Under the pieces are notes generated by a model. That model was given only the letters and a program-made list of their open reading frames with translations. It did not search any database and was not told where the DNA came from. A stretch of DNA of 64,000 nt from Desulfolutivibrio sulfoxidireducens (GTDB taxonomy: Bacteria > Desulfobacterota > Desulfovibrionia > Desulfovibrionales > Desulfovibrionaceae): assembly GCF_013376475.1 (NCBI RefSeq), contig NZ_CP045508.1:310001-374000 (forward strand). Reading direction: 5' to 3'. The first letter of the stretch is position 1. The number at the start of each line of letters is the position of its first letter. Positions 1 through 64,000 of the stretch are shown in pieces. Both the position numbers and the translations under genes were made by a program.

Positions 1-1
1 C

Positions 2-697
2 TGGAACCATCCCACCCGGGGCATCGTGCCGCCGGGCAAGTTCATCCCCCTGGCCGAGGAAACCGGCATCATCCTGCCGCTTGGCCGGTGGGTCATCACC
101 GAGGCCTGCCGCCAGCTCGGCCACTGGCAGCGGACCATCCCCGGGGCCGAGCGCCTAAGCGTCAGCGTCAACGTCTCCTGCCGCCAGTTCGGGCGCGACG
201 GGCTGGTGGAGCATGTGGCCCAGGTATTGGAGGAGACGGGCCTCGATCCGTCGCTGCTCAAGCTCGAAATCACCGAATCCGTGCTCATGCGGGACACCGG
301 GCACTCCATACACGAGCTCAATCGCCTCAAGGCCCTGGGCGTGCGCATCGCCGTGGACGACTTCGGCACGGGCTATTCTTCCCTCGCCTACCTGCGCCAA
401 CTGCCTATCGATCTCTTGAAGATCGACCGGTCCTTCATCAGCGGCTCGGACAATCCCGAGGACAATATCCAGATCGTCAGGTCCATCATCTCCCTGGCCC
501 GCAACCTGGGCCTTACGGTCATCGCCGAGGGCGTGGAGCGCGAGGACCAGTTCGCCCGACTGCAAAGCGTGCACTGCGACAAGGCCCAGGGCTACATGTT
601 CTCCCGGCCCGTGGATGTCGGCGCGGCCGAGCGGTATATCCGCGACAGCCTGAGCCGGTCGTCCGAGGTCTGGCCCCCGGATTCGTCGCGTTCCTGA
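2..697 (+). CDS. EAL-domain cyclic-di-GMP phosphodiesterase, 3' part
   Basis: The gene enters the window already open: the frame reads WNHPTRGIVPPGKFIPLAEE from base 2, which is the interior of an EAL domain, so the true start and the EAL signature itself lie upstream. Visible are the substrate/metal-binding blocks of active enzymes: LKLEITES (metal-binding Glu), AVDDFGTGYSS (paired Asp), LLKIDRSFI (Lys) and VIAEGVE (Glu), then the closing QGYMFSRPV. All key residues in view are intact, so hydrolysis of c-di-GMP to pGpG is expected; a GGDEF or sensory part may precede it off the window. The last 20 residues are a non-conserved tail. Sure of the family, unable to give full architecture. Confidence 0.93.
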   Translation, partial: WNHPTRGIVPPGKFIPLAEETGIILPLGRWVITEACRQLGHWQRTIPGAERLSVSVNVSCRQFGRDGLVEHVAQVLEETGLDPSLLKLEITESVLMRDTGHSIHELNRLKALGVRIAVDDFGTGYSSLAYLRQLPIDLLKIDRSFISGSDNPEDNIQIVRSIISLARNLGLTVIAEGVEREDQFARLQSVHCDKAQGYMFSRPVDVGAAERYIRDSLSRSSEVWPPDSSRS

Positions 698-762
698 TCT
701 TCCTGCCGTTCCCGGTCCGCCGTCACCCCGGGACGAAAAACCGCCGGTGCATTTTTTTGCGC

Positions 763-832
763 AACATGTGCATTCCGCCCTCAAGTATCCGAAAGATTGT
801 CCGATAAAATACGAAAATTTTGCACATGTGAA
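763..832. promoter_or_regulatory. Two CACATGTG-type palindromes flanking a promoter
   Basis: ACATGT cores occur at 764-769 (context AACATGTGCA) and 824-829 (context TTGCACATGTGAA), with centres 60 bp apart and on either side of the sigma-28-like promoter at 781-807. The same palindrome recurs as an iterated array at 1571-1622 in front of the paralogous gene. A binding site for a dimeric regulator is inferred, not shown. Confidence 0.4.
781..807 (+). promoter_or_regulatory. Sigma-28 (FliA) flagellar promoter
   Basis: TCAAGTAT at 781-788, an 11-bp spacer, then TCCGATAA at 800-807. The FliA consensus is TAAAGTTT-N11-GCCGATAA, so this matches 6/8 and 7/8 with exact spacing. It sits 36 bp upstream of the FlxA-like start at 844. 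Confidence 0.75.
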
Positions 833-843
833 AGGAGCGAGCT

Positions 844-1311
844 ATGCCTACCGATATTTCCGCTCTAACGGGTTTTACGCTGTCGACTTCGGTAACTGGG
901 GCGGCTCAAGGGGATGGTTCTCCGAACGACAAGGCTTCCGGGGGCATCTTAGCCGCTTCCGGCGACACGGTGTCCATCTCCGAGGAGGGGAAAAAGCTGG
1001 CCTCGTCCTCGGAGGCGTTCGCCGTCGCGCAGGGGGCTTCCGAGGCCGACGACGACGAAGACTCCACTGCGGCCAAGGTCAAGCAACGGATCAAGGATGT
1101 TCAGGCGAGAATCAAGGAGATCCAGGAACAGATTCGCGCGGTCGAGGAGGAGAACCTGTCCGAGGAGCAGAAAGAGCGGAAAATCCAAATGCTGCAGGAG
1201 CAACTGGTCCAGTACCAGTCCCAGTTGGCGGAGTTGCAGAAGAAACTGACCGGTTCCTCCCGGGCCCCTGGCGGGACACCGGCCGAGGGCATGTCCTCGT
1301 CCCTGACCTGA
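844..1311 (+). CDS. FlxA-like coiled-coil protein, copy 1
   Basis: A 155-residue protein with three parts: a Ser/Thr/Gly-rich N-terminus containing GDTVSISEEGKKLASSS, an acidic patch (EADDDEDS), and a long Gln/Glu/Lys coiled coil (about residues 78-142) with the FlxA-family pattern of repeated IKEIQEQI and LVQYQSQLAELQ. The C-terminal EGMSSSLT is shared exactly with the paralog at 1832. FlxA-like proteins are small FliA-class proteins of unclear function in flagellated bacteria. Start ATG 844 follows AAGGAG with good spacing. It lies behind a FliA-type promoter, which supports a flagellar-regulon role. No signal peptide or membrane segment. An upstream EAL gene is likely a separate unit. Confidence 0.8.
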   Translation: MPTDISALTGFTLSTSVTGAAQGDGSPNDKASGGILAASGDTVSISEEGKKLASSSEAFAVAQGASEADDDEDSTAAKVKQRIKDVQARIKEIQEQIRAVEEENLSEEQKERKIQMLQEQLVQYQSQLAELQKKLTGSSRAPGGTPAEGMSSSLT

Positions 1312-1335
1312 GCGGCTCCTGACCACGCTTCCGGC

Positions 1336-1371
1336 GGCCCCGCAACGTCACGGCGCGGGGCCGTTTTTTTT
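1336..1371 (+). terminator. Rho-independent terminator after FlxA-like copy 1
   Basis: GGCCCCGC (1336-1343) pairs with GCGGGGCC (1355-1362), followed by a run of eight T. Confidence 0.9.
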
Positions 1372-1570
1372 GTGAAGGGGGGGCGTTCAAGACACGTTCT
1401 CACCGGACCGGGGCGAACGTTTCGGCTTGCGTGGGATCGATCCGGACGGCCTCGCCTTTTCCCTGACCCGCCACGAGAGTTTCCTTGGGCGAGGGCTTTC
1501 ACGTCCCTCTTCCGGAACATCGCATCGCTGATTTTGAATCATGATCGGAAGTCCCTCTTGTGCAAAAAAT

Positions 1571-1622
1571 ACATGTGCACGTTGCACATGTGCAGAATGA
1601 ACGTGTGCACTATGCACATGTA
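1571..1622. repeat. Four ACATGT-type sites iterated every 15 bp
   Basis: Cores at 1571-1576, 1586-1591, 1601-1606 (ACGTGT variant) and 1616-1621 have centres exactly 15 bp apart. The second is the perfect palindrome TGCACATGTGCA (1583-1594). The same site flanks the promoter of the paralogous upstream gene. The array lies about 145-195 bp upstream of the promoter at 1766. Confidence 0.7.
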
Positions 1623-1765
1623 CCCCATGAAGGCTGATCCATGTCGGCGGGATCTGAACAGGCTTGGTTGTGAATCAGGAGCCAAAACGTCTGCCGAGCC
1701 AATCCATAAAAGGCGTTTCGCATCAATAAAAATGGTTTTTTGAAAAGAATACCATGCTCTGGGGC

Positions 1766-1792
1766 TAAAGCTTTTGTCATCGCGTCCGATAA
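1766..1792 (+). promoter_or_regulatory. Sigma-28 (FliA) flagellar promoter
   Basis: TAAAGCTT (1766-1773), 11-bp spacer, TCCGATAA (1785-1792): 7/8 and 7/8 matches to TAAAGTTT-N11-GCCGATAA. It sits 39 bp before the second FlxA-like start. Confidence 0.85.
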
Positions 1793-1831
1793 GAGCTGTA
1801 AATTTCCACCATTTTTCTCAGGGGGTTCATC

Positions 1832-2317
1832 ATGGGATTCGAAATTTCCGCCAGCACCTACGAAACGACCGCGCTTCTCTCGGGAGCATCCCAGACCGCA
1901 GCCAGCGGGAGCGCTGACGAAAGCGGCTCCTCCGGGACCACAACCACCTCGGACTCCGGGGACACCGTGACCATCTCCGCCGAGGGTTTGCGCCTGGCCT
2001 CCTCGTCCTCCGCCACATCGAGCGTGAGCAGCTCGGCTGAGGAATCCAGTTCCACCGAGGAAGAGGAAGAAGAAGACACCACGGATGTCGAGGATGAGAT
2101 CGACGAGGTCCAGGAGAAGATCGAGGAACTGCAAAAGGATATCGAGGAGATCGAGCAGGAGGACCTGCCCGACGACCAGAAGCAGCAGCAGCTTCAGAGC
2201 CTGCAGACCCAGTTGGCCCAGTACCAGGCCCAGCTCACGCAGTTGCAGAGCGAACTGTACGGATCGGGCGGCACCGGCGGCACCTCCGCCGAGGGCATGT
2301 CCTCGTCGCTTACCTGA
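1832..2317 (+). CDS. FlxA-like coiled-coil protein, copy 2
   Basis: A 161-residue paralog of the protein at 844, with the same order of parts: Ser/Thr-rich N-terminus with GDTVTISAEGLRLASSS, a strongly acidic segment (TEEEEEEDTT), a coiled coil of about 70 residues (VQEKIEELQKDIEEIEQ, then LQTQLAQYQAQLTQLQ) and the identical end EGMSSSLT. N-termini and linkers have diverged much more than the coiled coil and tail, so the duplication is not recent. ATG 1832 follows AGGGGG. It has its own FliA-type promoter and terminator, so the pair are separately expressed members of one regulon. Function unknown; a flagellum-associated role is inferred from the promoter and from FlxA homology. Confidence 0.8.
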   Translation: MGFEISASTYETTALLSGASQTAASGSADESGSSGTTTTSDSGDTVTISAEGLRLASSSSATSSVSSSAEESSSTEEEEEEDTTDVEDEIDEVQEKIEELQKDIEEIEQEDLPDDQKQQQLQSLQTQLAQYQAQLTQLQSELYGSGGTGGTSAEGMSSSLT

Positions 2318-2359
2318 TCGGCTACCCGGGAAACGGCCCCTTTGCCGGGGCCGCGCGAA

Positions 2360-2383
2360 AAGCCCCCGCCATGGGGGCTTTTT
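2360..2383 (+). terminator. Rho-independent terminator after FlxA-like copy 2
   Basis: AAGCCCCC pairs with GGGGGCTT around a short GCCAT loop, followed by T-rich sequence. Confidence 0.85.
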
Positions 2384-2465
2384 GTTGTGAGGAAAGGGGA
2401 GAGCGGCGGGGGAAGGCTATTTCGTCTCGCCGTCCGGAGACTCGGACCTGGGGAACCGCCGAGAC

Positions 2466-2822
2466 TTACGGGGCCTCGGGCGTGACGTTATCCTCGCGGC
2501 ACGCCTCCCTGACCTGGGAGAAGGACGTGATCGATATGCAATGGTCGGGAAATCGGGCCACGATGTCCAACTCGCCGCCCATGGCCTTGATGACGCGCCG
2601 CAGGGTGCTCACATACATGTCCGTGCGCCTCTCCATCTTGGCTACCGAGGCCTGCCCGATCTTCAGTGCCCGGGCCAGTTCTTCTTGGGACAGCCGCATG
2701 GCGTTGCGCAGTTCCGCCAGATCCATCTCCTTGCGGAGTTCCACGGCCTTTTGACGGGCGCGTTCCCGGGATTCCGGGGACATTGCGGCGCGAAGGGTTG
2801 CGAAGGAGTTTCTGCCTGCCAT
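2466..2822 (-). CDS. HigA-type XRE antitoxin
   Basis: A 118-residue helix-turn-helix protein. The HTH spans about residues 35-86 (LAELRNAMRLSQEELARAL, then IGQASVAKMERRTDMYVSTLRR), and the segment AMGGELDIVARFP is typical of antitoxins paired with Gp49/HigB-like RelE-fold toxins. It should bind the toxin and repress the shared promoter. It lies 39 bp downstream of the broken toxin gene on the same strand, the usual toxin-first order of HigBA modules. ATG 2822 opens the conserved frame. The antitoxin is intact while the toxin is interrupted, so it may now act only as a regulator. Confidence 0.88.
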   Translation of the reverse strand: MAGRNSFATLRAAMSPESRERARQKAVELRKEMDLAELRNAMRLSQEELARALKIGQASVAKMERRTDMYVSTLRRVIKAMGGELDIVARFPDHCISITSFSQVREACREDNVTPEAP

Positions 2823-2861
2823 TGGAGTACCTGCTCAATGTTATGATATCGGCAAAAAAAT

Positions 2862-3212
2862 TTACGACCCGCCGATCTCTTGAAGATGCACACGATAGAG
2901 TCTGTCAACGAGAGGAATCATGCGCTCGTAAAAGGCATCGTCGTCTTTCTTGTCTCCGCCAAGCAGGAGAATGGCCATCCGCCTTGGATCGAATGCGTAA
3001 AAAATACGGATGGGATGCCCACCACTTTGAATGCGCAGTTCACGCATGTGCGAGTGGCTCGAACCGCGGACCTTGCTTGAGAACGGGTAGGGCAGATTCG
3101 GCCCTCGGCGTTCCAATTCGCCGACAACGGCGTCGATGTCTTCCTGGATGGCCCCGGTCAGCGTTTCCCATCACTCTCCGAACTCATCCGTATATTCAAC
3201 CTCGAACGCCAT
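2862..3212 (-). pseudogene. HigB/Gp49-like RelE-fold toxin with in-frame TGA
   Basis: Reading from ATG 3212 gives MAFEVEYTDEFGE, then TGA at 3173-3171, then WETLTGAIQEDIDAVVGELERRGP continuing in frame to the stop at 2862. The rest carries the family hallmarks: SSHSHMRELRIQ, IRIFYAFDPRR, ILLLGGDKKDDDAFYERMIP. The family normally has Trp at the interrupted position (FGEWWETL), so TGG to TGA is the simplest explanation. Without the stop the protein would be 116 residues, the usual length. An internal TTG at 3116 could restart translation but would lose the first helix. A nonsense-inactivated ribosome-dependent mRNA interferase is the best reading; a sequencing error is the main alternative. Confidence 0.82.
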
Positions 3213-3305
3213 AATGATTAAATATTCCTTCGAGGGAATGTTGTCAACATGTCATCGGTCTTTTGGAGGTTGGTAAGGGGGCATGCGAAGTGCCAAACCA
3301 AACGT

Positions 3306-3334
3306 CCGCCGCACGGACTCTCTCCATGCGGCGG
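3306..3334 (-). terminator. Hairpin terminator at end of ech operon
   Basis: An 11-bp inverted repeat, 3307-3317 against 3323-3333, with one G-U pair and a 5-nt loop, 30 bp beyond the echF stop. The downstream T-tract on the minus strand is interrupted (GACGTTTGGTTT), so efficiency is uncertain. Confidence 0.5.
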
Positions 3335-3363
3335 GCGGGGGGCGCGTTACAAGCGGGGGAAGG

Positions 3364-3843
3364 CTATTTCGTCTCGCCAGCCGGGGCATCCGGGGCGGGC
3401 GCGGCTTCGCCCTCGGGGGCGGGCGCGGCTTGTGTGGCGGCGTCGGCTGATGCGGCCGCCTCGGGGGCATCGGCCGCCGGGGCCGCCTTGACTGGGACCT
3501 TTTTCTTTCGCGGCGTGCCCTGGAGGTGGATCATCTCCCGTTCCACCACGGGCGTGCGGTGATGATTGTCCATGAACAGGCACTTGACCGGACAGTGGTC
3601 CACGCAGATGGCGCAGTACACGCAGGCGAACGGATCGCATTCCCAGGTGCCGGCCTTGGGGTCCACGGTGATGCACTGGGACGGACATTTCACCTGGCAG
3701 GTCTTGCAGAAGATGCAGTCCTCGATGCGGTTGTCCAGCCGTCCCCGATAGCCCGCGAAGGGCTCGCGCACCTCCAGCGGATACAGACGCGTGGCGCTCT
3801 TGGTGAAAAGATTGCGCACGACGTTCTTGGTCATGGTGAACAT
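3364..3843 (-). CDS. echF: Ech hydrogenase polyferredoxin subunit (NuoI-like)
   Basis: A 159-residue 2x[4Fe-4S] ferredoxin subunit. Motifs CIFCKTCQVKCPSQCI and CVYCAICVDHCPVKCL supply eight Cys ligands that wire electrons between ferredoxin and the EchC cluster. Homologous to NuoI of complex I. The first 40 residues include TRLYPLEVREPFAGYRGRL, typical of Ech ferredoxins. From about residue 112 the protein becomes an Ala/Pro/Glu-rich tail of about 45 residues with no conserved motif, an optional extension in this family. ATG 3843 has AGGAG about 10 bases upstream. Last gene of the operon, 17 bp after echE. Confidence 0.93.
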   Translation of the reverse strand: MFTMTKNVVRNLFTKSATRLYPLEVREPFAGYRGRLDNRIEDCIFCKTCQVKCPSQCITVDPKAGTWECDPFACVYCAICVDHCPVKCLFMDNHHRTPVVEREMIHLQGTPRKKKVPVKAAPAADAPEAAASADAATQAAPAPEGEAAPAPDAPAGETK

Positions 3844-3860
3844 GGGACCGGACTCCTTTC

Positions 3861-4940
3861 TTAGCGTTCGGTGCAACTGATGCACGGGTCGATGGACAGC
3901 ACCACCACCGGCACGTCGGCCAGCTCGATGCCCGGCAACATGGCCAGAAGCGGCGGGATGTTGGCGAAGGTCGGGGTGCGGATGCGAAGCCTGTCCAGGT
4001 TCTTCGTGCCGTCGGCCTTGATGTAGTAGAAAAGCTCGCCGCGCGGCTGCTCCACGCGCATGGTGACCTCGCCCTGGGGCTTGCCGCCCTTGACCGGGAC
4101 CGCGATATCCCCGGCGGGCATGCGCGCGATGGCCTGGCGCACCAGGTCGATGGATTGCAGGGTCTCCCGGAAGCGCACCGCGCTTCGGGAGTAGGAATCG
4201 CCGTCGGGCTCGGTCACCGGCGCGAACTCCAAACCGCCGTAGGCCGCATAATTCTCCTGGCGGGCGTCCTGGGCCACGCCGCTGCCGCGAAGCGTCGGTC
4301 CGGCCGCGCCGAGTTGCAGGGCCTTTTCGCCCGTGAGCACGCCCTTGCCCTTGGTCCGGCGACACACCGTGTAGTCGGTCAAGATCGTGGACGAAAGCCG
4401 CTTGATGTCCTTTTCGGCCATGGCCAGTTGTTCGAGGATCCAGGAGCACTGTTCCGGGGACAGGTCGCGGCGCACCCCGCCGATCACGTTCACCGAGACC
4501 ACCACCCGGTTGCCGCAGGTGGCCTCCATGATGTCCATGATCCGTTCGCGCACCTTCCAGAACTGCATAAAAAGGCTCTCGAAGCCGAAGGAGTCCGCAA
4601 ACAGCCCAAGCCACAAGAGATGGCTGTGCATGCGGTGCAGCTCGCCCCAGATGACCCGCAGGTACTTGGCCCTAGGCGGCGCGTCCAGGCCCAAAAGGGC
4701 CTCGATGGCCTGGCAGTAGCACACGGCGTGCAGGCAGGAACAGATGCCGCACACCCGCTCCACCACCTGGATCATCTGGTTTATGTCTTTGATGTCGCAC
4801 AGCTTTTCCAGGCCCCGGTGGACGTAGCCCAGGGCGGGCACGGCCTCCAGGACGATTTCGTCCTCGACCACGAGCTTTAAGTGCAGCGGCTCGGGCAGGA
4901 CCGGATGCTGGGGACCGAAGGGCAATATGGTGCGGGCCAT
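3861..4940 (-). CDS. echE: Ech [NiFe] hydrogenase large subunit (NuoD-like)
   Basis: A 359-residue group 4 [NiFe] hydrogenase catalytic subunit. Both nickel-binding pairs are present: ERVCGICS near residue 63-70 and DPCISC at the extreme C-terminus. These separate true hydrogenases from complex I NuoD, which lacks them. The chain ends TER only three residues after the last Cys, so there is little or no C-terminal extension to cleave. Reaction: reduced ferredoxin plus protons to H2, or the reverse, coupled to ion translocation by EchA/EchB. ATG 4940 is preceded by GAGGG and lies 5 bp after echD. The active-site ligands are all present. Confidence 0.95.
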   Translation of the reverse strand: MARTILPFGPQHPVLPEPLHLKLVVEDEIVLEAVPALGYVHRGLEKLCDIKDINQMIQVVERVCGICSCLHAVCYCQAIEALLGLDAPPRAKYLRVIWGELHRMHSHLLWLGLFADSFGFESLFMQFWKVRERIMDIMEATCGNRVVVSVNVIGGVRRDLSPEQCSWILEQLAMAEKDIKRLSSTILTDYTVCRRTKGKGVLTGEKALQLGAAGPTLRGSGVAQDARQENYAAYGGLEFAPVTEPDGDSYSRSAVRFRETLQSIDLVRQAIARMPAGDIAVPVKGGKPQGEVTMRVEQPRGELFYYIKADGTKNLDRLRIRTPTFANIPPLLAMLPGIELADVPVVVLSIDPCISCTER

Positions 4941-4945
4941 GAACT

Positions 4946-5335
4946 CTATCCCTCGCTGGGTTTTGTTTGGGCGACGCTGAACTTGCACAGAGGGGTGGTG
5001 CGCACCTCGGCCTCCAGGAACAGGGTGCCGCCGAAGTCCAGGACGATGCCGTCGAAGCACACCCCGAACTGGTCGCGGATCTCGTTTTCCACCAACAGGG
5101 CGCAGAAATAGACCCCGGAGATGCTCGGCACGGTCTGGCCGCGCGGCACGGTCAGCCGGTAGTTCTCGAGATGCAGATTCTTGTCGAAGTGATACAGGAT
5201 GTCGAAGCCGGCCTCGCCCAGATCCACACAGCTTAAGGTCAAAAGGCGGTATCCGGCGTCGAATTTTTCCTTGGCCAGGGCGTTGAGCCCCTCGGCGGTG
5301 ATGGTCTGGGCGTCCATATCGAGGATGTCCTTCAT
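4946..5335 (-). CDS. echD: Ech hydrogenase NuoC-like subunit
   Basis: A 129-residue NuoC-like subunit of the peripheral arm, which helps join the large and small subunits. It shows the 30-kDa-subunit pattern GYRLLTLSCVDLGEAGFDILYHFDK, then PSISGVYFCALLVENEIRDQFGV. ATG 5335 lacks a clear Shine-Dalgarno site; ATG 5317 (MDAQTITAEG) has AAGGA ten bases upstream and could be the real start, giving 123 residues. It is separated from echC by 258 bp holding a hairpin repeat, an unusual break in a normally tight operon; a separate promoter or processing site there is possible. Family assignment rests on position as much as on sequence. Confidence 0.88.
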   Translation of the reverse strand: MKDILDMDAQTITAEGLNALAKEKFDAGYRLLTLSCVDLGEAGFDILYHFDKNLHLENYRLTVPRGQTVPSISGVYFCALLVENEIRDQFGVCFDGIVLDFGGTLFLEAEVRTTPLCKFSVAQTKPSEG

Positions 5336-5407
5336 GAGGTTGTCGGTGGGGCCGCCCCGCCGCGTTCAAAAATTCCCTGGGCGCATGCCGGATTCGCGGG
5401 AGAGGAA

Positions 5408-5445
5408 GCCTCCGGCGGCCAAAGGGCTTCGCCCTTTGGAATCCC
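5408..5445. repeat. Hairpin-forming intergenic repeat element
   Basis: CCTCCGGCGGCCAAAGGGC, then TTC, then GCCCTTTGGAATCCC. CCAAAGGGC (5419-5427) pairs perfectly with GCCCTTTGG (5431-5439). A related element with the same flank (CTCCGGAGGCCAAAG) lies at 23132-23167, so this looks like a dispersed extragenic palindromic family. It sits inside the echC-echD gap. Confidence 0.65.
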
Positions 5446-5593
5446 AGACGATGTCAAGCCGTGCTCATGTTCCCTGGTCGGGCCGTCCAGTGTCGTGTTC
5501 TCGAAACTCGCGTGTCCGAATCTTGAAAGCAACACGCTGAAAGAATGATTTTTTTCTTAAGCAATACCGGCGTATTCCGTAAGGGAGGCGACA

Positions 5594-6037
5594 CTAGGCC
5601 GTAAGCCCCAGTTTGGCCTTGACCACCTCCAGGGCCTTGACCACGCCGTCGATGATGGCCTCGGGCCTGGAGGGACACCCGGGCACGTACACGTCCACGG
5701 GGATGACCTTGTCCACGCCGCCGACCACGTTGTAGGCCTCGCGGAAAATCCCGCCCGAAAGGCCGCAGGCCCCGATGGCGATGACCGCCTTGGGAGTGGG
5801 CATCTGGTCGTAGAGGTTTTTTAAGACATGCTTGTTGCGGTGGTTCACCGTGCCGGTGACCAGGAGCACGTCGGCGTGCTTGGGGTTGCCCACGTTGACG
5901 ATGCCGAAGCGTTCGATGTCGTAGAGCGGGGTCAGGCAGGCCAGAACCTCGATGTCGCAGCCGTTGCAACTGCCGCAGTCGAAGTGCATGATCCACGGCG
6001 ATTTGAGGCGTCCCTTGTTGATCAGGTCGGTGAGCAT
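5594..6037 (-). CDS. echC: Ech hydrogenase small subunit (NuoB-like)
   Basis: A 147-residue small subunit carrying the proximal [4Fe-4S] cluster. The four ligands are visible in CGSCNGCD (residues about 21-28), the GACGLSGG loop and VPGCPSRPEAI. It passes electrons between EchF and the Ni-Fe site of EchE. Length and motifs match NuoB/EchC proteins of group 4 hydrogenases. ATG 6037 follows 30 bp after echB. The downstream gap of 258 bp before echD is longer than any other junction in the operon. Identification is secure; electron-donor specificity cannot be read from the sequence. Confidence 0.94.
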   Translation of the reverse strand: MLTDLINKGRLKSPWIMHFDCGSCNGCDIEVLACLTPLYDIERFGIVNVGNPKHADVLLVTGTVNHRNKHVLKNLYDQMPTPKAVIAIGACGLSGGIFREAYNVVGGVDKVIPVDVYVPGCPSRPEAIIDGVVKALEVVKAKLGLTA

Positions 6038-6067
6038 GGGTTCGACTCTCTTTCCGGGGTCCGGGGG

Positions 6068-6922
6068 TTAGGCCACGTACAGCCACAGGATGTTGACCAC
6101 CGACAGGACAAATCCCACGGTCAGGACCGAGCGCAGCATCCAGCGCCAAGTCATGCGGGCCATGACGTTGTCGATGAGAATCTCCAGAAAATAGGTGGCC
6201 GCCAAAAGGACGACCACGCCCACGGCGCTGGTGGCGTAAAAAAGCGAGCAGATGCCGAGCACCAGGACCACCTCGAACCAGTGGGCGATCTCGATCATGG
6301 CCAGGTACGGGCCGGAATATTCCGTGAGCACCCCGCGCACGATCTCCTGGTGGGCGTGCTGGCTGGCCGCGATGTCGAAGGGGGACTTGCGCAGCTTGAT
6401 GGTCAAAACATAGCCCAGGACGATGAACATCAACGGCAGGTCGTGCAGAAGCGGCGTGGGATGGTCCAGGATGGCGGTGATTTTGAAGCTGCCCGTGACC
6501 ATGGCCATGGACACGATGACCAGGACCAGAAGGGGCTCGTAGACCAGCATCTGGAGCAGCTCGCGCTGGGCCCCGATCTGGCTGTAGGGCGAGGGCGCGG
6601 CCATGGCCCCGGCCACCAGGAACACCGCGCCGATGGTCAGGACGAAGAAGATGAGCAGCAGGTCGCCCTGCGCAAAGAACAGGAACACCGAGGTGGCGGC
6701 GGCGGCCACATAGACGTAGGCCGACAGGGCCTGCCAGGGATTGACCACCATCTTCTGCTTCCCGAGCAGTTTCAGGACGTCGTAGAAGGGCTGCAGCACG
6801 GGCGGACCGTAGCGGGACTGTAGCCAGGCGGTGACGCGCCGGTCCACGCCGGCCAGAAGCCCCCCGGCCAGGGGGGCCAGGATCACGGCGACAAGGGCCA
6901 GGATGATCTTGCCGATTACCAC
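6068..6922 (-). CDS. echB: Ech hydrogenase membrane subunit (NuoH-like)
   Basis: A 284-residue membrane protein with about eight transmembrane segments, the NuoH/HyfC-like subunit that anchors the peripheral arm and links redox chemistry to ion movement. Diagnostic stretches are PLAGGLLAGVDRRVTAWLQSR and RYGPPVLQPFYD near the N-terminus, SPYSQIGAQRELLQML, and LRKSPFDIAASQHAHQEIVRG with TEYSGPY, which matches the NuoH quinone-pocket region. The start is GTG 6922, which overlaps the echA stop (bases 6916-6922), so translational coupling is likely. An ATG start would lie far upstream inside echA and is not credible. Confidence 0.93.
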   Translation of the reverse strand: MVIGKIILALVAVILAPLAGGLLAGVDRRVTAWLQSRYGPPVLQPFYDVLKLLGKQKMVVNPWQALSAYVYVAAAATSVFLFFAQGDLLLIFFVLTIGAVFLVAGAMAAPSPYSQIGAQRELLQMLVYEPLLVLVIVSMAMVTGSFKITAILDHPTPLLHDLPLMFIVLGYVLTIKLRKSPFDIAASQHAHQEIVRGVLTEYSGPYLAMIEIAHWFEVVLVLGICSLFYATSAVGVVVLLAATYFLEILIDNVMARMTWRWMLRSVLTVGFVLSVVNILWLYVA

Positions 6923-8832
6923 AGCACACCTCCGAGCATAAGGGCCACCAGGACCAGGGCCACCACGTTGGCCCACCGGCCGAGCATGTCCTCGCCGAAG
7001 ATCCGGGGCAGGTAGGAGTTCCCGGTCAGCGCGGCCACGGGCTGGTTCATGGGGCCGGTGAATCCCGGCCGGCCGTCCACGTCGCACCCCGCGCCGCACA
7101 TGTAGGGGGCCGAGATCTGGGCGGGTCCCACCCGCCGGGCGGCCCGCAGGGCCAGGACGAATCCGACGCCCAGGATCAGGAACAGGGGATAGATGGGGAA
7201 CAGGCCGACCTGGTTTTCAAGGCCGCCGAGGCTGCCGGTATAGGCCCCGGCCGCGGCGTACAGGGCGGTCATGGGCCGGGCCAGGGCGCTGTTGAGCAGG
7301 GGCGCGGCCAGGCTTAAAAGCACGGCGGCGAAGGCCAGGACGATCAGGGGCAGGCGCACCGAGGCGGGCTTGATTTCGGGCGTGGCCGGGCCGAATGGCG
7401 CGGAAAAGAGCATGCCCGCCCATCTGGCCCAGAAAAGCACGGTCAGGGCGCTGCCCAGGGCCAGCATGGCCGCCACCAGGAACTGGGAATGGGCCGATTC
7501 GATGGCCATCCACTTGGCCAAAAGCATGCCGAAAGGCGGCAGCATCATGGTCATGACGCCGACGGCGGTGATCACCGCCGTGTGCGGCATGATCCGGAAC
7601 AGGCCGCGCATGTCCTCGATGTCCCGGCTGCCGATGGTCTGTTCGATGGTCCCCACGCACAGAAACAACAGGGCCTTGGACACGGCGTGGAAGATGATGA
7701 GCAGGATGGCGGCGGTGATGGCCGCCGGGGTGTTGATGCCGGCGCAGGCGATGATCAGGGCCAGGTTGGAGATGGTGGAATAGGCCAGGATCTTTTTGCC
7801 GTTGGACTGCCCGACGGCCATGGCCGCCGTGGCCAGGAAGCAGAAGCCGCCGAAAAGGGCCACCAGCGCGGACAGGTAGGTGCCGGCGAAAAGCGGGGCC
7901 AGACGGATGATCAGATAGACCCCGGCCTTGACCATGGTGGAGGAGTGCAGAAGGGCCGAGACCGGGGTGGGCGCGACCATGGCCCCGGTGAGCCAACTCT
8001 GAAAGGGGGGCTGGGCGGCCTTGGTGAATCCCGCGAAGACCAAAAGGAAAAGCGGGGCCAAAAGGATGCCGCCGGTGGAGATCTCCGGGGCCTTGGCCAG
8101 AAGGGCCTGCAGGGACAGGGTCCCGGTGGCCTTTTGGAGCAGGATCAGGCCGAGGACGAAGGCCGCGCCGCCGATCACATTCATCCACAGGGCGCGTTCG
8201 GCGTTTTTGCGGGCGACGGGCGTGCCGTCGTGGCCAATGAGTATGAACGAGCAGAACGTGGTGATCTCCCAGAAAAAATACATCCAGGACAGGCTGTTGG
8301 ACAGGACCAGGCCGTTCATGGCCCCCAGAAACAGGATCAGGAAGAAAAAGAACCGGGGCTGCCGGGACTTCGCCAGATGCGGGTGGTCCTCGTGTTCGCG
8401 CATGTAACCCAGGGCGTAGATGCCGATGAGCGAGCCGACCATGGAGACGATGGCCACCATGACCAGGCTCAGGTCATCCACGTAAAAGGCCGGTCCGGGA
8501 GAGGCGTGGCCGGTCAGAAAAAAATCCAGGAAGGCCAGTCCGGCGATCTGGGCCAGGGTCAGCCAGATGACCACCTGGTTTCTCAGGCGCCAGCCGACGA
8601 CCAGGATGATGCAAAGCAGCGCGAAGTCGCCGAGAACCACCAGCCCCTCGAAGACCGGGGAGACGTCGTGGGTGAAGGGGCCCTGGCCGAGCAGACAGGC
8701 CGAGGCCAGAATCAGGGCGGCCGCCGTGCCGATCATGATCAGCTTGCGCGGCGCGTCTCCCCGGGCCAGAAAGGCCAGGACGGCGGCGAAAAAGGGCAAA
8801 AGGACCGTTGCGAAAACCAGGGTGTCGCGCAT
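6916..8832 (-). CDS. echA: Ech hydrogenase proton-pumping membrane subunit (NuoL-like)
   Basis: A 638-residue antiporter-like subunit of the membrane arm, with about 14-16 transmembrane helices. The conserved core is readable: NSLSWMYFFWEITTFCSFIL (helix with the buried Glu), FAGFTKAAQPPFQSWL with LTGAMVAPTPVSALLHSSTM and VKAGVYL (pumping Lys and His), and LAYSTISNLALI. It translocates H+ or Na+ when ferredoxin is oxidised by the hydrogenase. ATG 8832 is chosen because MRDTLVFATVLLPFFAAVLAF begins with the first membrane helix; the frame open upstream encodes only a Pro/Arg-rich non-conserved stretch. GGCCTCC-rich sequence with GAGG precedes it. First gene of the operon, with a candidate promoter at 8968-8996. 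Confidence 0.95.
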   Translation of the reverse strand: MRDTLVFATVLLPFFAAVLAFLARGDAPRKLIMIGTAAALILASACLLGQGPFTHDVSPVFEGLVVLGDFALLCIILVVGWRLRNQVVIWLTLAQIAGLAFLDFFLTGHASPGPAFYVDDLSLVMVAIVSMVGSLIGIYALGYMREHEDHPHLAKSRQPRFFFFLILFLGAMNGLVLSNSLSWMYFFWEITTFCSFILIGHDGTPVARKNAERALWMNVIGGAAFVLGLILLQKATGTLSLQALLAKAPEISTGGILLAPLFLLVFAGFTKAAQPPFQSWLTGAMVAPTPVSALLHSSTMVKAGVYLIIRLAPLFAGTYLSALVALFGGFCFLATAAMAVGQSNGKKILAYSTISNLALIIACAGINTPAAITAAILLIIFHAVSKALLFLCVGTIEQTIGSRDIEDMRGLFRIMPHTAVITAVGVMTMMLPPFGMLLAKWMAIESAHSQFLVAAMLALGSALTVLFWARWAGMLFSAPFGPATPEIKPASVRLPLIVLAFAAVLLSLAAPLLNSALARPMTALYAAAGAYTGSLGGLENQVGLFPIYPLFLILGVGFVLALRAARRVGPAQISAPYMCGAGCDVDGRPGFTGPMNQPVAALTGNSYLPRIFGEDMLGRWANVVALVLVALMLGGVLW

Positions 8833-8967
8833 GGAGGCCTCGCTTGGGGTTTGAAAGCGGCGATGGTCCGCCGGGCCTGGTCGCGGGGAGGCCGGGGGCT
8901 TGACAGGCCGCGTCTCGGCCTTGCCATGGGGATCGCGCCCCATCGGCCGGGAAAACGGAACACCCCT

Positions 8968-8996
8968 TTGCTAGAAGAAAGACGGTGTTGGGTCAA
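8968..8996 (-). promoter_or_regulatory. Candidate sigma-70 promoter of ech operon
   Basis: On the minus strand TTGACC (8996-8991), 17-bp spacer, TAGCAA (8973-8968). Five of six bases match at -35 but only about half at -10. It would give a leader of roughly 130 bases before echA. Confidence 0.45.
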
Positions 8997-9200
8997 GACC
9001 GCGAGGGAAATCAGAAGGATAACTTTTTTTAAGGCGTGACATGCCGCGCACATGCGGCAGTGCCGGTCCGTGTCGGGGGCGTGCCGGGGCATGCGTCCAA
9101 AAAAGACTTCACGTTGATCGCCTTGAAAATATATATCGTTATTTGAATTGGTTGAGTCAAAATGGCCATGAAAAAAAGCGTTCGGGGACGAATTTTTTTC

Positions 9201-9230
9201 TTGCCTTCCCGGGAATCATGATTAGATAAC
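9201..9230 (+). promoter_or_regulatory. Candidate groESL promoter
   Basis: TTGCCT at 9201 and GATAAC at 9225-9230, spaced 18 bp, immediately upstream of the CIRCE operator. The elements are imperfect; position relative to CIRCE is the main support. The stretch 8997-9200 shows no gene. Confidence 0.45.
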
Positions 9231-9242
9231 TCCCGCCTGAGA

Positions 9243-9269
9243 CTGGCACTCGGATGGGTCGAGTGCTAA
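9243..9269 (+). promoter_or_regulatory. CIRCE operator (HrcA binding site)
   Basis: CTGGCACTC-N9-GAGTGCTAA against the consensus TTAGCACTC-N9-GAGTGCTAA; the right arm is perfect and the left arm has two mismatches. It lies 42 bp upstream of groES, so heat-shock control by the HrcA repressor is expected. Confidence 0.92.
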
Positions 9270-9310
9270 CAACGTGAACTCACCAAAAAACCTGACGGAG
9301 GTCATACCAC

Positions 9311-9601
9311 ATGAAGCTCAAACCGCTTGGCGATCGTGTTTTGGTGAAGCGTCTCGAAGAAGAGACGGTGACCAAGGGCGGCATCATCATTCCGGACACG
9401 GCCAAGGAAAAGCCCATGAAGGGCGAGATCGTGGCGGTCGGTGACGGCAAACTCGGCGAGGACGGCAAGAGGGTCAAGCCCAATGTCAAGGCGGGCGAGA
9501 TGGTGCTTTTCAACAAGTACGCCGGGACCGAGGTCAAGGTCGAGGACGTGGAATATCTGATCATGCGCGAGGACGACATCCTCTGCATCATCGAGAAATA
9601 A
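9311..9601 (+). CDS. groES: Co-chaperonin GroES
   Basis: A 96-residue Cpn10. It opens [14 protein letters not shown] and has the mobile loop that docks on GroEL ([19 protein letters not shown]), then [10 protein letters not shown] and [13 protein letters not shown], ending DDILCIIEK. Length and sequence are canonical. It forms the heptameric lid over the GroEL folding chamber in the cytoplasm. ATG 9311 follows CGGAGGTC. First gene of a two-gene operon controlled by the CIRCE element just upstream; groEL starts 63 bp later. Confidence 0.99.
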
Positions 9602-9652
9602 CGCCGCTGATTCGTCTTCAACCCCACATTTTTCATATTTTCTCAAACATAA

Positions 9653-11305
<1,653 letters not shown>

Positions 11306-11335
11306 ACGCCGCGCGCGAGCACATACGCCTTATAC

Positions 11336-11367
11336 GAGGCCGGGTGAAAGCCCGGCCTCTTTTTTTG
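11336..11367 (+). terminator. Rho-independent terminator of groESL
   Basis: GAGGCCGGG (11336-11344), loop TGAAAG, CCCGGCCTC (11351-11359), then seven T. Confidence 0.95.
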
Positions 11368-11495
11368 GCCCTGAAGCGGGCTTTCTCCGATTTGTAGCGG
11401 CGGGGAACAGCTCTGTAACGCTACCGCTTCTTCATGGATGCGGTGATTCGGCACGGGTTTGTCTCGGTCATAACGTTCAGAAAGGGATGGTCCAC

Positions 11496-12188
11496 ATGGC
11501 GGACGATGATGACGGCATCCTTGCGAGGATGCGCCGCGAAAAAGAGGCGGAAGGTACGACGTCCTTGGAAATAGCCACTTTCTCCGCGGTGCAGAATAAA
11601 GTTCTGCGCATGAAGCATGATTTTTTTTATAAATATTTAGAGGTGGATGTACGTAACGATCCCCTCTCTACGAAAATTCAAGTTCCTGACGCGCCGCCTG
11701 GCGTTCACATCGACGCGAATATCAAAAAGGCGCGTGAAAGTTTCAATCCCTTCTGGTTTATCGAGATGGTCAGGAAAGGTGGCCCCTGGGACTATAAAAA
11801 AATTGACCCCAAATATGAAAACTTCGGGAATTTCAATTACGGGGCCACGGCCATGGCCTTCGGATTCCAGGAGAAGTGGGCGCTTCAGGCGGCTGGGATT
11901 GTGCATGTTTTGACAAATACCGCGCGAAAGGATTGGGAGGCGGGGAAATTTAAAAAGTCAATTTTGGATTTCGGCGTTTCCTTTCAGGGGCCTCCCTACG
12001 GTGACGACCCGAGCGACCAGAGGATGATCAAAGCCGGCTTTCGGTACTACAAGGAAATCTATCGAAACAGGTACCCGGAATCGGGGATGACAAAAGATGA
12101 CGTGCTCAGGATCGCCGAGGGTGTCTTTACCGGCAGGCACGCTGGTTCGGAAGCCATTGCCAAATGGATTCTCGATGTGTTGGAGTAA
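11496..12188 (+). CDS. Orphan polymorphic toxin type 44 domain protein
   Basis: About 230 residues. The C-terminal two thirds resemble the Ntox44 (polymorphic toxin type 44) domain: VHIDANIKKARE, WFIEMVRKGGPWDYKKIDP, YENFGNFNYGATAMAFGF, LQAAGIVHV, then YGDDPSDQRMIKAGFRYY. Members are usually C-terminal effector modules of secreted polymorphic toxins, predicted to be nucleases. Here it stands alone with only about 60 N-terminal residues and no signal peptide, repeat, PAAR, LXG or WHH delivery part. ATG 11496 is preferred because AAAGGG lies nine bases upstream; ATG 11487 is too close to that site. Composition is lower in GC than groEL. It converges on three tandem membrane-protein genes that could be immunity genes. 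Confidence 0.72.
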   Translation: MADDDDGILARMRREKEAEGTTSLEIATFSAVQNKVLRMKHDFFYKYLEVDVRNDPLSTKIQVPDAPPGVHIDANIKKARESFNPFWFIEMVRKGGPWDYKKIDPKYENFGNFNYGATAMAFGFQEKWALQAAGIVHVLTNTARKDWEAGKFKKSILDFGVSFQGPPYGDDPSDQRMIKAGFRYYKEIYRNRYPESGMTKDDVLRIAEGVFTGRHAGSEAIAKWILDVLE

Positions 12189-12368
12189 AAGGGCCAGTCC
12201 TCATCGCGTATGACCGTCAAGAGATATGAGCGAGGCGAAGGCGGTGTTCGAGACGTTAAGGCACGCTGGTCGTCTTTCGTCATCACACGGCATGGGAGCG
12301 TGAGGCCACTCCAGCAAGGCGTTTCCGAAGCGGTGTTCGATGGGGAAAAATGCGAAAAGCGCTTTTCT

Positions 12369-13025
12369 TCAATGGCTAATATAGTACCAGTTTTTTTCTA
12401 TTTTCGTAATTTCATAGGCGTCCGTAATATGTGGATCATCGGGAAAGGAGTCGTCGGACTGGTACATAAGCCCGTGCCACGAGTCGAACATTCCGAGCAT
12501 AGTGAAAAAGAGTCCTGTCTGCCGGTTTGTGTCGCATGTGATATCGACAAGACCTTCTTCAACGGCAATGTGTCGCAATTCCTGTGGCAATACAATGCGA
12601 TGTTTAGAATACAAGTTTTGTTTTTGTAGCTCATTTGAGCAATAATACTTTACAAACTGTTCTCGTTCGTCACGAAATACAGAGGAGTAAGATTTTATGT
12701 TCGTTTCGTATGGGTTTATTGCACCGATTATGTTGTGGGCAATGACAAATATAAAAAATGGATAGAAGCTTTGTAGCCATGGCAGGCGAAAGTAGCGAAT
12801 CGCCAGATAGACAGAGTATCCTTCCGTCGATATGATAAGGATGAATGTGAAGAAAGGACCCCAGTCGTAGAACATCTGCGGCAGGTAGGAATAAATGATG
12901 TACTTGTAACAAAGCAGTGGCGTTGTCACCAGATACAGCGCGATTATCCACCACAAGGCCCGGCGGCAGCGGCGTCGGGCCTTGGCCGTCTTTTCGGCGG
13001 GCGACAGGGCATCTGATTTGCGCAT
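12369..13025 (-). CDS. Tandem paralogous membrane protein, copy A (possible immunity protein)
   Basis: A 218-residue protein with three hydrophobic segments (starting near ALWWIIALYLVTTPLL, GPFFTFILIISTEGYSVYLAI and FYPFFIFVIAHNIIGAI), then a soluble C-terminal half ending in SDDSFPDDPHITDAYEITKI. I do not recognise the family. ATG 13025 (MRKSDALSPAEKTAKARRR) is preferred over longer openings because copy C naturally starts there and all three then have equal length. The N-terminal 40 residues are nearly identical in all copies, while about residues 120-180 differ. Nearest, tail to tail, to the type-44 toxin gene. A membrane-bound immunity role is inferred from context only. Confidence 0.7.
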   Translation of the reverse strand: MRKSDALSPAEKTAKARRRCRRALWWIIALYLVTTPLLCYKYIIYSYLPQMFYDWGPFFTFILIISTEGYSVYLAIRYFRLPWLQSFYPFFIFVIAHNIIGAINPYETNIKSYSSVFRDEREQFVKYYCSNELQKQNLYSKHRIVLPQELRHIAVEEGLVDITCDTNRQTGLFFTMLGMFDSWHGLMYQSDDSFPDDPHITDAYEITKIEKNWYYISH

Positions 13026-13328
13026 GGCGGACAGGCTAGCGGATATTTCCCGGCATGCCAACACGGGGTTTTGCCGAAGGAGATTCAAAAAGGTGTAACC
13101 CTCTCTTGAGAAAACGTCGCGCCTCAAAAGAGGACGAAGAATGCGCCCCCCTGAGCGGGTACCAACGGTGCGTTCCGGAACATCTTTCTCACTGCAAAAG
13201 AGCGATTCCCACGTCTGGCTTGCACAAGAGATGATATGAACCAGCCTGCCGCCAGACGACAGGGGTGGATCCATTGTGCAATGTTCTTCATCGGTACACG
13301 ATTGCGTGCGGTGCAAAAATTTACACAT

Positions 13329-13985
13329 TTAATGGTTAATATAGTACCAGTTTTTTTCAATTTTTATGATCTCGTAAGCATCCGTGACTTGAGGATCATC
13401 GGGAAAGGAGTCGTCGGACTGGTACATAAGCCCTTGCCACGCGTCGAGAAAACCTCGATCGGTCAAAAAAAGGCCTGCCTGCCGGTCCCAGTCGCAGGTG
13501 ATTTCGACAACACCATCATCAAGGGCAAGGTGTCTCAACTCAGAAGGCAGCACGAAGCAATGATCCCAATGAAATTTCTGCAATGAAATCTTTTTCGCGC
13601 AATGGTCCTTGACAAGCTGTTCCCGTTCTTCGCGAAAAATTTCGCAATACGATTTAATGTTGGTTTCGTATGGATTTGCCAGACCAATTGTGTGGTAGGC
13701 AATGATGACAACAAGAAAAGGATAGAAGCTTTGCAGCCACGGCAGACGAAAGTAGCGAATCGCCAGGAAAACGGTATAGGCTTCCATGGATATCGTGACA
13801 ACAAACATCAAAAATGGACCCCAGTCGTAGAACACCTGCGGCAGGTAGGAATAAATAATATATTTGTAACATCGCAGAGGCGTTGTCACCAGATACAGAG
13901 CGATTATCCACCACAAGGCCCGGCGGCAGCGGCGTCGGGCCTTGGCCGTCTTTTCGGCGGGCGACAGGGCATCTGATTTGCGCAT
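13329..13985 (-). CDS. Tandem paralogous membrane protein, copy B (possible immunity protein)
   Basis: Also 218 residues from ATG 13985, with the same three hydrophobic segments. Its middle segment reads FREEREQLVKDHCAKKISLQ where copy A has FRDEREQFVKYYCSNELQKQ; the end SDDSFPDDPQVTDAYEIIKI is conserved. The 303-bp spacer before it encodes an open but probably untranslated stretch duplicated upstream of copy A. Identity to copy A is highest at the N-terminus and spacer, as expected from recent unequal duplication followed by divergence or recombination in the C-terminal half. Function unknown. Confidence 0.7.
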   Translation of the reverse strand: MRKSDALSPAEKTAKARRRCRRALWWIIALYLVTTPLRCYKYIIYSYLPQVFYDWGPFLMFVVTISMEAYTVFLAIRYFRLPWLQSFYPFLVVIIAYHTIGLANPYETNIKSYCEIFREEREQLVKDHCAKKISLQKFHWDHCFVLPSELRHLALDDGVVEITCDWDRQAGLFLTDRGFLDAWQGLMYQSDDSFPDDPQVTDAYEIIKIEKNWYYINH

Positions 13986-14287
13986 GGCGGACAGGCTAGC
14001 GGATATTTCCCGGCATGCCAACACGGGGTTTTTCCGAAGGAGATTCAAAAAGGTGTAACCCTCTCTTGAGAAAACGTCGCGCCTCAAAAGAGGACGAAGA
14101 ATGCGCCCCCCTGAGCGGGTACCAACGGTGCGTTCCGGAACATCTTTCTCACTGCAAAAGAGCGATTCCCACGTCTGGCTTGCACAAGAGATGATATGAA
14201 CCAGCCTGCCGCCAGACGGCAGGAGTGGAGCCATGGTGCAATGTTCTTCATCGGTACCTGGTTTTCGGTGCTCGAATACGTTTCCCT

Positions 14288-14944
14288 TCAATGAAGGATG
14301 TAGTACCAGTATTTTTCAATTTTTGTGATCTCATAGGAGTCCAGGATATACGGATCATCGGGAAAGGAGTCGTCGGATTGATACAAGAGTGCATGCCACG
14401 TATCGAGAAATCCAAGATATGTGAAAAAGAGAGCCGTCCGCCGATTCCTTCCACAGGTGATGTCGACAAGGCCGCCGTCAAGGGCAAGATGTCTCAATTC
14501 CGGAGGCAATACGAAACGACGTTCTGAGAATTTTGGTTTCCGTGGGAGCTTCTTTGCACAATAATCTTTGACAAACTGTTCTCGTTCGTCACGAAATACA
14601 GAGGAGTAAGATTTTATATTCGTTTCGCATGGGTGTATTGCGCCGATTATGTTGTATGCAATAACAAATACAAAAAAAGGGTAGAATCCTTGCAGCTGTG
14701 GCAGGCGAAAGTAGCGAATCGCCAAGTAAACAGAGTATCCTTCCGTCGATATGATAAGGATGAATGTGAAGAAAGGACCCCAGTCGTAGAACATCTGCGG
14801 CAGGTAGGAATAAATGACGTATTCGTAACACCGCAGTGGAGTCGTCACCAGATACATCGCGATTATCCACCACAAGGCCCGGCGGCAGCGGCGTCGGGCC
14901 TTGGCCGTCTTTTCGGCGGGCGACAGGGCATCAGATTTGCGCAT
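14288..14944 (-). CDS. Tandem paralogous membrane protein, copy C (possible immunity protein)
   Basis: The third 218-residue paralog, from ATG 14944. It shares with copy A the segment YSSVFRDEREQFVKDYCAKK and the membrane region, but has its own middle (LPRKPKFSERRFVLPPELRH) and tail (SDDSFPDDPYILDSYEITKI). As the most upstream copy it lacks the duplicated spacer; sequence beyond 14977 is unrelated, so this copy keeps what may be the original promoter region. Three copies with variable central segments beside one toxin domain recall immunity arrays of polymorphic toxin loci. Confidence 0.7.
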   Translation of the reverse strand: MRKSDALSPAEKTAKARRRCRRALWWIIAMYLVTTPLRCYEYVIYSYLPQMFYDWGPFFTFILIISTEGYSVYLAIRYFRLPQLQGFYPFFVFVIAYNIIGAIHPCETNIKSYSSVFRDEREQFVKDYCAKKLPRKPKFSERRFVLPPELRHLALDGGLVDITCGRNRRTALFFTYLGFLDTWHALLYQSDDSFPDDPYILDSYEITKIEKYWYYILH

Positions 14945-15064
14945 GGCGGACAGGCTAGCGGATATTTCCCGGCATGCAAATACGCAGACCCGGCATGCTT
15001 GTGCCGAGTCCTTGAAATCCGTGCCGCGTGAGTTCTGGCGGATGTCGCCGGGTCCCGACCCGGT

Positions 15065-15484
15065 TTACAAAGGCAGCCGTTCCCCGGCGTCGAGCAAGAA
15101 GGCGTCACCGCCCGAACCCAGTCGGCCGTGCGCCTTTCGATCCAAGGTCAGCCAGACTCCGTCCAGTTCCCTGGCCAGGGCGGCGTAGCAGGCGTCGTAT
15201 CCCGTCAGGCCCCGGACCACGAAGGGGCGCGCGGCCCGCGCCAGGGCCGCGGTCATCGGAACGCGCAAGACCCCGCCCCCGATGACCGGCAAAATCCCCT
15301 CCTCGAATGTCGCAAGGCCGTTGGGCATGATCCGTGCGAGCACGGCAAGGCATTCGAACAGGAACAACTCCGGAACGGCGAAGCGCCCCGGGGCGTCGAC
15401 CATGGCCGCGAGCACCTCCTCGGCCTGAGGCGACGGGTCGCCGGTGAACCAGCGGATGGCCACCGAGGCGTCCACCACGAACAT
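15065..15484 (-). CDS. vapC: PIN-domain toxin VapC
   Basis: A 139-residue PIN-domain ribonuclease. The acidic residues that bind Mg2+ are seen in FVVDASVAIRWF (Asp), LFLFECLAVLAR (Glu), LTGYDACYAALARE (Asp) and VWLTLDRKAH (Asp). VapC toxins cut specific tRNAs or rRNA when released from their antitoxin. The upstream antitoxin gene ends inside GTGATG at 15487-15482, so start is either GTG 15487 or ATG 15484; translational coupling holds for both. All catalytic residues are present, so unlike the HigB at 3.1 kb this toxin looks functional. Confidence 0.9.
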   Translation of the reverse strand: MFVVDASVAIRWFTGDPSPQAEEVLAAMVDAPGRFAVPELFLFECLAVLARIMPNGLATFEEGILPVIGGGVLRVPMTAALARAARPFVVRGLTGYDACYAALARELDGVWLTLDRKAHGRLGSGGDAFLLDAGERLPL

Positions 15485-15765
15485 CACCCGGCCGCCCCGG
15501 ACTCGCCCCGCAGTTCACGCAAGGCGGCCAGTCCCTTTTCCGGGTCCACGTCCGGCCGGCGCAGGGAGCGCACCTTGGCCAGCAAGGCGCGTTTTTTCTC
15601 CTCGGACTGATAGTCCAGGAAGCGCCGTTCAAAATCGGCCGGGGTCACCAGGAACGCCTGGATCACCCGGCCCTTGCTGACGGCGATGGGTTCCCCGGTC
15701 TGGGCCAGCCGATCAAGCACCGCGCCAAGGCGGTTGCGCAGGGTCAGGGCGTTCACGGTCTCCAT
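15484..15765 (-). CDS. vapB: Phd/YefM-type antitoxin partner of VapC
   Basis: A 93-residue antitoxin. The N-terminus METVNALTLRNRLGAVLDRL followed by EPIAVSKGRVIQAFLVTP is the Phd/YefM DNA-binding fold (strand-helix-helix-strand), and the charged C-terminal third (SEEKKRALLAKVRSL) is the toxin-wrapping tail. It binds VapC and represses the operon. ATG 15765 opens the conserved fold; longer frames upstream overlap the sensor kinase and are not conserved. A perfect inverted repeat covering the likely promoter starts 17 bp upstream. Its stop overlaps the vapC start. Confidence 0.88.
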   Translation of the reverse strand: METVNALTLRNRLGAVLDRLAQTGEPIAVSKGRVIQAFLVTPADFERRFLDYQSEEKKRALLAKVRSLRRPDVDPEKGLAALRELRGESGAAG

Positions 15766-15781
15766 GGCTGTCTCCAGTGAA

Positions 15782-15809
15782 GGTGTAGAGCGATATATAC
15801 ATCTACACC
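15782..15809 (-). promoter_or_regulatory. Operator/promoter of vapBC
   Basis: GGTGTAGA (15782-15789) and TCTACACC (15802-15809) form a perfect 8-bp inverted repeat around a TATATA core that fits a -10 box on the minus strand. Autorepression by the VapBC complex is expected. Confidence 0.75.
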
Positions 15810-15902
15810 GCAAGCGTGGAACTGTCCAGGCCGGCCGCGCCGTATCGGGCGGGGACGTCGGCAACCGGGGGGACCGGAGGAAAGAGGGGCGATCCCCCGG
15901 GG

Positions 15903-17336
15903 CTATCCGGGGAAATAGACTGTGACCGTGGTGCCCTGGGACTCTGAGGTCTCCATGCGGATGCGGCCGCCGTGGGTCTGGGCGATGAGCCTGGCCCCGT
16001 AGGTGCCAAGTCCCGTGCCGTCCTTTTTGCCGGCGGTCACGTATTTCTGGAAGAACCGGGAGCGGATCTCCCTGGGCACGCTGCCGGCGTTGCGCACGGC
16101 CACCTCCTGGGCCGCGTTCTCGGACAGTTCCACAGTGACCCGGCCGCCTTGCGGCGAGGCCTCCAGGGCGTTGCGCACCAGGTTCGAGAACATGGTGTAG
16201 CACAGCATCTCCTCGCCCCGGATCACGAAGGAATCCCCCTCCTGGCGTGGCCGGCCGCGCACCACGATGTCCATGGCCAGGTCCTTGGCCTCGGCCACCC
16301 CGCGAAGCTCCGCCGCGATGTTGTCCAGGATGGGCAGAAGGTCCACGGGCTGCGGGGTCAGTTCGTAGGCCCCCCGTTCCATGCGGTAGAGGTCCAGGGA
16401 CTGGTTGATCATGTGCAGCATGCGGTAGCCGGCGCTTTGCACCAGATTGAGCATGTCCACCTGGCGCGGGGTGAGGTTGCCCTCGCGCCGAAAGAGCTGC
16501 GGCAGGGTCAGGATGGCTGTGAGCGGGGACTTGAGGTCGTGGCGGGTCATGCGCTCCACGTCCTCGCGCAGGGCCTCGGCCTTTTTGCGGTCCGTGACGT
16601 CGACCACGGCGTACCCCAGGATGTCGCAGAAATGCTCCAGGAAATCGGCGCGTTTCTCCTTGGCGTAGCGCTTGGGGTTGCCGTCGAAGAACCCGATGAC
16701 CCCGACCATCTTCTGGGGGCCGAACTTGTCTTTCAGGGGATAGATGAAGCACGAGCCAAGGCGGGGCGCGCCGCCGCCGCCCAGGATGGATGGTCCGAAG
16801 AAGAACTCCAGGTTTCCCACATCGGTCACCGGCCCCATGAACGAGGCCCGGCGGGCGGGGTCGGGGATGACCTCGGCCATGGCCCGGGCGAGCGTTTCGC
16901 GTGGGGCGCGGCGGATGGTGTCCGGCAAAAACTGGCTGTATTCGGCCTCGTCGAGCAGAAGGCCCACAGCCCGCAGGTTGAAGAGCTTTTTGATGCCCTC
17001 CACGATGCCCGGCAGGTCCTCGTGATTGCGCATCTGTTCCACGATGCGGATACCGGAGCGGAATTTCTCGAAGGTGATCAGGCTGGAGTGGTAGCTCTCG
17101 AAGGCGGTTTCGACCTGGGATTGCAGGGTGGAGGTCTGTTTTTTGAGCTTGTCCACCTCTTTTCGCAGTCCCAGGTTCTCCTCGCGCAAAAGGGCCTGGC
17201 TGGCGGCGTGCATCTTGGCGAACCGCTTGAGTTCGCCGACGATCCGTTTGACCCGGTAGTCGTTGTGCTCCAGGGCGAAGGCCTCGAGCTCGGTGAGCTT
17301 GGCGGGGAGATCCGAAATGTCGAGGTGCGTGGCCAT
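15903..17336 (-). CDS. Sensor histidine kinase with GAF-like domain
   Basis: 477 residues: an N-terminal helical/coiled-coil region (about 20-110, including LREENLGLRKEVDKLKKQT), a GAF-like sensor (about 120-260), a HisKA helix with MTRHDLKSPLTAI (phospho-accepting His), and a HATPase domain with NLVRNALEASP (N box) and GTGLGTYGARLIAQTHGG (G2 box). The G1 box reads RNAGSVP, a variant seen in a subgroup of kinases in place of DxGxG. No transmembrane segment, so cytoplasmic. ATG 17336 is preferred; the longer start at 17417 would run into the lipoprotein gene. It lies 37 bp after that gene, probably one operon; no response regulator is adjacent. Confidence 0.86.
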   Translation of the reverse strand: MATHLDISDLPAKLTELEAFALEHNDYRVKRIVGELKRFAKMHAASQALLREENLGLRKEVDKLKKQTSTLQSQVETAFESYHSSLITFEKFRSGIRIVEQMRNHEDLPGIVEGIKKLFNLRAVGLLLDEAEYSQFLPDTIRRAPRETLARAMAEVIPDPARRASFMGPVTDVGNLEFFFGPSILGGGGAPRLGSCFIYPLKDKFGPQKMVGVIGFFDGNPKRYAKEKRADFLEHFCDILGYAVVDVTDRKKAEALREDVERMTRHDLKSPLTAILTLPQLFRREGNLTPRQVDMLNLVQSAGYRMLHMINQSLDLYRMERGAYELTPQPVDLLPILDNIAAELRGVAEAKDLAMDIVVRGRPRQEGDSFVIRGEEMLCYTMFSNLVRNALEASPQGGRVTVELSENAAQEVAVRNAGSVPREIRSRFFQKYVTAGKKDGTGLGTYGARLIAQTHGGRIRMETSESQGTTVTVYFPG

Positions 17337-17373
17337 GGAGTGCGCTGTCTTTTGCCCGCCGGGCGCGACCGAA

Positions 17374-17532
17374 TTATTTCCAGCCGGTGAAGTTTCTGTT
17401 GCTGAAGAACTGCCCACTGACCCGGGCGTCGCCGGTCATCCGGACTTCGAGAAACGAGGTCTGCGACTTCGAGGAACAGGCGGACGCAAAAGCGACCACG
17501 ATCACAAGCGACACCAGCATGAAACGGCGCAT
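17374..17532 (-). CDS. Small lipoprotein
   Basis: A 52-residue protein with a signal peptide (MRRFMLVSLVIVVAFASAC) and a lipobox FASAC placing the lipidated Cys at residue 19. The mature part is about 34 residues (SSKSQTSFLEVRMTGDARVSG onward) with no known domain. ATG 17532 is chosen because GGAGGA lies seven bases upstream and the signal peptide begins there. It precedes the sensor kinase by 37 bp; tiny lipoproteins beside kinases can be envelope-stress sensors, but nothing here proves that. Function unknown. Confidence 0.68.
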   Translation of the reverse strand: MRRFMLVSLVIVVAFASACSSKSQTSFLEVRMTGDARVSGQFFSNRNFTGWK

Positions 17533-18116
17533 GGACTTCCTCCGGCTTCGGGAAGGCGGCGGGCGCCTGCCCGACATCGTTCACCTTCCTATTGATCGAG
17601 TCGTCCGTCAAGGGGGCCTGTCGCGAGCGTAGGATACGATCGAAAAAGGGAGCGCATGATCTGTCCGATATCGGCCCTTCTCTGTTGGGCAAGAGGGTGG
17701 AGGCTGATTAGAAAAACAAGCAATATCAGTGAGTTGTATTTTGAGAAGGGGGGCTGCGCCATGCGTGACGCACAGAGGGGGCGGGCATGTCCGCGACGTT
17801 GCGGGATGGTCTCATGCGCGGCCGGGTATGTGGCCCATGTTCTTTTGTTCATGATTGGAAAAAAGGGTTGCGCCAGGATCGCGTTTGGCTTTATGGACAA
17901 AAACCAGGGTTACAATGCGTTTCGCGTTCGCAAGGTTCCATGTTGCGAAATGTGCGGGTCGTGATGCATGCCGCGCGGGAACCATGACCGTGTTTTCCGG
18001 ACCAGTCGCCGACGGTCCGGATTTCCCAGGCGGCCGCCGCGTTTTGACATGGACGGCCCCTGCGGCTAAAGGTCCCCGACGTTACGTCTTATCTCTTCGC
18101 ATGGGGAAGCACCGTC
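17533..18116. other. Intergenic region without recognisable gene
   Basis: About 580 bp between the divergent lipoprotein and dacA genes. It must hold both promoters, but I see no convincing -35/-10 pair and no conserved open frame. Local composition is more AT-rich around 17690-17760. Confidence 0.5.
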
Positions 18117-19124
18117 ATGAAAAAACAGCACCTCCTGGCCCTGGTGGCCCTCTGTGTCGGCATAAGCCTGGTCTGCGGCGCGCCGACCCCCGCCCAGGCG
18201 GCGGGGCGCTCGGAAAAGGCCCGGCGGGAAAGTCCGGCCAAGCCGGAACGGATCAAAAAGATCTCGGCCGTCTCCGCCAAAAAGACCTCTTCCGCGCGAC
18301 GGACCAGGACGGCCAAGGTCGCGCCGGCCGAGGCCCCGCCCGAGGACGGCCGCCTGGACGTCAAGGCGGCCATGCTCATGGACCTAAACACCGGGGAGAT
18401 CCTCTACGAGCAGGACCCCGACCGTCAGATCGCCCCGGCCTCCCTGACCAAGATCCTGACCCTCTACCTGGTCTTCGACGCCATCCAGCAAGGCGATCTG
18501 CGGCCCTGGGACATGATCCCGGTGACCGAACACGCCCCGGCCGCCGGCGGCTCCAACATGGCGCTTCGGCCCGGCGAGGAGGTCAAGCTCACCGAACTTA
18601 TCAAGGGCATCGCCATTGCCTCGGCCAACGACGCCTGCGTGGCCGTGGCCGAGCGCCTCGAGCCGGACATCCACACCTTCGTGAACCGCATGAACGCCAC
18701 CGCCGCCAGTCTGGGCATGTCCTTGACCACGTTCAAAAATCCCAACGGCATGCCCGCCGAGGGGCAGTTGACCACGGCCAGGGACATGCTGCGGCTCTCG
18801 CGGGCCTACCTGTCCCGTTTTCCCAAGGCCCTGGCCATCCACTCCATGAAATATTTCAGCCACAACGAGATCATGCGCCGCAATGCCAACTCGCTTCTGG
18901 GCAAGTACGACGGCGTGGACGGCCTCAAGACCGGCTTTGTGAACGCCTCTGGATTCAATATCGTGGTCACGGTCAAGCGCGGCGACACCAGGCTTCTGGC
19001 CGTGGTGCTCGGGGCGCGAAGCCCCAAGGTGCGCGAGGTCCAGACCGTGCGGCTCATCGACGAGGGATTCAAGCTGGCCGAGGAGCACCGCGCCCAGGGC
19101 GTAAGGGCCGTCGCGGCCAGATAA
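18117..19124 (+). CDS. dacA: D-alanyl-D-alanine carboxypeptidase (peptidase S11, PBP5/6-like)
   Basis: 335 residues with a cleavable signal peptide (MKKQHLLALVALCVGISLV to AQAA). All three penicillin-binding motifs are present: PASLTKIL (nucleophile Ser and Lys), SANDACVAVAE (SxN) and GLKTGFVNASG (KTG). It removes the terminal D-Ala from peptidoglycan pentapeptides in the periplasm. Between the signal and the catalytic domain lies a basic Lys/Arg/Ala linker of about 50 residues. The family's C-terminal amphipathic anchor is not obvious; the chain ends soon after the core domain (VRLIDEGFKLAEEHR). ATG 18117 has GGGGAAG upstream. Confidence 0.93.
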   Translation: MKKQHLLALVALCVGISLVCGAPTPAQAAGRSEKARRESPAKPERIKKISAVSAKKTSSARRTRTAKVAPAEAPPEDGRLDVKAAMLMDLNTGEILYEQDPDRQIAPASLTKILTLYLVFDAIQQGDLRPWDMIPVTEHAPAAGGSNMALRPGEEVKLTELIKGIAIASANDACVAVAERLEPDIHTFVNRMNATAASLGMSLTTFKNPNGMPAEGQLTTARDMLRLSRAYLSRFPKALAIHSMKYFSHNEIMRRNANSLLGKYDGVDGLKTGFVNASGFNIVVTVKRGDTRLLAVVLGARSPKVREVQTVRLIDEGFKLAEEHRAQGVRAVAAR

Positions 19125-19328
19125 CCCCGGTCGTCGCGCCCCTTCCGGGCCCGACCGCCGCGCGCGGTCTTCGAAATTCGAGACAAGCTGGTTCGCCGCG
19201 TGGTTTGCTACTCCGGATCATTCTGTTATTGACGGGACACGAGGGAGCGCCCAAGTCGAGCGTCCTTTGACAGGGCATCCCTTGCGTGGTCACAGGCCAG
19301 TTTCCCGAGGTGGCCGGAGGTCTTCCCG

Positions 19329-20024
19329 ATGGACGCACCCGCTCTCAAGCGCGCCGGAATGCGGTTCGGCGCAAGCATCGTGGGCGTGGCCGACCTGGCC
19401 TTGCTCCAGGGCATCGAAACCTCCCCGCCGGATCTCCTTGAAGGTTTCACCCGGGCCGTGAGCGTCGCCGTGCGCCTGTCGAACGGGGTCATGGACGCCA
19501 TCAAGGACCGCCCGACGCCCCTGTATCGGCGGCATTACGATACGGCCAACATCCTTTTGGACCAGATCGCCCTGCGTCTGACCCACCTGCTCATGGACCG
19601 GGGGGCCAGGGCCCTGCCCCTCCCGGCCAGCCAGTCCCTGGACCAGGTGGCCCTGACCTCGTATCTCTCCCACAAGGCCGTGGCCATCGCCGCCGGCATC
19701 GGCTGGCAGGGAAAAAGCCTGCTGGTGGTCAACCCGAGGTTCGGGCCGCGCATCCGGCTGGTCACCGTGCTCACCGACGCCCCCCTGGCCCCGGACGCCC
19801 CGGTGAAAAACCGGTGCGGCGCGTGCTCGGCGTGCGCCGAGGCCTGCCCGGCCGGGGCCATCAAAAACGTCTCCACCGTCTGGCATTACAAGGACCGCGA
19901 CGAGGCCCTGCACTTCAGGCGGTGCGCGGACAAGGTCACAAGGGAATTCAAAAACCTGCCCCATGTCGAAAGTACCATTTGCGGCGTGTGCGTGTCCGTG
20001 TGCCCCTGGGGAAGAAGGAAGTGA
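19329..20024 (+). CDS. 4Fe-4S double-cluster protein (QueG-like)
   Basis: A 231-residue iron-sulfur protein. The C-terminal half has two cluster motifs, CGACSACAEACPAGAIK and CGVCVSVCPWG, and the middle AVAIAAGIGWQGKSLLVVNPRFGPRIRLV matches the region before the clusters in epoxyqueuosine reductase QueG and reductive-dehalogenase-like proteins. It is shorter than QueG (about 350) and lacks the HEAT-like C-terminus, so tRNA modification cannot be assumed. It overlaps the start of cobB by four bases (GTGA), and QueG-type proteins bind a cobamide, so a link with cobalamin supply is plausible but inferred. Confidence 0.8.
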   Translation: MDAPALKRAGMRFGASIVGVADLALLQGIETSPPDLLEGFTRAVSVAVRLSNGVMDAIKDRPTPLYRRHYDTANILLDQIALRLTHLLMDRGARALPLPASQSLDQVALTSYLSHKAVAIAAGIGWQGKSLLVVNPRFGPRIRLVTVLTDAPLAPDAPVKNRCGACSACAEACPAGAIKNVSTVWHYKDRDEALHFRRCADKVTREFKNLPHVESTICGVCVSVCPWGRRK

Positions 20025-21400
20025 CCGCCGTGCCCGGGCTGGTCGTCGCCTCCACGGGCAGCGGCCGGGGCAAGACCTCCGTGGCCGTGGGGCTCATGGC
20101 CGCCCTGTCCCGGCGGGGCCTGCGGGTGCAAGCCTTCAAGGCCGGCCCGGATTTCCTCGATCCCGCCCACCACGCCCGGGCCACGGGCCGCGACTCCCAC
20201 AACCTCGATACCTGGATGCTCTCCGAAACGGCCGTGCGCGATGTCCTCGCCCGGTACGCGGTCCATGCCGACGTGGCCGTGGTCGAGGGGGCCATGGGGC
20301 TTTACGACGGTTTCTCCGGCCGCGACGAAACCGGAAGCACGGCGCATCTGGCCAAACTTTTGGGCCTGCCGGTCCTTCTGGTGGTCGACGCCCGGGGCAT
20401 GGGCCGCTCGGTCGCGGCCCTGGTCAAGGGGTTTGCCGCATTCGATCCCGGGCTTTGCCTGCGCGGCGTGGTCTTCAACCAGGTGGGTGGCGAGGGGCAC
20501 CGGGAAATCCTTGGCGAGGCCATGGCCAGCCTGCCCGAGGTCCCGGTTCTGGGCATGATCCCCCGTGATCCGGGCTTCACCCTGCCCTCCCGGCACCTGG
20601 GGCTGGTGGACCCGGCCGAGGTCGCCGACGCCGACGCCTGGATCACGGCCCTGGCCGGGGGGGTGGAATCGGGCCTGGACCTGGACAGGCTGCTTGATGC
20701 CCTGCCCCGGCGCGTCCTTGTGGAGCCTGTCCCAAAGCGGCCCCCGGAGGTCCGGGTACGGCTGGGGGTGGCCCGGGACGCCGCCTTTCGCTTTTACTAC
20801 GAGGAGAACCTGCGCCTTGTGCGCCAGGCCGGGGCCGAGATCGTGCCCTTTTCGCCCCTTTCCGACCCGGACCTGCCTGCGGGACTGGACGGGCTGTACC
20901 TGGGGGGCGGCTATCCGGAACTTCACGCGGCCGGGCTGGCGGCAAACGCGACCATGCGCCGGGCCGTGGCCGCCTTTGCCGACTCGGGCCGGCCGGTCTA
21001 CGCCGAATGCGGCGGCTTCATGTACCTCATGGACTCCCTGGCCGACGCCTCGGGCCAACGCTTCCCCATGGCCGGGGTCTTTCCCTTCGCGGCGGCCATG
21101 GGACCCCGGTTCGCGGCCCTGGGCTACCGGGAGGTGCACACCACGGCCCCGACCCTTCTGGGTCCGGCCGGGACCGTGCTTCGGGGCCACGAATTCCACT
21201 ATTCGCGTCGTGTCGGGGAGCCCGCCGGGATCGCGGCGGTCTATGCCCTGTCCGGCCGCAAGGGGCCTCTTCCCGGACCGGAGGGCTTTCACCTCGGAAA
21301 CGTCCTTGGCAGTTACGTGCATCTGCATTTCGGAAGCAATCCGGACGCGGCCGGGGCCTTTGCCTGGGCCATGGCCCAGGCCCGGGTGTCCCGTGGCTGA
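20021..21400 (+). CDS. cbiA: Cobyrinate a,c-diamide synthase
   Basis: 459 residues (CbiA/CobB family). The N-terminal dethiobiotin-synthetase-like domain has the P-loop STGSGRGKTSVAVGLMAA and KAGPDFLDPAHH, and VVEGAMGLYDG. The C-terminal class I glutamine amidotransferase domain carries PVYAECGGFMYLM (catalytic Cys) and the closing HLHFGSNP (His). It amidates carboxyls a and c of cobyrinate using ATP and glutamine. The start is GTG 20021 overlapping the previous stop, or GTG 20030; no ATG is available. It overlaps cbiD by 8 bp. The gene order indicates part of a cobalamin operon; other cob genes are not in the window. Confidence 0.95.
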   Translation: MTAVPGLVVASTGSGRGKTSVAVGLMAALSRRGLRVQAFKAGPDFLDPAHHARATGRDSHNLDTWMLSETAVRDVLARYAVHADVAVVEGAMGLYDGFSGRDETGSTAHLAKLLGLPVLLVVDARGMGRSVAALVKGFAAFDPGLCLRGVVFNQVGGEGHREILGEAMASLPEVPVLGMIPRDPGFTLPSRHLGLVDPAEVADADAWITALAGGVESGLDLDRLLDALPRRVLVEPVPKRPPEVRVRLGVARDAAFRFYYEENLRLVRQAGAEIVPFSPLSDPDLPAGLDGLYLGGGYPELHAAGLAANATMRRAVAAFADSGRPVYAECGGFMYLMDSLADASGQRFPMAGVFPFAAAMGPRFAALGYREVHTTAPTLLGPAGTVLRGHEFHYSRRVGEPAGIAAVYALSGRKGPLPGPEGFHLGNVLGSYVHLHFGSNPDAAGAFAWAMAQARVSRG

Positions 21401-22565
21401 ACGCGCGGGCCTGCGCGAGGGCTTCACCACAGGCACGGCCGCCGCGGCTGCGGCCAAGGCCGCGACCCTTGTCCTTTTCGGCCGCCCCGCCGACACCTTT
21501 CCCGCCCTCATGGACGTGCCCCTGCCCGGGACCGGCCGACTGACCGTTCCCGTGGCCGAGGCCACCGTTCGTCCGGACGGCCACGTCCGGGCCGTGACCG
21601 TCAAGGACGGCGGCGACGACCCGGACGTGACCCACATGGCCCGCATCGGCTGCACCGTGTCCCTGGACGACGCCCTGTCGGCTGGGGAGGTCGGCATCGA
21701 GGGCGGCGCGGGCGTGGGGCGGGTGACCCTGCCGGGGCTGCCGGTCCCTGTGGGCCGACCAGCCATCAACCCGGGGCCCATGGCCCAGATCCGGGCCGCC
21801 GTGATCGAGGCCCTGCCCGAGCCGCCGCCCGCTCGCGGCGTGTCGGTGATCGTGGATGTGGAGGACGGCGAGGGCCTGGCCGGCCGGACCATGAACCCGC
21901 GCCTGGGGATCGTGGGCGGGGTGTCCATTCTGGGAACCTCGGGCATCGTGCGCCCGTTCAGTCACGAATCCTGGCGGGCGGCTATCGCCGAGGCCCTGGA
22001 CGTGGCCCGGGCCATGGGCGCGCGCCATGTCGTTTTGTCCACGGGACGGCGCAGCGAGCGCGCCGCGCGTCGGCTGCTCCCCGGGCTTGCGGACCAGGCC
22101 TTTGTCCAGATGGCGGACTATTTTTCTTTTTCCCTTTCCCAGGCGGCCTTGCGGGGGTTCGAGGAGATCACCCTGTGCGCCTATCCGGGCAAACTGGTCA
22201 AGATGGGCATGGGGCTTTCCAACACCCATGCCGACATCGAGGCAACAGATTTTCAACGCCTGGCGACATGGTGCCGCGAGGCCGGGCTGCCCTCCGATCT
22301 GGCCGGGGCTGTGGCCAAAGCCAACACCGTGCGCCATGCCTTCGGGCTTGTCCGGCCCCACCCCCGCTTCCCAGCCCTCGCGGCCCTGCTTGTCCAAAAG
22401 GCCCTGGTCCACGCCGGTTCCTTCACAACCGCCGCCCTGGGCCTGATCGCCCTGGACTTCGACGACAGCCTCCTGCCGCCGGAGGCACAAACACGTGGGC
22501 CGGACCTGGAAGGCCGGCTGGGTCGCGGGAAGTTTTTGGGGAAGGAGGGCGTCCCCGGTGATTGA
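21393..22565 (+). CDS. cbiD: Cobalt-precorrin-5B C1-methyltransferase
   Basis: 390 residues of the CbiD family, which methylates C1 of the corrin ring and marks the anaerobic (early cobalt insertion) pathway. The signature LREGFTTGTAAAAAAKAA lies at the N-terminus; also visible are INPGPMAQIR, RLGIVGGVSILGTSGIVRPFS and the SAM-site region ARHVVLSTGRRSE. The start is GTG 21393, overlapping the cbiA stop. The last 30 residues (GPDLEGRLGRGKFLG onward) are a charged non-conserved tail. Together with the preceding gene it shows that the host makes B12 anaerobically. Confidence 0.95.
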   Translation: MAERAGLREGFTTGTAAAAAAKAATLVLFGRPADTFPALMDVPLPGTGRLTVPVAEATVRPDGHVRAVTVKDGGDDPDVTHMARIGCTVSLDDALSAGEVGIEGGAGVGRVTLPGLPVPVGRPAINPGPMAQIRAAVIEALPEPPPARGVSVIVDVEDGEGLAGRTMNPRLGIVGGVSILGTSGIVRPFSHESWRAAIAEALDVARAMGARHVVLSTGRRSERAARRLLPGLADQAFVQMADYFSFSLSQAALRGFEEITLCAYPGKLVKMGMGLSNTHADIEATDFQRLATWCREAGLPSDLAGAVAKANTVRHAFGLVRPHPRFPALAALLVQKALVHAGSFTTAALGLIALDFDDSLLPPEAQTRGPDLEGRLGRGKFLGKEGVPGD

Positions 22566-23755
22566 CAGTCTGTTGGCTGAAAAGATAGAAAAATGCGTCG
22601 CGCACGGATGCGTGTGGCTGTTTTATCGCGGCCAGGCTCCGTTCGCGCGGGTGTAGTCATTGCTGGGGCCGCTTCGCCCCGGGTCAAGGCCCGGGGGACG
22701 CGGAGCGCAATGCCCGGGGAGACTCTGCCGGCTCTTCTCCCGCTGGCCTTCTCCGGGGTTCGTACGTTCGCCTCCCGACGTCGTCTTCGGACGCCGAGCC
22801 GCAGAAAGCGCGTGGGTTGCCGCAAAGAAGCGTCGCGGTGTCTGGCGGTTTTTTGTCGGAAACGTCTATTGTCCCCGCATCCGACTTCAAACCCGAAGGA
22901 GTCCGTCACGGGATCTCGTTGGTTGTCGCCGTGGAAGGCATGGTAAGGGAGCGGTGGAACGCTGTCGCGGGTGCCGCTTTCGAGAGGGGAATGACGTCCT
23001 GCCATATATGCTTCGGGCGGCCTTTGTCCATGTGCAGAGATGTGGACTGACGAGCAGTCTTTATAATGGTGCTTTTTTCTTCAATACCTGCAAGGGATGA
23101 GGTTTTTTCAGCGCATATACTGGTGGGAGAGCCCTCCGGAGGCCAAAGCCCTTGCCCTTTGGGCTCCTGAACGTGGCGCGGCATGTGCTTCCTGGACGCG
23201 CTTCACCGGTAATATTTTTCCCTTTGCAAATGACCACCGGATAGTGTCGAACGCGAATCCAGGATTTCTCCCAACATTGAATGGAAAACGTTTTTTCACA
23301 TCAGCCCATTTTTTTCTTCACAAGCAGGAGACGAACGTCTTTGGAGGCCGGTCTGTCCGTCCCGGGAATGGAGGATGACGGACCAAGCGGCAATGGGATT
23401 TTCTTGATGAAGGATTTTTCATGAATTGCTGAGGCACGATGCGTGAAGGCGTAAAAAAATGATCGAGACGACGCTGGGATGTCTGCGATTTCACAGGCTG
23501 AGAGAGCTGGAACTCGACCGCGCTCAGCAGTCTTGAACGAATGATACAGGCTGGTTGCATCGGGTTCCTGTCACCCGTTGATGCGGGCGGCGATATGCGA
23601 TACATCTTCTCCTTCCCGGCGGACGCGGATGGAATAAAAAGAATCAATGCTATTTCAAAAGGATTGATACGTCTGAGGAGTGAGAAACGGAGTACCGATC
23701 GTGGTTCTTATGTGTCCAATGTGGCTTTTCACGCAATACCGAACAAGGGAATGAT
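22566..23755. other. 1.2-kb intergenic region without supported gene
   Basis: Open frames here overlap in several phases and none gives a recognisable protein. It contains a GC-rich hairpin (GGGGCCGCTTCGCCCC near 22667) and the repeat at 23132. Composition falls in GC towards pseB, suggesting the edge of an acquired glycan cluster. Confidence 0.5.
23132..23167. repeat. Second copy of the intergenic hairpin repeat
   Basis: CCTCCGGAGGCCAAAGCCC, then TTGCCCTTTGGGCTCC. It shares the flank and stem of the element at 5408-5445, with AGCCC pairing to GGGCT instead of the longer perfect stem. Confidence 0.5.
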
Positions 23756-24769
23756 ATGCTGAACAACAAGAAAATCTTGATCACCGGCGGCACTGGTTCA
23801 TTCGGAAAGGCATTCATCAAAACCGTTCTTGAGCGCTACCCCGATGTCAAGCGCCTGGTGGTCTACTCGCGGGATGAATTCAAGCAGTTCGAGATGGAGA
23901 GCGAGTTCAGTCTGAGCAAGTATCCGGCCATGCGCTACTTCATCGGCGATGTCCGCGATTTTCAGCGCCTGAGCCGCGCTCTGGAAGGCATCGAAATTGT
24001 CATCCACGCCGCGGCGCTCAAGCAGGTTCCGGCCGCCGAGTACAATCCCTTCGAGTGCATCAAGACCAACGTGCTTGGAGCCCAGAACCTGATCGATGCC
24101 TGCCTGGATCAAGCCAGCATCAGGCGGGTGATCGCACTGTCCACGGACAAGGCCGCAGCCCCCATCAACCTGTACGGCGCGACAAAGCTTTGCTCCGACA
24201 AGCTGTTTATTGCCGGCAACAACGTCAAGGGGTCGCGCGACATCCGTTTCTCCGTGGTCCGTTACGGCAACGTCATGGGCAGCCGCGGTTCGGTTATTCC
24301 GTTTTTCATGAGCCGGCGATCCACGGGGGTTCTGCCGATCACGGATATGGGCATGACCCGCTTCAACATCAGTTTGCAGGATGGCGTGGACATGGTCCTG
24401 TGGTCCATTGAAAATGCCCGAGGCGGCGAGCTCTTTGTGCCGAAGATCCCCAGTTACCGGGTCATCGACGTGGCCAAGGCCATTGGGCCCGATTGCGAGT
24501 ATCCGGTCGTCGGCGTCCGGCCTGGGGAAAAAATTCATGAAGAGATGATCACCAACAGCGACAGTTTCAATACCGTTGATCTTGGCAAGTACTACGCCAT
24601 CCTGCCGACCACCGGCGAGCATAGCCCCAAGCAGTATTGCAAGCAGAACGGGTGCAAGATGGTGACGCCGGGATTCGCCTACAACAGCGGTACGAACCCC
24701 GACTTTCTTTCGGTCGAGGAACTGCGGGAACTCATCCGGCTGCACGTCGATCCAGATTTTGCGGTGTAA
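23756..24769 (+). CDS. pseB: UDP-GlcNAc 4,6-dehydratase (inverting)
   Basis: 337 residues of the extended SDR class. NAD(P) site ILITGGTGSFGKAF; the region HAAALKQVPAAEYNPFECI and the motif STDKAAAPINLYGATK are characteristic of PseB/FlaA1. The catalytic Tyr is replaced by the family pattern around NLYGATKLCSDKL. It performs the first step of pseudaminic acid synthesis, C4/C6 dehydration with C5 inversion of UDP-GlcNAc. ATG 23756 follows AAGGGA. pseC starts 3 bp after its stop, so the two are co-translated. Start of the plus-strand half of the nonulosonate pathway. Confidence 0.95.
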   Translation: MLNNKKILITGGTGSFGKAFIKTVLERYPDVKRLVVYSRDEFKQFEMESEFSLSKYPAMRYFIGDVRDFQRLSRALEGIEIVIHAAALKQVPAAEYNPFECIKTNVLGAQNLIDACLDQASIRRVIALSTDKAAAPINLYGATKLCSDKLFIAGNNVKGSRDIRFSVVRYGNVMGSRGSVIPFFMSRRSTGVLPITDMGMTRFNISLQDGVDMVLWSIENARGGELFVPKIPSYRVIDVAKAIGPDCEYPVVGVRPGEKIHEEMITNSDSFNTVDLGKYYAILPTTGEHSPKQYCKQNGCKMVTPGFAYNSGTNPDFLSVEELRELIRLHVDPDFAV

Positions 24770-24772
24770 CGC

Positions 24773-25939
24773 ATGATTCCGTATGGTCGCCAACACATCA
24801 CGCAGGCGGACATTGACGCGGTCAAAGCGGTATTGGACTCGGATTTTCTGACCCAAGGGCCCAAGATCCCCGAGTTCGAAGAGCGCGTGGCCGCGTATTG
24901 CGGGGCCAGGCATGGCGTGGCGGTCAACTCGGCCACCAGCGCCCTGCACATCGCCTGCCTGGCCCTGGGCCTCGGACCCGGCGATGTCCTGTGGACCACG
25001 CCCATCACCTTTGTCGCCTCGGCCAATTGCGCCCTGTACTGCGGGGCCCGGGTCGATTTCGTGGACATCGACCCCAGGACCTACAACCTTTGCCCGCAAA
25101 AACTCGAGGACAAACTGAAGATCGCCCGGCGCGACGGCGCGCTCCCCAAGGTCGTTGTTCCGGTCCACCTGTGCGGACAGCCCTGCGACATGCGGGCCAT
25201 CCACGCCCTGGCCCGGGAATACGGCTTCAGGGTCATCGAGGACGCGTCCCATGCCATCGGCGCGCGCTATCACGGGGAACCCGTCGGCAATGGCCGGTAC
25301 AGCGACATCACGGTCTTCAGCTTCCATCCGGTGAAGATCATCACCACCGGGGAAGGCGGCATGGCCGTGACCAATGACGCCGCGCTGGCCGAGGAGATGG
25401 CCCTTTTGCGCTCCCACGGCATCACCCGCGATCCGTCGCGGATGACCCACGCGGCGGATGGCCCGTGGTATTATCAGCAGGTGGCGCTGGGGTTCAATTA
25501 CCGCATGACCGACATCCAGGCGGCCCTGGGCGTCAGCCAGATGGACCGGCTGGATGCGTACGTGGCCGGACGCGGCGCACTGGCGACGCGGTATGACGCG
25601 CTCTTGTCCGATTTGCCTGTGGTCGTCCCCTGGCAGCATCCCGACGGGATGTCGGCGCGGCACCTCTACGTCATCCGTCTCAAGCTGGAGGCGCTCGCCC
25701 GGACCCACGCCCAGGTCTTCGACGCGCTCAAGGACCAGGGCATCGGGGTGAACCTGCATTACATCCCGGTCCACACGCAGCCCTATTACCAGCGGATGGG
25801 ATTTTCGCCCGGGATGTTTCCCGAGTCGGAGGCGTATTATCGCGAGGCCATAACCTTGCCCCTTTTCCCGACCATGACCGAGGAGCAGCGGGACCTGGTC
25901 GTTGCAGCCCTCACGCGGGCGTTGGACGCGCGCCGCTAA
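24773..25939 (+). CDS. pseC: UDP-4-amino-4,6-dideoxy sugar aminotransferase
   Basis: 388 residues of the DegT/DnrJ/EryC1 PLP aminotransferase family. It opens IPYGRQHITQADIDAV and has NSATSALHIACLALGL, VIEDASHAIGA and FSFHPVKIITTGEGG with the PLP-binding Lys; HYIPVHTQPYY closes the active site of the dimer. It transfers an amino group from glutamate to C4 of the PseB product. Full length. Three bases after pseB. The 180-bp gap downstream before the aldo/keto reductase shows no gene. Confidence 0.95.
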   Translation: MIPYGRQHITQADIDAVKAVLDSDFLTQGPKIPEFEERVAAYCGARHGVAVNSATSALHIACLALGLGPGDVLWTTPITFVASANCALYCGARVDFVDIDPRTYNLCPQKLEDKLKIARRDGALPKVVVPVHLCGQPCDMRAIHALAREYGFRVIEDASHAIGARYHGEPVGNGRYSDITVFSFHPVKIITTGEGGMAVTNDAALAEEMALLRSHGITRDPSRMTHAADGPWYYQQVALGFNYRMTDIQAALGVSQMDRLDAYVAGRGALATRYDALLSDLPVVVPWQHPDGMSARHLYVIRLKLEALARTHAQVFDALKDQGIGVNLHYIPVHTQPYYQRMGFSPGMFPESEAYYREAITLPLFPTMTEEQRDLVVAALTRALDARR

Positions 25940-26118
25940 GGGGGGTGCGCCGGGCATGATTCGAGGCGGGTGCTTTTCCGGAAATGGGCGCTTTCGACAC
26001 AGGCCGGCGATCGTCACGGGTACCGTTTTGGATGCGGGCCTTCGGTAGGGTGTCCCTTTTGCGCGAAGCGCATCCTTGACGTCAGGCGGGTATACTCGAG
26101 AGAGGAAGATGTGAACCC

Positions 26119-27012
26119 ATGGACGCACGAATATCGAAGCTAGGTCTGGGCACTGTGCAGTTCGGTCTGCACTACGGCATTGCCAACCGAGAGGGGAAAA
26201 CCTCCGAGGAAGAGGTGGGGCGGATTCTCAATTTCGCCCAGAACGCGGGAATACGTATTCTGGACACCGCGTCTCTGTACGGCAATAGCGAGGAGGTGCT
26301 GGGAAGAACCCTGCCGCCCGGGAGCGACTTTCAACTCATCACGAAGACAGGTCATTTCAAGAAAGAACGGCTTGATGCCGCCGATGCGCAGCTTCTGCGG
26401 GAGACCTTCCAGCGCTCACTTTCCTCCTTGCGCGCACCTCAACTGTATGGACTGATGATACATCATGCGGATGATCTTTTGGTACCGGGCGGTGAGGGTC
26501 TTTACCAGGCCATGCTTGATCTGAAAAGCGCCGGGAAGGTGCAAAAAATTGGCGTATCCGTGTACCATGCCGGACAGATTGATGCTGTATTGGACCGTTT
26601 TCCAATAGAATTGATACAGTTGCCGCTCAACGTTTTTGATCAAAGGCTGCTGGCAAGCGGCCATGTGCGGGAATTAAAGCAGCGCGGAATCGAGACGTAT
26701 GCCCGTTCGATATTTTTGCAAGGGCTCCTTCTCATGAACCCCGAAGAGATTCCGGCGCATCTGACCTCGGTGTCCCGACCTCTGGCCGCGTTCCAGGCCG
26801 ACTGCGCCAGGGCGGGGACAACGCCGTTGGCCGCGTGTCTGGATTATATCTTGAGCGTCAAGGAGATCGACCATGCCGTTGTCGGCGTCTGCAGCGAAGG
26901 TGAGCTTCAGGGCATTGTCCGCGCGGCCCATGACGGCGCCCGGCTCAGTGACTATGCAACATATGCTCAACACGATGAGAACGTCCTGAATCCAGCTAAA
27001 TGGAAGAAGTAG
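26119..27012 (+). CDS. Aldo/keto reductase
   Basis: 297 residues with the AKR TIM-barrel pattern: LGLGTVQFGLHYGIAN, GIRILDTASLYGNSEEVLG (catalytic Asp and Tyr), LITKTG (Lys), LYGLMIHHADDLL (His) and KIGVSVYHAGQID. All four catalytic residues are present. Members of this subgroup are common in nonulosonate and surface-glycan clusters. They probably reduce a sugar carbonyl with NAD(P)H, although the substrate here is unknown. ATG 26119 has AGAGGAAG upstream. The next gene starts 3 bp after its stop, so it belongs to the same operon as the acetyltransferase and the fusion protein. Confidence 0.85.
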   Translation: MDARISKLGLGTVQFGLHYGIANREGKTSEEEVGRILNFAQNAGIRILDTASLYGNSEEVLGRTLPPGSDFQLITKTGHFKKERLDAADAQLLRETFQRSLSSLRAPQLYGLMIHHADDLLVPGGEGLYQAMLDLKSAGKVQKIGVSVYHAGQIDAVLDRFPIELIQLPLNVFDQRLLASGHVRELKQRGIETYARSIFLQGLLLMNPEEIPAHLTSVSRPLAAFQADCARAGTTPLAACLDYILSVKEIDHAVVGVCSEGELQGIVRAAHDGARLSDYATYAQHDENVLNPAKWKK

Positions 27013-27014
27013 CC

Positions 27015-27611
27015 ATGAGCAAAGCACGAGCAGGAACTGAAGCGGAGAAGAGCAATCCTGTGGAAAGTCCAATAATCAAAAGCGAGAGACTTTACCTTCG
27101 CGAGGTTCGGGTCACAGATGTAAATGAAAGATATTACAGTTGGATGAATGACCCGGATATTAGCGCGTATCTTGAAAGCAGATTCAGTGTTCATTCAATG
27201 GAAAGCCTCGTGCAGTATGTAAAAAAAGTTGACGCTGACCCGGGGAGTCTTTTTTTTGCGATATGCAAGCTGGATGACAGCGAACATATCGGGAACATCA
27301 AGCTTGGTCCAATTAATTGGCAGCACCGCAGGGCGGCCATAGGCATCATAATTGGTGAAAAAAAGTGCTGGGGAAAGGGATTTGGTTCAGAAGCGATAAA
27401 AATGATGACCACGTACGCTTTTGAAAAATTGAGTCTGAGCAAGTTAACTGCCGGATGTTACGCGGCGAATGAAGGATCTGCCAGGGCGTTTGAAAAAAGC
27501 GGATGGATTCGCGAAGGCTACCTGCATGGAAATGTCATATTTGAAGGGAAGCCGCACGATTGCATCTTGCTTGGCATGACTTCATCCAAGTATTGGGAGA
27601 AGAAACAATGA
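27015..27611 (+). CDS. GNAT acetyltransferase, PseH-like
   Basis: 198 residues of the RimJ/RimL-type GNAT family. SERLYLREVRVTDVNERYYSW at the N-terminus, then SLFFAICKLDDSEHIGNIKLG, GIIIGEKKCWGKGFGSEAI (acetyl-CoA pyrophosphate loop) and AGCYAANEGSARAFEKSGW. PseH N-acetylates C4 of the UDP-sugar in pseudaminic acid synthesis, and position between pseC and the SpsF fusion fits. ATG 27015 is preferred over ATG 27000, which would overlap the reductase gene. It overlaps the next gene by ATGA. AT-richer than pseB/pseC. Confidence 0.82.
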   Translation: MSKARAGTEAEKSNPVESPIIKSERLYLREVRVTDVNERYYSWMNDPDISAYLESRFSVHSMESLVQYVKKVDADPGSLFFAICKLDDSEHIGNIKLGPINWQHRRAAIGIIIGEKKCWGKGFGSEAIKMMTTYAFEKLSLSKLTAGCYAANEGSARAFEKSGWIREGYLHGNVIFEGKPHDCILLGMTSSKYWEKKQ

Positions 27612-29710
27612 TTTTAGCAATACTTCAGGCCAGGATGTCTTCAACGAGACTTCCCGGAAAGGTGCTAAAGACGATAGTCGGAAAGCCCATGCTCTCCTTG
27701 CAGATTGAGCGTGTGCGGCGTTCCAGTCTGTTGGACAAGATCATTGTCGCCACATCGACGGATCTGTCTGATGATCCGATAGAACACTTGTGCCATAATA
27801 TCGGAGTTGGATGTTACCGAGGCAGCCTGGATGATGTCTTGGATCGATTTTACAAGGCTGCGGAAAAGCATGTGCCGGACGCGGTGGTGCGTTTGACGGG
27901 CGACTGCCCCCTTGCCGATCCCGAGGTGATTGACGGGGTCATATCTTTTTTTCAAGGCCACGGTTTCGATTACGTGACCAACGGCGGAAAGACGCCGACC
28001 TTCCCCGATGGACTGGATGTGGAGATTTTCACGTTTGCCGCGTTGCGGGCGGCATGGGAACAAGCCGTCCTCCCTTCGGAAAGGGAACATGTCACTCCCT
28101 ACATCAAGAACCGGCCTGATGTGTTCAAAACCGGGGTGTTTATGGGCGTGACGGATCGATCCGGGATGAGGTGGACGGTGGACGAGCCAAGCGACTTCGC
28201 CTTCGTCAGCCGTATTTACGAGGAATTGTATCATAAGAATCCTCAGTTTAAAACGGATGATGTTATTAAACTCTTGCAAGAGCAGCCTGAAATCGCGAAG
28301 ATCAACACGGGCATTCAACGAAATGAAGGGCTCAAAAAATCGCTCAAGCGTGATGAGGAGTTCACTAAGATGGAAGATGCGAATTCAGGTCAGCAGTCGA
28401 GGAAGGAGTCGCTTGCCTTTCAAGAGAGAGGGAAACGGGTCATACCTGGTTTGTCTCAATTGTTGTCGAAGCGCCCGGACATGTTTTCCCCTGGGGTCTG
28501 GCCGGGATTTTACAGCAAGGCCAAGGGTGCGGAGGTGTGGGATCTTGATGGTAACAAGTATATCGATATGAGTATCTCGGGGATCGGTGCGAATGTCCTT
28601 GGGTATGCCGATCCCGATGTGAATGCCGCTGTCAAGGAGGCCATCGACAGTGGTTCGTCAAGTTCCCTGCTTTGCCCGGAGGATGTCATCCTCGCGGAAC
28701 TTTTATGCCGACTTCATCCATGGGCAGAGAAAGTGCGGTATACCCGTAGCGGCGGAGAGGCCATGACCGTGGCCGTACGGATCGCACGGGCATATACCGG
28801 CCGGGATCGGATCGTTTTTTGCGGCTATCACGGGTGGCATGATTGGTATCTTGCAGCCAATCTCGGGGCTGAAAACGCTCTAGGCGGACACCACATTTCG
28901 GGCTTGAGCCCCAGCGGCGTTCCCCAAGGACTCAGCGGAACCGCCTTGCCATTTCAATACAATCATATTGAAGAGCTTCGTGAGATCATCAAACTCCATG
29001 GCAAGGAGATCGGGGCCATTGTCATGGAGCCGCTTCGCGGCCAGATGCCGAAAGATGGTTTTCTTGAGGAAGTTCGCACCCTGGCGGACAGCATCGGCGC
29101 AGTCCTCGTCGTGGATGAGATTTCAGCCGGATTTCGTCTGAATTCTGGTGGGGCGCATCTGAAGTTGGGGCTTCATCCCGATATCGCCGTCTTTTCCAAG
29201 GCCATCGGCAACGGGTTCCCCATCGCCGCGATCATTGGCAAGGCCGACGTCATGGATGCCGCCCAGAGCACGTTCATCTCCAGCACCAACTGGACAGAGC
29301 GGACAGGCCCCGCGGCGGCCATCGCGACCATTACCAAACATGAGAAATATAATGTCGCCGAACATCTGCTGCGAATGTGGGGTATCATTCGCAATGGGTG
29401 GGAGGAGCTCGCCGGGAAAAATGATTTGAAAGTCACCATTGGAGGCGTCTTGCCGATGGGGCATTTCACTTTTGGCTATCCCGATTCGATGTCGATGAAA
29501 AGTCTCTTTGTGCAAATGATGCTTGATCGAGGATTTCTTGCCTCGACAAGTTATTATGCAATGTACGCACATACCGAGCAACATTGCAGTGATTACCTTG
29601 ACGCCGTTGGTGAGGTTTTTCAAAAGATTTCACAATACCACCGCGAAGGGAGAATCCAGGAATTCATGGCCGGCAAGCCCGCAACCGTCGGATTTCGCAG
29701 GCTTGCTTAG
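27608..29710 (+). CDS. SpsF-like cytidylyltransferase fused to class III aminotransferase
   Basis: 700 residues with two enzymes in one chain. Residues 1-245 are an SpsF/CMP-sugar synthase domain: ILAILQARMSSTRLPGKVL (nucleotide-binding loop), VVRLTGDCPLADPEVID and MRWTVDEPSDF. A charged linker (about 250-285) leads to a glutamate-1-semialdehyde-aminotransferase-like domain with VRYTRSGGEAMTVAVRIAR, CGYHGWHDWY, VVDEISAGFRLN and FSKAIGNGFPIA (PLP Lys). The first half probably activates the nonulosonic acid with CTP, doing the PseF step; the second should transaminate or isomerise an amino group on a glycan precursor. ATG 27608 overlaps the previous stop. The fusion is in frame with no sign of a frameshift. 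Confidence 0.86.
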   Translation: MILAILQARMSSTRLPGKVLKTIVGKPMLSLQIERVRRSSLLDKIIVATSTDLSDDPIEHLCHNIGVGCYRGSLDDVLDRFYKAAEKHVPDAVVRLTGDCPLADPEVIDGVISFFQGHGFDYVTNGGKTPTFPDGLDVEIFTFAALRAAWEQAVLPSEREHVTPYIKNRPDVFKTGVFMGVTDRSGMRWTVDEPSDFAFVSRIYEELYHKNPQFKTDDVIKLLQEQPEIAKINTGIQRNEGLKKSLKRDEEFTKMEDANSGQQSRKESLAFQERGKRVIPGLSQLLSKRPDMFSPGVWPGFYSKAKGAEVWDLDGNKYIDMSISGIGANVLGYADPDVNAAVKEAIDSGSSSSLLCPEDVILAELLCRLHPWAEKVRYTRSGGEAMTVAVRIARAYTGRDRIVFCGYHGWHDWYLAANLGAENALGGHHISGLSPSGVPQGLSGTALPFQYNHIEELREIIKLHGKEIGAIVMEPLRGQMPKDGFLEEVRTLADSIGAVLVVDEISAGFRLNSGGAHLKLGLHPDIAVFSKAIGNGFPIAAIIGKADVMDAAQSTFISSTNWTERTGPAAAIATITKHEKYNVAEHLLRMWGIIRNGWEELAGKNDLKVTIGGVLPMGHFTFGYPDSMSMKSLFVQMMLDRGFLASTSYYAMYAHTEQHCSDYLDAVGEVFQKISQYHREGRIQEFMAGKPATVGFRRLA

Positions 29711-30190
29711 ATCATACGCATTGACTCTAGCCGCATAGCATACTCTTTGGTATCCCCATGCGTCAGGCGATCAGGGGGATTTACGTAATCCCTCGTGCTC
29801 GCTTCGTTTAATGCAGGTGTAATGAATGAAATATAACGTTCTGACATAGCATGTTTCTGCGACCACAAGATTTCATGCCTTTTGGAGGCGACATTCCTTG
29901 CTTTTGTGAATTCCTTCGCCCGACACTCGGCGGCAACGTCCCCGGGTGTCGGGAAGAGGGATGTGAGGCTAGATTTGTCCAAATAGATCTTGGATCATTG
30001 CTGTGATAAAAATTCAAAAGGAATTTGATAGATTGTCCTCTGTTGCATTTCTTGCGCACTGCGAGGGTAAGGCGCCTTGAGCTTTAAAAAGTTAATGTGG
30101 TGGATGCTGTTGGTTATCTCCTAAAATGCCTCGAGTTTTGTATCTTGGACAAAAACTCTTTTTATAGTAAGTTACTTTCGAGGATTGATA
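29711..30190. other. AT-rich intergenic region without supported gene
   Basis: 480 bp with short open frames only. It should contain the promoter of the TPR-glycosyltransferase gene; TATAGT at 30163 could be a -10 but no well-spaced -35 is seen. Confidence 0.4.
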
Positions 30191-33100
30191 ATGAATAATG
30201 GCATCTCAATCTATTTTCTCAACCAACACGATGAACATAGCATAAATAGCCTCCTCGCTGCCTTTGTTAAAGTGAACAGTTTTTCTCCAATAGAATGGAT
30301 AACGGCGTCACCTCATGCTAATGGATTAGTGTCTGGAAAAGTATTACAAAATTCATGGCCTTTTCCTGTAAGACACATGCAACGCGCAAGCAGTTCATCC
30401 AGTATCATACAAGATTTTTTATCAGACAATGCTAAATTCAACAATCTGTTGTTGTTAAGTTGCAACTATATATTCCCCGTAGACATTCTACCTCTCGCGC
30501 TAAACAAGTTACATAAATCCAACAATTCCGCGTTGCTGCTGCGCGTCTTATCCGGAACATCGAATTTTTTAGATAACCCAAAGAAAGGAAAGAAAAATGA
30601 ATGTAAGACTCATTTTGAAATAATATCTGTAGGCTCTTTGCCAATATACATGAAATCATTATTTTCAAAGCCTGTATCCAACGTTGCACATGTCTTCGGG
30701 TTGATGGCTTTGAAGTCAGACATAATGAATTTTGGATCGACTTTTACTACTGATTTGGATCCTCTGCGACCGGTAGAAAAAATTTCAAAATCATTACAAA
30801 AGTCTTTTTTGCCAAACACCGGTAAATCACAGAGTAATTTATCCCTTTCGAAAGTAGGAACCAAAGGTCTCACGGATGAAAATTTGCATGAAGTCATGGA
30901 AGATGTCAAAATAGCGAGCCAAAATAAAAACTGGAATGATATAATCCAAAAATTAAGTGCAGTAAATACGGACGACAAATGCATTAACTTTCCAAATGTG
31001 TATTCGTATTTGGGCATGGCATATCGCAGTATAGGGAATTTTAGTGAAGCAGAAAAGATTTTACAGAAAGGTTATCAGTGTCACAAAAACTCAATACCCA
31101 TACTGCAAGAGTATGCCTACGTCGCCAATGCAAGGAAAGACTGGCCTGAAGCTATCACTCGGTGGAAATTGCTGTTATCGGCAATGGGTGAAAAGACGCC
31201 CTATAAATGCTACTTTTTTTTGTCTCGGGCACTCCGCAACGTGCATGATCTTGAAGGTGCAGACGATATTATACAGCACGCCATTAAGATACATCCGGCC
31301 AAAATAGAGTTGTTCATAGAACACGCCGAGATAGCAATGGCTGGTTGCCTGTGGCTCGTAGCCATTCAACGCTGGCAGGTTGTGCTTGATACCTTTGGGA
31401 AGAGAACACCCGACAGCGCCTACCGGCGAATAAGTATCGCGTATCGAAGTATAATGGAATTCAAGCAGGCTGAAGCGGTTCTCAAAAAGGGGATATCGAT
31501 CTACCCCGGCTATGTTGGTTTTGCCCTCGAATACGCTGAAATCGCCATGTCCCAACGGGACTGGGCGCTTGCTCTCACCCGATGGGAAAGCGCTCTTCAA
31601 GCATTTGGACTCAAGGCTGGCCCTGGACCCTATTTGCGAAAAAGCACTGCTTTTCGTAATCTGCTTGACTTGGAGAAAGCCGATGGCGCTGTCATGGCAG
31701 GGTTGGAAGTCTTTCCTCACGATATGGAGTTGCTCACGGTATCCGCTGAAATCGCCATGGCAAAACAGCACTGGTCAAAAGCACTTCTCCGCTGGGAAAA
31801 CCTGTTCCTTCATATTGAGGAAAAGGGACAGCGCTTTCCTGTTGAGCGCTTTGTACAGGGGAAGGTCGCTGACTGGTGCCCGGGTGATTGGTGTCATTTA
31901 GCTCAATTTGTGAGAGACAATTATACAGATGATAATCAACCACTTCGTATCGGCACGTTATATTGTATTGTTGATATTTTGATATTCGCAAATTATCTCG
32001 ATGAAGCTGAATATTTATTGCAATTCGGCTGTATAAAGTTCCATAATGATATGGAACTTGTCATTCGACAGGCCGAGATGGCCATGACAAGAAAAAGATG
32101 GTCAAGTGCAATTCAATGCTGGATTGTCATCTTGAACAAAATTGGGCATCCCGCTCCAGAATTTGTTTATTCACGATTGTGTTTATGTTATCATTTTGTA
32201 GGCGACAAAAAAAGTGCGAATGAGATTGCTATTCAGGGCACAGCACAATATCCGCAGCTTGCAGGTCTTGAAAAAAAATACATCGAAAACGAAAGAAACC
32301 TTGTTCGGTTCAAGAGAAAGGCTCTCCGGCAGAGCACAGTATGTTTTCATTTGCTGCAATTTCGTTCAGGGACAGCATTGCATGATCAAATCCGTTATGG
32401 ATTTTTTCTTACTCGAGGCGAAATTTCTTCCAGATTACGGCAGGCTATCGGTGATAAAATCGGGTCGATTGATACGGCCTGGGCTGGACGATTTGCTCGT
32501 GAACTGGCGCGCCGCATATCTCAACGCTACGGAAAACAATTTCAAAGACCTCCTGTCTTGCCCGCCGACGTTTTCGCTGATGCTGTTTTTTATCCGATAT
32601 TCGCAGAGCTTTCAAACATACTCCCACTACGCCACATTGCGCGCGGGATCATTGCTGAAGCTAAGGGGCAGCCCATCTATATCGAAATGAAGTCGCTGAA
32701 GCTGTCATTTATTAATTTCTGGGGAACGTGTGAGTTGGAGCCCCTGTATCTGTATGCGGAACTGAAGAGACGTGGCGCTGCGGTTTTTCTTTGCATCCAG
32801 GATAATAATCCTGAATGTGAAAACAACGGTCTTTTGCTTTCACTCAGGCCATCGCCAAGGCTGTTAAAAAACGAATCGTTGCAGTATGAAAAAAAGCATT
32901 CAAAATACAGTCAAAAAGCCATTGTTCCGGATGGAATTCGAGGAATAAACCATGTTATCGATTACACAGGCGATGCCCATATTTTTACTTCGACTCACGC
33001 TACGTTATTAATACCGTACAGTACATGTAATAAAATCAGCACAATTGATTTTACGGCTTCGATATACACGCAAGACACACGCCCTAAAAGCATTGTATTT

Positions 33101-34060
33101 ACCTTTGAAAAGGACAAGACAGTTTCTGGAGAATATTCAATTTACAGTACATGTGAGTATGAGAATAATCTTTTTTATTGGTTTAACTTTGCGCTTGGTG
33201 ATTACATTTATAAATTGGCAAAAAATGCGATAGATTTTGTGCGTCGCGAAAAGATATCCGAACTTCATGTTTGCGATCATCTCTTTATTCAGTCTTCGCT
33301 GTTGACAAATGCTATGAGGCAGGCAGGAAAAAAGGTTACGTTGTGGCCTCATTCTTCGTCCCCAGTTCATTATTACTTCCGTCGAGGCGATGAAATTAGC
33401 CAGATTTACTGCATTATGAAAAGTGGAAAAAAAATTTGGGAAAATTTTTTTCCCAATATCCCGGTTTTTACCAAAGCCGATATGATGTTGCAGCCACCAA
33501 AGAGTAGTGCGGTCAAACCGGCGAGGCAGACACGGAAAATTCAACAACTTTCTATCGTCATCATCGGTGGAGCTTTTGCGATGGCGAGGCTCCCGCGTCT
33601 GCGGATGAATCATCAAGTTGCTAGTTATATACGTTTGTTGACTCACCTCCGCAGATATTTGCCGGATGACAATGTCTATTACCGCGGGAAGGGAAGCATT
33701 GCCGATGAACTCTCGTGTCTACGCGATGACAGCAACAATCTGTTATCCTGGAAGATCGCTATGAATCACCCCCTAGAGATTGACTATCCTAATATGATTT
33801 TCATCTCAGTCTCTTTTGGTTCGTCAGCTTTGCTTGAAGGAATCAGTCGGGGAATACCGGGAATGGTGGTTCGCGACTTTAAAGTCGAGGATTATACACT
33901 GCTTGACCCGCAATATATTCCAACAGGAATAACCGAGGAAATCGTCGAAGAAATTCAAAGATGCAAGGATTATAATTATCGAATGAACCTGATATCCAGG
34001 CAGCAGCAATACTACTGTGATGAAGCTGGATTCCATTTTGCAGAAAGTACGCTGAAATAA
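30191..34060 (+). CDS. Large TPR-containing glycosyltransferase-like protein
   Basis: 1289 residues. Residues 1-200 weakly resemble a GT-A domain and align by eye with the N-terminus of the GT2 protein at 44382 (GISIYFLNQHDEHSINSLLAAF against GISILISLQDDEQNLDALLNSF), though without a clear DXD. Residues about 240-690 hold six TPR-like repeats of about 68 residues with a recurrent EIAMAxxxWxxAxxRWexxL core. Residues about 700-1289 end in a GT-B-like part with LEGISRGIPGMVV. TPR-GT proteins glycosylate flagellins or surface proteins. ATG 30191 has GAGG eight bases upstream. Clearly lower GC than the neighbouring cyd genes, consistent with transfer. Confidence 0.72.
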   Translation: MNNGISIYFLNQHDEHSINSLLAAFVKVNSFSPIEWITASPHANGLVSGKVLQNSWPFPVRHMQRASSSSSIIQDFLSDNAKFNNLLLLSCNYIFPVDILPLALNKLHKSNNSALLLRVLSGTSNFLDNPKKGKKNECKTHFEIISVGSLPIYMKSLFSKPVSNVAHVFGLMALKSDIMNFGSTFTTDLDPLRPVEKISKSLQKSFLPNTGKSQSNLSLSKVGTKGLTDENLHEVMEDVKIASQNKNWNDIIQKLSAVNTDDKCINFPNVYSYLGMAYRSIGNFSEAEKILQKGYQCHKNSIPILQEYAYVANARKDWPEAITRWKLLLSAMGEKTPYKCYFFLSRALRNVHDLEGADDIIQHAIKIHPAKIELFIEHAEIAMAGCLWLVAIQRWQVVLDTFGKRTPDSAYRRISIAYRSIMEFKQAEAVLKKGISIYPGYVGFALEYAEIAMSQRDWALALTRWESALQAFGLKAGPGPYLRKSTAFRNLLDLEKADGAVMAGLEVFPHDMELLTVSAEIAMAKQHWSKALLRWENLFLHIEEKGQRFPVERFVQGKVADWCPGDWCHLAQFVRDNYTDDNQPLRIGTLYCIVDILIFANYLDEAEYLLQFGCIKFHNDMELVIRQAEMAMTRKRWSSAIQCWIVILNKIGHPAPEFVYSRLCLCYHFVGDKKSANEIAIQGTAQYPQLAGLEKKYIENERNLVRFKRKALRQSTVCFHLLQFRSGTALHDQIRYGFFLTRGEISSRLRQAIGDKIGSIDTAWAGRFARELARRISQRYGKQFQRPPVLPADVFADAVFYPIFAELSNILPLRHIARGIIAEAKGQPIYIEMKSLKLSFINFWGTCELEPLYLYAELKRRGAAVFLCIQDNNPECENNGLLLSLRPSPRLLKNESLQYEKKHSKYSQKAIVPDGIRGINHVIDYTGDAHIFTSTHATLLIPYSTCNKISTIDFTASIYTQDTRPKSIVFTFEKDKTVSGEYSIYSTCEYENNLFYWFNFALGDYIYKLAKNAIDFVRREKISELHVCDHLFIQSSLLTNAMRQAGKKVTLWPHSSSPVHYYFRRGDEISQIYCIMKSGKKIWENFFPNIPVFTKADMMLQPPKSSAVKPARQTRKIQQLSIVIIGGAFAMARLPRLRMNHQVASYIRLLTHLRRYLPDDNVYYRGKGSIADELSCLRDDSNNLLSWKIAMNHPLEIDYPNMIFISVSFGSSALLEGISRGIPGMVVRDFKVEDYTLLDPQYIPTGITEEIVEEIQRCKDYNYRMNLISRQQQYYCDEAGFHFAESTLK

Positions 34061-34261
34061 CGTATTATTTTCTGTTTTGCGGAATAGGCGTCATTCCGCA
34101 TGGCCTTATCGCCCACCCCCTTGCCGGACGGTACGTGTCCGCTTCTTGCTCGGCATCAGAACGTTATACAATTTCGTTGGCACGCTCCCGATTTGATCTG
34201 AAATTCCAAAGTGTGTGGTCTCACAGAAGAACTGGTTTCTGCTTCCTCGTTGCCCAGTTGC

Positions 34262-34298
34262 GCAAAAACATGCGGCCCAAGGATGGTCCCAGGGCCGC
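34262..34298 (-). terminator. Rho-independent terminator of the cyd operon
   Basis: On the minus strand GCGGCCC pairs with GGGCCGC (34298-34292 with 34278-34272), followed by ATGTTTTTG, 29 bp beyond the cydB stop. Confidence 0.85.
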
Positions 34299-34326
34299 AC
34301 GTGCATGAGGAGGTGAGGGGGAAACG

Positions 34327-35355
34327 TTAGTAGGCCTCTTCGTACTCCAGATCGTCCTTGGTCACCGGGTGACGGAAGGTCCGGAAGTTCCATATCTGGT
34401 AGGCAATGACCACCGGCACGAACACCAGGGCCACCCCGAGCATGATGGACAGGGTCAGGGGCGAGGAGGACGAGTTCTCGATAGTCATGCTGTAGGCCGG
34501 GTTGAGGCTTGACGGCAGAAGCGCCGGGAAGATGCCGATGACCCCGAACAAGGCCGTGCCGGCGATGGTGACCGCCGAGGCCCCCCAGGCCGCCCAGCTC
34601 CTGCCCTTGGCCGCGTACAGCTTGGTCAGGACCAGCCCGACCACGGGGACAAGCAGGATGACGAAAAGGACCGGGGAGACGAGATAGTTATTGAAAAGCT
34701 TGGTGTAAAACATGCTCAGGATCAAAAAGAGCACGATCCAGCCGGCCATGATCGGCCACAGCTTCGCGGCCATGGCCATGGCCCGCGTCCGCAGGTCGCC
34801 ATCGGACTTGTTGGCCAGCCACAAGGCCCCGTGGTGGGCGAAAAGCAGGACGAACAGGACGCCACCGGCCAGACCGTAGGGATTGAGCAGGGTCAGCAGA
34901 TTGCCCTGGAAAATATGCTCCTGGTCGATGGGGATGCCCATGAAGATGTTGGCGAAGGCCACTCCCAGAAGCAGGGCCGGGGCGAAGCTGCCGATGAAAA
35001 GACAGGTGTCCCACAGCTTTTTCCATCCTTGGCTCTCCACCTTGCTCCTGAACTCGAAGCACACCCCGCGCACGATCAGCGCGAACAGAAGCAGCATCAA
35101 CGCTGAATACAGCCCCGAGAACATGACCGCATAGGTGCCCGGGAAGGCCGCGAAGGTCACCCCGCCCGCTGTGATAAGCCACACCTCGTTGCCGTCCCAG
35201 AACGGCCCCATGGCGTTGTAGAAGATGCGTTTTTCGGTCTCGTTTTTGGCCAGAAAGGGCAGCAGTGTGCCAAGCCCCAGGTCAAAGCCGTCCAGGACGA
35301 AATACACGGCCCACAACACGCCCCATAACACGAACCAGATGGTACCGAGATCCAT
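34327..35355 (-). CDS. cydB: Cytochrome bd oxidase subunit II
   Basis: 342 residues with eight or nine membrane helices. The N-terminus MDLGTIWFVLWGVLWAVYFVLDGFDLGLG and FWDGNEVWLITAGGVTFAAFP are diagnostic of CydB. It pairs with CydA in the cytoplasmic membrane to reduce O2 to water with quinol, the usual oxygen-defence oxidase of sulfate reducers. ATG 35355 is preceded by AAGGAGAAGG. It follows cydA by 137 bp. No cydX-like small gene is seen between cydB and the terminator. Confidence 0.96.
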   Translation of the reverse strand: MDLGTIWFVLWGVLWAVYFVLDGFDLGLGTLLPFLAKNETEKRIFYNAMGPFWDGNEVWLITAGGVTFAAFPGTYAVMFSGLYSALMLLLFALIVRGVCFEFRSKVESQGWKKLWDTCLFIGSFAPALLLGVAFANIFMGIPIDQEHIFQGNLLTLLNPYGLAGGVLFVLLFAHHGALWLANKSDGDLRTRAMAMAAKLWPIMAGWIVLFLILSMFYTKLFNNYLVSPVLFVILLVPVVGLVLTKLYAAKGRSWAAWGASAVTIAGTALFGVIGIFPALLPSSLNPAYSMTIENSSSSPLTLSIMLGVALVFVPVVIAYQIWNFRTFRHPVTKDDLEYEEAY

Positions 35356-35492
35356 GGCCTTCTCCTTTTGCCTCGGCCGCCCCGCGTATCTTTCGGCGGC
35401 GGCCGCGTACGGCGTCAGTGCGTTGGTTATCGTGGCTCCCGCGTCATCAGTGTCAGTCAAAAACCACGGTGCACGTCGCTTTTCAGGTCCCG

Positions 35493-36791
35493 CTAAGCCG
35501 GACTTTTCCGGGCGTACTTGGACAGCAGGTAGATGTCCAAGGCGGCCAAAAGCAGATACACCACCACGAAGGCCGCCAGGCTTACGGCCACCTGGGAGGT
35601 GGCGATGGGAGAGACCGCGTCCTTGGTGCGCATAAGGCCGTGAACGATCCATGGCTGCCGTCCCACCTCGGCCACGGCCCACCCGGCCTGAAGCGCCAGG
35701 TACGGCACGGGGATGGCGTAGACCATAAGCCGCAGGTAGCCTGGATTGTCGAGCAGGTTCCCGCGCTTGAGAAATCCCCACGCGGCCAGAAGGATCATGA
35801 GCGTGCCAAGCCCGACCATGAGCCGGAAGGACAGGAAGGTCAGGGTCACGGGAGGCCGGTCCTCGGGGGCGAAGTCCTTTAAGCCCTTGACCTCGGCCGC
35901 GGGGTCGCTGAAGGCCAGGATGCTTAAGAGGCTGGGGATGCCGATGGCCTCGACGCTGTTGCGCTCGTTTTTCTCGTCGGGGATGGTCAGCAGGTACATG
36001 GGCACGTTCTTTCCTGTATCCCAGTGCGATTCCATGGCCGCGAGCTTGGCGGGCTGGATCGCGGCCACCTCGTTGCCGTGGCTGTGGCCCTGCACGGCCA
36101 CCAGGATGGAGGCCACAAGGCCGAACGTCGCGCCGATGCGGAAGGACTTGGTGAAAAAGTCGATGTTGTGCTTGCGCAAAAGGTGCCAGGCGGACACGCC
36201 CATGACGAAGAATCCGGCCAGGGCATAGGCCCCGGTGATGGTGTGGAAGTACTGGCTCCAGGCGAACCCGTTGGTGATGACGTCGAAAAAGCTCGAAAGC
36301 TCGGCCCGGCCGTTTCTTATCTCGTAACCCACAGGATTTTGCATGAATCCGTTGGCCAGAATGATCCACAAGGCCGAAAGGCTGGCGGCAAAGGCCACGA
36401 TCCAGATACAGACCGCGTGAAATTTCTTGGACAGCTTGTCCCAGCCGAAGATCCATACCCCGAGGAACGTGGATTCCAGGAAAAAGGCCGCCGTGGCCTC
36501 GATGGCCAAAAGCGACCCGAAGATGTCTCCGACGTAGGCCGAATAGCGCGACCAGTTGGTGCCAAACTGGAATTCCAGGGTGATGCCCGTGACCACGCCC
36601 AGGGCGAAGTTGATCAGGAACAGCTTGCCCCAGAACTTGGCCATCTTTTTGTACGTCTCGTCGCCCGTGCGCACGTACTTGGTCTCCATGTAGGCCACCA
36701 GGATGGAGAGCCCAAGCGTCAGCGGCACAAAGATGAAGTGAATGAACGTGGCAAAGGCGAACTGCAATCGTGAAAGCATCAGGGTGTCCAT
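35493..36791 (-). CDS. cydA: Cytochrome bd oxidase subunit I
   Basis: 432 residues. The quinol-oxidising, heme-bearing subunit, with LSRLQFAFATFIHFIFVPLTLG (heme b595 His), LLAIEATAAFFLESTFLG (proton-channel Glu residues) and LVAVQGHSHGNEVA; the Q loop is the short form, so the protein is shorter than E. coli CydA (522). GRQPWIVHGLMRTKDAVSP matches the conserved post-loop segment. ATG 36791 with AAAGGAGAG just upstream; the frame open further upstream is an artefact over the regulator gene. It begins one base after the Rrf2 stop, so regulator and oxidase are cotranscribed. Confidence 0.97.
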   Translation of the reverse strand: MDTLMLSRLQFAFATFIHFIFVPLTLGLSILVAYMETKYVRTGDETYKKMAKFWGKLFLINFALGVVTGITLEFQFGTNWSRYSAYVGDIFGSLLAIEATAAFFLESTFLGVWIFGWDKLSKKFHAVCIWIVAFAASLSALWIILANGFMQNPVGYEIRNGRAELSSFFDVITNGFAWSQYFHTITGAYALAGFFVMGVSAWHLLRKHNIDFFTKSFRIGATFGLVASILVAVQGHSHGNEVAAIQPAKLAAMESHWDTGKNVPMYLLTIPDEKNERNSVEAIGIPSLLSILAFSDPAAEVKGLKDFAPEDRPPVTLTFLSFRLMVGLGTLMILLAAWGFLKRGNLLDNPGYLRLMVYAIPVPYLALQAGWAVAEVGRQPWIVHGLMRTKDAVSPIATSQVAVSLAAFVVVYLLLAALDIYLLSKYARKSPA

Positions 36792-36792
36792 C

Positions 36793-37269
36793 TTACTCTC
36801 CTTTCCCCTCCAGGGTTTGGCCGCGCCCGGCTGGAAGCGTCCCCGAGAGAGCTTCCACCGCGCGCGACTCCTCTTCCACCAACTCGGCCAGGCTGATCCC
36901 GTCCAGTAAGCCCCGCAACTGCCCGCAGGCCCGCCCCCACACCCGGTGCACCGGGCAGATGGGGCGTCGGTCGCAGAAGTCCGGCCGCAGCAGGCAGTCA
37001 TTCAAAAAAATCACCCCGTCCACGGCCTCAACCACCCGCAAAAGGGATATCTCCCGCGGGTCACCAGTCAGTTCGTAGCCTCCCCTGGAGCCCTGGCGGA
37101 TGGTGATCAGCCCCGCCTTGGCCAGGATCTGGGCCACCTTGCCCAAAAACTGGGCTGGAATGTCCATGGCCTGGGCTATCTCCTTGCGCCCCACCACACC
37201 CCGTCCGGCGTTGAGCGCCAGGTACAGAAGGCAGCGGACGGCGTAGTCTCCTGATCGGGTAACGCGCAT
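36793..37269 (-). CDS. Rrf2-family Fe-S regulator
   Basis: 158 residues. The winged helix occupies about 1-70 (MRVTRSGDYAVRCLLYLAL, FLGKVAQILAKAGLI, GSRGGYELT). Cysteines at 92, 99 and 105 in NDCLLRPDFCDRRPICPVH match the spacing that binds a [2Fe-2S] or [4Fe-4S] cluster in IscR/RsrR/NsrR-type proteins. It therefore should sense oxygen, NO or redox state. As the first gene of the operon with cydA and cydB it most likely controls them and itself. ATG 37269. The signal sensed cannot be decided from the sequence. Confidence 0.92.
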   Translation of the reverse strand: MRVTRSGDYAVRCLLYLALNAGRGVVGRKEIAQAMDIPAQFLGKVAQILAKAGLITIRQGSRGGYELTGDPREISLLRVVEAVDGVIFLNDCLLRPDFCDRRPICPVHRVWGRACGQLRGLLDGISLAELVEEESRAVEALSGTLPAGRGQTLEGKGE

Positions 37270-37420
37270 TTCACATCCCTTGTAACGTTTTCCGCCACGA
37301 GTTCACGGAGTATTTTCGTCTTTCGCCGAGAATTTCCCCAGCCCGCCACAGGCCCCTGGCCACTTCATCCCCGGTTCGGCCATCCGGTCCGGTCAGGGCC
37401 ATCCTGAGATAAAAAACGGA

Positions 37421-37447
37421 TATATCGGACTCGATTTGTCCTATATG
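37421..37447. promoter_or_regulatory. Imperfect inverted repeat between rrf2-cyd and the flavoenzyme gene
   Basis: TATATCGGAC-N7-GTCCTATATG, an inverted repeat with a one-base offset. It lies about 150 bp upstream of the Rrf2 gene and 186 bp upstream of the divergent flavoenzyme gene. It is a candidate Rrf2 operator by position and symmetry only. Confidence 0.3.
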
Positions 37448-37632
37448 GAAATCCCAGGACCCTGTCAACGGCTTTCGTGAAAAATGTATCGTGTTCCAGG
37501 CCATTGCGCCCGGCGTCGCCTTTGGGTATGCCAAAGGTGGATTGTCGACCCGGCCGCGTGGTGTCGCCGGACGGTCCATCCGCCGGATTCGGACCCGGCG
37601 CCACCCCCAGTCTTGTTCCAATAGGACGCGAC

Positions 37633-38766
37633 ATGAACGCCATGAACTTCAATTTTCTGTGCGGTGACCCGCCGCCGGCCTCGCCCCGCAACGTGGCCAT
37701 CATCGGGGCCGGGCCGTCGGGCCTGGCCGCCGCCGGCTACCTGTCCTGCCTGGGGTATCAGGTGGAGATCTACGACAAGCTGCCCAAGGCCGGGGGCCTC
37801 ATGCTCTTCGGCATCCCCGGGCATCGCATCCCGAAGGAGCGGGTCGAGGCCGGGGTCAGGCGCATGTCCAAGAAATACGGGGTGATTTTTCACGCCCGGA
37901 CCAAGATATGCTGCAGCGCCCCCCTGCACGAGGAGGAGGGCGACCATTTTTGTTCCGACATGCGCGGCCTCGGCGATCTGGTCAAAAAACACGACGCCAT
38001 CATCATCTGCACCGGGTCCTGGCGTTCGCGCCGACTGGGCATCCCCGGGGAGAACCTGCCCGGGGTCATGGCCGGGCTGGAATTCCTCTTCCCCATCCGG
38101 GCCGTCGGATACGCCGGGCCGCACATCCAGGCCCCGGACGTGGCCGGAAAGACCGTGGTGGTCATCGGCGCGGGGCATTCGGCCGTGGACGTGGTCCATA
38201 GCGCCATCTTCCTGGGCGCGGCCAAGGTTCACCTGCTGTACAGGCGCACCAGAAACGAGGCCCCCTGCGGCTCCTACGAGATCGACAAGCTCGTTGAGAT
38301 CGGTGCGCTGTGGCACGAATCCGTCACCCCTCTGCGCTTTTTAGGGGAAGACCGGGTCACGGGAGTGGAGCTGACCGAGAAAAGGCTCGGGGATCCGGGG
38401 CCGGACGGGAAACGGTGCGCCCTGCCCGGCAGCGAGACCGTGACCACCCTTGAGGCCGACCTGGCGGTCACGGCCATCGGCGAGACGGCCACGCCGCCCT
38501 TCGCCAAGGAGCTTGGGCTTGAGAACGTGCGCAAGGGCGAGGTGCGTTGGCTGCACATGACGGACATCGAAAACGTGTTCGTGGCCGGCGACGCCTTGAC
38601 CGGCCCATCGAAGATCGGCAAGGCCGTGTACAGCGGCCTGCGCGCGGCCCGTTCCCTGGGCAACTGGCTGGATTTGAAGGACCAGGACCGCCTGTCCGAC
38701 TATCCCTACGACGACCTCGTGGCCCGGGATGCCGAACGCTTCCCCGGCGGCCGCCTGCACCGGTAA
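37633..38766 (+). CDS. FAD-dependent NAD(P)H oxidoreductase (GltB small subunit-like)
   Basis: 377 residues of the glutamate-synthase small-subunit/AegA-like flavoprotein family. FAD site NVAIIGAGPSGLAAAGYLSCLG with PKAGGLMLFGIPGHRIPKE, NAD(P) site VVVIGAGHSAVDVVHSAI, and the second FAD contact NVFVAGDALTGPSKIGKAVYSG. It should pass electrons between NAD(P)H and a partner iron-sulfur protein, here the ferredoxin-type gene 6 bp downstream. The pair resembles the AorC/AorA-type helpers of aldehyde:ferredoxin oxidoreductases, but no catalytic tungsten subunit is present nearby. ATG 37633 is preferred; the frame upstream is not conserved. Confidence 0.86.
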   Translation: MNAMNFNFLCGDPPPASPRNVAIIGAGPSGLAAAGYLSCLGYQVEIYDKLPKAGGLMLFGIPGHRIPKERVEAGVRRMSKKYGVIFHARTKICCSAPLHEEEGDHFCSDMRGLGDLVKKHDAIIICTGSWRSRRLGIPGENLPGVMAGLEFLFPIRAVGYAGPHIQAPDVAGKTVVVIGAGHSAVDVVHSAIFLGAAKVHLLYRRTRNEAPCGSYEIDKLVEIGALWHESVTPLRFLGEDRVTGVELTEKRLGDPGPDGKRCALPGSETVTTLEADLAVTAIGETATPPFAKELGLENVRKGEVRWLHMTDIENVFVAGDALTGPSKIGKAVYSGLRAARSLGNWLDLKDQDRLSDYPYDDLVARDAERFPGGRLHR

Positions 38767-38772
38767 AACGAC

Positions 38773-39270
38773 ATGTTAAGCAAGCAAAAAGTCCTGTACA
38801 TCGACTATTCCACCTGCATCGGATGCGAGACCTGCGAATACGTGTGCCGGTTCGTGCACGACACCCCGCGCATCCACATGATGCGCACGGCCTCCGGGGT
38901 CATGGCCCCGCTGTACTGCCGCCACTGCGAGCAACCCAACTGCGCCAAGGTGTGCAAGCGCGGGGCCATCGTGCGGGACAAGGACGGGGCCATGATCCTG
39001 CAGCCGCAGTTATGCCGGGGCTGCGAGACGCGGCAGTGCCTTTTGGCCTGCCCCTATGCGGCCATGTTCGAGACGGATACCGGGGTGATGCTGTCCAAGT
39101 GCGACCTGTGCGCCGGGCGGCGGCAGATCGGGCTTTTGCCGGCCTGCATGGAGATGTGTCCGTGCGGGGCCATCCACTTCGTGGCCCGGGAGGACATCGC
39201 CAGGCTCGAGACGCCCAAAGCCCTTGAGGCCTACGAGCGGGTCATGGGACACCTGCGGCCAGGAAAATAA
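38773..39270 (+). CDS. Four-cluster 4Fe-4S electron-transfer protein
   Basis: 165 residues of the HycB/DmsB-like ferredoxin family. Cys motifs: CIGCETCEYVCRF, YCRHCEQPNCAKVCKRGAI, CRGCETRQCLLACPYAAM and CDLCAGRRQIGLLPACMEMCP, enough for four [4Fe-4S] clusters. No signal peptide or membrane segment, so cytoplasmic. It follows the flavoenzyme by 6 bp and the two probably form an electron-transfer complex. ATG 38773. The partner redox enzyme is not in the window. Confidence 0.9.
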   Translation: MLSKQKVLYIDYSTCIGCETCEYVCRFVHDTPRIHMMRTASGVMAPLYCRHCEQPNCAKVCKRGAIVRDKDGAMILQPQLCRGCETRQCLLACPYAAMFETDTGVMLSKCDLCAGRRQIGLLPACMEMCPCGAIHFVAREDIARLETPKALEAYERVMGHLRPGK

Positions 39271-39271
39271 G

Positions 39272-39306
39272 ACGCGCGGCCGGCCGTACAGACCGTGGCC
39301 GCGCGT
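39272..39306. terminator. Strong hairpin after the ferredoxin gene
   Basis: ACGCGCGGCC (39272-39281) pairs with GGCCGCGCGT (39297-39306). No T-tract follows on either strand, so it may be a weak terminator or an RNA-stabilising hairpin. The rest of 39307-39482 shows no gene. Confidence 0.4.
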
Positions 39307-39482
39307 GATACCCGTTCCCGCGGACCTTGGCCTCAGGCCTTTGCGTCCGAGTGTCCCGGCCGTACGGGCAATCCGCCTCCCCGCGCCACGTCGCCCTGGG
39401 CACTGGCCAGGATTTCCCGGCCGACAAGGGCATGAGGCGACGCATCCGCCCCGTAGGCGCCCTGGCCGGACCGGGAATCGCC

Positions 39483-40526
39483 TTAGTCGAACATGTCCCA
39501 ACTGACGGGCGTGCCTTTCTTGACCGGCCTGGAGACCTTTTTGCCGATCAGGATGTCGTAGTATTTCGGCGGCAGGCCGTGCCCTGGGCGCACGCGCCGC
39601 AGGTTGCGCGGGGTCAGCGCGTCGCCGGCCTGAAGGTCCTCCCCGACATACAGGGAGCGCCGCCGGGTGACGGACCTGACTTCCGCCGTGGTCGGGCCAT
39701 AGGATATCCCGCCCAGGGCCAGCCAGGCCCTTTCCGATTCCACCGCCAGGCTGGCCAGCTCCGCGGGCTCCAGGGAAAAGGTCGAATCCACGCCGCCATC
39801 GGCGCGCGACAGGGTGAAATGCTTTTCAATGATGGTCGCCCCGCAGGCGATGGCCGCGATGGACGCCCCGATGCCCATGGTGTGGTCGGACAACCCGACT
39901 TCGCATTGGAACAGGTCGCGCATGTGGGTGATGGTGCGCAGATTGGTGTTTTCGGGAGAGCAGGGATAGGTGCTGGTGCATTTGAGAAGCGCCAGATCAC
40001 GGCAGCCGGCCGCCCTGGCGGTCTCCACGGCCTCGGCGATCTCCCGGACGGTGGCCATGCCGGTTGAGATGATAAGCGGTTTTCCGGTTGCGGCGGCCTT
40101 GCGCACAAGCGGCAGATCGACGCATTCGAACGAGGCGATCTTGTAGCATGGCGCGTCCAGGGTCGTAAGGAAATCCACCGCGCTTTCATCGAACGGCGAA
40201 CTGAAGCACATCAGTCCATGGGACCTGGCCCGCTCCATGATCGGCGCGTGCCATTCCCACGGGGTGTACGCCTGCTGGTAGAGGGCATGCATGGATTGCC
40301 CTTTCCAGAGCGAATTCGGATCACTAATGAAAAATTCCCCATCCGTCAGATCCAGGGTCATGGTTTCCGCGGTGTAAGTCTGGAGCTTCACCGCATGGGC
40401 CCCGGCCCGGGCCGCCGCGTCCACTATCGCCAAGGCCCTGTCCAAAGACTGATTGTGGTTTCCGGACATCTCCGCGATGAGAAACGGTGTGTGCGCGAGA
40501 TCTATTTCCCGATCCTGTATTTTCAT
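39483..40526 (-). CDS. pseI: Pseudaminic acid synthase
   Basis: 347 residues of the NeuB/PseI family. Residues 1-270 form the TIM barrel: FLIAEMSGNHNQSLDRALAIV, AVKLQTYTAETMTLD, MCFSSPFDESAVDFL, YKIASFE, ALLKCTSTYPCSPENTNL, GLSDHTMG and ATIIEKHFTLSR. The C-terminal SAF domain (about 285-347) has RRSLYVGEDLQAGDALT and RPGHGLPP. It condenses the 2,4-diacetamido sugar with phosphoenolpyruvate. ATG 40526 begins the conserved part; GTG 40541 is possible. Last gene of the minus-strand half of the pathway, 16 kb from pseBC. Confidence 0.95.
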   Translation of the reverse strand: MKIQDREIDLAHTPFLIAEMSGNHNQSLDRALAIVDAAARAGAHAVKLQTYTAETMTLDLTDGEFFISDPNSLWKGQSMHALYQQAYTPWEWHAPIMERARSHGLMCFSSPFDESAVDFLTTLDAPCYKIASFECVDLPLVRKAAATGKPLIISTGMATVREIAEAVETARAAGCRDLALLKCTSTYPCSPENTNLRTITHMRDLFQCEVGLSDHTMGIGASIAAIACGATIIEKHFTLSRADGGVDSTFSLEPAELASLAVESERAWLALGGISYGPTTAEVRSVTRRRSLYVGEDLQAGDALTPRNLRRVRPGHGLPPKYYDILIGKKVSRPVKKGTPVSWDMFD

Positions 40527-40606
40527 GGTCGTCGTGCCCACGCTTTATTTAGAGGTATCAAATGCGTCCACATGGATGCAACACTCAAGAAGCCATATAC
40601 GACGGA

Positions 40607-41509
40607 TTATAAGCCATCATCCACGTCACGCATGTCCCGCAACGCCTCTGTCAGCGTCCATTGCGGTTGCCAGTTCATATCACGAAGGGCCTTGTGGCAA
40701 TCCATGACATAGCGAGTCTGGTCTTCATTCTCAACGTGTTTGTGTTCCACGTTGACCTTGCCGTCGAGAAACGCCGTGCTCACGGCGGTGGCGAGCTCAC
40801 AGACGCTATAGCCTCGGGAACTGCCGATATTGTAGGCGCCCGAGGCCGCTTCGGATACGAGGGCCGCCTCGAAGGCGGACAGGACATCCTCAAGGTAGAT
40901 GAAATCGCGCACCGCCAAGCCTTGTCCAAAGACGGTCACCTTGCCGGCCGTGCGCGCCTGCTCGATAAACCGGAACACGACGCCGCGCTTTTTGGGATCA
41001 GGCCCGAAAATCTGTCCGAGCCGCAGCGAAACGCTTGTCCAGTTGTATTTCCGGGCATAGATGCGCAAAAGATCCTCGCCAACCCTCTTGCTCAAGCCGT
41101 ACATGGTGTCCGGCTCATGCGGGCAGGTTTCCGTGCACACGTCCGGGCACCAACCCGGATAGACCAGCCTGGACGAGGCAAAAACGAGCCGGGGCACACC
41201 GGATTCCGACACGATTCGGGCAATATCCTCCGTCAGGACGATATTTGAGGGGATATAGGCCTGAAGCGGTTCGGAAAGGCTTGCCACTTGCCGCGCGGCA
41301 AGATGGACAACGGCATCGGAACCGGAGATATGGCGCGCAAGAGAGGCCTGCGTCGAATCAATGCCATTCCCGGTCTGGATGTCGATGGCGCGGTAGGTAT
41401 CTTCCTTGTCGCACCGCGTCAGTCCGATAACGGCGTGGCCGCTCTTGGTCAGACGCCTCGCGAGATGCATGCCGATAAAGCCCCGCGCGCCGGTGATGAC
41501 AATTTTCAT
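40607..41509 (-). CDS. NAD-dependent epimerase/dehydratase
   Basis: 300 residues of the extended SDR family. KIVITGARGFIGMHLARRL binds NAD(P); VFASSRLVYPG and YGLSKRVGED supply the catalytic Ser and YxxxK; GQGLAVRDFIYLEDVLSAFEAAL and GAYNIGSSRGYSV are typical of nucleotide-sugar epimerases. Substrate unknown. It sits between pseI and the ATP-grasp gene with short gaps, so it belongs to the same transcript and may make another sugar of the same glycan. ATG 41509. Confidence 0.87.
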   Translation of the reverse strand: MKIVITGARGFIGMHLARRLTKSGHAVIGLTRCDKEDTYRAIDIQTGNGIDSTQASLARHISGSDAVVHLAARQVASLSEPLQAYIPSNIVLTEDIARIVSESGVPRLVFASSRLVYPGWCPDVCTETCPHEPDTMYGLSKRVGEDLLRIYARKYNWTSVSLRLGQIFGPDPKKRGVVFRFIEQARTAGKVTVFGQGLAVRDFIYLEDVLSAFEAALVSEAASGAYNIGSSRGYSVCELATAVSTAFLDGKVNVEHKHVENEDQTRYVMDCHKALRDMNWQPQWTLTEALRDMRDVDDGL

Positions 41510-41527
41510 AACGTATTCCTGGAAGAA

Positions 41528-42649
41528 TTATCCTTTCAAGATGTAGTACCCGACCTTCTCAATGATCCCGTTCGTGGGACGCACCTTTTGCCCGTCGGTG
41601 TACAAAAAGTGCTGATAGACGCAGTTCGCGTCCGCCGGCAGGGCGTGTAGGCTTTTTTGAAACGTCTCTCCGGTTTTCTGCAGGAAGAACCACAGCGAAT
41701 AGGGAGTGGTGGGTTCAGGAACATCCGCATACTGCCAGGGCAGGCCCAGAAGGCGGTTAAAGCACGCGGCGATGAGGTTGACGCCGGTATAATATTCGAC
41801 AACCCGCCACATGTGGCATCCGTCGAGACGCGGCGCGATTTCAATGATTTTCGGACCATGCTCCTTGCTCAACTTCATCTGGAAGTACAGCGGACCGTTG
41901 GCGACCTTCAGGTGGCTGACGCAGGATTCCACGAGGTCTCGCACCCGCGGCAGCATGTCTTTGGACGTGAAGTGCGAGGGAAGGACATGCCCAGTGGGAA
42001 CGCCCACAGCGGGACCCTCCCACGTGTGCCGATCAGAGGGCTGAAAGAAGACGAGCTTGGAATCGACGACAAAGGCGTGGACCGAAATTTCCGGACCGTC
42101 GATGAGCTCCTCGATGATGGCCTCACTGGTCTTGGAGGCGGCAAAGCTTTGCGGAACGAGCCGCGCAGCCTCTTCCACCGATTCAACAATGAATATGCCG
42201 CGCTGCCCCTGGCTGTCGGCTGGTTTCAAAATAGCCGGAAACGTGTGGAATTTGTACAAATCCTCGACCGTCCGTAATTTCTGAAAGCTGGTGGTGCTGA
42301 TGTTGTGATCATTGAGAAATTGTCGCGTTAACACCTTCCTGTGCAAAATACTTGTCGTCTCAGAATTATGAAAGCATGGCAGGCCAAGAGTTTCGCTCAC
42401 CCTGGCCACCGTGGGCATGGCGATGTCGGACCCGACGGAATACACCACGTCGGCCTTGATGTCTCTCGCAAGCTCTGTAACTTTTTCAATGTTTAATATA
42501 TCCACGAGATAAAAATGATCCGCAGTGGCCACCCCAGGACCCTCCTGGACATGGCCGCACGCGGAGACAAGCCAGCCGTTGTCCTTCAACCATTCCATGG
42601 CCTCGGCCTGACCGGCCAAAGTCCCAAGTATTAATGCATGCTTTTTCAT
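41528..42649 (-). CDS. ATP-grasp enzyme
   Basis: 373 residues. The N-terminal domain has LILGTLAGQAEAMEWLKDNGW and a Rossmann-like pattern; the ATP-grasp core shows FPAILKPADSQGQRGIFIVES (ATP-binding Lys and glycine loop), AIIEELIDGPEISVHAFV and KIIEIAPRLDGCHMW (metal-binding region, in place of the usual E.N.R). Such ligases join a carboxylate to an amine or thiol. In nonulosonate clusters they may attach an amino acid or other acyl group to the sugar. ATG 42649 is chosen because MKKHALILGTLAG starts the fold. Confidence 0.83.
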   Translation of the reverse strand: MKKHALILGTLAGQAEAMEWLKDNGWLVSACGHVQEGPGVATADHFYLVDILNIEKVTELARDIKADVVYSVGSDIAMPTVARVSETLGLPCFHNSETTSILHRKVLTRQFLNDHNISTTSFQKLRTVEDLYKFHTFPAILKPADSQGQRGIFIVESVEEAARLVPQSFAASKTSEAIIEELIDGPEISVHAFVVDSKLVFFQPSDRHTWEGPAVGVPTGHVLPSHFTSKDMLPRVRDLVESCVSHLKVANGPLYFQMKLSKEHGPKIIEIAPRLDGCHMWRVVEYYTGVNLIAACFNRLLGLPWQYADVPEPTTPYSLWFFLQKTGETFQKSLHALPADANCVYQHFLYTDGQKVRPTNGIIEKVGYYILKG

Positions 42650-42735
42650 ACTATTCCCTTTTTTGAGATTGCTCTTCAAGCAAGCGGGCTGGGTACTGGG
42701 TCATTCGTAAGGTAAATCTCCTGACCCGACAATCA

Positions 42736-43791
42736 TCAATATCCAGCGAGCATTTCCGTAACGATCCTCACGGAGCCTTGGCCATCGATTAATTTTCTAA
42801 CGCGAGTTGAAAAAGACGCCCGGAGATCTCCATTGTGAAAAAAAGCATTCATGTCATCATCGAACTTTGTTGGCAAGCGTCCATTGAAGTGTCCGGAATA
42901 TAATGCATACTCGAGTTCTCCCAACCTGGGAGCGACTCTGAGCTGATTGTCGGCATAGCTCAACAGAATGCAAGGCACGCCCATAGTGAAGGCTTCCCAT
43001 ACCGTTGATCCTCCGGCCAGAACGGCAACATCCGACCAATCCATGAGACCTGGCATATCATCGGGGGAGTGAAGCACCTCAAACCTTCCAGTGTGGGAAT
43101 CCGCCATTTTTTCAAGCATCTTGACATGCTGACTTGCCGGACCAAGAACGATTTTACAATGCAATGGAGCTGGAAATTCCATAAAAAATTGAATGACAGC
43201 ACCGGTGACATTGTCTGGATCACTCCCCCCAAGACTCACCAAAACGTTGCGTAAGGGTTGAGAGGCCAGTCTCTGCCTTGGGGTATATGATGTGAACTCC
43301 GGCCTGATCGGAAGATACTCAAGCCCAAGAAGCAGCTTTGTCCGTGGCTCCCTGGCTGTATAATACTCTTCCCGCGCGTAGATATTCGGGTTTAAGAGGA
43401 TATGCGCATAATTATGCTGCGGACTGCCAAGCGCGTCGATCAACATGAGGCCAAAAAAATCCGTATAGACTCTTTTCTGATATTCGGTTCCGAATGGATA
43501 CCCGTCAACAATGAGCCATGAAGCGCCTAATTCTTTGACAATGGAAAGGGTCTGAGCCGCGTCAACCAGGCTTGCCGCATCGGCGTGCATGTATTTGTAG
43601 GCAAACTGATATGATTGGAACAACTTTTCGATCTGTCGAGGAAGAGGAGTGAGAAGAAAATGCACTTGTTTTCCGCATTGGCGCAACCTCCGGGCGATTG
43701 TCAGACAGCGCATCAAATGTCCAATGCCGATGCGTTCACCAGCATCAACCCGAACCGCAAAGACGTTATCATTTGTATTCATTGCATTCAT
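42736..43791 (-). CDS. pseG: UDP-6-deoxy-AltdiNAc hydrolase
   Basis: 351 residues of the PseG/SpsG GT-B family. VFAVRVDAGERIGIGHLMRCLTIARRL is the diagnostic N-terminal loop with the catalytic His; WLIVDGYPFGTEYQKRV, NVLVSLGGSDPDNVTG and DVAVLAGGSTVWEAFTMGVPCI follow. It removes UDP from the diacetamido sugar before PseI acts. ATG 43791 or ATG 43782 could be the start; no strong ribosome site precedes either. First gene of the minus-strand run pseG, ATP-grasp, epimerase, pseI. Lower GC than the cyd block. Confidence 0.92.
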   Translation of the reverse strand: MNAMNTNDNVFAVRVDAGERIGIGHLMRCLTIARRLRQCGKQVHFLLTPLPRQIEKLFQSYQFAYKYMHADAASLVDAAQTLSIVKELGASWLIVDGYPFGTEYQKRVYTDFFGLMLIDALGSPQHNYAHILLNPNIYAREEYYTAREPRTKLLLGLEYLPIRPEFTSYTPRQRLASQPLRNVLVSLGGSDPDNVTGAVIQFFMEFPAPLHCKIVLGPASQHVKMLEKMADSHTGRFEVLHSPDDMPGLMDWSDVAVLAGGSTVWEAFTMGVPCILLSYADNQLRVAPRLGELEYALYSGHFNGRLPTKFDDDMNAFFHNGDLRASFSTRVRKLIDGQGSVRIVTEMLAGY

Positions 43792-44381
43792 GATTAAGAA
43801 ATGTTAATGTTGCACAAAATATATGGTTTTTGCCGGTAGTGAAAAGAATTTTAAAGTTCCTTGTTACATAAAAATACCAAGCGGCAGAATTTTCATGAAC
43901 ATACGTATTTAAAAAAATTTGGCTTGGTTCGCGGTGGTGGTTATCGTTGCGAAACTCATTGATCCCTCAAACCGCAAAAGTCGCGAAAAAGGGGATGGTT
44001 TCAGTGGGGATCAACTCTTTTCGCGAACAGTGCCAAAAAGTTTCAACGCGTCTCCTGTCCAGGAATCTTGAAATGCTGCCAACGCTGAACAGGGGAATGC
44101 CGGGAATTTTCCAAGTCCACCCGTGTGAGGTCAGAAAGTTGCGGGTAAGCATATCGGCTGCTGGTGTGGCGTTCCGTAAATGAATATGCATTTCCATGGG
44201 GGAAAAGTCGCTATTTCCCGTGGCGTGGCAAAAATCCATATTTCAGGATAATGCACTGCTTCTTGCGGAACCTGACACTAGCGGCAAACCTTACAAAACG
44301 AAGGAGCCCGGGAAGGGCTGAAAGCCATTGCCTGCCCATACTGGCTGCGAAAAGGGTATCGAGGGCGATTGTCATACGGAA
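43792..44381. other. AT-rich intergenic region without supported gene
   Basis: 590 bp with only short open frames on both strands and no recognised protein fragment. Should include the promoter for pseG transcription. Confidence 0.4.
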
Positions 44382-47258
44382 CTATATATCCCAATCCGGG
44401 GTTTTGAAGTTGAGTTGGGCGGCAAGGTCCGGTTCCCACTTGTTTTTATTGAGCATCATGTCGACATGTGATTGCTTTGCAGGCGATGTGCGCAAAACGT
44501 CTGTCGATTTTTGCAATTTGTGATAGACGATTGCGGAGGTTGTCTGAAGAATTTTCAATTTGAAAATATGACGAACAATATCGCAGAATATTCGGTCCGA
44601 ACGATAATGTCGACCATGCTCGGCATCGAGGCCTTGTGTTCGATCGATCACCTCTCGTTTTATGTAGGCACAGAAAAAAGGAGCAAATGATAGTTCCAGA
44701 ATTTTGCCAGAATGAAAGACAGGAACATTTATTATGTTGTCATGATGCGCGGATGGTGTAACATCACATTCATATTCAGGATTGACATACGGTACATGTA
44801 TATCAAGTGTCTTTGTGCCTCCGTATAATACCTGTTGCGGTACAACGACAGCGCATTCAGGGAATTCATGAGCTGTTGTCTGCAATATTTCTACAGAACC
44901 GGAAGTCAATAATGCATCATTGTTCAAAATAAGTATGTCTCTTCCTGGCCAGGAAGCGGAAAGTCCTTGATTAATCGCAAGTGAAAAACCAAAATTGACT
45001 GTGTTTGCGACCAGTGTGATATGATTTTCTTTTTCAAGTTTAGTGAGATATTCAATGACAGGCTTTCCTGATCCATTGTCTACGACAATGATTTCTGTCC
45101 AATCAGAGATTTTGAATGCCAAGATGGTGTCGATGCATTCGGTAAGATCAACCAACGACTCAAAGCTTGGTATGATGATGGATACTTTTCTTTTTGGACT
45201 ATAGTTGTTGTTCTTGTTTTTGAGTCTGTTTCGTAACCTGGTTTTTCGTTTTTCGTGTACAATTTTAGTTTGAGACACATCCAAGGTTTCTCGTGATCCA
45301 AAAGTTGCAATTGTATCTGAATATAGCTTTGTTAAAATAGAAGGAATAGAATAGATGGTGAAGTCTTCGCAAGCTCTCAATATGAAATCCCACTCAGCAT
45401 AAGGTGAAATGAGGTCGCTGTACTTTCCAAGATGTTCGAAACAATATTTTTTGTAGATGAAAGAACCATGTTCAATGTAATTTTTGTTCGCAAGAAGTGA
45501 CTTGTTAAGCGCTCCGAAACGAACGGCGAAAGGCTTCAGCGACTGACTCCGTTGAAGATATTGGCCACAATAGACCGCGTCCGCGTCAGGTAATTTTTGA
45601 AAAGCGCCAACCATCGCTGCGATATATCGTTTATCCCAAACAGTGGAATCATCAAGGTTTGCTATATACATTCCATTCGCAGTATTTATGGCGCGATTTA
45701 AGCAATGACTTTTCCCATAATGCTTCTTGTTTTGATATATTTTAATTTTTGAGCTGCACATTTTTCGAAGAAGATCACGCGTCGCATCAGTACTGAAGTC
45801 ATCTATAATAATGATTTCAGTATGAGCATAAGACTGATCGAGCGCGGTTTGAAGAGTGGTTTCCAAGGTCTTGGCACTGTTGAAGACGGGAAGGATGATG
45901 GAAACCATTGGAGCATTGCTCATGGCTTCGGATGCGGAAGCCAAATCATCGGCGATATTCTCCATAACACCGAAGCATCGTTTATCTTCTTCGCGAAAAG
46001 GGGACAAAAGAAGCGGCATGGTCACCGAATGCGAGAGAAATCCAGAGAAATCCTTAAAAGCTCGAGAAATGCGCCATGTTTGCCGCGCCTCGTCAAGGAC
46101 AACTCGTGATCGCTTGTCAAGCAGTTTTACATGATGTGTTTTCCCGTCGGTAAACTTGAGCGGAACAATCAGTTCAAATCCAAAATACCCGGATTCGGTA
46201 TGTGCTACATCGGCACACGGAATATTGCCTTGGACTTCTGTGCTGAAATGATCATCTATCTGAACGATTGCGGTTGGGTTCATGCTCGCATCGGGCAGGC
46301 ACAGCCATCCTCTGAGGATGGTCTCTGACTTGATGTTCGGCAGGATTTTCCCCTGGGGTGCATGTGTATGTAAAGACTTTTGCGTAAGTGCCGGGTTGGG
46401 GGAGCCTGGCAATGAGGCCGACACGGGAGACTGAGATTTGTTATTTTCAAAAGTCCGGTCTTCTCCTTGGATTTGCCTTTCTCGGCCTGGATTGACCGTA
46501 CTTGTATGCATTACAAACGAGGAAATATACTCCGACCATGTTTTTTTGAAAAGTTCCTGATGTTTTTCAGATGATTCCAGAATGGACTTTGAAGTGGAAA
46601 TCTGAAGGCTCATGGTGTTGATGCAAAAGCACTGTTTATGTAATTCTCTGTGCAGACGAAGGCAAAAATCAATATCTCCAAATCCATTGTTGAAGGCAGT
46701 GCTAAATCCATTGAGAGATTGAAAGTCTTCATTGCGGCAGACAAGAAATGTACCTGACAAGGCTGGAAATATATTTTTCGTTTTTTGCTCACGGATGCAG
46801 TGGGGTTGAAAAGAATCATGTTTTTCATCCCAGGCGAACTGAATTCCGGAATGAAGAATGTTCGCGCTTTTTCCAGTCGGTTGCGCATCGACAAGGTTTA
46901 CCCCTACGGCGCCAATTTTAGAATCAGCAAGTGTCGAAAGAGCCAAAGGTATGACATCCGACGTGTAAACTATGCCACTATCCATAAAGAGCAAGTTTGG
47001 ATGCGTGGCCTGGGAAGCTGCATAATTATATGATAAATAAAGAGATGTTGTTTTTGCAAAGGACAGGTGTCTGATGAACCCTTTCGTCGCGTATTTTGAT
47101 GAAATACGCCGAGTGCTTTTTCTGGATTCGCTTTCAATTATGAGTATTTCGAATGATGTATGCGAATTGGTTTGAAAAAAAGAATTCAGAAGAGCATCCA
47201 GGTTCTGCTCATCGTCCTGAAGAGAAATAAGTATGGATATTCCGTACATTGACTGCAT
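44382..47258 (-). CDS. Multi-domain family 2 glycosyltransferase
   Basis: 958 residues with three GT-A-like segments. Segment 1 (about 5-225) reads ISILISLQDDEQNLDALLNSF with a GDIDFCLRLHRE region. A GW-type beta domain (about 315-395; RGWLCLPDAS, GYFGFELIVPLKFTDGKTHH) comes next. Segment 2 (about 450-670) has MVSIILPVFNSAKTLETTLQ, IIIIDDFSTDATRD and ANLDDS as a DXD-like site. Segment 3 (about 690-958) has VSIIIPSFESLVDLTECIDTI, VDNGSGKP, NFGFSLAINQG and ILNNDA. It probably adds two or more sugars to a surface or flagellar glycan. ATG 47258 or 47249; neither has a clear ribosome site. AT-rich codon use unlike the neighbours at 53 kb. Confidence 0.82.
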   Translation of the reverse strand: MQSMYGISILISLQDDEQNLDALLNSFFQTNSHTSFEILIIESESRKSTRRISSKYATKGFIRHLSFAKTTSLYLSYNYAASQATHPNLLFMDSGIVYTSDVIPLALSTLADSKIGAVGVNLVDAQPTGKSANILHSGIQFAWDEKHDSFQPHCIREQKTKNIFPALSGTFLVCRNEDFQSLNGFSTAFNNGFGDIDFCLRLHRELHKQCFCINTMSLQISTSKSILESSEKHQELFKKTWSEYISSFVMHTSTVNPGRERQIQGEDRTFENNKSQSPVSASLPGSPNPALTQKSLHTHAPQGKILPNIKSETILRGWLCLPDASMNPTAIVQIDDHFSTEVQGNIPCADVAHTESGYFGFELIVPLKFTDGKTHHVKLLDKRSRVVLDEARQTWRISRAFKDFSGFLSHSVTMPLLLSPFREEDKRCFGVMENIADDLASASEAMSNAPMVSIILPVFNSAKTLETTLQTALDQSYAHTEIIIIDDFSTDATRDLLRKMCSSKIKIYQNKKHYGKSHCLNRAINTANGMYIANLDDSTVWDKRYIAAMVGAFQKLPDADAVYCGQYLQRSQSLKPFAVRFGALNKSLLANKNYIEHGSFIYKKYCFEHLGKYSDLISPYAEWDFILRACEDFTIYSIPSILTKLYSDTIATFGSRETLDVSQTKIVHEKRKTRLRNRLKNKNNNYSPKRKVSIIIPSFESLVDLTECIDTILAFKISDWTEIIVVDNGSGKPVIEYLTKLEKENHITLVANTVNFGFSLAINQGLSASWPGRDILILNNDALLTSGSVEILQTTAHEFPECAVVVPQQVLYGGTKTLDIHVPYVNPEYECDVTPSAHHDNIINVPVFHSGKILELSFAPFFCAYIKREVIDRTQGLDAEHGRHYRSDRIFCDIVRHIFKLKILQTTSAIVYHKLQKSTDVLRTSPAKQSHVDMMLNKNKWEPDLAAQLNFKTPDWDI

Positions 47259-47614
47259 AGTAAAAATTACTTTTCTAAATCATTACTTGAAGCAAAGAAT
47301 CTGTAAGAGGACTGCTCTTCGAACAATTAGAAATCCAGAATCAGTTTGACAACAGCGGTGTGCTCATATTTATTTGAGCCAATTGATATGTCTCAGGGCA
47401 AGAAATACTTATCGCTCCGCACACGACAAGGTGGCTGGCTGGCTTGATGCTCATCGGTTCGCGAGGGCAAAGTCTTGAATATAAAGTGCTCCCGGTGATA
47501 TTGTAAAATTGGCCGCTATTCCTGTCGTACTTCCAAGCAAAAGAGAATTCATGCATAAATCTAATGTGATGAAATATTGGCAAACGCAGGACTAGTGGGT
47601 AAGATAAGAGCAAA
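47259..47614. other. Intergenic region without supported gene
   Basis: 355 bp, AT-rich. A minus-strand open frame of about 100 codons crosses into the 3' end of the sulfotransferase-coiled-coil gene but encodes nothing I recognise. Confidence 0.35.
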
Positions 47615-50600
47615 TTATTGCCCGGCGTTGAGCTTTTTCTGTTCCTCTTTCGATAGATATTCAAAATACTGGCGTGTCAGGTTTTCTTGTTTGGCGAGTT
47701 TGTCTTTTAAGTCTTCAATCATGGACGTGTAATTATTAAAAATTTTTTGAGTATCTACATTTCGAACAGAATCAATGCCTCGTTGCGCTATTCTTCGAAT
47801 TTCTGAAACTAAATCTTTCATTGCATCATTATTAGAATGCAGATTCCTGTTCGCCTGCGTGGCAAGTTTTATGTCTTTATCGTACAGTGCCCGCGTTTCA
47901 TTTAATTCATTTTGGTATTGTAGGGAACTTTTCTGAAGTCCAGATAATTCATTCTGTAGTTTATTGATATGCTCAAGTGCTGCTGATGTGCTGTTTTCGC
48001 GTTCACGAATGCAGGCCTTGAGGTTTTGAATTTCTTGTTCGTGCTGCAATATGGAGTCACTAAGGGCCTGTTCTTGAGAATGAATCTGTTCCTGGAAGGT
48101 CACGGATTCGTGTTGCAAGGATTTGATCATCCTGGTTGCGGCGGCTATGTCCGCATCGCGCTCGGCGATGGCGACCTGGGCGGCCGCAAGCTCGGTCTCG
48201 CGGTGCGCCAGAGCCTGACGGACCTCATCCTCGCGTAGCGCCAGGGCCTGACGGACCTCATCCTCGCGGGCGACGGCGCACTCCGCAAGCGCGGCCATCT
48301 CCGTGCGCAGCGCGTCGAGCTGCCCGGTTGCGGCGGCTATGTCCGCATCGCGCTCGGTGATGGCGACCTGGGCGGCCGCAAGCTCGGTCTCGCGTAGCGC
48401 CAGGGCCTGACGGACCTCATCCTCGCGTAGCGCCAGGGCCTGACGGACCTCATCCTCGCGGGCGACGGCGCGCTCCGCAAGCGCGGCCATCTCCGTGCGC
48501 AACGCTTCGAGCTGCCCGGTTGCGGCGGCTATGTCCGCATCGCGCTCGGCGATGGCGACCTGGGCGGCCGCAAGCTCGGTCTCGCGAAGCGCCAGGGCCT
48601 GACGGACCTCATCCTCGCGAAGCGCCAGGGCCTGACGGACCTCATCCTCGCGGGCGACGGCGCGCTCCGCAAGCGCGGCCATCTCCGCGCGTAGCGCGTC
48701 GAGCTGCCCGGTTGCGGCGGCTATGTCCGCATCGCGCTCGGCGATGGCGTCCCGGGCGGCCCCAAGCTCGGACTCGCGGTGCGCCAGTTCCTTTTGGCTT
48801 GCGGCGGCCTGGGCCTGAAGCGCGGTTATCTCCGTGCGTAACGCATCGAGCTGCCCGGTTGCGGCGTTTATGCCCGCATCGCGCTCGGTGATGGCGACCC
48901 GGGCGGCCGCAAGCTCGGACTCGCGGTGCGCCAGTTCCTCTTGGCTTGCGGCGGCCTGGGCCTGAAGCGCGGCTATCTCCGCGCGTAACGCATCGAGCTG
49001 CCCGGTTGCGGCGTTTATGCCCGCATCGCGCTCGGCGATGGCGTCCCGGGCGGCCGCAAGCTCGGACTCGCGGTGCGCCAGTTCCTCTTGGCTTGCGGCG
49101 GCCTGGGCCTGAAGCGCGGCTATCTCCGTGCGGAGCGCATCGAGCTGCCCGGTTGCGGCGGCTATGTTCGCATCGCGCTCGGCGATGGCGTCCCGGGCGG
49201 CCGCAAGCTCGGACTCGCGGTGCCCCAGTTCCTCTTGGCTTGCGGCGTCCTTGGCCTGAAGCGCGGCTATCTCCGTGCGGAGCGCATCGAGCTGCCCGGT
49301 TGCGGCGTTTATGCCCGCATCGCGCTCGGCGATGGCGTCCCGGGCGGCCGCAAGCTCGGACTCGCGGTGCGCCAGTTCCTTTTGGCTTGCGGCGTCCTTG
49401 GCCTGAAGCGCGGCTATCTCCGTGCGGAGCGCATCGAGCTGCCCGGTTGCGGCGTTTATGCCCGCATCGCGCTCGGCGATGGCGACCTGGGCGGCCGCAA
49501 GCTCGTTCTCGCGCAGCGCCAGGGCCTGACGGACCTCATCCTCGCGGGCGACGGCGCGCTCCGCAAGCGCGGCCATCTCCGTGCGGAGCGCATCGAGCTG
49601 CCCGGTTGCGGCGTTTATGCCCGCATCGCGCTCGGCGATGGCGACCTGGGCGGCCGCAAGCTCGTTCTCGCGCAGCGCCAGGGCCTGACGGACCTCATCC
49701 TCGCGGGCGACGGCGCGCTCCGCAAGCGCGGCCATCTCCGCGCGGAGCGCGTCGAGCTGCCCGGTTGCGGCGGCTATGTCCGCATCGCGCTCGGCGATGG
49801 CGACCTGGGCGGCTGTAAGCTCGGCCTCGCGCAGTGCCAGGGCCTGACGGACCTCATCCTCGCGGGCGACGGCGCGCTCCGCAAGCGCGGCCATCTCCGC
49901 GCGGAGCGCGTCGAGCTGCCCGGTTGCGGCGGCTATGTCCGCATCGCGCTCGGCGATGGCGACCTGGGCGGCTGTAAGCTCGGCCTCGCGCTGTGCCAGG
50001 GCCTGACGGACCTCATCCTCGCGGGCGACGGCGCGCTCCGCAAGCGCGGCCATCTCCGCGCGGAGCGCGTCGAGCTGCCCGGTTGCGGCGGCTATGTCCG
50101 CATCGCGCTCGGCGATGGCGACCTGGGCGGCTGTAAGCTCGGCCTCGCGCAGTGCCAGGGCCTGACGGACCTCATCCTCGCGGGCGACAGCCTGCGACTG
50201 AAATTCATGGATCGTTTGTCGAAGAGACTCTACTTCTTCCTTTGTCGTGGAAATGATGCTGGAATATTCCGCGATGGAATGCTGTGTGCTTTTCAGTTCT
50301 CGTATATATTTTTGGTGTTCCTGTTCCAGATCGGATAGTTGTTGAAGGGATTGACGGTGCTGAAGAACATTTTGATCCCATGTTTCCTTCAGGTTGGACA
50401 AAGACCTCTCAAACATGATCCAAATCTGCAAACGCATGGGTTTATCAGGTAAATCAGGAAGAACGGGAAGAAAAATTTGAGCGTCGCTACCCGTCGAGCA
50501 TGCGATAAATGAAGCATCGTTTTCCACGACCAACAGTCTGTTATTGGTTGTGAGCGATTTGAATCCATCGGCATCATTGGCTGACCAAAGGACGGCATCG

Positions 50601-51829
50601 CTTGTTTCGTCAAGAAGTCTCAATGTGGAAATAAAGATCATCCCGATATGATTGAGCGGATCGATGCGGAGTGAATGCTGACGCAGGAGAGCTGGCGAAG
50701 GTATGAAAACCGAAAGCTCTTGCCATTCGCTTGATAACAACAAATATTTCTCCGATAAATCGGATGAATAGCGGGTTTGTCCGTCGTCGTCGTTCGGGAA
50801 AAAGACCTGTGCGTAAAATGTTTGTTGTTGAAGATCGGACAAGATGAGTCGCCGTTGACGTTGTATTTTGATGTCAAGATTGTCCTGTTCGTGGTTGCGT
50901 ATGATTGAGAGCAAATTGTCGAACATTGCCGAAGCATTGTTCGTTTCGGGACTGGAAAGACAGGCCGGATTCTCCCCGATCAACGGAAAATTTTGTACCG
51001 CCAAGGATTGCCCGATGGTGGTGCAGGAAATGGCCCGTGTGTCTTCATGGAAATCCGATACAGGCTCCAGGGCGTTGATCTGGCTCAGTCGGAGTTGGTT
51101 ATAAAGCCATTCGTAAGGCTTAAAGAGATCATCAATATGACTCGGAACAGTATGATGTTTCAATTCTGGTTTGACATATTCGAGTAATTGAAAAATATGC
51201 TGGGTTGATTGCGTCTCAAGGGGAAAACGAAAAGTATCTGCAAAATAATGTATAGAATCAACAGGGTCGGCAAGAAGTTCGTCAAACGACAAGACGAAGA
51301 AATGGAATCCTTGAAGATTCGCAATGGCCTCACGGGTGTGGGTCAACCACAGAAGATGCCCATTCAGCATCTCGGCGCCAGTGGTTGTGCGAAGTGATTG
51401 CGCAACCTCGTGAGGATGACGAATCATCAGGATGCAACGGGGCTTGATCCCGACCGTTTCACATATTTCCCTCCACAGGGGAAGGAAACGGCACAGCCTT
51501 GGGTCGGCCACAGCGCATGGGTATGATCCGGAAAACTCCGTTTCAAACAAATTCAGAATTCTTTCCTTGGCGATCCGTGCAGCCTCGCTTTGCAACCAGT
51601 CCTCGGGAAGACCTCCTATCATATCCCAACTGCATCGCAGATCGCGGAATAACATATCGTGGGCCAGAGAGAAGGACTGGTTGTAAAAGCCCGGGGAGGT
51701 CGCGGGATCAGCGGATTGCACGATATTGACGCCAAAATCGACGCCCAGCCGGTGCAGGCAGCCGCTTAACACGGACAGCCCGGATCCGCGCATGCCCAAG
51801 AGAAGGAGAAGTTCTTTCATGTTGTCCAT
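47615..51829 (-). CDS. Sulfotransferase-like domain fused to long repetitive coiled coil
   Basis: About 1404 residues. The N-terminus has a sulfotransferase/P-loop pattern, LLLLGMRGSGLSVLSGCLHRLGV, then CILMIRHPHEVAQSLRTTTG and FFVLSFDELLADP (PAPS-type contacts). About residues 310-460 look beta-rich and non-conserved. From about 490 it is coiled coil, including some 13 near-identical units with AxREDEVRQALALRExEL, AAAQVAIAERDADIAAATGQLDAL; it ends in a non-repetitive coil (SLQKSSLQYQNELNE). It may sulfate a glycan or act as a tethered scaffold. ATG 51829 is preferred; GTG 51856 is possible. The repeat is GC-rich inside an otherwise AT-rich gene. Confidence 0.78.
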   Translation of the reverse strand: MDNMKELLLLLGMRGSGLSVLSGCLHRLGVDFGVNIVQSADPATSPGFYNQSFSLAHDMLFRDLRCSWDMIGGLPEDWLQSEAARIAKERILNLFETEFSGSYPCAVADPRLCRFLPLWREICETVGIKPRCILMIRHPHEVAQSLRTTTGAEMLNGHLLWLTHTREAIANLQGFHFFVLSFDELLADPVDSIHYFADTFRFPLETQSTQHIFQLLEYVKPELKHHTVPSHIDDLFKPYEWLYNQLRLSQINALEPVSDFHEDTRAISCTTIGQSLAVQNFPLIGENPACLSSPETNNASAMFDNLLSIIRNHEQDNLDIKIQRQRRLILSDLQQQTFYAQVFFPNDDDGQTRYSSDLSEKYLLLSSEWQELSVFIPSPALLRQHSLRIDPLNHIGMIFISTLRLLDETSDAVLWSANDADGFKSLTTNNRLLVVENDASFIACSTGSDAQIFLPVLPDLPDKPMRLQIWIMFERSLSNLKETWDQNVLQHRQSLQQLSDLEQEHQKYIRELKSTQHSIAEYSSIISTTKEEVESLRQTIHEFQSQAVAREDEVRQALALREAELTAAQVAIAERDADIAAATGQLDALRAEMAALAERAVAREDEVRQALAQREAELTAAQVAIAERDADIAAATGQLDALRAEMAALAERAVAREDEVRQALALREAELTAAQVAIAERDADIAAATGQLDALRAEMAALAERAVAREDEVRQALALRENELAAAQVAIAERDAGINAATGQLDALRTEMAALAERAVAREDEVRQALALRENELAAAQVAIAERDAGINAATGQLDALRTEIAALQAKDAASQKELAHRESELAAARDAIAERDAGINAATGQLDALRTEIAALQAKDAASQEELGHRESELAAARDAIAERDANIAAATGQLDALRTEIAALQAQAAASQEELAHRESELAAARDAIAERDAGINAATGQLDALRAEIAALQAQAAASQEELAHRESELAAARVAITERDAGINAATGQLDALRTEITALQAQAAASQKELAHRESELGAARDAIAERDADIAAATGQLDALRAEMAALAERAVAREDEVRQALALREDEVRQALALRETELAAAQVAIAERDADIAAATGQLEALRTEMAALAERAVAREDEVRQALALREDEVRQALALRETELAAAQVAITERDADIAAATGQLDALRTEMAALAECAVAREDEVRQALALREDEVRQALAHRETELAAAQVAIAERDADIAAATRMIKSLQHESVTFQEQIHSQEQALSDSILQHEQEIQNLKACIRERENSTSAALEHINKLQNELSGLQKSSLQYQNELNETRALYDKDIKLATQANRNLHSNNDAMKDLVSEIRRIAQRGIDSVRNVDTQKIFNNYTSMIEDLKDKLAKQENLTRQYFEYLSKEEQKKLNAGQ
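48132..50190. repeat. Coding tandem repeat, about 13 units of 147-192 bp
   Basis: Three unit types: 53 residues (AVAREDEVRQ type), 49 residues (AASQxELAHRESEL type) and 64 residues (with an internal 11-residue duplication REDEVRQALAL). Order from the N-terminus is five of the first, five of the second, three of the third. Many units are identical at the DNA level, indicating recent expansion or gene conversion. Confidence 0.92.
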
Positions 51830-51859
51830 TGGTGTCCGCTTGATGTGACAAGCCACGTC

Positions 51860-53023
51860 TTACTGATTTCTTTGTTCGAAATCGGAAATGAGGGTTTCAA
51901 TCTCCATGAGATTGGCAGCGCTTTCGTTCAACAAAGAATGCAGCAATTCCACCTCTTCGGCCAGTCTTGTCTTTTCTTTGGTCAAAGCGGCGATTTTTTT
52001 TGCAAAGCTGTCCTTCTCTTTCACGCACAAGGCAAGCGATTGATCCTTCTGGGTCTCGATTTTGTGTATATGGTGCAGAATTGGGTCAAAATTCTGAACA
52101 AAAACGGATTTATCAAGGCAGTACTCTTCATCTTCATGACGGGCGGTGATGGCGACAATGTTTCTTTTACGGTGCAGCTTTTCAAGTGGAATTTTGAATG
52201 TGAAACCGTGTTTCCCGGCAATATTGTATCTTTTGTTCAAGTCCGAACGATTTTCGATCGTTGGAGGAATTGATAGCTTCGCTCCATTCAGATACATCAT
52301 GAGTTGCAGTTGTTGCGAGGGCGATGAGATGCCATACGCCCATCCTCTGGCAAAATAGGGTTGAAATTCATCAATTTTATAATGTATAGCGTTGAGTTCT
52401 TTTGAAAGGAGGATGTCCTCGACAAGTATTTCGTGCGAATCCGAGACAGTTAACCGAAGAGTATGCGATGCGCCATCGTAGTACCGAAGTGGAAGCAATC
52501 GGTGAAAACCATGCGTACCCTGGATGGAGTATTCCTGATTCACGTCCGTTCGCAGGACGTCTGTCGAGAATTCATCCACCAAGACGGTATCAATGAAAAT
52601 CTTCAGCGAAGTGTGTTCGGAACTCGAATTCGTGTTGAATATCCAGCCGCAAAGGCCAGACCCGTCAAGAGATTCGATCCGGTATGTGAAATTGTACGAT
52701 GGGAACGCAAAAACATGACGCTCGATGAGAACTTCCTTGGTACCCTCACGAACAAAAAGCGAGACCGGATGCTTTTCGCCATTGAAAAAGCGAAGAGGTA
52801 CTTGAACCGAGAACCCATGTAACCCGGTAATGTTATGCTTGGAGTTCAAATCGACACGGCGGAGGTTGGTTGGAGAATCATAGAGCACATGATCATCGAT
52901 TACAATTTTGATGTCTGTTGAGCGAGTGCTCTCATTGGCGTGATATATCCATCCCTTGAGGGAACTTTGAATAAGCCCGTCGAGATTGTATCTATACTTC
53001 GACTTTTTTGAGAAAATCAGCAT
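51860..53023 (-). CDS. Protein with three GW beta-type repeats and a C-terminal coiled coil
   Basis: 387 residues. Three repeats of about 101 residues begin with a Gly-Trp at 24, 126 and 227 (KGWIYHANE, CGWIFNTNS, RGWAYGISS) and share R.DLN..YNI.G.HGF...VPLR(Y/F)..G..H. The same domain occurs once in the GT2 protein at 44382. Residues 318-387 form a coiled coil (KKIAALTKEKTRLAEEVELL). No signal peptide. I do not recognise a named family; predicted beta-strand content and position between glycosyl-modifying enzymes suggest a glycan-binding or scaffold module. Ends 30 bp before the sulfotransferase start, so co-transcribed. Confidence 0.72.
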   Translation of the reverse strand: MLIFSKKSKYRYNLDGLIQSSLKGWIYHANESTRSTDIKIVIDDHVLYDSPTNLRRVDLNSKHNITGLHGFSVQVPLRFFNGEKHPVSLFVREGTKEVLIERHVFAFPSYNFTYRIESLDGSGLCGWIFNTNSSSEHTSLKIFIDTVLVDEFSTDVLRTDVNQEYSIQGTHGFHRLLPLRYYDGASHTLRLTVSDSHEILVEDILLSKELNAIHYKIDEFQPYFARGWAYGISSPSQQLQLMMYLNGAKLSIPPTIENRSDLNKRYNIAGKHGFTFKIPLEKLHRKRNIVAITARHEDEEYCLDKSVFVQNFDPILHHIHKIETQKDQSLALCVKEKDSFAKKIAALTKEKTRLAEEVELLHSLLNESAANLMEIETLISDFEQRNQ

Positions 53024-53418
53024 GGAACACTCCCGACTCGCTTCATGTATTTGGTGCTACAGATCGAAATATACGAGATTATGTGTACTGATTGTCTCTG
53101 AAATTTCCCGAAAGAATATTTTGAAGATGGATGCACATGGACACGGTTTTTCGAAAACGTCTTGTCGTGGTGTTTCCCGGTTGGGCATGAAATCGGCGCA
53201 AATCGGCGGCGTCCGCCTTTGCGGGCATCATTGCCAAGGTTTCCGCCGAAACACACCGCCAAGGCAAAGGCGATAGCCGCTCATGCACGAGGAAGCCTCC
53301 GACTCGGCTGCGGCCATGCGCGGCATGTATGCCTCAGTGACCGATACCTACCAAATATTTTTTCAAATGTGAAACAGGGGATGCGCGCGCCGCGTGACGC
53401 GCAAAAAGGCCCGAGGCG
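53024..53418. other. Intergenic region marking the edge of the AT-rich glycan cluster
   Basis: 395 bp without a supported gene. GC rises here towards dsbD. Confidence 0.4.
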
Positions 53419-55365
53419 TTATTTATTTTCGTCGGGTTCCCCGCCCGCAAAAACCTCGGCCATGGCCGCCTCAAGGTTGGATGTGGTGTACAGGTCACGC
53501 AGGACCAGGGGGGCGCGGGCGCCCTCTCCAGCGGGGAAAAGAACGGTCATGGGAATGGAACGGCTGCCAAGGGCGGCCAGAAGGGCCAGGGCCTGGGGCG
53601 ACTGCCCGGTCAAGTCGGCCCGCATGAGCGTCAGGCCGTATTTCTCCTTCAGGGGGCCGATCGTGTCCGGTCCGAGCACCGTGCGCTCCAAAAGCTTGCA
53701 GGTGGGACACCAGTCGGCGGTAAAGGTCAAAAGAAGGTTGCCCTGGCCCATCCGGGACTCGAATTCGGCCTGGGAGAAAGGCGTCCAGGCCACGGTGGGC
53801 GGCGGGCGATCGGCGGCCGCGAAGGCTGTGGCCCCGATCACCAGGATCACGGCCAGGCCGCGCACCAGGGTTCGGTGCAGCCGGGACTGGGAGAGGTTGG
53901 TGAACCGGCCCCATATCCAGGTCGCCAGGGCCGTGGCCCACAGGGCGAAAAGGGCCGCCACGACCTTCTCCCGGGGCAGGATGGTCAAAAAGTAGATGCA
54001 GGAGCCGGCCAGGAGAAATCCCATGCCCTGTTCAAGCGATATCATCCAGTCCCCCGGACGGGGCATGAGCCGTACCAGTTGCGGCCAGACGGCCAGGAGG
54101 ATGTAGGGCAGGGCCATGCCCAGGCCCAGGCAGATGAACACGGCCATGACCGTGAAAAGGGGCTGGAGCAGGGTCCAGGCCAACACTCCCCCCAGAAACG
54201 GGCCGCTGCACGGCGTGGCCAGAAGTGTGGCCAGGACTCCGGTCAAAAACGCGCCGCTACGGGAATTGCCCGTGGCCGTGGCCGGCATTTTGAGGTCGAT
54301 GACCGGCAGGTGAAAGACCCCGAAAAGGCTCATGGTCAGGGCGAAAAGGACCACCGTGAGGGTAAGGGTCAGGGTCGTGGACTGGAATATCTGTCCCCAG
54401 GCCAGCCCGGCCAGCCAGAGAACAAGGCTCAGGACCAGAAAATAGGCCATGATGCCCAGGGCGAAAAAGAGGTTGTGCTCGCGCAGAATCCGGCGCCTGG
54501 AGATGGCGTCCTCATGGCTGCACACGGCCAAAAGGCTGCTCAGTTTCAGGCTGACCACGGGCAGCACGCAGGGCATGAAGTTGAGGATGAATCCGGCCAA
54601 AAAGGCCAGGACAGCGGCCTTGAAAATCCCGGCCACCTCCAGGGCCGGGGTGAAGGAGCGCGGGAAAAGTTTCATCCCGGAGGCGGACGACGGCGCGGGC
54701 GCATCGGAAGCGGTCGCGGCGGCTGGCGAGGGTGCGGCCTCCCCCATGGCCGCCACCCGGGCCGTGGTCTCCCGGGCCGCTCCGTATTCCGGCCACCAGG
54801 GCTGGGCGTCGGCCAGTGGCAGGCCCCGGGCGGCCAGGTCCGCCACGTCCAGGTCCACAGGCAGGGCGGCTGGCCAGCAACTCGTCTTGGAGCAAAGAAA
54901 CAGGCGCAATGTCCCGGTCAGGCGGGAGCCTGGGGACGGGTCGGCTGGAAGCGCCACAAAGACCCGGGCCGGGGCGTCATGGACACGGGCGGTCTTTTCG
55001 GGTTCGAAGACATCGGCCTTTTGCCTGCCTTCGGGGAAAAAGGCCGGCAGGGCCGCGCCGGAGGGTTCGAGGCGCAGGTCGGCCGAGGCGGGTTCTCCCG
55101 TGTCCCCCGGGACATGGCTGTAGGCGTGCCAGCCCTCGGCCGGGGAAAAAAGGAGCACGGCCAGCAGTCCGCCGCCCTTTTCCGGAGAAATCGCGTACAG
55201 GGACGCCTCCAGGGTCACGGGGACAGTGGAAATCGGCGCACCCGGACCCGCGACAGCGGCGTTTTCGGCCCCGAAGGCGGAGAAAGTCCAGGCCCCGAGG
55301 GACATGGACACAAGTGCGCCCACCAGAAAAAAGGCGCAAAGCGGTCGCGATGGTTTTTTTTTCAC
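53419..55365 (-). CDS. dsbD: Thiol:disulfide interchange protein DsbD
   Basis: 648 residues. Signal peptide (KKKPSRPLCAFFLVGALVSM to FGA), periplasmic beta domain with the Cys pair in LFLCSKTSCWPA, a membrane domain of about eight helices with NFMPCVLPVVSLK and LATPCSGPFLGG (redox Cys), and a C-terminal thioredoxin domain with TADWCPTCKLLE. It carries electrons from cytoplasmic thioredoxin to periplasmic disulfide isomerases or cytochrome c maturation. GTG 55365 is chosen because it places the signal peptide at the N-terminus; an ATG at 55428 would add 21 non-conserved residues. An Ala/Pro/Ser-rich linker of about 30 residues precedes the membrane part. Confidence 0.93.
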   Translation of the reverse strand: MKKKPSRPLCAFFLVGALVSMSLGAWTFSAFGAENAAVAGPGAPISTVPVTLEASLYAISPEKGGGLLAVLLFSPAEGWHAYSHVPGDTGEPASADLRLEPSGAALPAFFPEGRQKADVFEPEKTARVHDAPARVFVALPADPSPGSRLTGTLRLFLCSKTSCWPAALPVDLDVADLAARGLPLADAQPWWPEYGAARETTARVAAMGEAAPSPAAATASDAPAPSSASGMKLFPRSFTPALEVAGIFKAAVLAFLAGFILNFMPCVLPVVSLKLSSLLAVCSHEDAISRRRILREHNLFFALGIMAYFLVLSLVLWLAGLAWGQIFQSTTLTLTLTVVLFALTMSLFGVFHLPVIDLKMPATATGNSRSGAFLTGVLATLLATPCSGPFLGGVLAWTLLQPLFTVMAVFICLGLGMALPYILLAVWPQLVRLMPRPGDWMISLEQGMGFLLAGSCIYFLTILPREKVVAALFALWATALATWIWGRFTNLSQSRLHRTLVRGLAVILVIGATAFAAADRPPPTVAWTPFSQAEFESRMGQGNLLLTFTADWCPTCKLLERTVLGPDTIGPLKEKYGLTLMRADLTGQSPQALALLAALGSRSIPMTVLFPAGEGARAPLVLRDLYTTSNLEAAMAEVFAGGEPDENK

Positions 55366-55470
55366 GGCATCCAGATGGTTGCGAAACAGTGCCAGATCAC
55401 AACAAAAAAGTCGGGCGGCGGCGCCCATCAGGAAGGGATTGCCTGGCCATGGCCGCCCATGGCCCCGGGC

Positions 55471-55938
55471 TTATTCGAAACAAAACTCCAGCGTGAAGTC
55501 GCCAAATTCCGTGGTGAAGGGAATGGCGATGACCGGTCCGGAGGTCACGTGGCTTATGGTGTGGTTGTCGCCAAAGATGACCGTGGGCGTGGAGGCTTGC
55601 AGGTTCAGGCCAAGCTGGCTCAACCCCGCCCGGGCCTGGCCGGAGATCATGTTGGTGATTTCGCCGACAGCGTCCTTGGCGTCCTGGATGATGTCCACGA
55701 TGTCGTCGCCGAGCATGTTTTTGACGATGGCGATGGCGCACTTCTTGCTGAAACTGAGCGAGATGCTGCCGTGCTTGTCGCCAGCCAGGCCGACCACGGC
55801 GGAGACGTCGCCGGCGGCCGAACTGCCCTTTTTGACGTACGGCTTGCCGGCTGTGGGATCGACCTGGGCCATCATGGACAACACGTGTTTGGTGGCCTCG
55901 ACGAAAGGTTTGGCGACTTCGGCGTCGGTGGGCTTCAT
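55471..55938 (-). CDS. cheX: CheX-like chemotaxis phosphatase
   Basis: 155 residues of the CheX/CheC fold. The phosphatase signature is AVGEITNMISGQAR with Glu93 and Asn96; GSISLSFSKKCAIAIVKNMLG and IPFTTEFGDFTLEF match the flanking beta-alpha units. It dephosphorylates CheY-P, alone as a dimer. ATG 55938 follows AAAGGA. It lies 105 bp upstream of dsbD on the same strand with no functional link apparent. The chemotaxis assignment fits a flagellated organism, as do the FliA promoters at the window start. Confidence 0.9.
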   Translation of the reverse strand: MKPTDAEVAKPFVEATKHVLSMMAQVDPTAGKPYVKKGSSAAGDVSAVVGLAGDKHGSISLSFSKKCAIAIVKNMLGDDIVDIIQDAKDAVGEITNMISGQARAGLSQLGLNLQASTPTVIFGDNHTISHVTSGPVIAIPFTTEFGDFTLEFCFE

Positions 55939-56168
55939 GGATGGTCCTTTGCGCGGATGGCTTTCGTCGCGCACCCGTGAAAAAAACACGTCGGGAACGC
56001 GCGGCGAAACCGTTCCTACACCAAAAGGGGAGACTCTGTCATCTCCGGCAAATCGCGGGCGGAGCCGGGGGGGACGGGGACGCTTGCCATACCTGGATGA
56101 ATTGGGTAAGTCCCTTCAAACCAGGATCGAAAGAAACGACATGAAACGTCTGATTTCCGAACGGCCGG

Positions 56169-56204
56169 CGCTCCCGGGGCGGCATCGCCCCAGGGGGCGT
56201 TTTT
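56169..56204 (+). terminator. Terminator-like hairpin upstream of the J-domain gene
   Basis: CGCTCCC...GGGGGCG encloses GGGGCG-GCAT-CGCCCC, followed by five T (56200-56204). No plus-strand gene precedes it, so it may end a small RNA or act as a leader attenuator for the gene at 56255. Confidence 0.7.
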
Positions 56205-56254
56205 CTTTGCGGGCCAACACGCCGGGCCGCTTCGCCCGGACAGGGGAATAACGC

Positions 56255-57334
56255 ATGCCCGTGCATTCCCAGGCGCGCTCCGACACCGGCCGGTCCCGCT
56301 TCGAATCCTCCTCGACGACCGATTGGGCGGCCCTGGAACAGCAACTGAGCCGTACCAAGACCATTTTGCAGGAGATATTGGAGCACCTGCAAGGCGTGTT
56401 GCAGAACCTGCGCGCGGCCAGGGCCGGACACAAGGGGTGGGCCCGGGGGGCGACGCGGACGGAAAAGCCGGGACCCAAGCCCGGATTCCGATCCGCTCGG
56501 CCCGGGGCCGCCGCTTTCGGGGCTCGTGCCCAGGAGGCCAAGGGCCCGCGTCCAAGGCCCGGCCACGCCCGTTTCGAGCGGGCCGCCGGGGCCACAGCCG
56601 GGGCCGGCGGCGCCACGGCCTCGGGAAGGCCCTCGGATTCCCGCCGGGAGCAGTCCGCCTTTGGCGGACAGACCGGCGCATCCGGACAGTCCGGGCAGAC
56701 ATGGCGTTCCTCGACCTTCGGCCAGGGCCGCGAGGAGGCCGGGCCAAAGACCGCCCCGGGTTCCCCCTACCGCACCTCTTCCGGAAACCGGGCGACCGGG
56801 GGGGCGGGGACCTCCACGCCGGGTGACCACTCCACCCAATCCGGCCCCTTTGGGGCGTCGGGCCGCGCCCAGACCGGAACCGCCGGGGCCTCGGCCAAAA
56901 CCGGCCAGACCGGACAGCCGGGCTCTCAGAATCGGGCCTCCTTCGGGCAGTCCCGCCAGCGCGAGACCTTCGGCCAGGCCTCGCGTCCAGGCCAAACCAG
57001 GACCTTTCACGGCTCCAACGCCTACGACACCCGCCGCGAGACCATCCGCCCCGACGGCGCGGCCCGTCACCGCTACAGCGGCGAACGCCAGGAACGCGGC
57101 CGCCAGACCGCGCGCGTCTCGGGCATGAACCTCAAATGCGCCTACGACATCCTGTGCCTGGATTATCCCTGCTCCCCGACCGAGATCAAGGACGCTTACC
57201 GGGGCATGGCCCGCATGTTCCATCCGGACCTCGGCGGCGACGAGGAGGTCATGAAGGACATCAATCTGGCCTACGAACTGGCCATGCGCTTTTGCGCCGG
57301 CCCGCGCCGGTCCGGGGCCTCCTGGTCCGTCTGA
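56255..57334 (+). CDS. J-domain protein with disordered N-terminal region
   Basis: 359 residues. About residues 22-60 form a short helix (WAALEQQLSRTKTILQEILEH), followed by some 230 residues of low-complexity Gly/Ala/Gln/Ser/Arg sequence (repeated FGQ, RPGQT, TGQTGQ). The last 70 residues are a J domain: CAYDILCLDYPCSPTEIKDAY with RMFHPDLGGDEEVMKDINLAY, holding the HPD motif that stimulates DnaK ATPase. J at the C-terminus and no zinc finger make it a class C J protein rather than DnaJ. Frame is confirmed by the J domain. Client unknown. Confidence 0.83.
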   Translation: MPVHSQARSDTGRSRFESSSTTDWAALEQQLSRTKTILQEILEHLQGVLQNLRAARAGHKGWARGATRTEKPGPKPGFRSARPGAAAFGARAQEAKGPRPRPGHARFERAAGATAGAGGATASGRPSDSRREQSAFGGQTGASGQSGQTWRSSTFGQGREEAGPKTAPGSPYRTSSGNRATGGAGTSTPGDHSTQSGPFGASGRAQTGTAGASAKTGQTGQPGSQNRASFGQSRQRETFGQASRPGQTRTFHGSNAYDTRRETIRPDGAARHRYSGERQERGRQTARVSGMNLKCAYDILCLDYPCSPTEIKDAYRGMARMFHPDLGGDEEVMKDINLAYELAMRFCAGPRRSGASWSV

Positions 57335-57578
57335 TCCCTCCCCCTCGCGCCGTTTCCCCCCGTCCCCACTGTCCCGGGGCTCCCCCGGCTTGACTCCGGA
57401 ACGCAACAATGCTTGCGTAGAAAGGCCACGAGTCGTGAGCCGGTCGCGGTTGACGCGCCGGGACGCGGCCATGGCGGTCCACCGTGCCAGGCTGCCTGGC
57501 GAATGCCGCGTCGTCCACAGGAATCATTCCAACCTGATCGAACGAACAGGCACCGGCCGGATGCCGGAGGGGGAGCCT

Positions 57579-60185
57579 ATGAGCAAGGAGTACATCGACG
57601 ATCTCGTAGCCCGGGTGCGCACGGCCCAAAGCGCCTATGCCGCATTCGACCAGAAGGCTGTGGACGCCGTGTTCCACAAGGCTGCGGCGGCCGCCACCGT
57701 GAACCGCATCCCCCTGGCCCGGCTGGCGGTTACGGAGACCGGCATGGGCGTTCTCGAGGACAAGGTCATCAAAAACCACTTCGCCTCGGAATATATCTAT
57801 AACAAGTACAAGGACGTCAAAACCTGCGGGGTCATCGACGAGGATCCGGCCTACGGCTACCGCGAGGTGGCCGCGCCCATCGGGGTCATCGCCGGGGTCA
57901 TTCCCACCACCAACCCCACCTCCACGGCCATCTTCAAATCGCTCATCAGCTTAAAAACCCGCAACGCCATCATCTTCACCCCCCATCCCCGGGCCTGGAA
58001 ATCCACCAACGAAGCCGCCCGGGTCATCCACGACGCGGCCGTGGCCGCCGGGGCGCCCCGGGACATCGTGGCCTGGATCGATCAGCCCACCCCCGAGCTC
58101 ACCCGGCTGCTCATGCAGCATCCAGGGGTGAACCTCATCCTGGCCACCGGCGGCCCGGGCATGGTGCATGCCGCCTACAGCTCGGGCAAGCCGGCCATCG
58201 GCGTGGGCGCGGGCAACACCCCGGTGGTCATCGACGCCACGGCCAACATCAAGATGGCCGTCAGCTCGGTGATCATGAGCAAGACCTTCGACAACGGCAT
58301 GATCTGCGCCTCGGAGCAGTCGGTCATCGTGGAGGAGTCCGTGGCCGAGGCGGTCAAGGCCGAATGCATTCTGCGCGGCTGCCATTTCGCCACCCCGGAA
58401 CAATGCCGGGCCCTGGCCCGGGTGGTCTTCGTGGACGGCCATCTCAATGCCGCCATCGTGGGCCAGTCCGCGGCCGCCATCGCCGGGATGGCCGGATTCG
58501 AGGTGGACCCGGCCGTGAAGATTCTGATCGCCGAACGCGACGCCATCGACCCCGGGGACCCCTTGGCCCATGAAAAGCTCTCCCCGGTCCTGGCCTTCTA
58601 CCGCTCCCCGGACTTTTCCCGGGCCGTGGACATGGCCCAGGAACTGATCATCCTCGGCGGGGCCGGGCACACCTCGGTGCTCTACACCAGCGAGACCAAC
58701 GCGGACCGCATCGAGCATTTCCAACAGGTCCTGACCACCGGCCGCACCCTGATCAACATGCCCTCGTCCCAGGGGGCCATCGGCGACGTCTACAACTTCC
58801 GCCTGGCCCCCTCCCTGACCCTTGGCTGCGGCTCCTGGGGCGGCAATTCCGTGAGCGAAAACATCGGGGTGAAGCATCTGATGAATGTGAAAACCGTGGC
58901 CGAGAGGCGGGAAAACATGCTGTGGTTCAGGGTGCCGCCCAAGATCTACTTCAAGATGGGCGCGCTCAGGCTGGCCCTGGAGGAGATCAAGACCAGGAAG
59001 CGGGCGTTTCTGGTCACGGACAAGACCATGGAGGCCATGGGCCACGTGGCCAAGGTCACGTCGGTCTTGGACAACCTGGGCATTCAGTTCCGGGTCTTCA
59101 GCGAGGTCAAGCCGGATCCCGACCTTTCGGGCACATACGCGGCCCTGGATGCCATCCGGTCCTTCCAGCCCGACGTGTTCATCGCCCTGGGCGGCGGATC
59201 GCCCATGGACGCGGCCAAGATCATGTGGCTGATGTACGAGCAGCCCGACCTCAAGTTCGAGGAGATCGCCATGCGCTTCATGGACATCAGAAAGCGCATC
59301 TGCGCCTTTCCGGACCTGGGCAAAAAGGCGGTCATGGTGGCCATTCCCACCACCTCGGGCACCGGCTCCGAGGTCACCCCCTTCGCGGTCATCACCGACG
59401 ACAAGACAGGCATGAAATATCCCGTCGCGGATTACGAGCTGACCCCGAACATGGCCATCGTGGACCCCGAATTCGTCATGGACATGCCCAAGGGGCTTAC
59501 GGCCGCTTCCGGCCTGGACGTCCTGACCCACGGCATCGAGTCCTTCACCTCGGTCTACGCCACCAACTTCAGCGACGGCAACGCCCTGGAGGCCATCCGC
59601 CTGGTGTTCAAATATCTGCGCGCGGCCTATAACGAGGGCGCCAAAAACGTCATGGCCCGGGAGAAGATGCACTACAGCGCCACCATCGCCGGCCTGGCCT
59701 TCGCCAACGCCTTTCTCGGGGTATGCCATTCCATGGCCCACAAACTGGGGGCCATGTTTCACGTGCCCCACGGCCTGGCCAACGCCCTGCTCCTTTCCTA
59801 CGTCATCGAGTACAACGCCACGGACAATCCCACCAAACAGGGGCTTATGCCCCAGTACCGCTATCCCTTCGTCAAGGGCCGTTACGCGCGCATCGCGGAC
59901 ATGCTGGGACTGGCCGGGGATTGCGGCGACGACCGGGATCGCAAGGTGGCCAGGCTGGTTGTGGCCGTGGAGGCCCTCAAGGCTGACCTCAACATCCCGA
60001 AGTCCCTGCGGGAGGCCGGAATCCAGGAGGCGGAATTCCTGGAGAAGCTGGACGAGATGTCCGAACAGGCCTTCGACGACCAGTGCACCGGCGGCAACCC
60101 GCGTTACCCCCTGATCGCCGAGATCAGGGAACTGTACCGCAAGGCCTATTACGCCGAGCCGTTGGCGTCGCTTTCCGTCGCGTAA
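57579..60185 (+). CDS. adhE: Bifunctional acetaldehyde-CoA/alcohol dehydrogenase
   Basis: 868 residues. The N-terminal aldehyde dehydrogenase domain (about 1-440) has GVIAGVIPTTNPTSTAIFKSL, AIGVGAGNTPVVID and the nucleophile in NGMICASEQSVIV. The C-terminal iron-type alcohol dehydrogenase (about 455-868) has ALGGGSPMDAAKIMW (NAD), PTTSGTGSEVTPFAVITD and the Fe-binding His residues in GVCHSMAHKLGAMFHVPHG. It converts acetyl-CoA to ethanol, or the reverse, with two NADH. ATG 57579 is chosen because GGAGGGGGAG precedes it and MSKEYIDDLVARV starts the family; the open frame upstream has no homology. Confidence 0.97.
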   Translation: MSKEYIDDLVARVRTAQSAYAAFDQKAVDAVFHKAAAAATVNRIPLARLAVTETGMGVLEDKVIKNHFASEYIYNKYKDVKTCGVIDEDPAYGYREVAAPIGVIAGVIPTTNPTSTAIFKSLISLKTRNAIIFTPHPRAWKSTNEAARVIHDAAVAAGAPRDIVAWIDQPTPELTRLLMQHPGVNLILATGGPGMVHAAYSSGKPAIGVGAGNTPVVIDATANIKMAVSSVIMSKTFDNGMICASEQSVIVEESVAEAVKAECILRGCHFATPEQCRALARVVFVDGHLNAAIVGQSAAAIAGMAGFEVDPAVKILIAERDAIDPGDPLAHEKLSPVLAFYRSPDFSRAVDMAQELIILGGAGHTSVLYTSETNADRIEHFQQVLTTGRTLINMPSSQGAIGDVYNFRLAPSLTLGCGSWGGNSVSENIGVKHLMNVKTVAERRENMLWFRVPPKIYFKMGALRLALEEIKTRKRAFLVTDKTMEAMGHVAKVTSVLDNLGIQFRVFSEVKPDPDLSGTYAALDAIRSFQPDVFIALGGGSPMDAAKIMWLMYEQPDLKFEEIAMRFMDIRKRICAFPDLGKKAVMVAIPTTSGTGSEVTPFAVITDDKTGMKYPVADYELTPNMAIVDPEFVMDMPKGLTAASGLDVLTHGIESFTSVYATNFSDGNALEAIRLVFKYLRAAYNEGAKNVMAREKMHYSATIAGLAFANAFLGVCHSMAHKLGAMFHVPHGLANALLLSYVIEYNATDNPTKQGLMPQYRYPFVKGRYARIADMLGLAGDCGDDRDRKVARLVVAVEALKADLNIPKSLREAGIQEAEFLEKLDEMSEQAFDDQCTGGNPRYPLIAEIRELYRKAYYAEPLASLSVA

Positions 60186-60206
60186 GGGGGAAACGCGGCA
60201 CGACAT

Positions 60207-60249
60207 CGCGCCGGGGGCCGTTATGCGGCTTCCGGCGCGTCTTTTTTTT
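60207..60249 (+). terminator. Rho-independent terminator of adhE, overlapping the convergent gene's end
   Basis: CGCGCCGG (60207-60214) pairs with CCGGCGCG (60232-60239), with further GGGCCG/CGGCTT pairing, then eight T at 60242. The stop codon of the convergent gene (60221-60223) lies in the loop. Confidence 0.9.
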
Positions 60250-61339
60250 GGGGGTGTTCCGATTCGGGGGGTGTGGGGCCGGTGATCCGCTCCCAGGCCG
60301 CCTCCCACCAGTCCCGGAAGTCGTCGCCGGGGGTCAGGGACGGCCCGAAGACCACGTCGGGGTCGTAGGTCCAAAGGGCCACGGCGTCGCCGGTAAGGGC
60401 GGCCAGGCGCGGGGCCAGACGGATGGCCGTCACCGGCGGGCAGACCAGGCGCGGGCATTTGAGCCGCGTGGCGTCGTGCATGACCTGGCGCAGGTCCTGG
60501 ACCGTGAAGCGGTGGCCGTCGGGGAAGATGACCGACAGCCGCGGCGGGGGCAGAAGGGCGGACAGGGCGTGCGGCGTGGTGCGCCGTTCGGACTCGGTGG
60601 TCAGAAGCAGGTAGGGTTCGCCGCCGAAATCCCGGGCCGTCTCCCGCCCGCCCGCCCGGCGAAGCCGCCAGGCCCGGGGAAAGACGCTGACCACGGGCCT
60701 GGCAAAGCGGGACAGGCGTTTGCCGATGCGTTCCGCCTGCTGTTCGAAGCGTTCCGGGTCCATGTGGACCACGAACACGTCGGCCCGGCGAAGCGCCGAG
60801 GCGTCCTCGCGCCAGCGTCCGGCCGGCACGGGGCGGTTGAACCCGGAGCCCAGGTCGTCCTGGCCAAGGACCGCGATCTGGATGTCCCTGGCGGGGGATA
60901 TCCGGGAAAAACCGTCGTGGGCCAGGAGGACATCCGGCCGGAAGGCCCCCAGGGCCGCTGCCACGGCCTGCCTCGGGTCGGCGTCGGAGAGCACGGCGGC
61001 ATGGGGGGCGTACATGGACAAGGCGATGGCCTGGGCGTCGATGGCTTCGGGATCGGCGTCGGGCGTGGCCCGCAAGGTCCGTCCGGGGTGTCCGCCGCGA
61101 AGCGGCGTGGTGGTCACGGTCGCGGTCAGGCCGTGGTGGCTGGCCCAGCCGAGAAGCCAGGAGGTCACCAGGACCGCCCCGGGGTATCCCGGCTGCATGC
61201 CCCCCACGCCGACGCAGGGGACCCCCGGGACAGCGGGCCTGCCCATCCGCCGCGCCAGACGCATGTACAGTCCGTACAGGCGCGCCGGAGGCAGAAGGAG
61301 CGTGCCCAGCAGGGTTTTGGCGATATCAGGGGACGGCAT
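60221..61339 (-). CDS. LpxK-like protein with degenerate catalytic motifs
   Basis: 372 residues, aligned by pattern to tetraacyldisaccharide 4'-kinase (LpxK). LPPARLYGLYMRLARR opens the fold, GFNRPVPAGRWREDASALRRADVFVVH matches the fGNGxxLPAGPLREP...L.RAD segment, and VTTTPLRGGHPG sits where sRGYGG is expected. The Walker A region, normally VGNITVGGTGKTP, reads VGGMQPGYPGAV here without GKT, and the catalytic DDGFQH reads HDGFSR. So ATP binding and kinase activity are doubtful. It may be a divergent lipid A enzyme or a pseudoenzyme. ATG 61339. Ends inside the adhE terminator, convergent with adhE. Confidence 0.72.
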   Translation of the reverse strand: MPSPDIAKTLLGTLLLPPARLYGLYMRLARRMGRPAVPGVPCVGVGGMQPGYPGAVLVTSWLLGWASHHGLTATVTTTPLRGGHPGRTLRATPDADPEAIDAQAIALSMYAPHAAVLSDADPRQAVAAALGAFRPDVLLAHDGFSRISPARDIQIAVLGQDDLGSGFNRPVPAGRWREDASALRRADVFVVHMDPERFEQQAERIGKRLSRFARPVVSVFPRAWRLRRAGGRETARDFGGEPYLLLTTESERRTTPHALSALLPPPRLSVIFPDGHRFTVQDLRQVMHDATRLKCPRLVCPPVTAIRLAPRLAALTGDAVALWTYDPDVVFGPSLTPGDDFRDWWEAAWERITGPTPPESEHPQKKDAPEAA

Positions 61340-61424
61340 GGGCTGGGAAAAGACGGGGGGACCCTGGGTCCCCCCGGTTGGTCAGCGTGGTCGCGTCCCC
61401 GAAGGGATGTTCAGGCGCATGGCG

Positions 61425-62135
61425 TTAGTCGCGGCTGGAACCGAAAAGCCGCAGCATCATGAGAAAGAGGTTGATGAAGTCCAGATACAGGGTGAGCGCC
61501 CCGAGGATGGTTCCCCGGCGGATGGCCGTGGCGTCCCCGGCCGGGGCGGTCTCGCCCATGACCCGCAGCTTCTGGGTGTCGTAGGCGGTCAGCCCAAGAA
61601 AGACCAGTACGCCCACGCAGGAGATCACGAAGTCCATGGCCGCGCTCTTGGTGAAGATGTTCACCACCGAGGCGATGATGATGCCGATAAGCCCCATGAA
61701 CAGGAAGCTGCCCCAGGAGGTCAGGTCCTTTTTGGTGACCACGCCGTAGACGCTCATGGCCCCGAACATGCCCGCGCTGACCACGAAGGCGTTGAAAATG
61801 GCCGTGGGGCTGTAGGCCAGAAAGATGGCCGACAGGGTCAGGCCGTTCAGCGCGCTGTACAAAAGGAAAAGGGCGCTGGCCGTGCCGCTCGAGAGCCGGC
61901 TTATGGCCGCGCTCAGGGCCACGACCAGGGCCAGCTCGCCGATGATCAGCCCGAAAAACACGATCTGGTTGCCAAGGACCACCTGGGCCACGGCCGGGGA
62001 GCTTATGGTGAACAGCGCGGCCAGGGCCGTGACCCCGAGGCCCATGAACATCCAGGCGTACACGCCGCGCATGAAGGCGTTGACGACTTCGGCCCGGGTG
62101 CGGGTCGTATCCATCACGCGATAGGGTTGGTTCAT
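61425..62135 (-). CDS. Bax inhibitor-1/YccA-type membrane protein
   Basis: 236 residues with seven hydrophobic helices. The family signature is visible: NAFMRGVYAWMFMGLGVTALAAL near the N-terminus, SALNGLTLSAIFLAYS, and LTAYDTQKLRVMGE with the paired acidic residues (Asp in AYDTQ and LYLDFINLFL) that form the Ca2+-sensing site in BsYetJ. Such proteins are pH-dependent Ca2+ leak channels or FtsH modulators (YccA/YbhL). ATG 62135 has AAGGAG nine bases upstream. It is 85 bp before the LpxK-like gene on the same strand. Physiological role unknown here. Confidence 0.88.
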   Translation of the reverse strand: MNQPYRVMDTTRTRAEVVNAFMRGVYAWMFMGLGVTALAALFTISSPAVAQVVLGNQIVFFGLIIGELALVVALSAAISRLSSGTASALFLLYSALNGLTLSAIFLAYSPTAIFNAFVVSAGMFGAMSVYGVVTKKDLTSWGSFLFMGLIGIIIASVVNIFTKSAAMDFVISCVGVLVFLGLTAYDTQKLRVMGETAPAGDATAIRRGTILGALTLYLDFINLFLMMLRLFGSSRD

Positions 62136-62333
62136 GTCGGTGACTCCTTGTTCACATCACGGTTGCTGTATTTATCCCCTATAACGTCGAAGATGCCGGG
62201 TGGCAAGGGGAAACGGCGCGGCGAAACAGCGGCCTCGTCCAAAACCGAGGTTCCCGGAGGCCAGGAAAAAGGGGCGTCCCCGAACCGGGAGGGCGTCTTG
62301 CCTCCCGGACTCCCCCCTGGTAGCCTCGCCACC

Positions 62334-63611
62334 ATGCCTCGCAAATCCCCCGCGCCCATCGTCCTTCTGTGGGACCACGCCCACATCTGGGGGCTTTTGC
62401 TGCACCGGGCCCTGACCCGCCTGGGCCTGTCGTTTTCCCTCCTGCGCGCCCGGGACGCGGCCCGGGTGCTCCTGGGGGACGCCCCGCCAGGGCTCCTGGT
62501 GGTCCCCGGCGGATTCGCCCGGAAAAAACTCGAGGCCCTGGGGGAGGAGGGGGCCGAGGCCGTACGTCGTTTCGTGGCCGAAGGCGGGGCGTATCTGGGG
62601 ATATGCGGCGGCGCGGGACTGGCCCTGTCCGACCCCGACGGCCTGTCCCTGTGTCCGTGGCGGCGGGCCGGGTTCACCAACCGCCTCAAGCATTTCATCA
62701 GCGGCCACGTCCGGGTCACGCCACGTCGGCCCTCGCCCCTGGTCCCGGACTGGCTGCCGGCCCGGCCCCTGGTCGCGGTGTGGTGGCCGGCCCGGTTCGC
62801 GCCGCCGGCGGCCGAGGTCCAGGGCCATGCGCCAGGGGAGGTCCTGGCCGCCTACGCCGCCCCGGGCCCGGATTTCATGCTGGCCGACCTGGATGTGTCC
62901 GGCCTGTCCAAGGCCACCCTCGACGCCTGGCGGGAACGCTACGGGCTGGGGCTCGGACCGGAATTTTTGGGCGAGGGACCGTGCATGCTCACCGGGGTTT
63001 TCGGCCGGGGGCGTTACGTCCTGTCCCACGCCCACCTGGAGACCCCGGACTCCCCGCAGGCCAACGCCTGGCTGGCCCACATCCTGGCCGTCCTGACCGC
63101 AGGCTCCCCGCCCCGGACGCCGCCAGCGGCCGTGCCCGCCTGGGACCTGAACGGGGAACCCCGCCTTTTCGCGGACCCGGGACTGGAGAAGGCCCAGGCC
63201 CTGCTGGAGGAGGTCATCGAGCTGGGCGTCGCGCACCGGCTGCTTTTCAGGCGCAACGCCTGGCTTCTGGGCTGGCGGCCGGGGGCTCCGGGATTCGCGG
63301 TCAGCAACCTCAGGGCCATGCTGCGCCAGGCCGGGTCCCTGCCGCCGACCCCGTCGGGCGCGACCTACTGGTGTGAGAACAGCCGGGGGTTTTTGGCGGA
63401 CATGCGCCGCTTCCACGAGGGCGTCAGCGCCTCGTTTCTGGACGAACGCCTGGCCGCCACCCTGTCCCGGTTCGGACGGATGGCCCTGCCCGAGGCGGCC
63501 CTGGCCAGGCAGCGCCTGGAACTCTTCGGCCCGCCGCCGGGGGTGGGCGGGGCCTGCGGCGGACTTGTGGGAACGCTCGACGAACTGGTCTTCCGGATGC
63601 TCGCCGGCTGA
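62334..63611 (+). CDS. BPL_N-domain (amidotransferase-fold) protein
   Basis: 425 residues. The first 210 have the BPL_N/class I glutamine-amidotransferase-like fold: IVLLWDHAHIWGLLLHRAL, LLVVPGGFARKKLE, FVAEGGAYLGICGGAGLAL (putative Cys nucleophile in GICGG) and a late HAHLETPDSPQ. The remainder is helical, with RLLFRRNAWLLGWRPGAPGF and no recognised domain. Homologs lie at the N-terminus of some biotin protein ligases, but the ligase domain is absent. ATG 62334 begins the fold. The upstream frame open to 60720 overlaps two minus-strand genes and is an artefact. Function unknown. Confidence 0.78.
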   Translation: MPRKSPAPIVLLWDHAHIWGLLLHRALTRLGLSFSLLRARDAARVLLGDAPPGLLVVPGGFARKKLEALGEEGAEAVRRFVAEGGAYLGICGGAGLALSDPDGLSLCPWRRAGFTNRLKHFISGHVRVTPRRPSPLVPDWLPARPLVAVWWPARFAPPAAEVQGHAPGEVLAAYAAPGPDFMLADLDVSGLSKATLDAWRERYGLGLGPEFLGEGPCMLTGVFGRGRYVLSHAHLETPDSPQANAWLAHILAVLTAGSPPRTPPAAVPAWDLNGEPRLFADPGLEKAQALLEEVIELGVAHRLLFRRNAWLLGWRPGAPGFAVSNLRAMLRQAGSLPPTPSGATYWCENSRGFLADMRRFHEGVSASFLDERLAATLSRFGRMALPEAALARQRLELFGPPPGVGGACGGLVGTLDELVFRMLAG

Positions 63612-63633
63612 GGGTTCGCCGCCGAAGCGGACG

Positions 63634-63837
63634 TCAGTCCACCTCGATGCAGTCGTGGGGGCAGTAGGCCCTGGCCAGCATGGCCGCGTCCTCGGGACAC
63701 TCGTCGCACGTGACCACGGCCTTCTCGGTCAGGGGATCCATTTTGAAAATCTCCGGGGCCATCTCGGCGCAGGTGCCGCACCCGTTGCAGCACACGGGGT
63801 TGATCGAGACGCTACGCAGGGGACAGTCCTGGGTCAT
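63634..63837 (-). CDS. Small [4Fe-4S] ferredoxin
   Basis: 67 residues. CCNGCGTCAEMAPEIF and the distal YCPHDCIEVD give the single-cluster pattern C-x2-C-x2-C...C-P; two more Cys (CDEC and the second in CPHDC) are present and could form a disulfide. Length and spacing match the Desulfovibrio ferredoxin I-like or bacterial Fer4_13/Fer4_15 single-cluster type. It is a cytoplasmic electron carrier for enzymes such as the Ech hydrogenase. ATG 63837 follows GGGAGAG. Convergent with the BPL_N gene. The window ends 163 bp upstream with no further gene. Confidence 0.9.
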   Translation of the reverse strand: MTQDCPLRSVSINPVCCNGCGTCAEMAPEIFKMDPLTEKAVVTCDECPEDAAMLARAYCPHDCIEVD

Positions 63838-64000
63838 GGTTTTTCTCTCCCGCAGGGGTCAAGGCGGCGGATCGGCCGCCGGAAAAAAGAAGAACGCGCC
63901 GGGTGGCGCATCCTGGTGGGAAAGAGTATGTTCGCGGTGGAAAATGTCAATGCGCTGGCGGGCGGACCCCAAAACCGCGCCGGCCGGGCGGGCTCATGAT

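Follow-up and report, generated by a model that had tools for sequence, protein, structure and literature searches.

A widespread domain with a GW, R-x-D and G-x-H-G-F signature in a three-bead protein and a GT2 protein of a pseudaminic acid cluster in Desulfolutivibrio sulfoxidireducens

In O-antigen assembly, WbdD recruits WbdA and has a coiled coil that serves as a ruler, and Listeria-type GW modules have an SH3-like fold. Chain-length control by WbdD is described as taking place at the cytoplasmic membrane (PMC3482155), and the non-catalytic carbohydrate-binding domain of the Wzm-Wzt O-antigen exporter is reported to recognise the polysaccharide (PMC9445017). In a 64,000-nucleotide stretch of the D. 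sulfoxidireducens genome (the window) we found four copies of a domain, named here the GW-RxD-HGF domain, for which these systems offer the closest comparisons. The Wzm-Wzt domain would be a functional analogue, although the GW-type domain has no sequence match to such Pfam families. WbdD/WbdA assembly would likewise be analogous in function to the protein with three of the copies (SC), but SC has Ig-like beads and no kinase or methyltransferase family was found in it with Pfam. With Listeria-type GW modules the domain shares the letters GW, whereas the fold is different, and there was no Pfam match. Fibronectin type III and Ig-like domains may resemble it in the predicted beta-sandwich fold (VIA Z at most 7.5); the domain differs from these by a helix at residues 46-52, by the W, R-x-D and G-x-H-G-F positions and by the lack of a Pfam FN3 match.

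Four copies of one domain in the window

The proteins and domain copies are as follows.

51860..53023, minus strand: SC protein, 387 aa, three GW-type domains and a C-terminal helix (ORF, HMM, AF2)
52697..52990, minus strand: GW-type domain copy 1, aa 12-109 of SC (iE 2.3e-14; AF2 pLDDT 94.5)
52394..52684, minus strand: GW-type domain copy 2, aa 114-210 of SC (iE 3.5e-12)
52085..52381, minus strand: GW-type domain copy 3, aa 215-313 of SC (iE 1.5e-9)
51866..52024, minus strand: predicted long helix, aa 334-386 of SC, coiled coil by appearance (AF2)
44382..47258, minus strand: GT2 protein, 958 aa, GT2-like N-terminal part, GW domain, more GT2 parts (Pfam)
46065..46352, minus strand: GW-type domain copy, aa 303-398 of the GT2 protein (iE 2.6e-5)

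The preliminary description, which did not give the strand of the two genes, had noted a repeat of about 100 residues occurring three times in SC. This was borne out by GW at aa 24, 126 and 227 and HGF at aa 69, 171 and 272, a periodicity of about 101 residues. The repeat does not begin with GW, as had been thought; GW is residue 13-14 of a domain of about 98 residues. The motif given for it, DLN..YNI.G.HGF...VPL, does recur, in a looser form (DLN/DVN/DLN, HNI/YSI/YNI and VPL/LPL/IPL in copies 1 to 3).

Using an HMM built from 125 copies, all from outside the window (E-values for a 4000-protein genome, Z=4000), the three repeats were recovered at 2.3e-14, 3.5e-12 and 1.5e-9. The diverged copy proposed for the GT2 protein was recovered by the same HMM at 2.6e-5 and aligned significantly with SC in BLASTP (7e-8 pairwise, 1.3e-4 in the whole-genome search). 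Among the 494 ORFs of the window no further copy was found at E<=1. None of 8116 reversed ORFs reached 1e-3 (best 0.2), against 150 of the 8116 forward ORFs. Judged by these profile matches, all four window copies are members of one family, defined by a profile of 129 copies; a fifth copy lies in a second GT2 protein about 3 Mb away in the same genome.

The complete signature (G-W, R-x-D, G-x-H-G-F) is present in the three SC copies, and partially in the GT2 copy, which has C for R45 and F for H58 and retains G-W, D, G and G-F. In the tree the SC copies group together, as if derived from an internal triplication. The GT2 copy shares a ten-copy group with them (0.807) and is neither their sister nor their nearest relative; close kinship was not supported. 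The GT2 protein itself matched Glycos_transf_2 (Pfam) at 3e-49 in three stretches.

Predicted fold, database comparison and conservation

Structure prediction agreed with the beta-type fold that had been proposed: AF2 modelled copy 1 as an Ig/FN3-like beta-sandwich (pLDDT 94.5), with the extra helix at 46-52. The model of SC (pLDDT 84.1, pTM 0.48) consists of three beads and a 53-residue helix, with block pLDDT values of 89-95 from residue 341 onward and 57 in the preceding block, an arrangement that fits the term scaffold-like. No strongly hydrophobic segment was found in SC (highest 19-residue hydropathy mean 0.93), and no carbohydrate-binding Pfam family matched it at E<=1.

Searches of Pfam, NCBIfam, PHROGs and PDB sequences assigned the domain to no named family, and no description of it was met in the titles and abstract openings of the literature searched; as far as these libraries and this literature show, it stands as undescribed. 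Foldseek gave no match in the PDB at E<=1e-3. The best VIA Z of 7.5, shared by many FN3/Ig folds, concerns a common arrangement and is of a size often seen for unrelated models; the leading fibronectin rows had an rmsd of 2.2-2.3 across 75-77 residues. Neither list brought a carbohydrate-binding or other named family to the fore, an absence that is no evidence on its own, and as far as the predicted models go the structure comparison is generic. Six Pfam families matched among the 129 copies at E<=0.01, each in one copy; neither FN3 nor any carbohydrate-binding family was among them at this threshold. Several candidates were rejected. Big_15, a bacterial Ig model, matched one copy of 129 (0.0029), and MalQ_N (0.012) and the CBM-like PF14683 (0.2) each matched one copy of 15; none was reproducible across copies. 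When PDB sequences were searched with the family profile, short motifs of MRPS5 (8.4e-4, 57 positions) and fluorinase (5e-3, 28 positions) matched, both unrelated proteins with chance overlap. The best match in BFVD was an uncharacterised siphovirus protein (3.1e-4), and annotated phage records gave no match to the typed domain consensus.

Since most of the 129 copies had been collected by a DNA pattern that prescribes some of the signature, conservation was recounted on the 36 outside copies that fail a slightly wider protein form of this pattern. W14, R45 and D47 were kept in all 36; this control is partial, as profiles had been used to find these copies too, in many cases next to a copy that fits the pattern. 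Identity to copy 1 is 13-37%, despite the fixed W, R-x-D and G-x-H-G-F. The conserved G, F and D may have a solely structural role.

Occurrence of the domain and its genomic setting

Searches with the whole SC protein gave matches in 4 of 59 genomes, its own included; the others span at most about 185 residues, and no relative was found in genome contigs. Because no full-length SC relative was present in the 59 genomes, the role of SC is without support from conservation. Since whole-SC queries were weak and sparse, profiles were used instead, and by these sequence matches the domain is not confined to this cluster, being widespread on glycan-cluster proteins and on some secreted-looking proteins. 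It occurred, scattered, in at least 13 of 190 alphaproteobacterial genomes (a lower bound, from the best 26 candidates scored per genome), and in other phyla too. A single match was found in 8 of the 24 distinct positive genomes, again from the best 26 candidates where the 190-genome survey is concerned. A scan of contigs gave at least 120 stretches, with ORFs taken from stop to stop and clipped at the stretch ends.

Carriers include glycosyltransferases, WbsX, sulfotransferase, GNAT, formyltransferase, radical-SAM and TPR proteins, as well as Hint, BACON, laminin-G and TIG proteins that appear to be secreted. Among 76 ORFs drawn at random from 129 non-redundant ones, the domain shared its protein with Glyco_trans_1_4 (24), Glycos_transf_2 (19), Hint_2 (12) and Sulfotransfer_3 (2), where 25 of 32 families were listed and the GT-A and GT-B counts may overlap. 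Ten hand-picked proteins, which all bear the domain except one that adjoins a copy (L041:8654-10867), comprised a formyl transferase, two GNAT proteins, a radical SAM protein, WbsX, a sulfotransferase with GT2, a TPR protein, a GT2 protein and two without a family. Six of seven plasmid loci inspected lie amid glycosyltransferases, sugar-nucleotide genes or exporters. In 33 cases two or three copies stand in tandem, and the domain takes internal and terminal positions across many architectures.

Counterparts of SC with beads and a coiled coil were seen in glycan clusters. Stand-alone domains with a coiled coil, recognised by eye, occur in Alteromonas (L082, L118, L124), Methylomagnum (L170), Sinorhizobium (L041) and Phyllobacterium (L169); the last two additionally have a hydrophobic segment at the C-terminus.

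SC adjoins the gene of a coiled-coil protein (CC), and genes for pseudaminic acid biosynthesis are present in the window.

47615..51856, minus strand: CC protein, 1413 aa, sulfotransferase-like N-terminal part, then a very long coiled coil
42736..43791, minus strand: PseG-type hydrolase (TIGR03590, 215.6 bits, cut-off 153.55)
39483..40541, minus strand: PseI pseudaminic acid synthase (TIGR03586, 479.9 bits, cut-off 340.25)
23756..25939, plus strand: PseB and PseC (TIGR03589, 518.8 bits, cut-off 407.75; TIGR03588, 566.5 bits, cut-off 423.5)

The CC ORF as listed, whose start may differ from the true one, begins 3 bases past the SC stop codon. Its N-terminus matched no Pfam family at 0.01, sulfotransferase included; two CC homologues scored 20-21 bits on Sulfotransfer_3, against a cut-off of 27, and the paralogue gave no match. 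At locus L200, from a relative in another family, the gene after that of a two-copy stand-alone protein is sulfotransferase-like and has 28% identity to the CC N-terminus over 127 residues (1e-8), a gene pair that, by this similarity, echoes SC and CC.

PseB, PseC, PseG and PseI all score above the curated cut-offs and indicate a pseudaminic acid biosynthesis cluster. A PseH-like ORF scored 60.8 bits, below the cut-off of 93.1; a cytidylyltransferase domain lies at 27560-29710 (Pfam), and PseF was not among the 25 of 73 NCBIfam matches listed for the ORF there. Flagellin genes were found in seven places genome-wide and none near the cluster, the nearest being at 664 kb, whereas the window is at 310-374 kb. 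A flagellin glycosylation island was not supported, no flagellin gene being adjacent; glycosylation of distant flagellins may occur.

Candidate roles of the domain and of SC

We tentatively propose, at somewhat less than even confidence, that the domain is a non-catalytic, Ig/FN3-like sugar-recognising module and SC a soluble cytoplasmic adaptor in the pseudaminic-acid cluster. The repeat belongs to a large unnamed module family used by bacterial glycan-assembly proteins, and each domain would recognise a sugar chain through a putative face around the conserved W together with the start of the R-x-D helix and the G-x-H-G-F loop. The copy in the GT2 protein would keep the growing or acceptor glycan close to the catalytic parts. 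In SC, the three beads would provide avidity towards the glycan or its carrier, while the coiled coil would mediate oligomerisation or docking on the adjacent coiled-coil CC protein, SC thereby keeping substrate at the transferases of the cluster. SC thus probably acts as a cytoplasmic adaptor for the glycan machinery of the neighbouring pseudaminic-acid genes.

The same data also fit a protein-docking or a spacer module. Docking, in which the copies on SC and on the enzymes pair with each other or with a common partner and thereby bring the glycan machinery together, making no contact with sugar, is the less probable reading, though a substantial one. FN3/Ig-like beads with a coiled coil resemble an assembly part; SC, CC and GT2 are clustered, with SC and CC 3 bases apart as listed; and carriers as different in chemistry as GT-A, GT-B, WbsX, GNAT, formyl transferase, radical SAM and sulfotransferase proteins suggest that what they have in common is a partner and not a substrate. 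Yet the GT2 copy, while in the ten-copy group (0.807), is not sister to the SC copies, 8 of the 24 distinct positive genomes have one match (with not all candidates scored in the 190-genome survey), and the module also accompanies Hint, BACON, laminin-G and TIG in secreted-looking proteins, apart from any such complex. Glycan as the single class of ligand would be compatible with both compartments, given that the module is found on glycan-cluster enzymes and with BACON and laminin-G. Of the two readings, glycan binding is favoured.

Ig/FN3-like beads frequently serve as spacers, and the many internal and terminal positions and the 33 tandem runs would suit a unit with a spacing or folding role, which sets the catalytic parts in position and binds nothing specifically. 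We consider this unlikely, since a signature fixed at 13-37% identity to copy 1 exceeds what a spacer needs and a free-standing three-bead protein has little to space. A lineage-specific origin, in which the four copies belong to this cluster alone and have no relatives elsewhere, is in keeping with the sparse whole-SC matches (4 of 59 genomes, none in contigs), but is so improbable that we regard it as refuted: profiles find the domain across phyla, and the external profile recovers all four window copies. A broader form of the sugar-recognition reading, in which the module serves bacterial surface-glycan assembly in general and SC-like proteins with beads and a coiled coil form a new class of cytoplasmic or membrane-tethered scaffold keeping the growing glycan with its enzymes, is also rather doubtful.

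With a widespread accessory domain unnamed in the libraries searched, 'hypothetical' genes of polysaccharide clusters stay unread, and the 129-copy profile now allows such genes to be found systematically. If docking is the true function, the domain would show how these clusters assemble multi-enzyme complexes. If it is sugar binding, the domain would show how soluble glycosyltransferases retain their growing product and would provide modular parts for glycan engineering.

A domain shared by SC and GT2

The preliminary description drew attention to a repeat common to two proteins, and the genes that it named all lie on the minus strand. The genes concerned are the following.

44382-47258, minus strand: GT2, a glycosyltransferase of 958 aa with one copy of the GW-RxD-HGF domain
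47615-51856, minus strand: CC, 1413 aa, a sulfotransferase-like N-terminus, then a very long coiled coil of near-identical repeats
51860-53023, minus strand: SC, 387 aa, three copies and a C-terminal helix

In SC, GW occurs at residues 24, 126 and 227, and HGF at residues 69, 171 and 272. The GW region of GT2 aligned with SC at 7e-8 in pairwise BLASTP, and at 1.3e-4 when SC was the query in a whole-genome search. To avoid circularity, a test profile was made of 125 copies (single domains), none taken from the window. This profile recovered the three copies that had been claimed in SC (2.3e-14, 3.5e-12 and 1.5e-9) and the one in GT2 (2.6e-5). Besides SC and GT2, none of the 494 window ORFs matched at E<=1. 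At 1e-3, 150/8116 forward ORFs matched, against 0/8116 reversed ORFs (best reversed 0.2).

Across all 129 copies, W14, F60, D47, H58, R45, G13 and G56 (within-domain numbering) stood out. Because the DNA pattern used for collecting fixes part of this signature itself, it was rechecked on 36 copies from outside the window that do not match the pattern: W14, R45 and D47 were each present in 36/36, G13 in 97%, G56 in 94%, F60 in 92% and H58 in 69%. The window copies are divergent: none has the AG-x-G-D-G run, and in the GT2 copy positions 45 and 58 are C and F.

That the repeat belongs to no named family holds for Pfam, NCBIfam, PHROGs and PDB sequences. SC had no match among 24736 Pfam models at E<=1, and no Pfam family matched more than one of the 129 copies at 0.01. 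SC gave two NCBIfam matches only, at chance level (0.047 and 0.079), and 15 copies gave none at 0.1. PHROGs yielded a single match (0.21) and the PDB sequences no convincing one.

FastTree placed SC repeats 1-3 in a clade of their own (0.952), pointing to a probable origin by triplication within SC. The GT2 copy groups with copies from Azospirillum (0.884) and Chelatococcus (0.687), and a group of ten copies (0.807) is common to the SC and GT2 copies. The G + C content of GT2 (42%) and SC (44%) is far below that of the window (59%) and of three genes sampled outside the island (64-66%), a difference expected of a glycan island acquired by horizontal transfer. No full-length relative of SC was found in the 59 genomes searched; its best other match was a 1926-aa GT2-like ORF with four domain copies in genome G033.

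Predicted structure

The AlphaFold2 model of SC copy 1 (129 rows; mean pLDDT 94.5, pTM 0.82) is strand-rich, as the term 'beta-type' had implied, with strands at 2-7, 10-14, 26-31, 34-40, 59-63, 73-82 and 85-95 and a helix at 46-52. Foldseek of this model against the PDB returned nothing at E<=1e-3 (best 0.026), and VIA gave Z scores up to 7.5, to fibronectin type III and other Ig-like domains. Since VIA rates this level as common, we restrict the claim to a predicted Ig/FN3-like arrangement, and nothing more specific. The model of full-length SC (35 rows) shows three beads and a helix at 334-386; with a pLDDT of 84.1 and a pTM of 0.48, it does not fix the orientation of the beads.

Distribution and architectures

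The domain is real, confidently modelled, widespread, accessory and unnamed, and its predicted fold is ordinary. A four-copy profile detected it in 8/149 genomes of the window's family at 0.01 and a 15-copy profile in 6/297 genomes of the phylum at 1e-3, the D. sulfoxidireducens genome included in both; in the class of Stella (Alphaproteobacteria) at least 13/190 genomes were positive, centre genome included. Twelve genomes picked for holding a pattern match had 1 to 10 copies apiece. Plasmid records were matched by a canonical copy (68) and by a typed consensus (125), Sinorhizobium foremost, then Azospirillum, Ensifer and Paracoccus. Scanning genome contigs with the DNA pattern gave at least 120 stretches, and the 15-copy profile confirmed the domain in 120/120 of those listed. 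Loci L043-L170 comprise the 120 contig stretches among the matches listed, viral-collection loci and three further plasmid loci; 127/128 contain the domain (at least 187 copies in at least 147 ORFs). Among the matches listed, titles of positive records were mainly alphaproteobacterial, others being Alteromonas, Thioalkalivibrio, Acidobacteria, Thermomicrobiales, Cytophagaceae and an Actinomycetota bin. Two viral-collection contigs (L043 and L045) encode Hint_2 proteins bearing the domain.

The architecture census covered 76 random ORFs out of 129 non-redundant ORFs collected, and found Glyco_trans_1_4 (24), Glycos_transf_2 (19), Hint_2 (12), Glycos_transf_1 (8) and Sulfotransfer_3 (2), with TPR families also present. 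Enzyme names first given by eye were borne out by Pfam on ten hand-picked proteins.

Pfam families in the hand-picked proteins, by locus
L019: Formyl_trans_N
L008 and L042: GNAT
L007: radical SAM
L032: WbsX
L031: sulfotransferase and GT2
L005: TPR
L028: GT2
L029, and L041:8654-10867 (neighbour of a domain protein): no Pfam family found

Glycan clusters surrounded the domain in 6/7 plasmid loci opened; the seventh held a Curtobacterium protein annotated as S53 peptidase, which matched no Pfam family at 1e-3. A Blastocatellia protein combines BACON and laminin-G with three copies, and further domain-bearing proteins carry Hint, TIG or PKD (PKD below cut-off).

Surroundings and possible function

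PseB, PseC, PseG and PseI are present in the window, each above cut-off. The window also has an ORF that resembles PseH but scores below cut-off, as well as a cytidylyltransferase domain; no flagellin gene was found near the cluster. The pseudaminic-acid genes form two blocks on opposite strands.

23756-29710, plus strand: first block
27560-29710, plus strand: single ORF, cytidylyltransferase and class III aminotransferase resembling glutamate-1-semialdehyde aminomutase
34327-36456: cytochrome bd subunit II ORF, between the blocks
39483-53023, minus strand: second block

The listed start of CC is 3 bases past the end of SC. Similarity of CC to relatives extends to about residue 494, and homologues of its N-terminus occur in 7/59 genomes, its own included. 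A paralogue in the same genome (C1:816632-817570) adjoins an ORF similar to the initial part of GT2, so the pairing of CC with a GT2-like gene recurs in this genome; in three relatives (L196, L197 and L198), BLAST at 1e-6 detected no such pairing at the CC loci. In another relative (locus L200), the gene after a free-standing protein with two domain copies is sulfotransferase-like and matches the N-terminus of CC (1e-8). The CC paralogue, the GT2-like ORF and a TPR protein lie in a second cluster (L194, C1 806001-825000), beside putative MotA/MotB-like ORFs.

We favour glycan recognition as the function of the module, because it accompanies many sorts of glycan chemistry and is also found next to known binding domains in secreted-looking proteins. 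A role as a protein docking domain comes a close second. If the module recognises glycan, SC would contribute avidity plus a coiled coil. Free-standing domains with a coiled coil, as judged by eye, occur in Alteromonas (L082, L118 and L124) and Methylomagnum (L170), and with an additional hydrophobic C-terminal segment in Sinorhizobium (L041) and Phyllobacterium (L169), which suggests that SC belongs to a recurring kind of protein. By eye, the tails of L118:2436-2909, L082:1233-1739 and L170:7644-8849 appear similar around an IQ-containing coiled-coil stretch, and these Alteromonas and Methylomagnum proteins may form a shared adaptor subfamily. The domain is a useful aid for reading glycan clusters.
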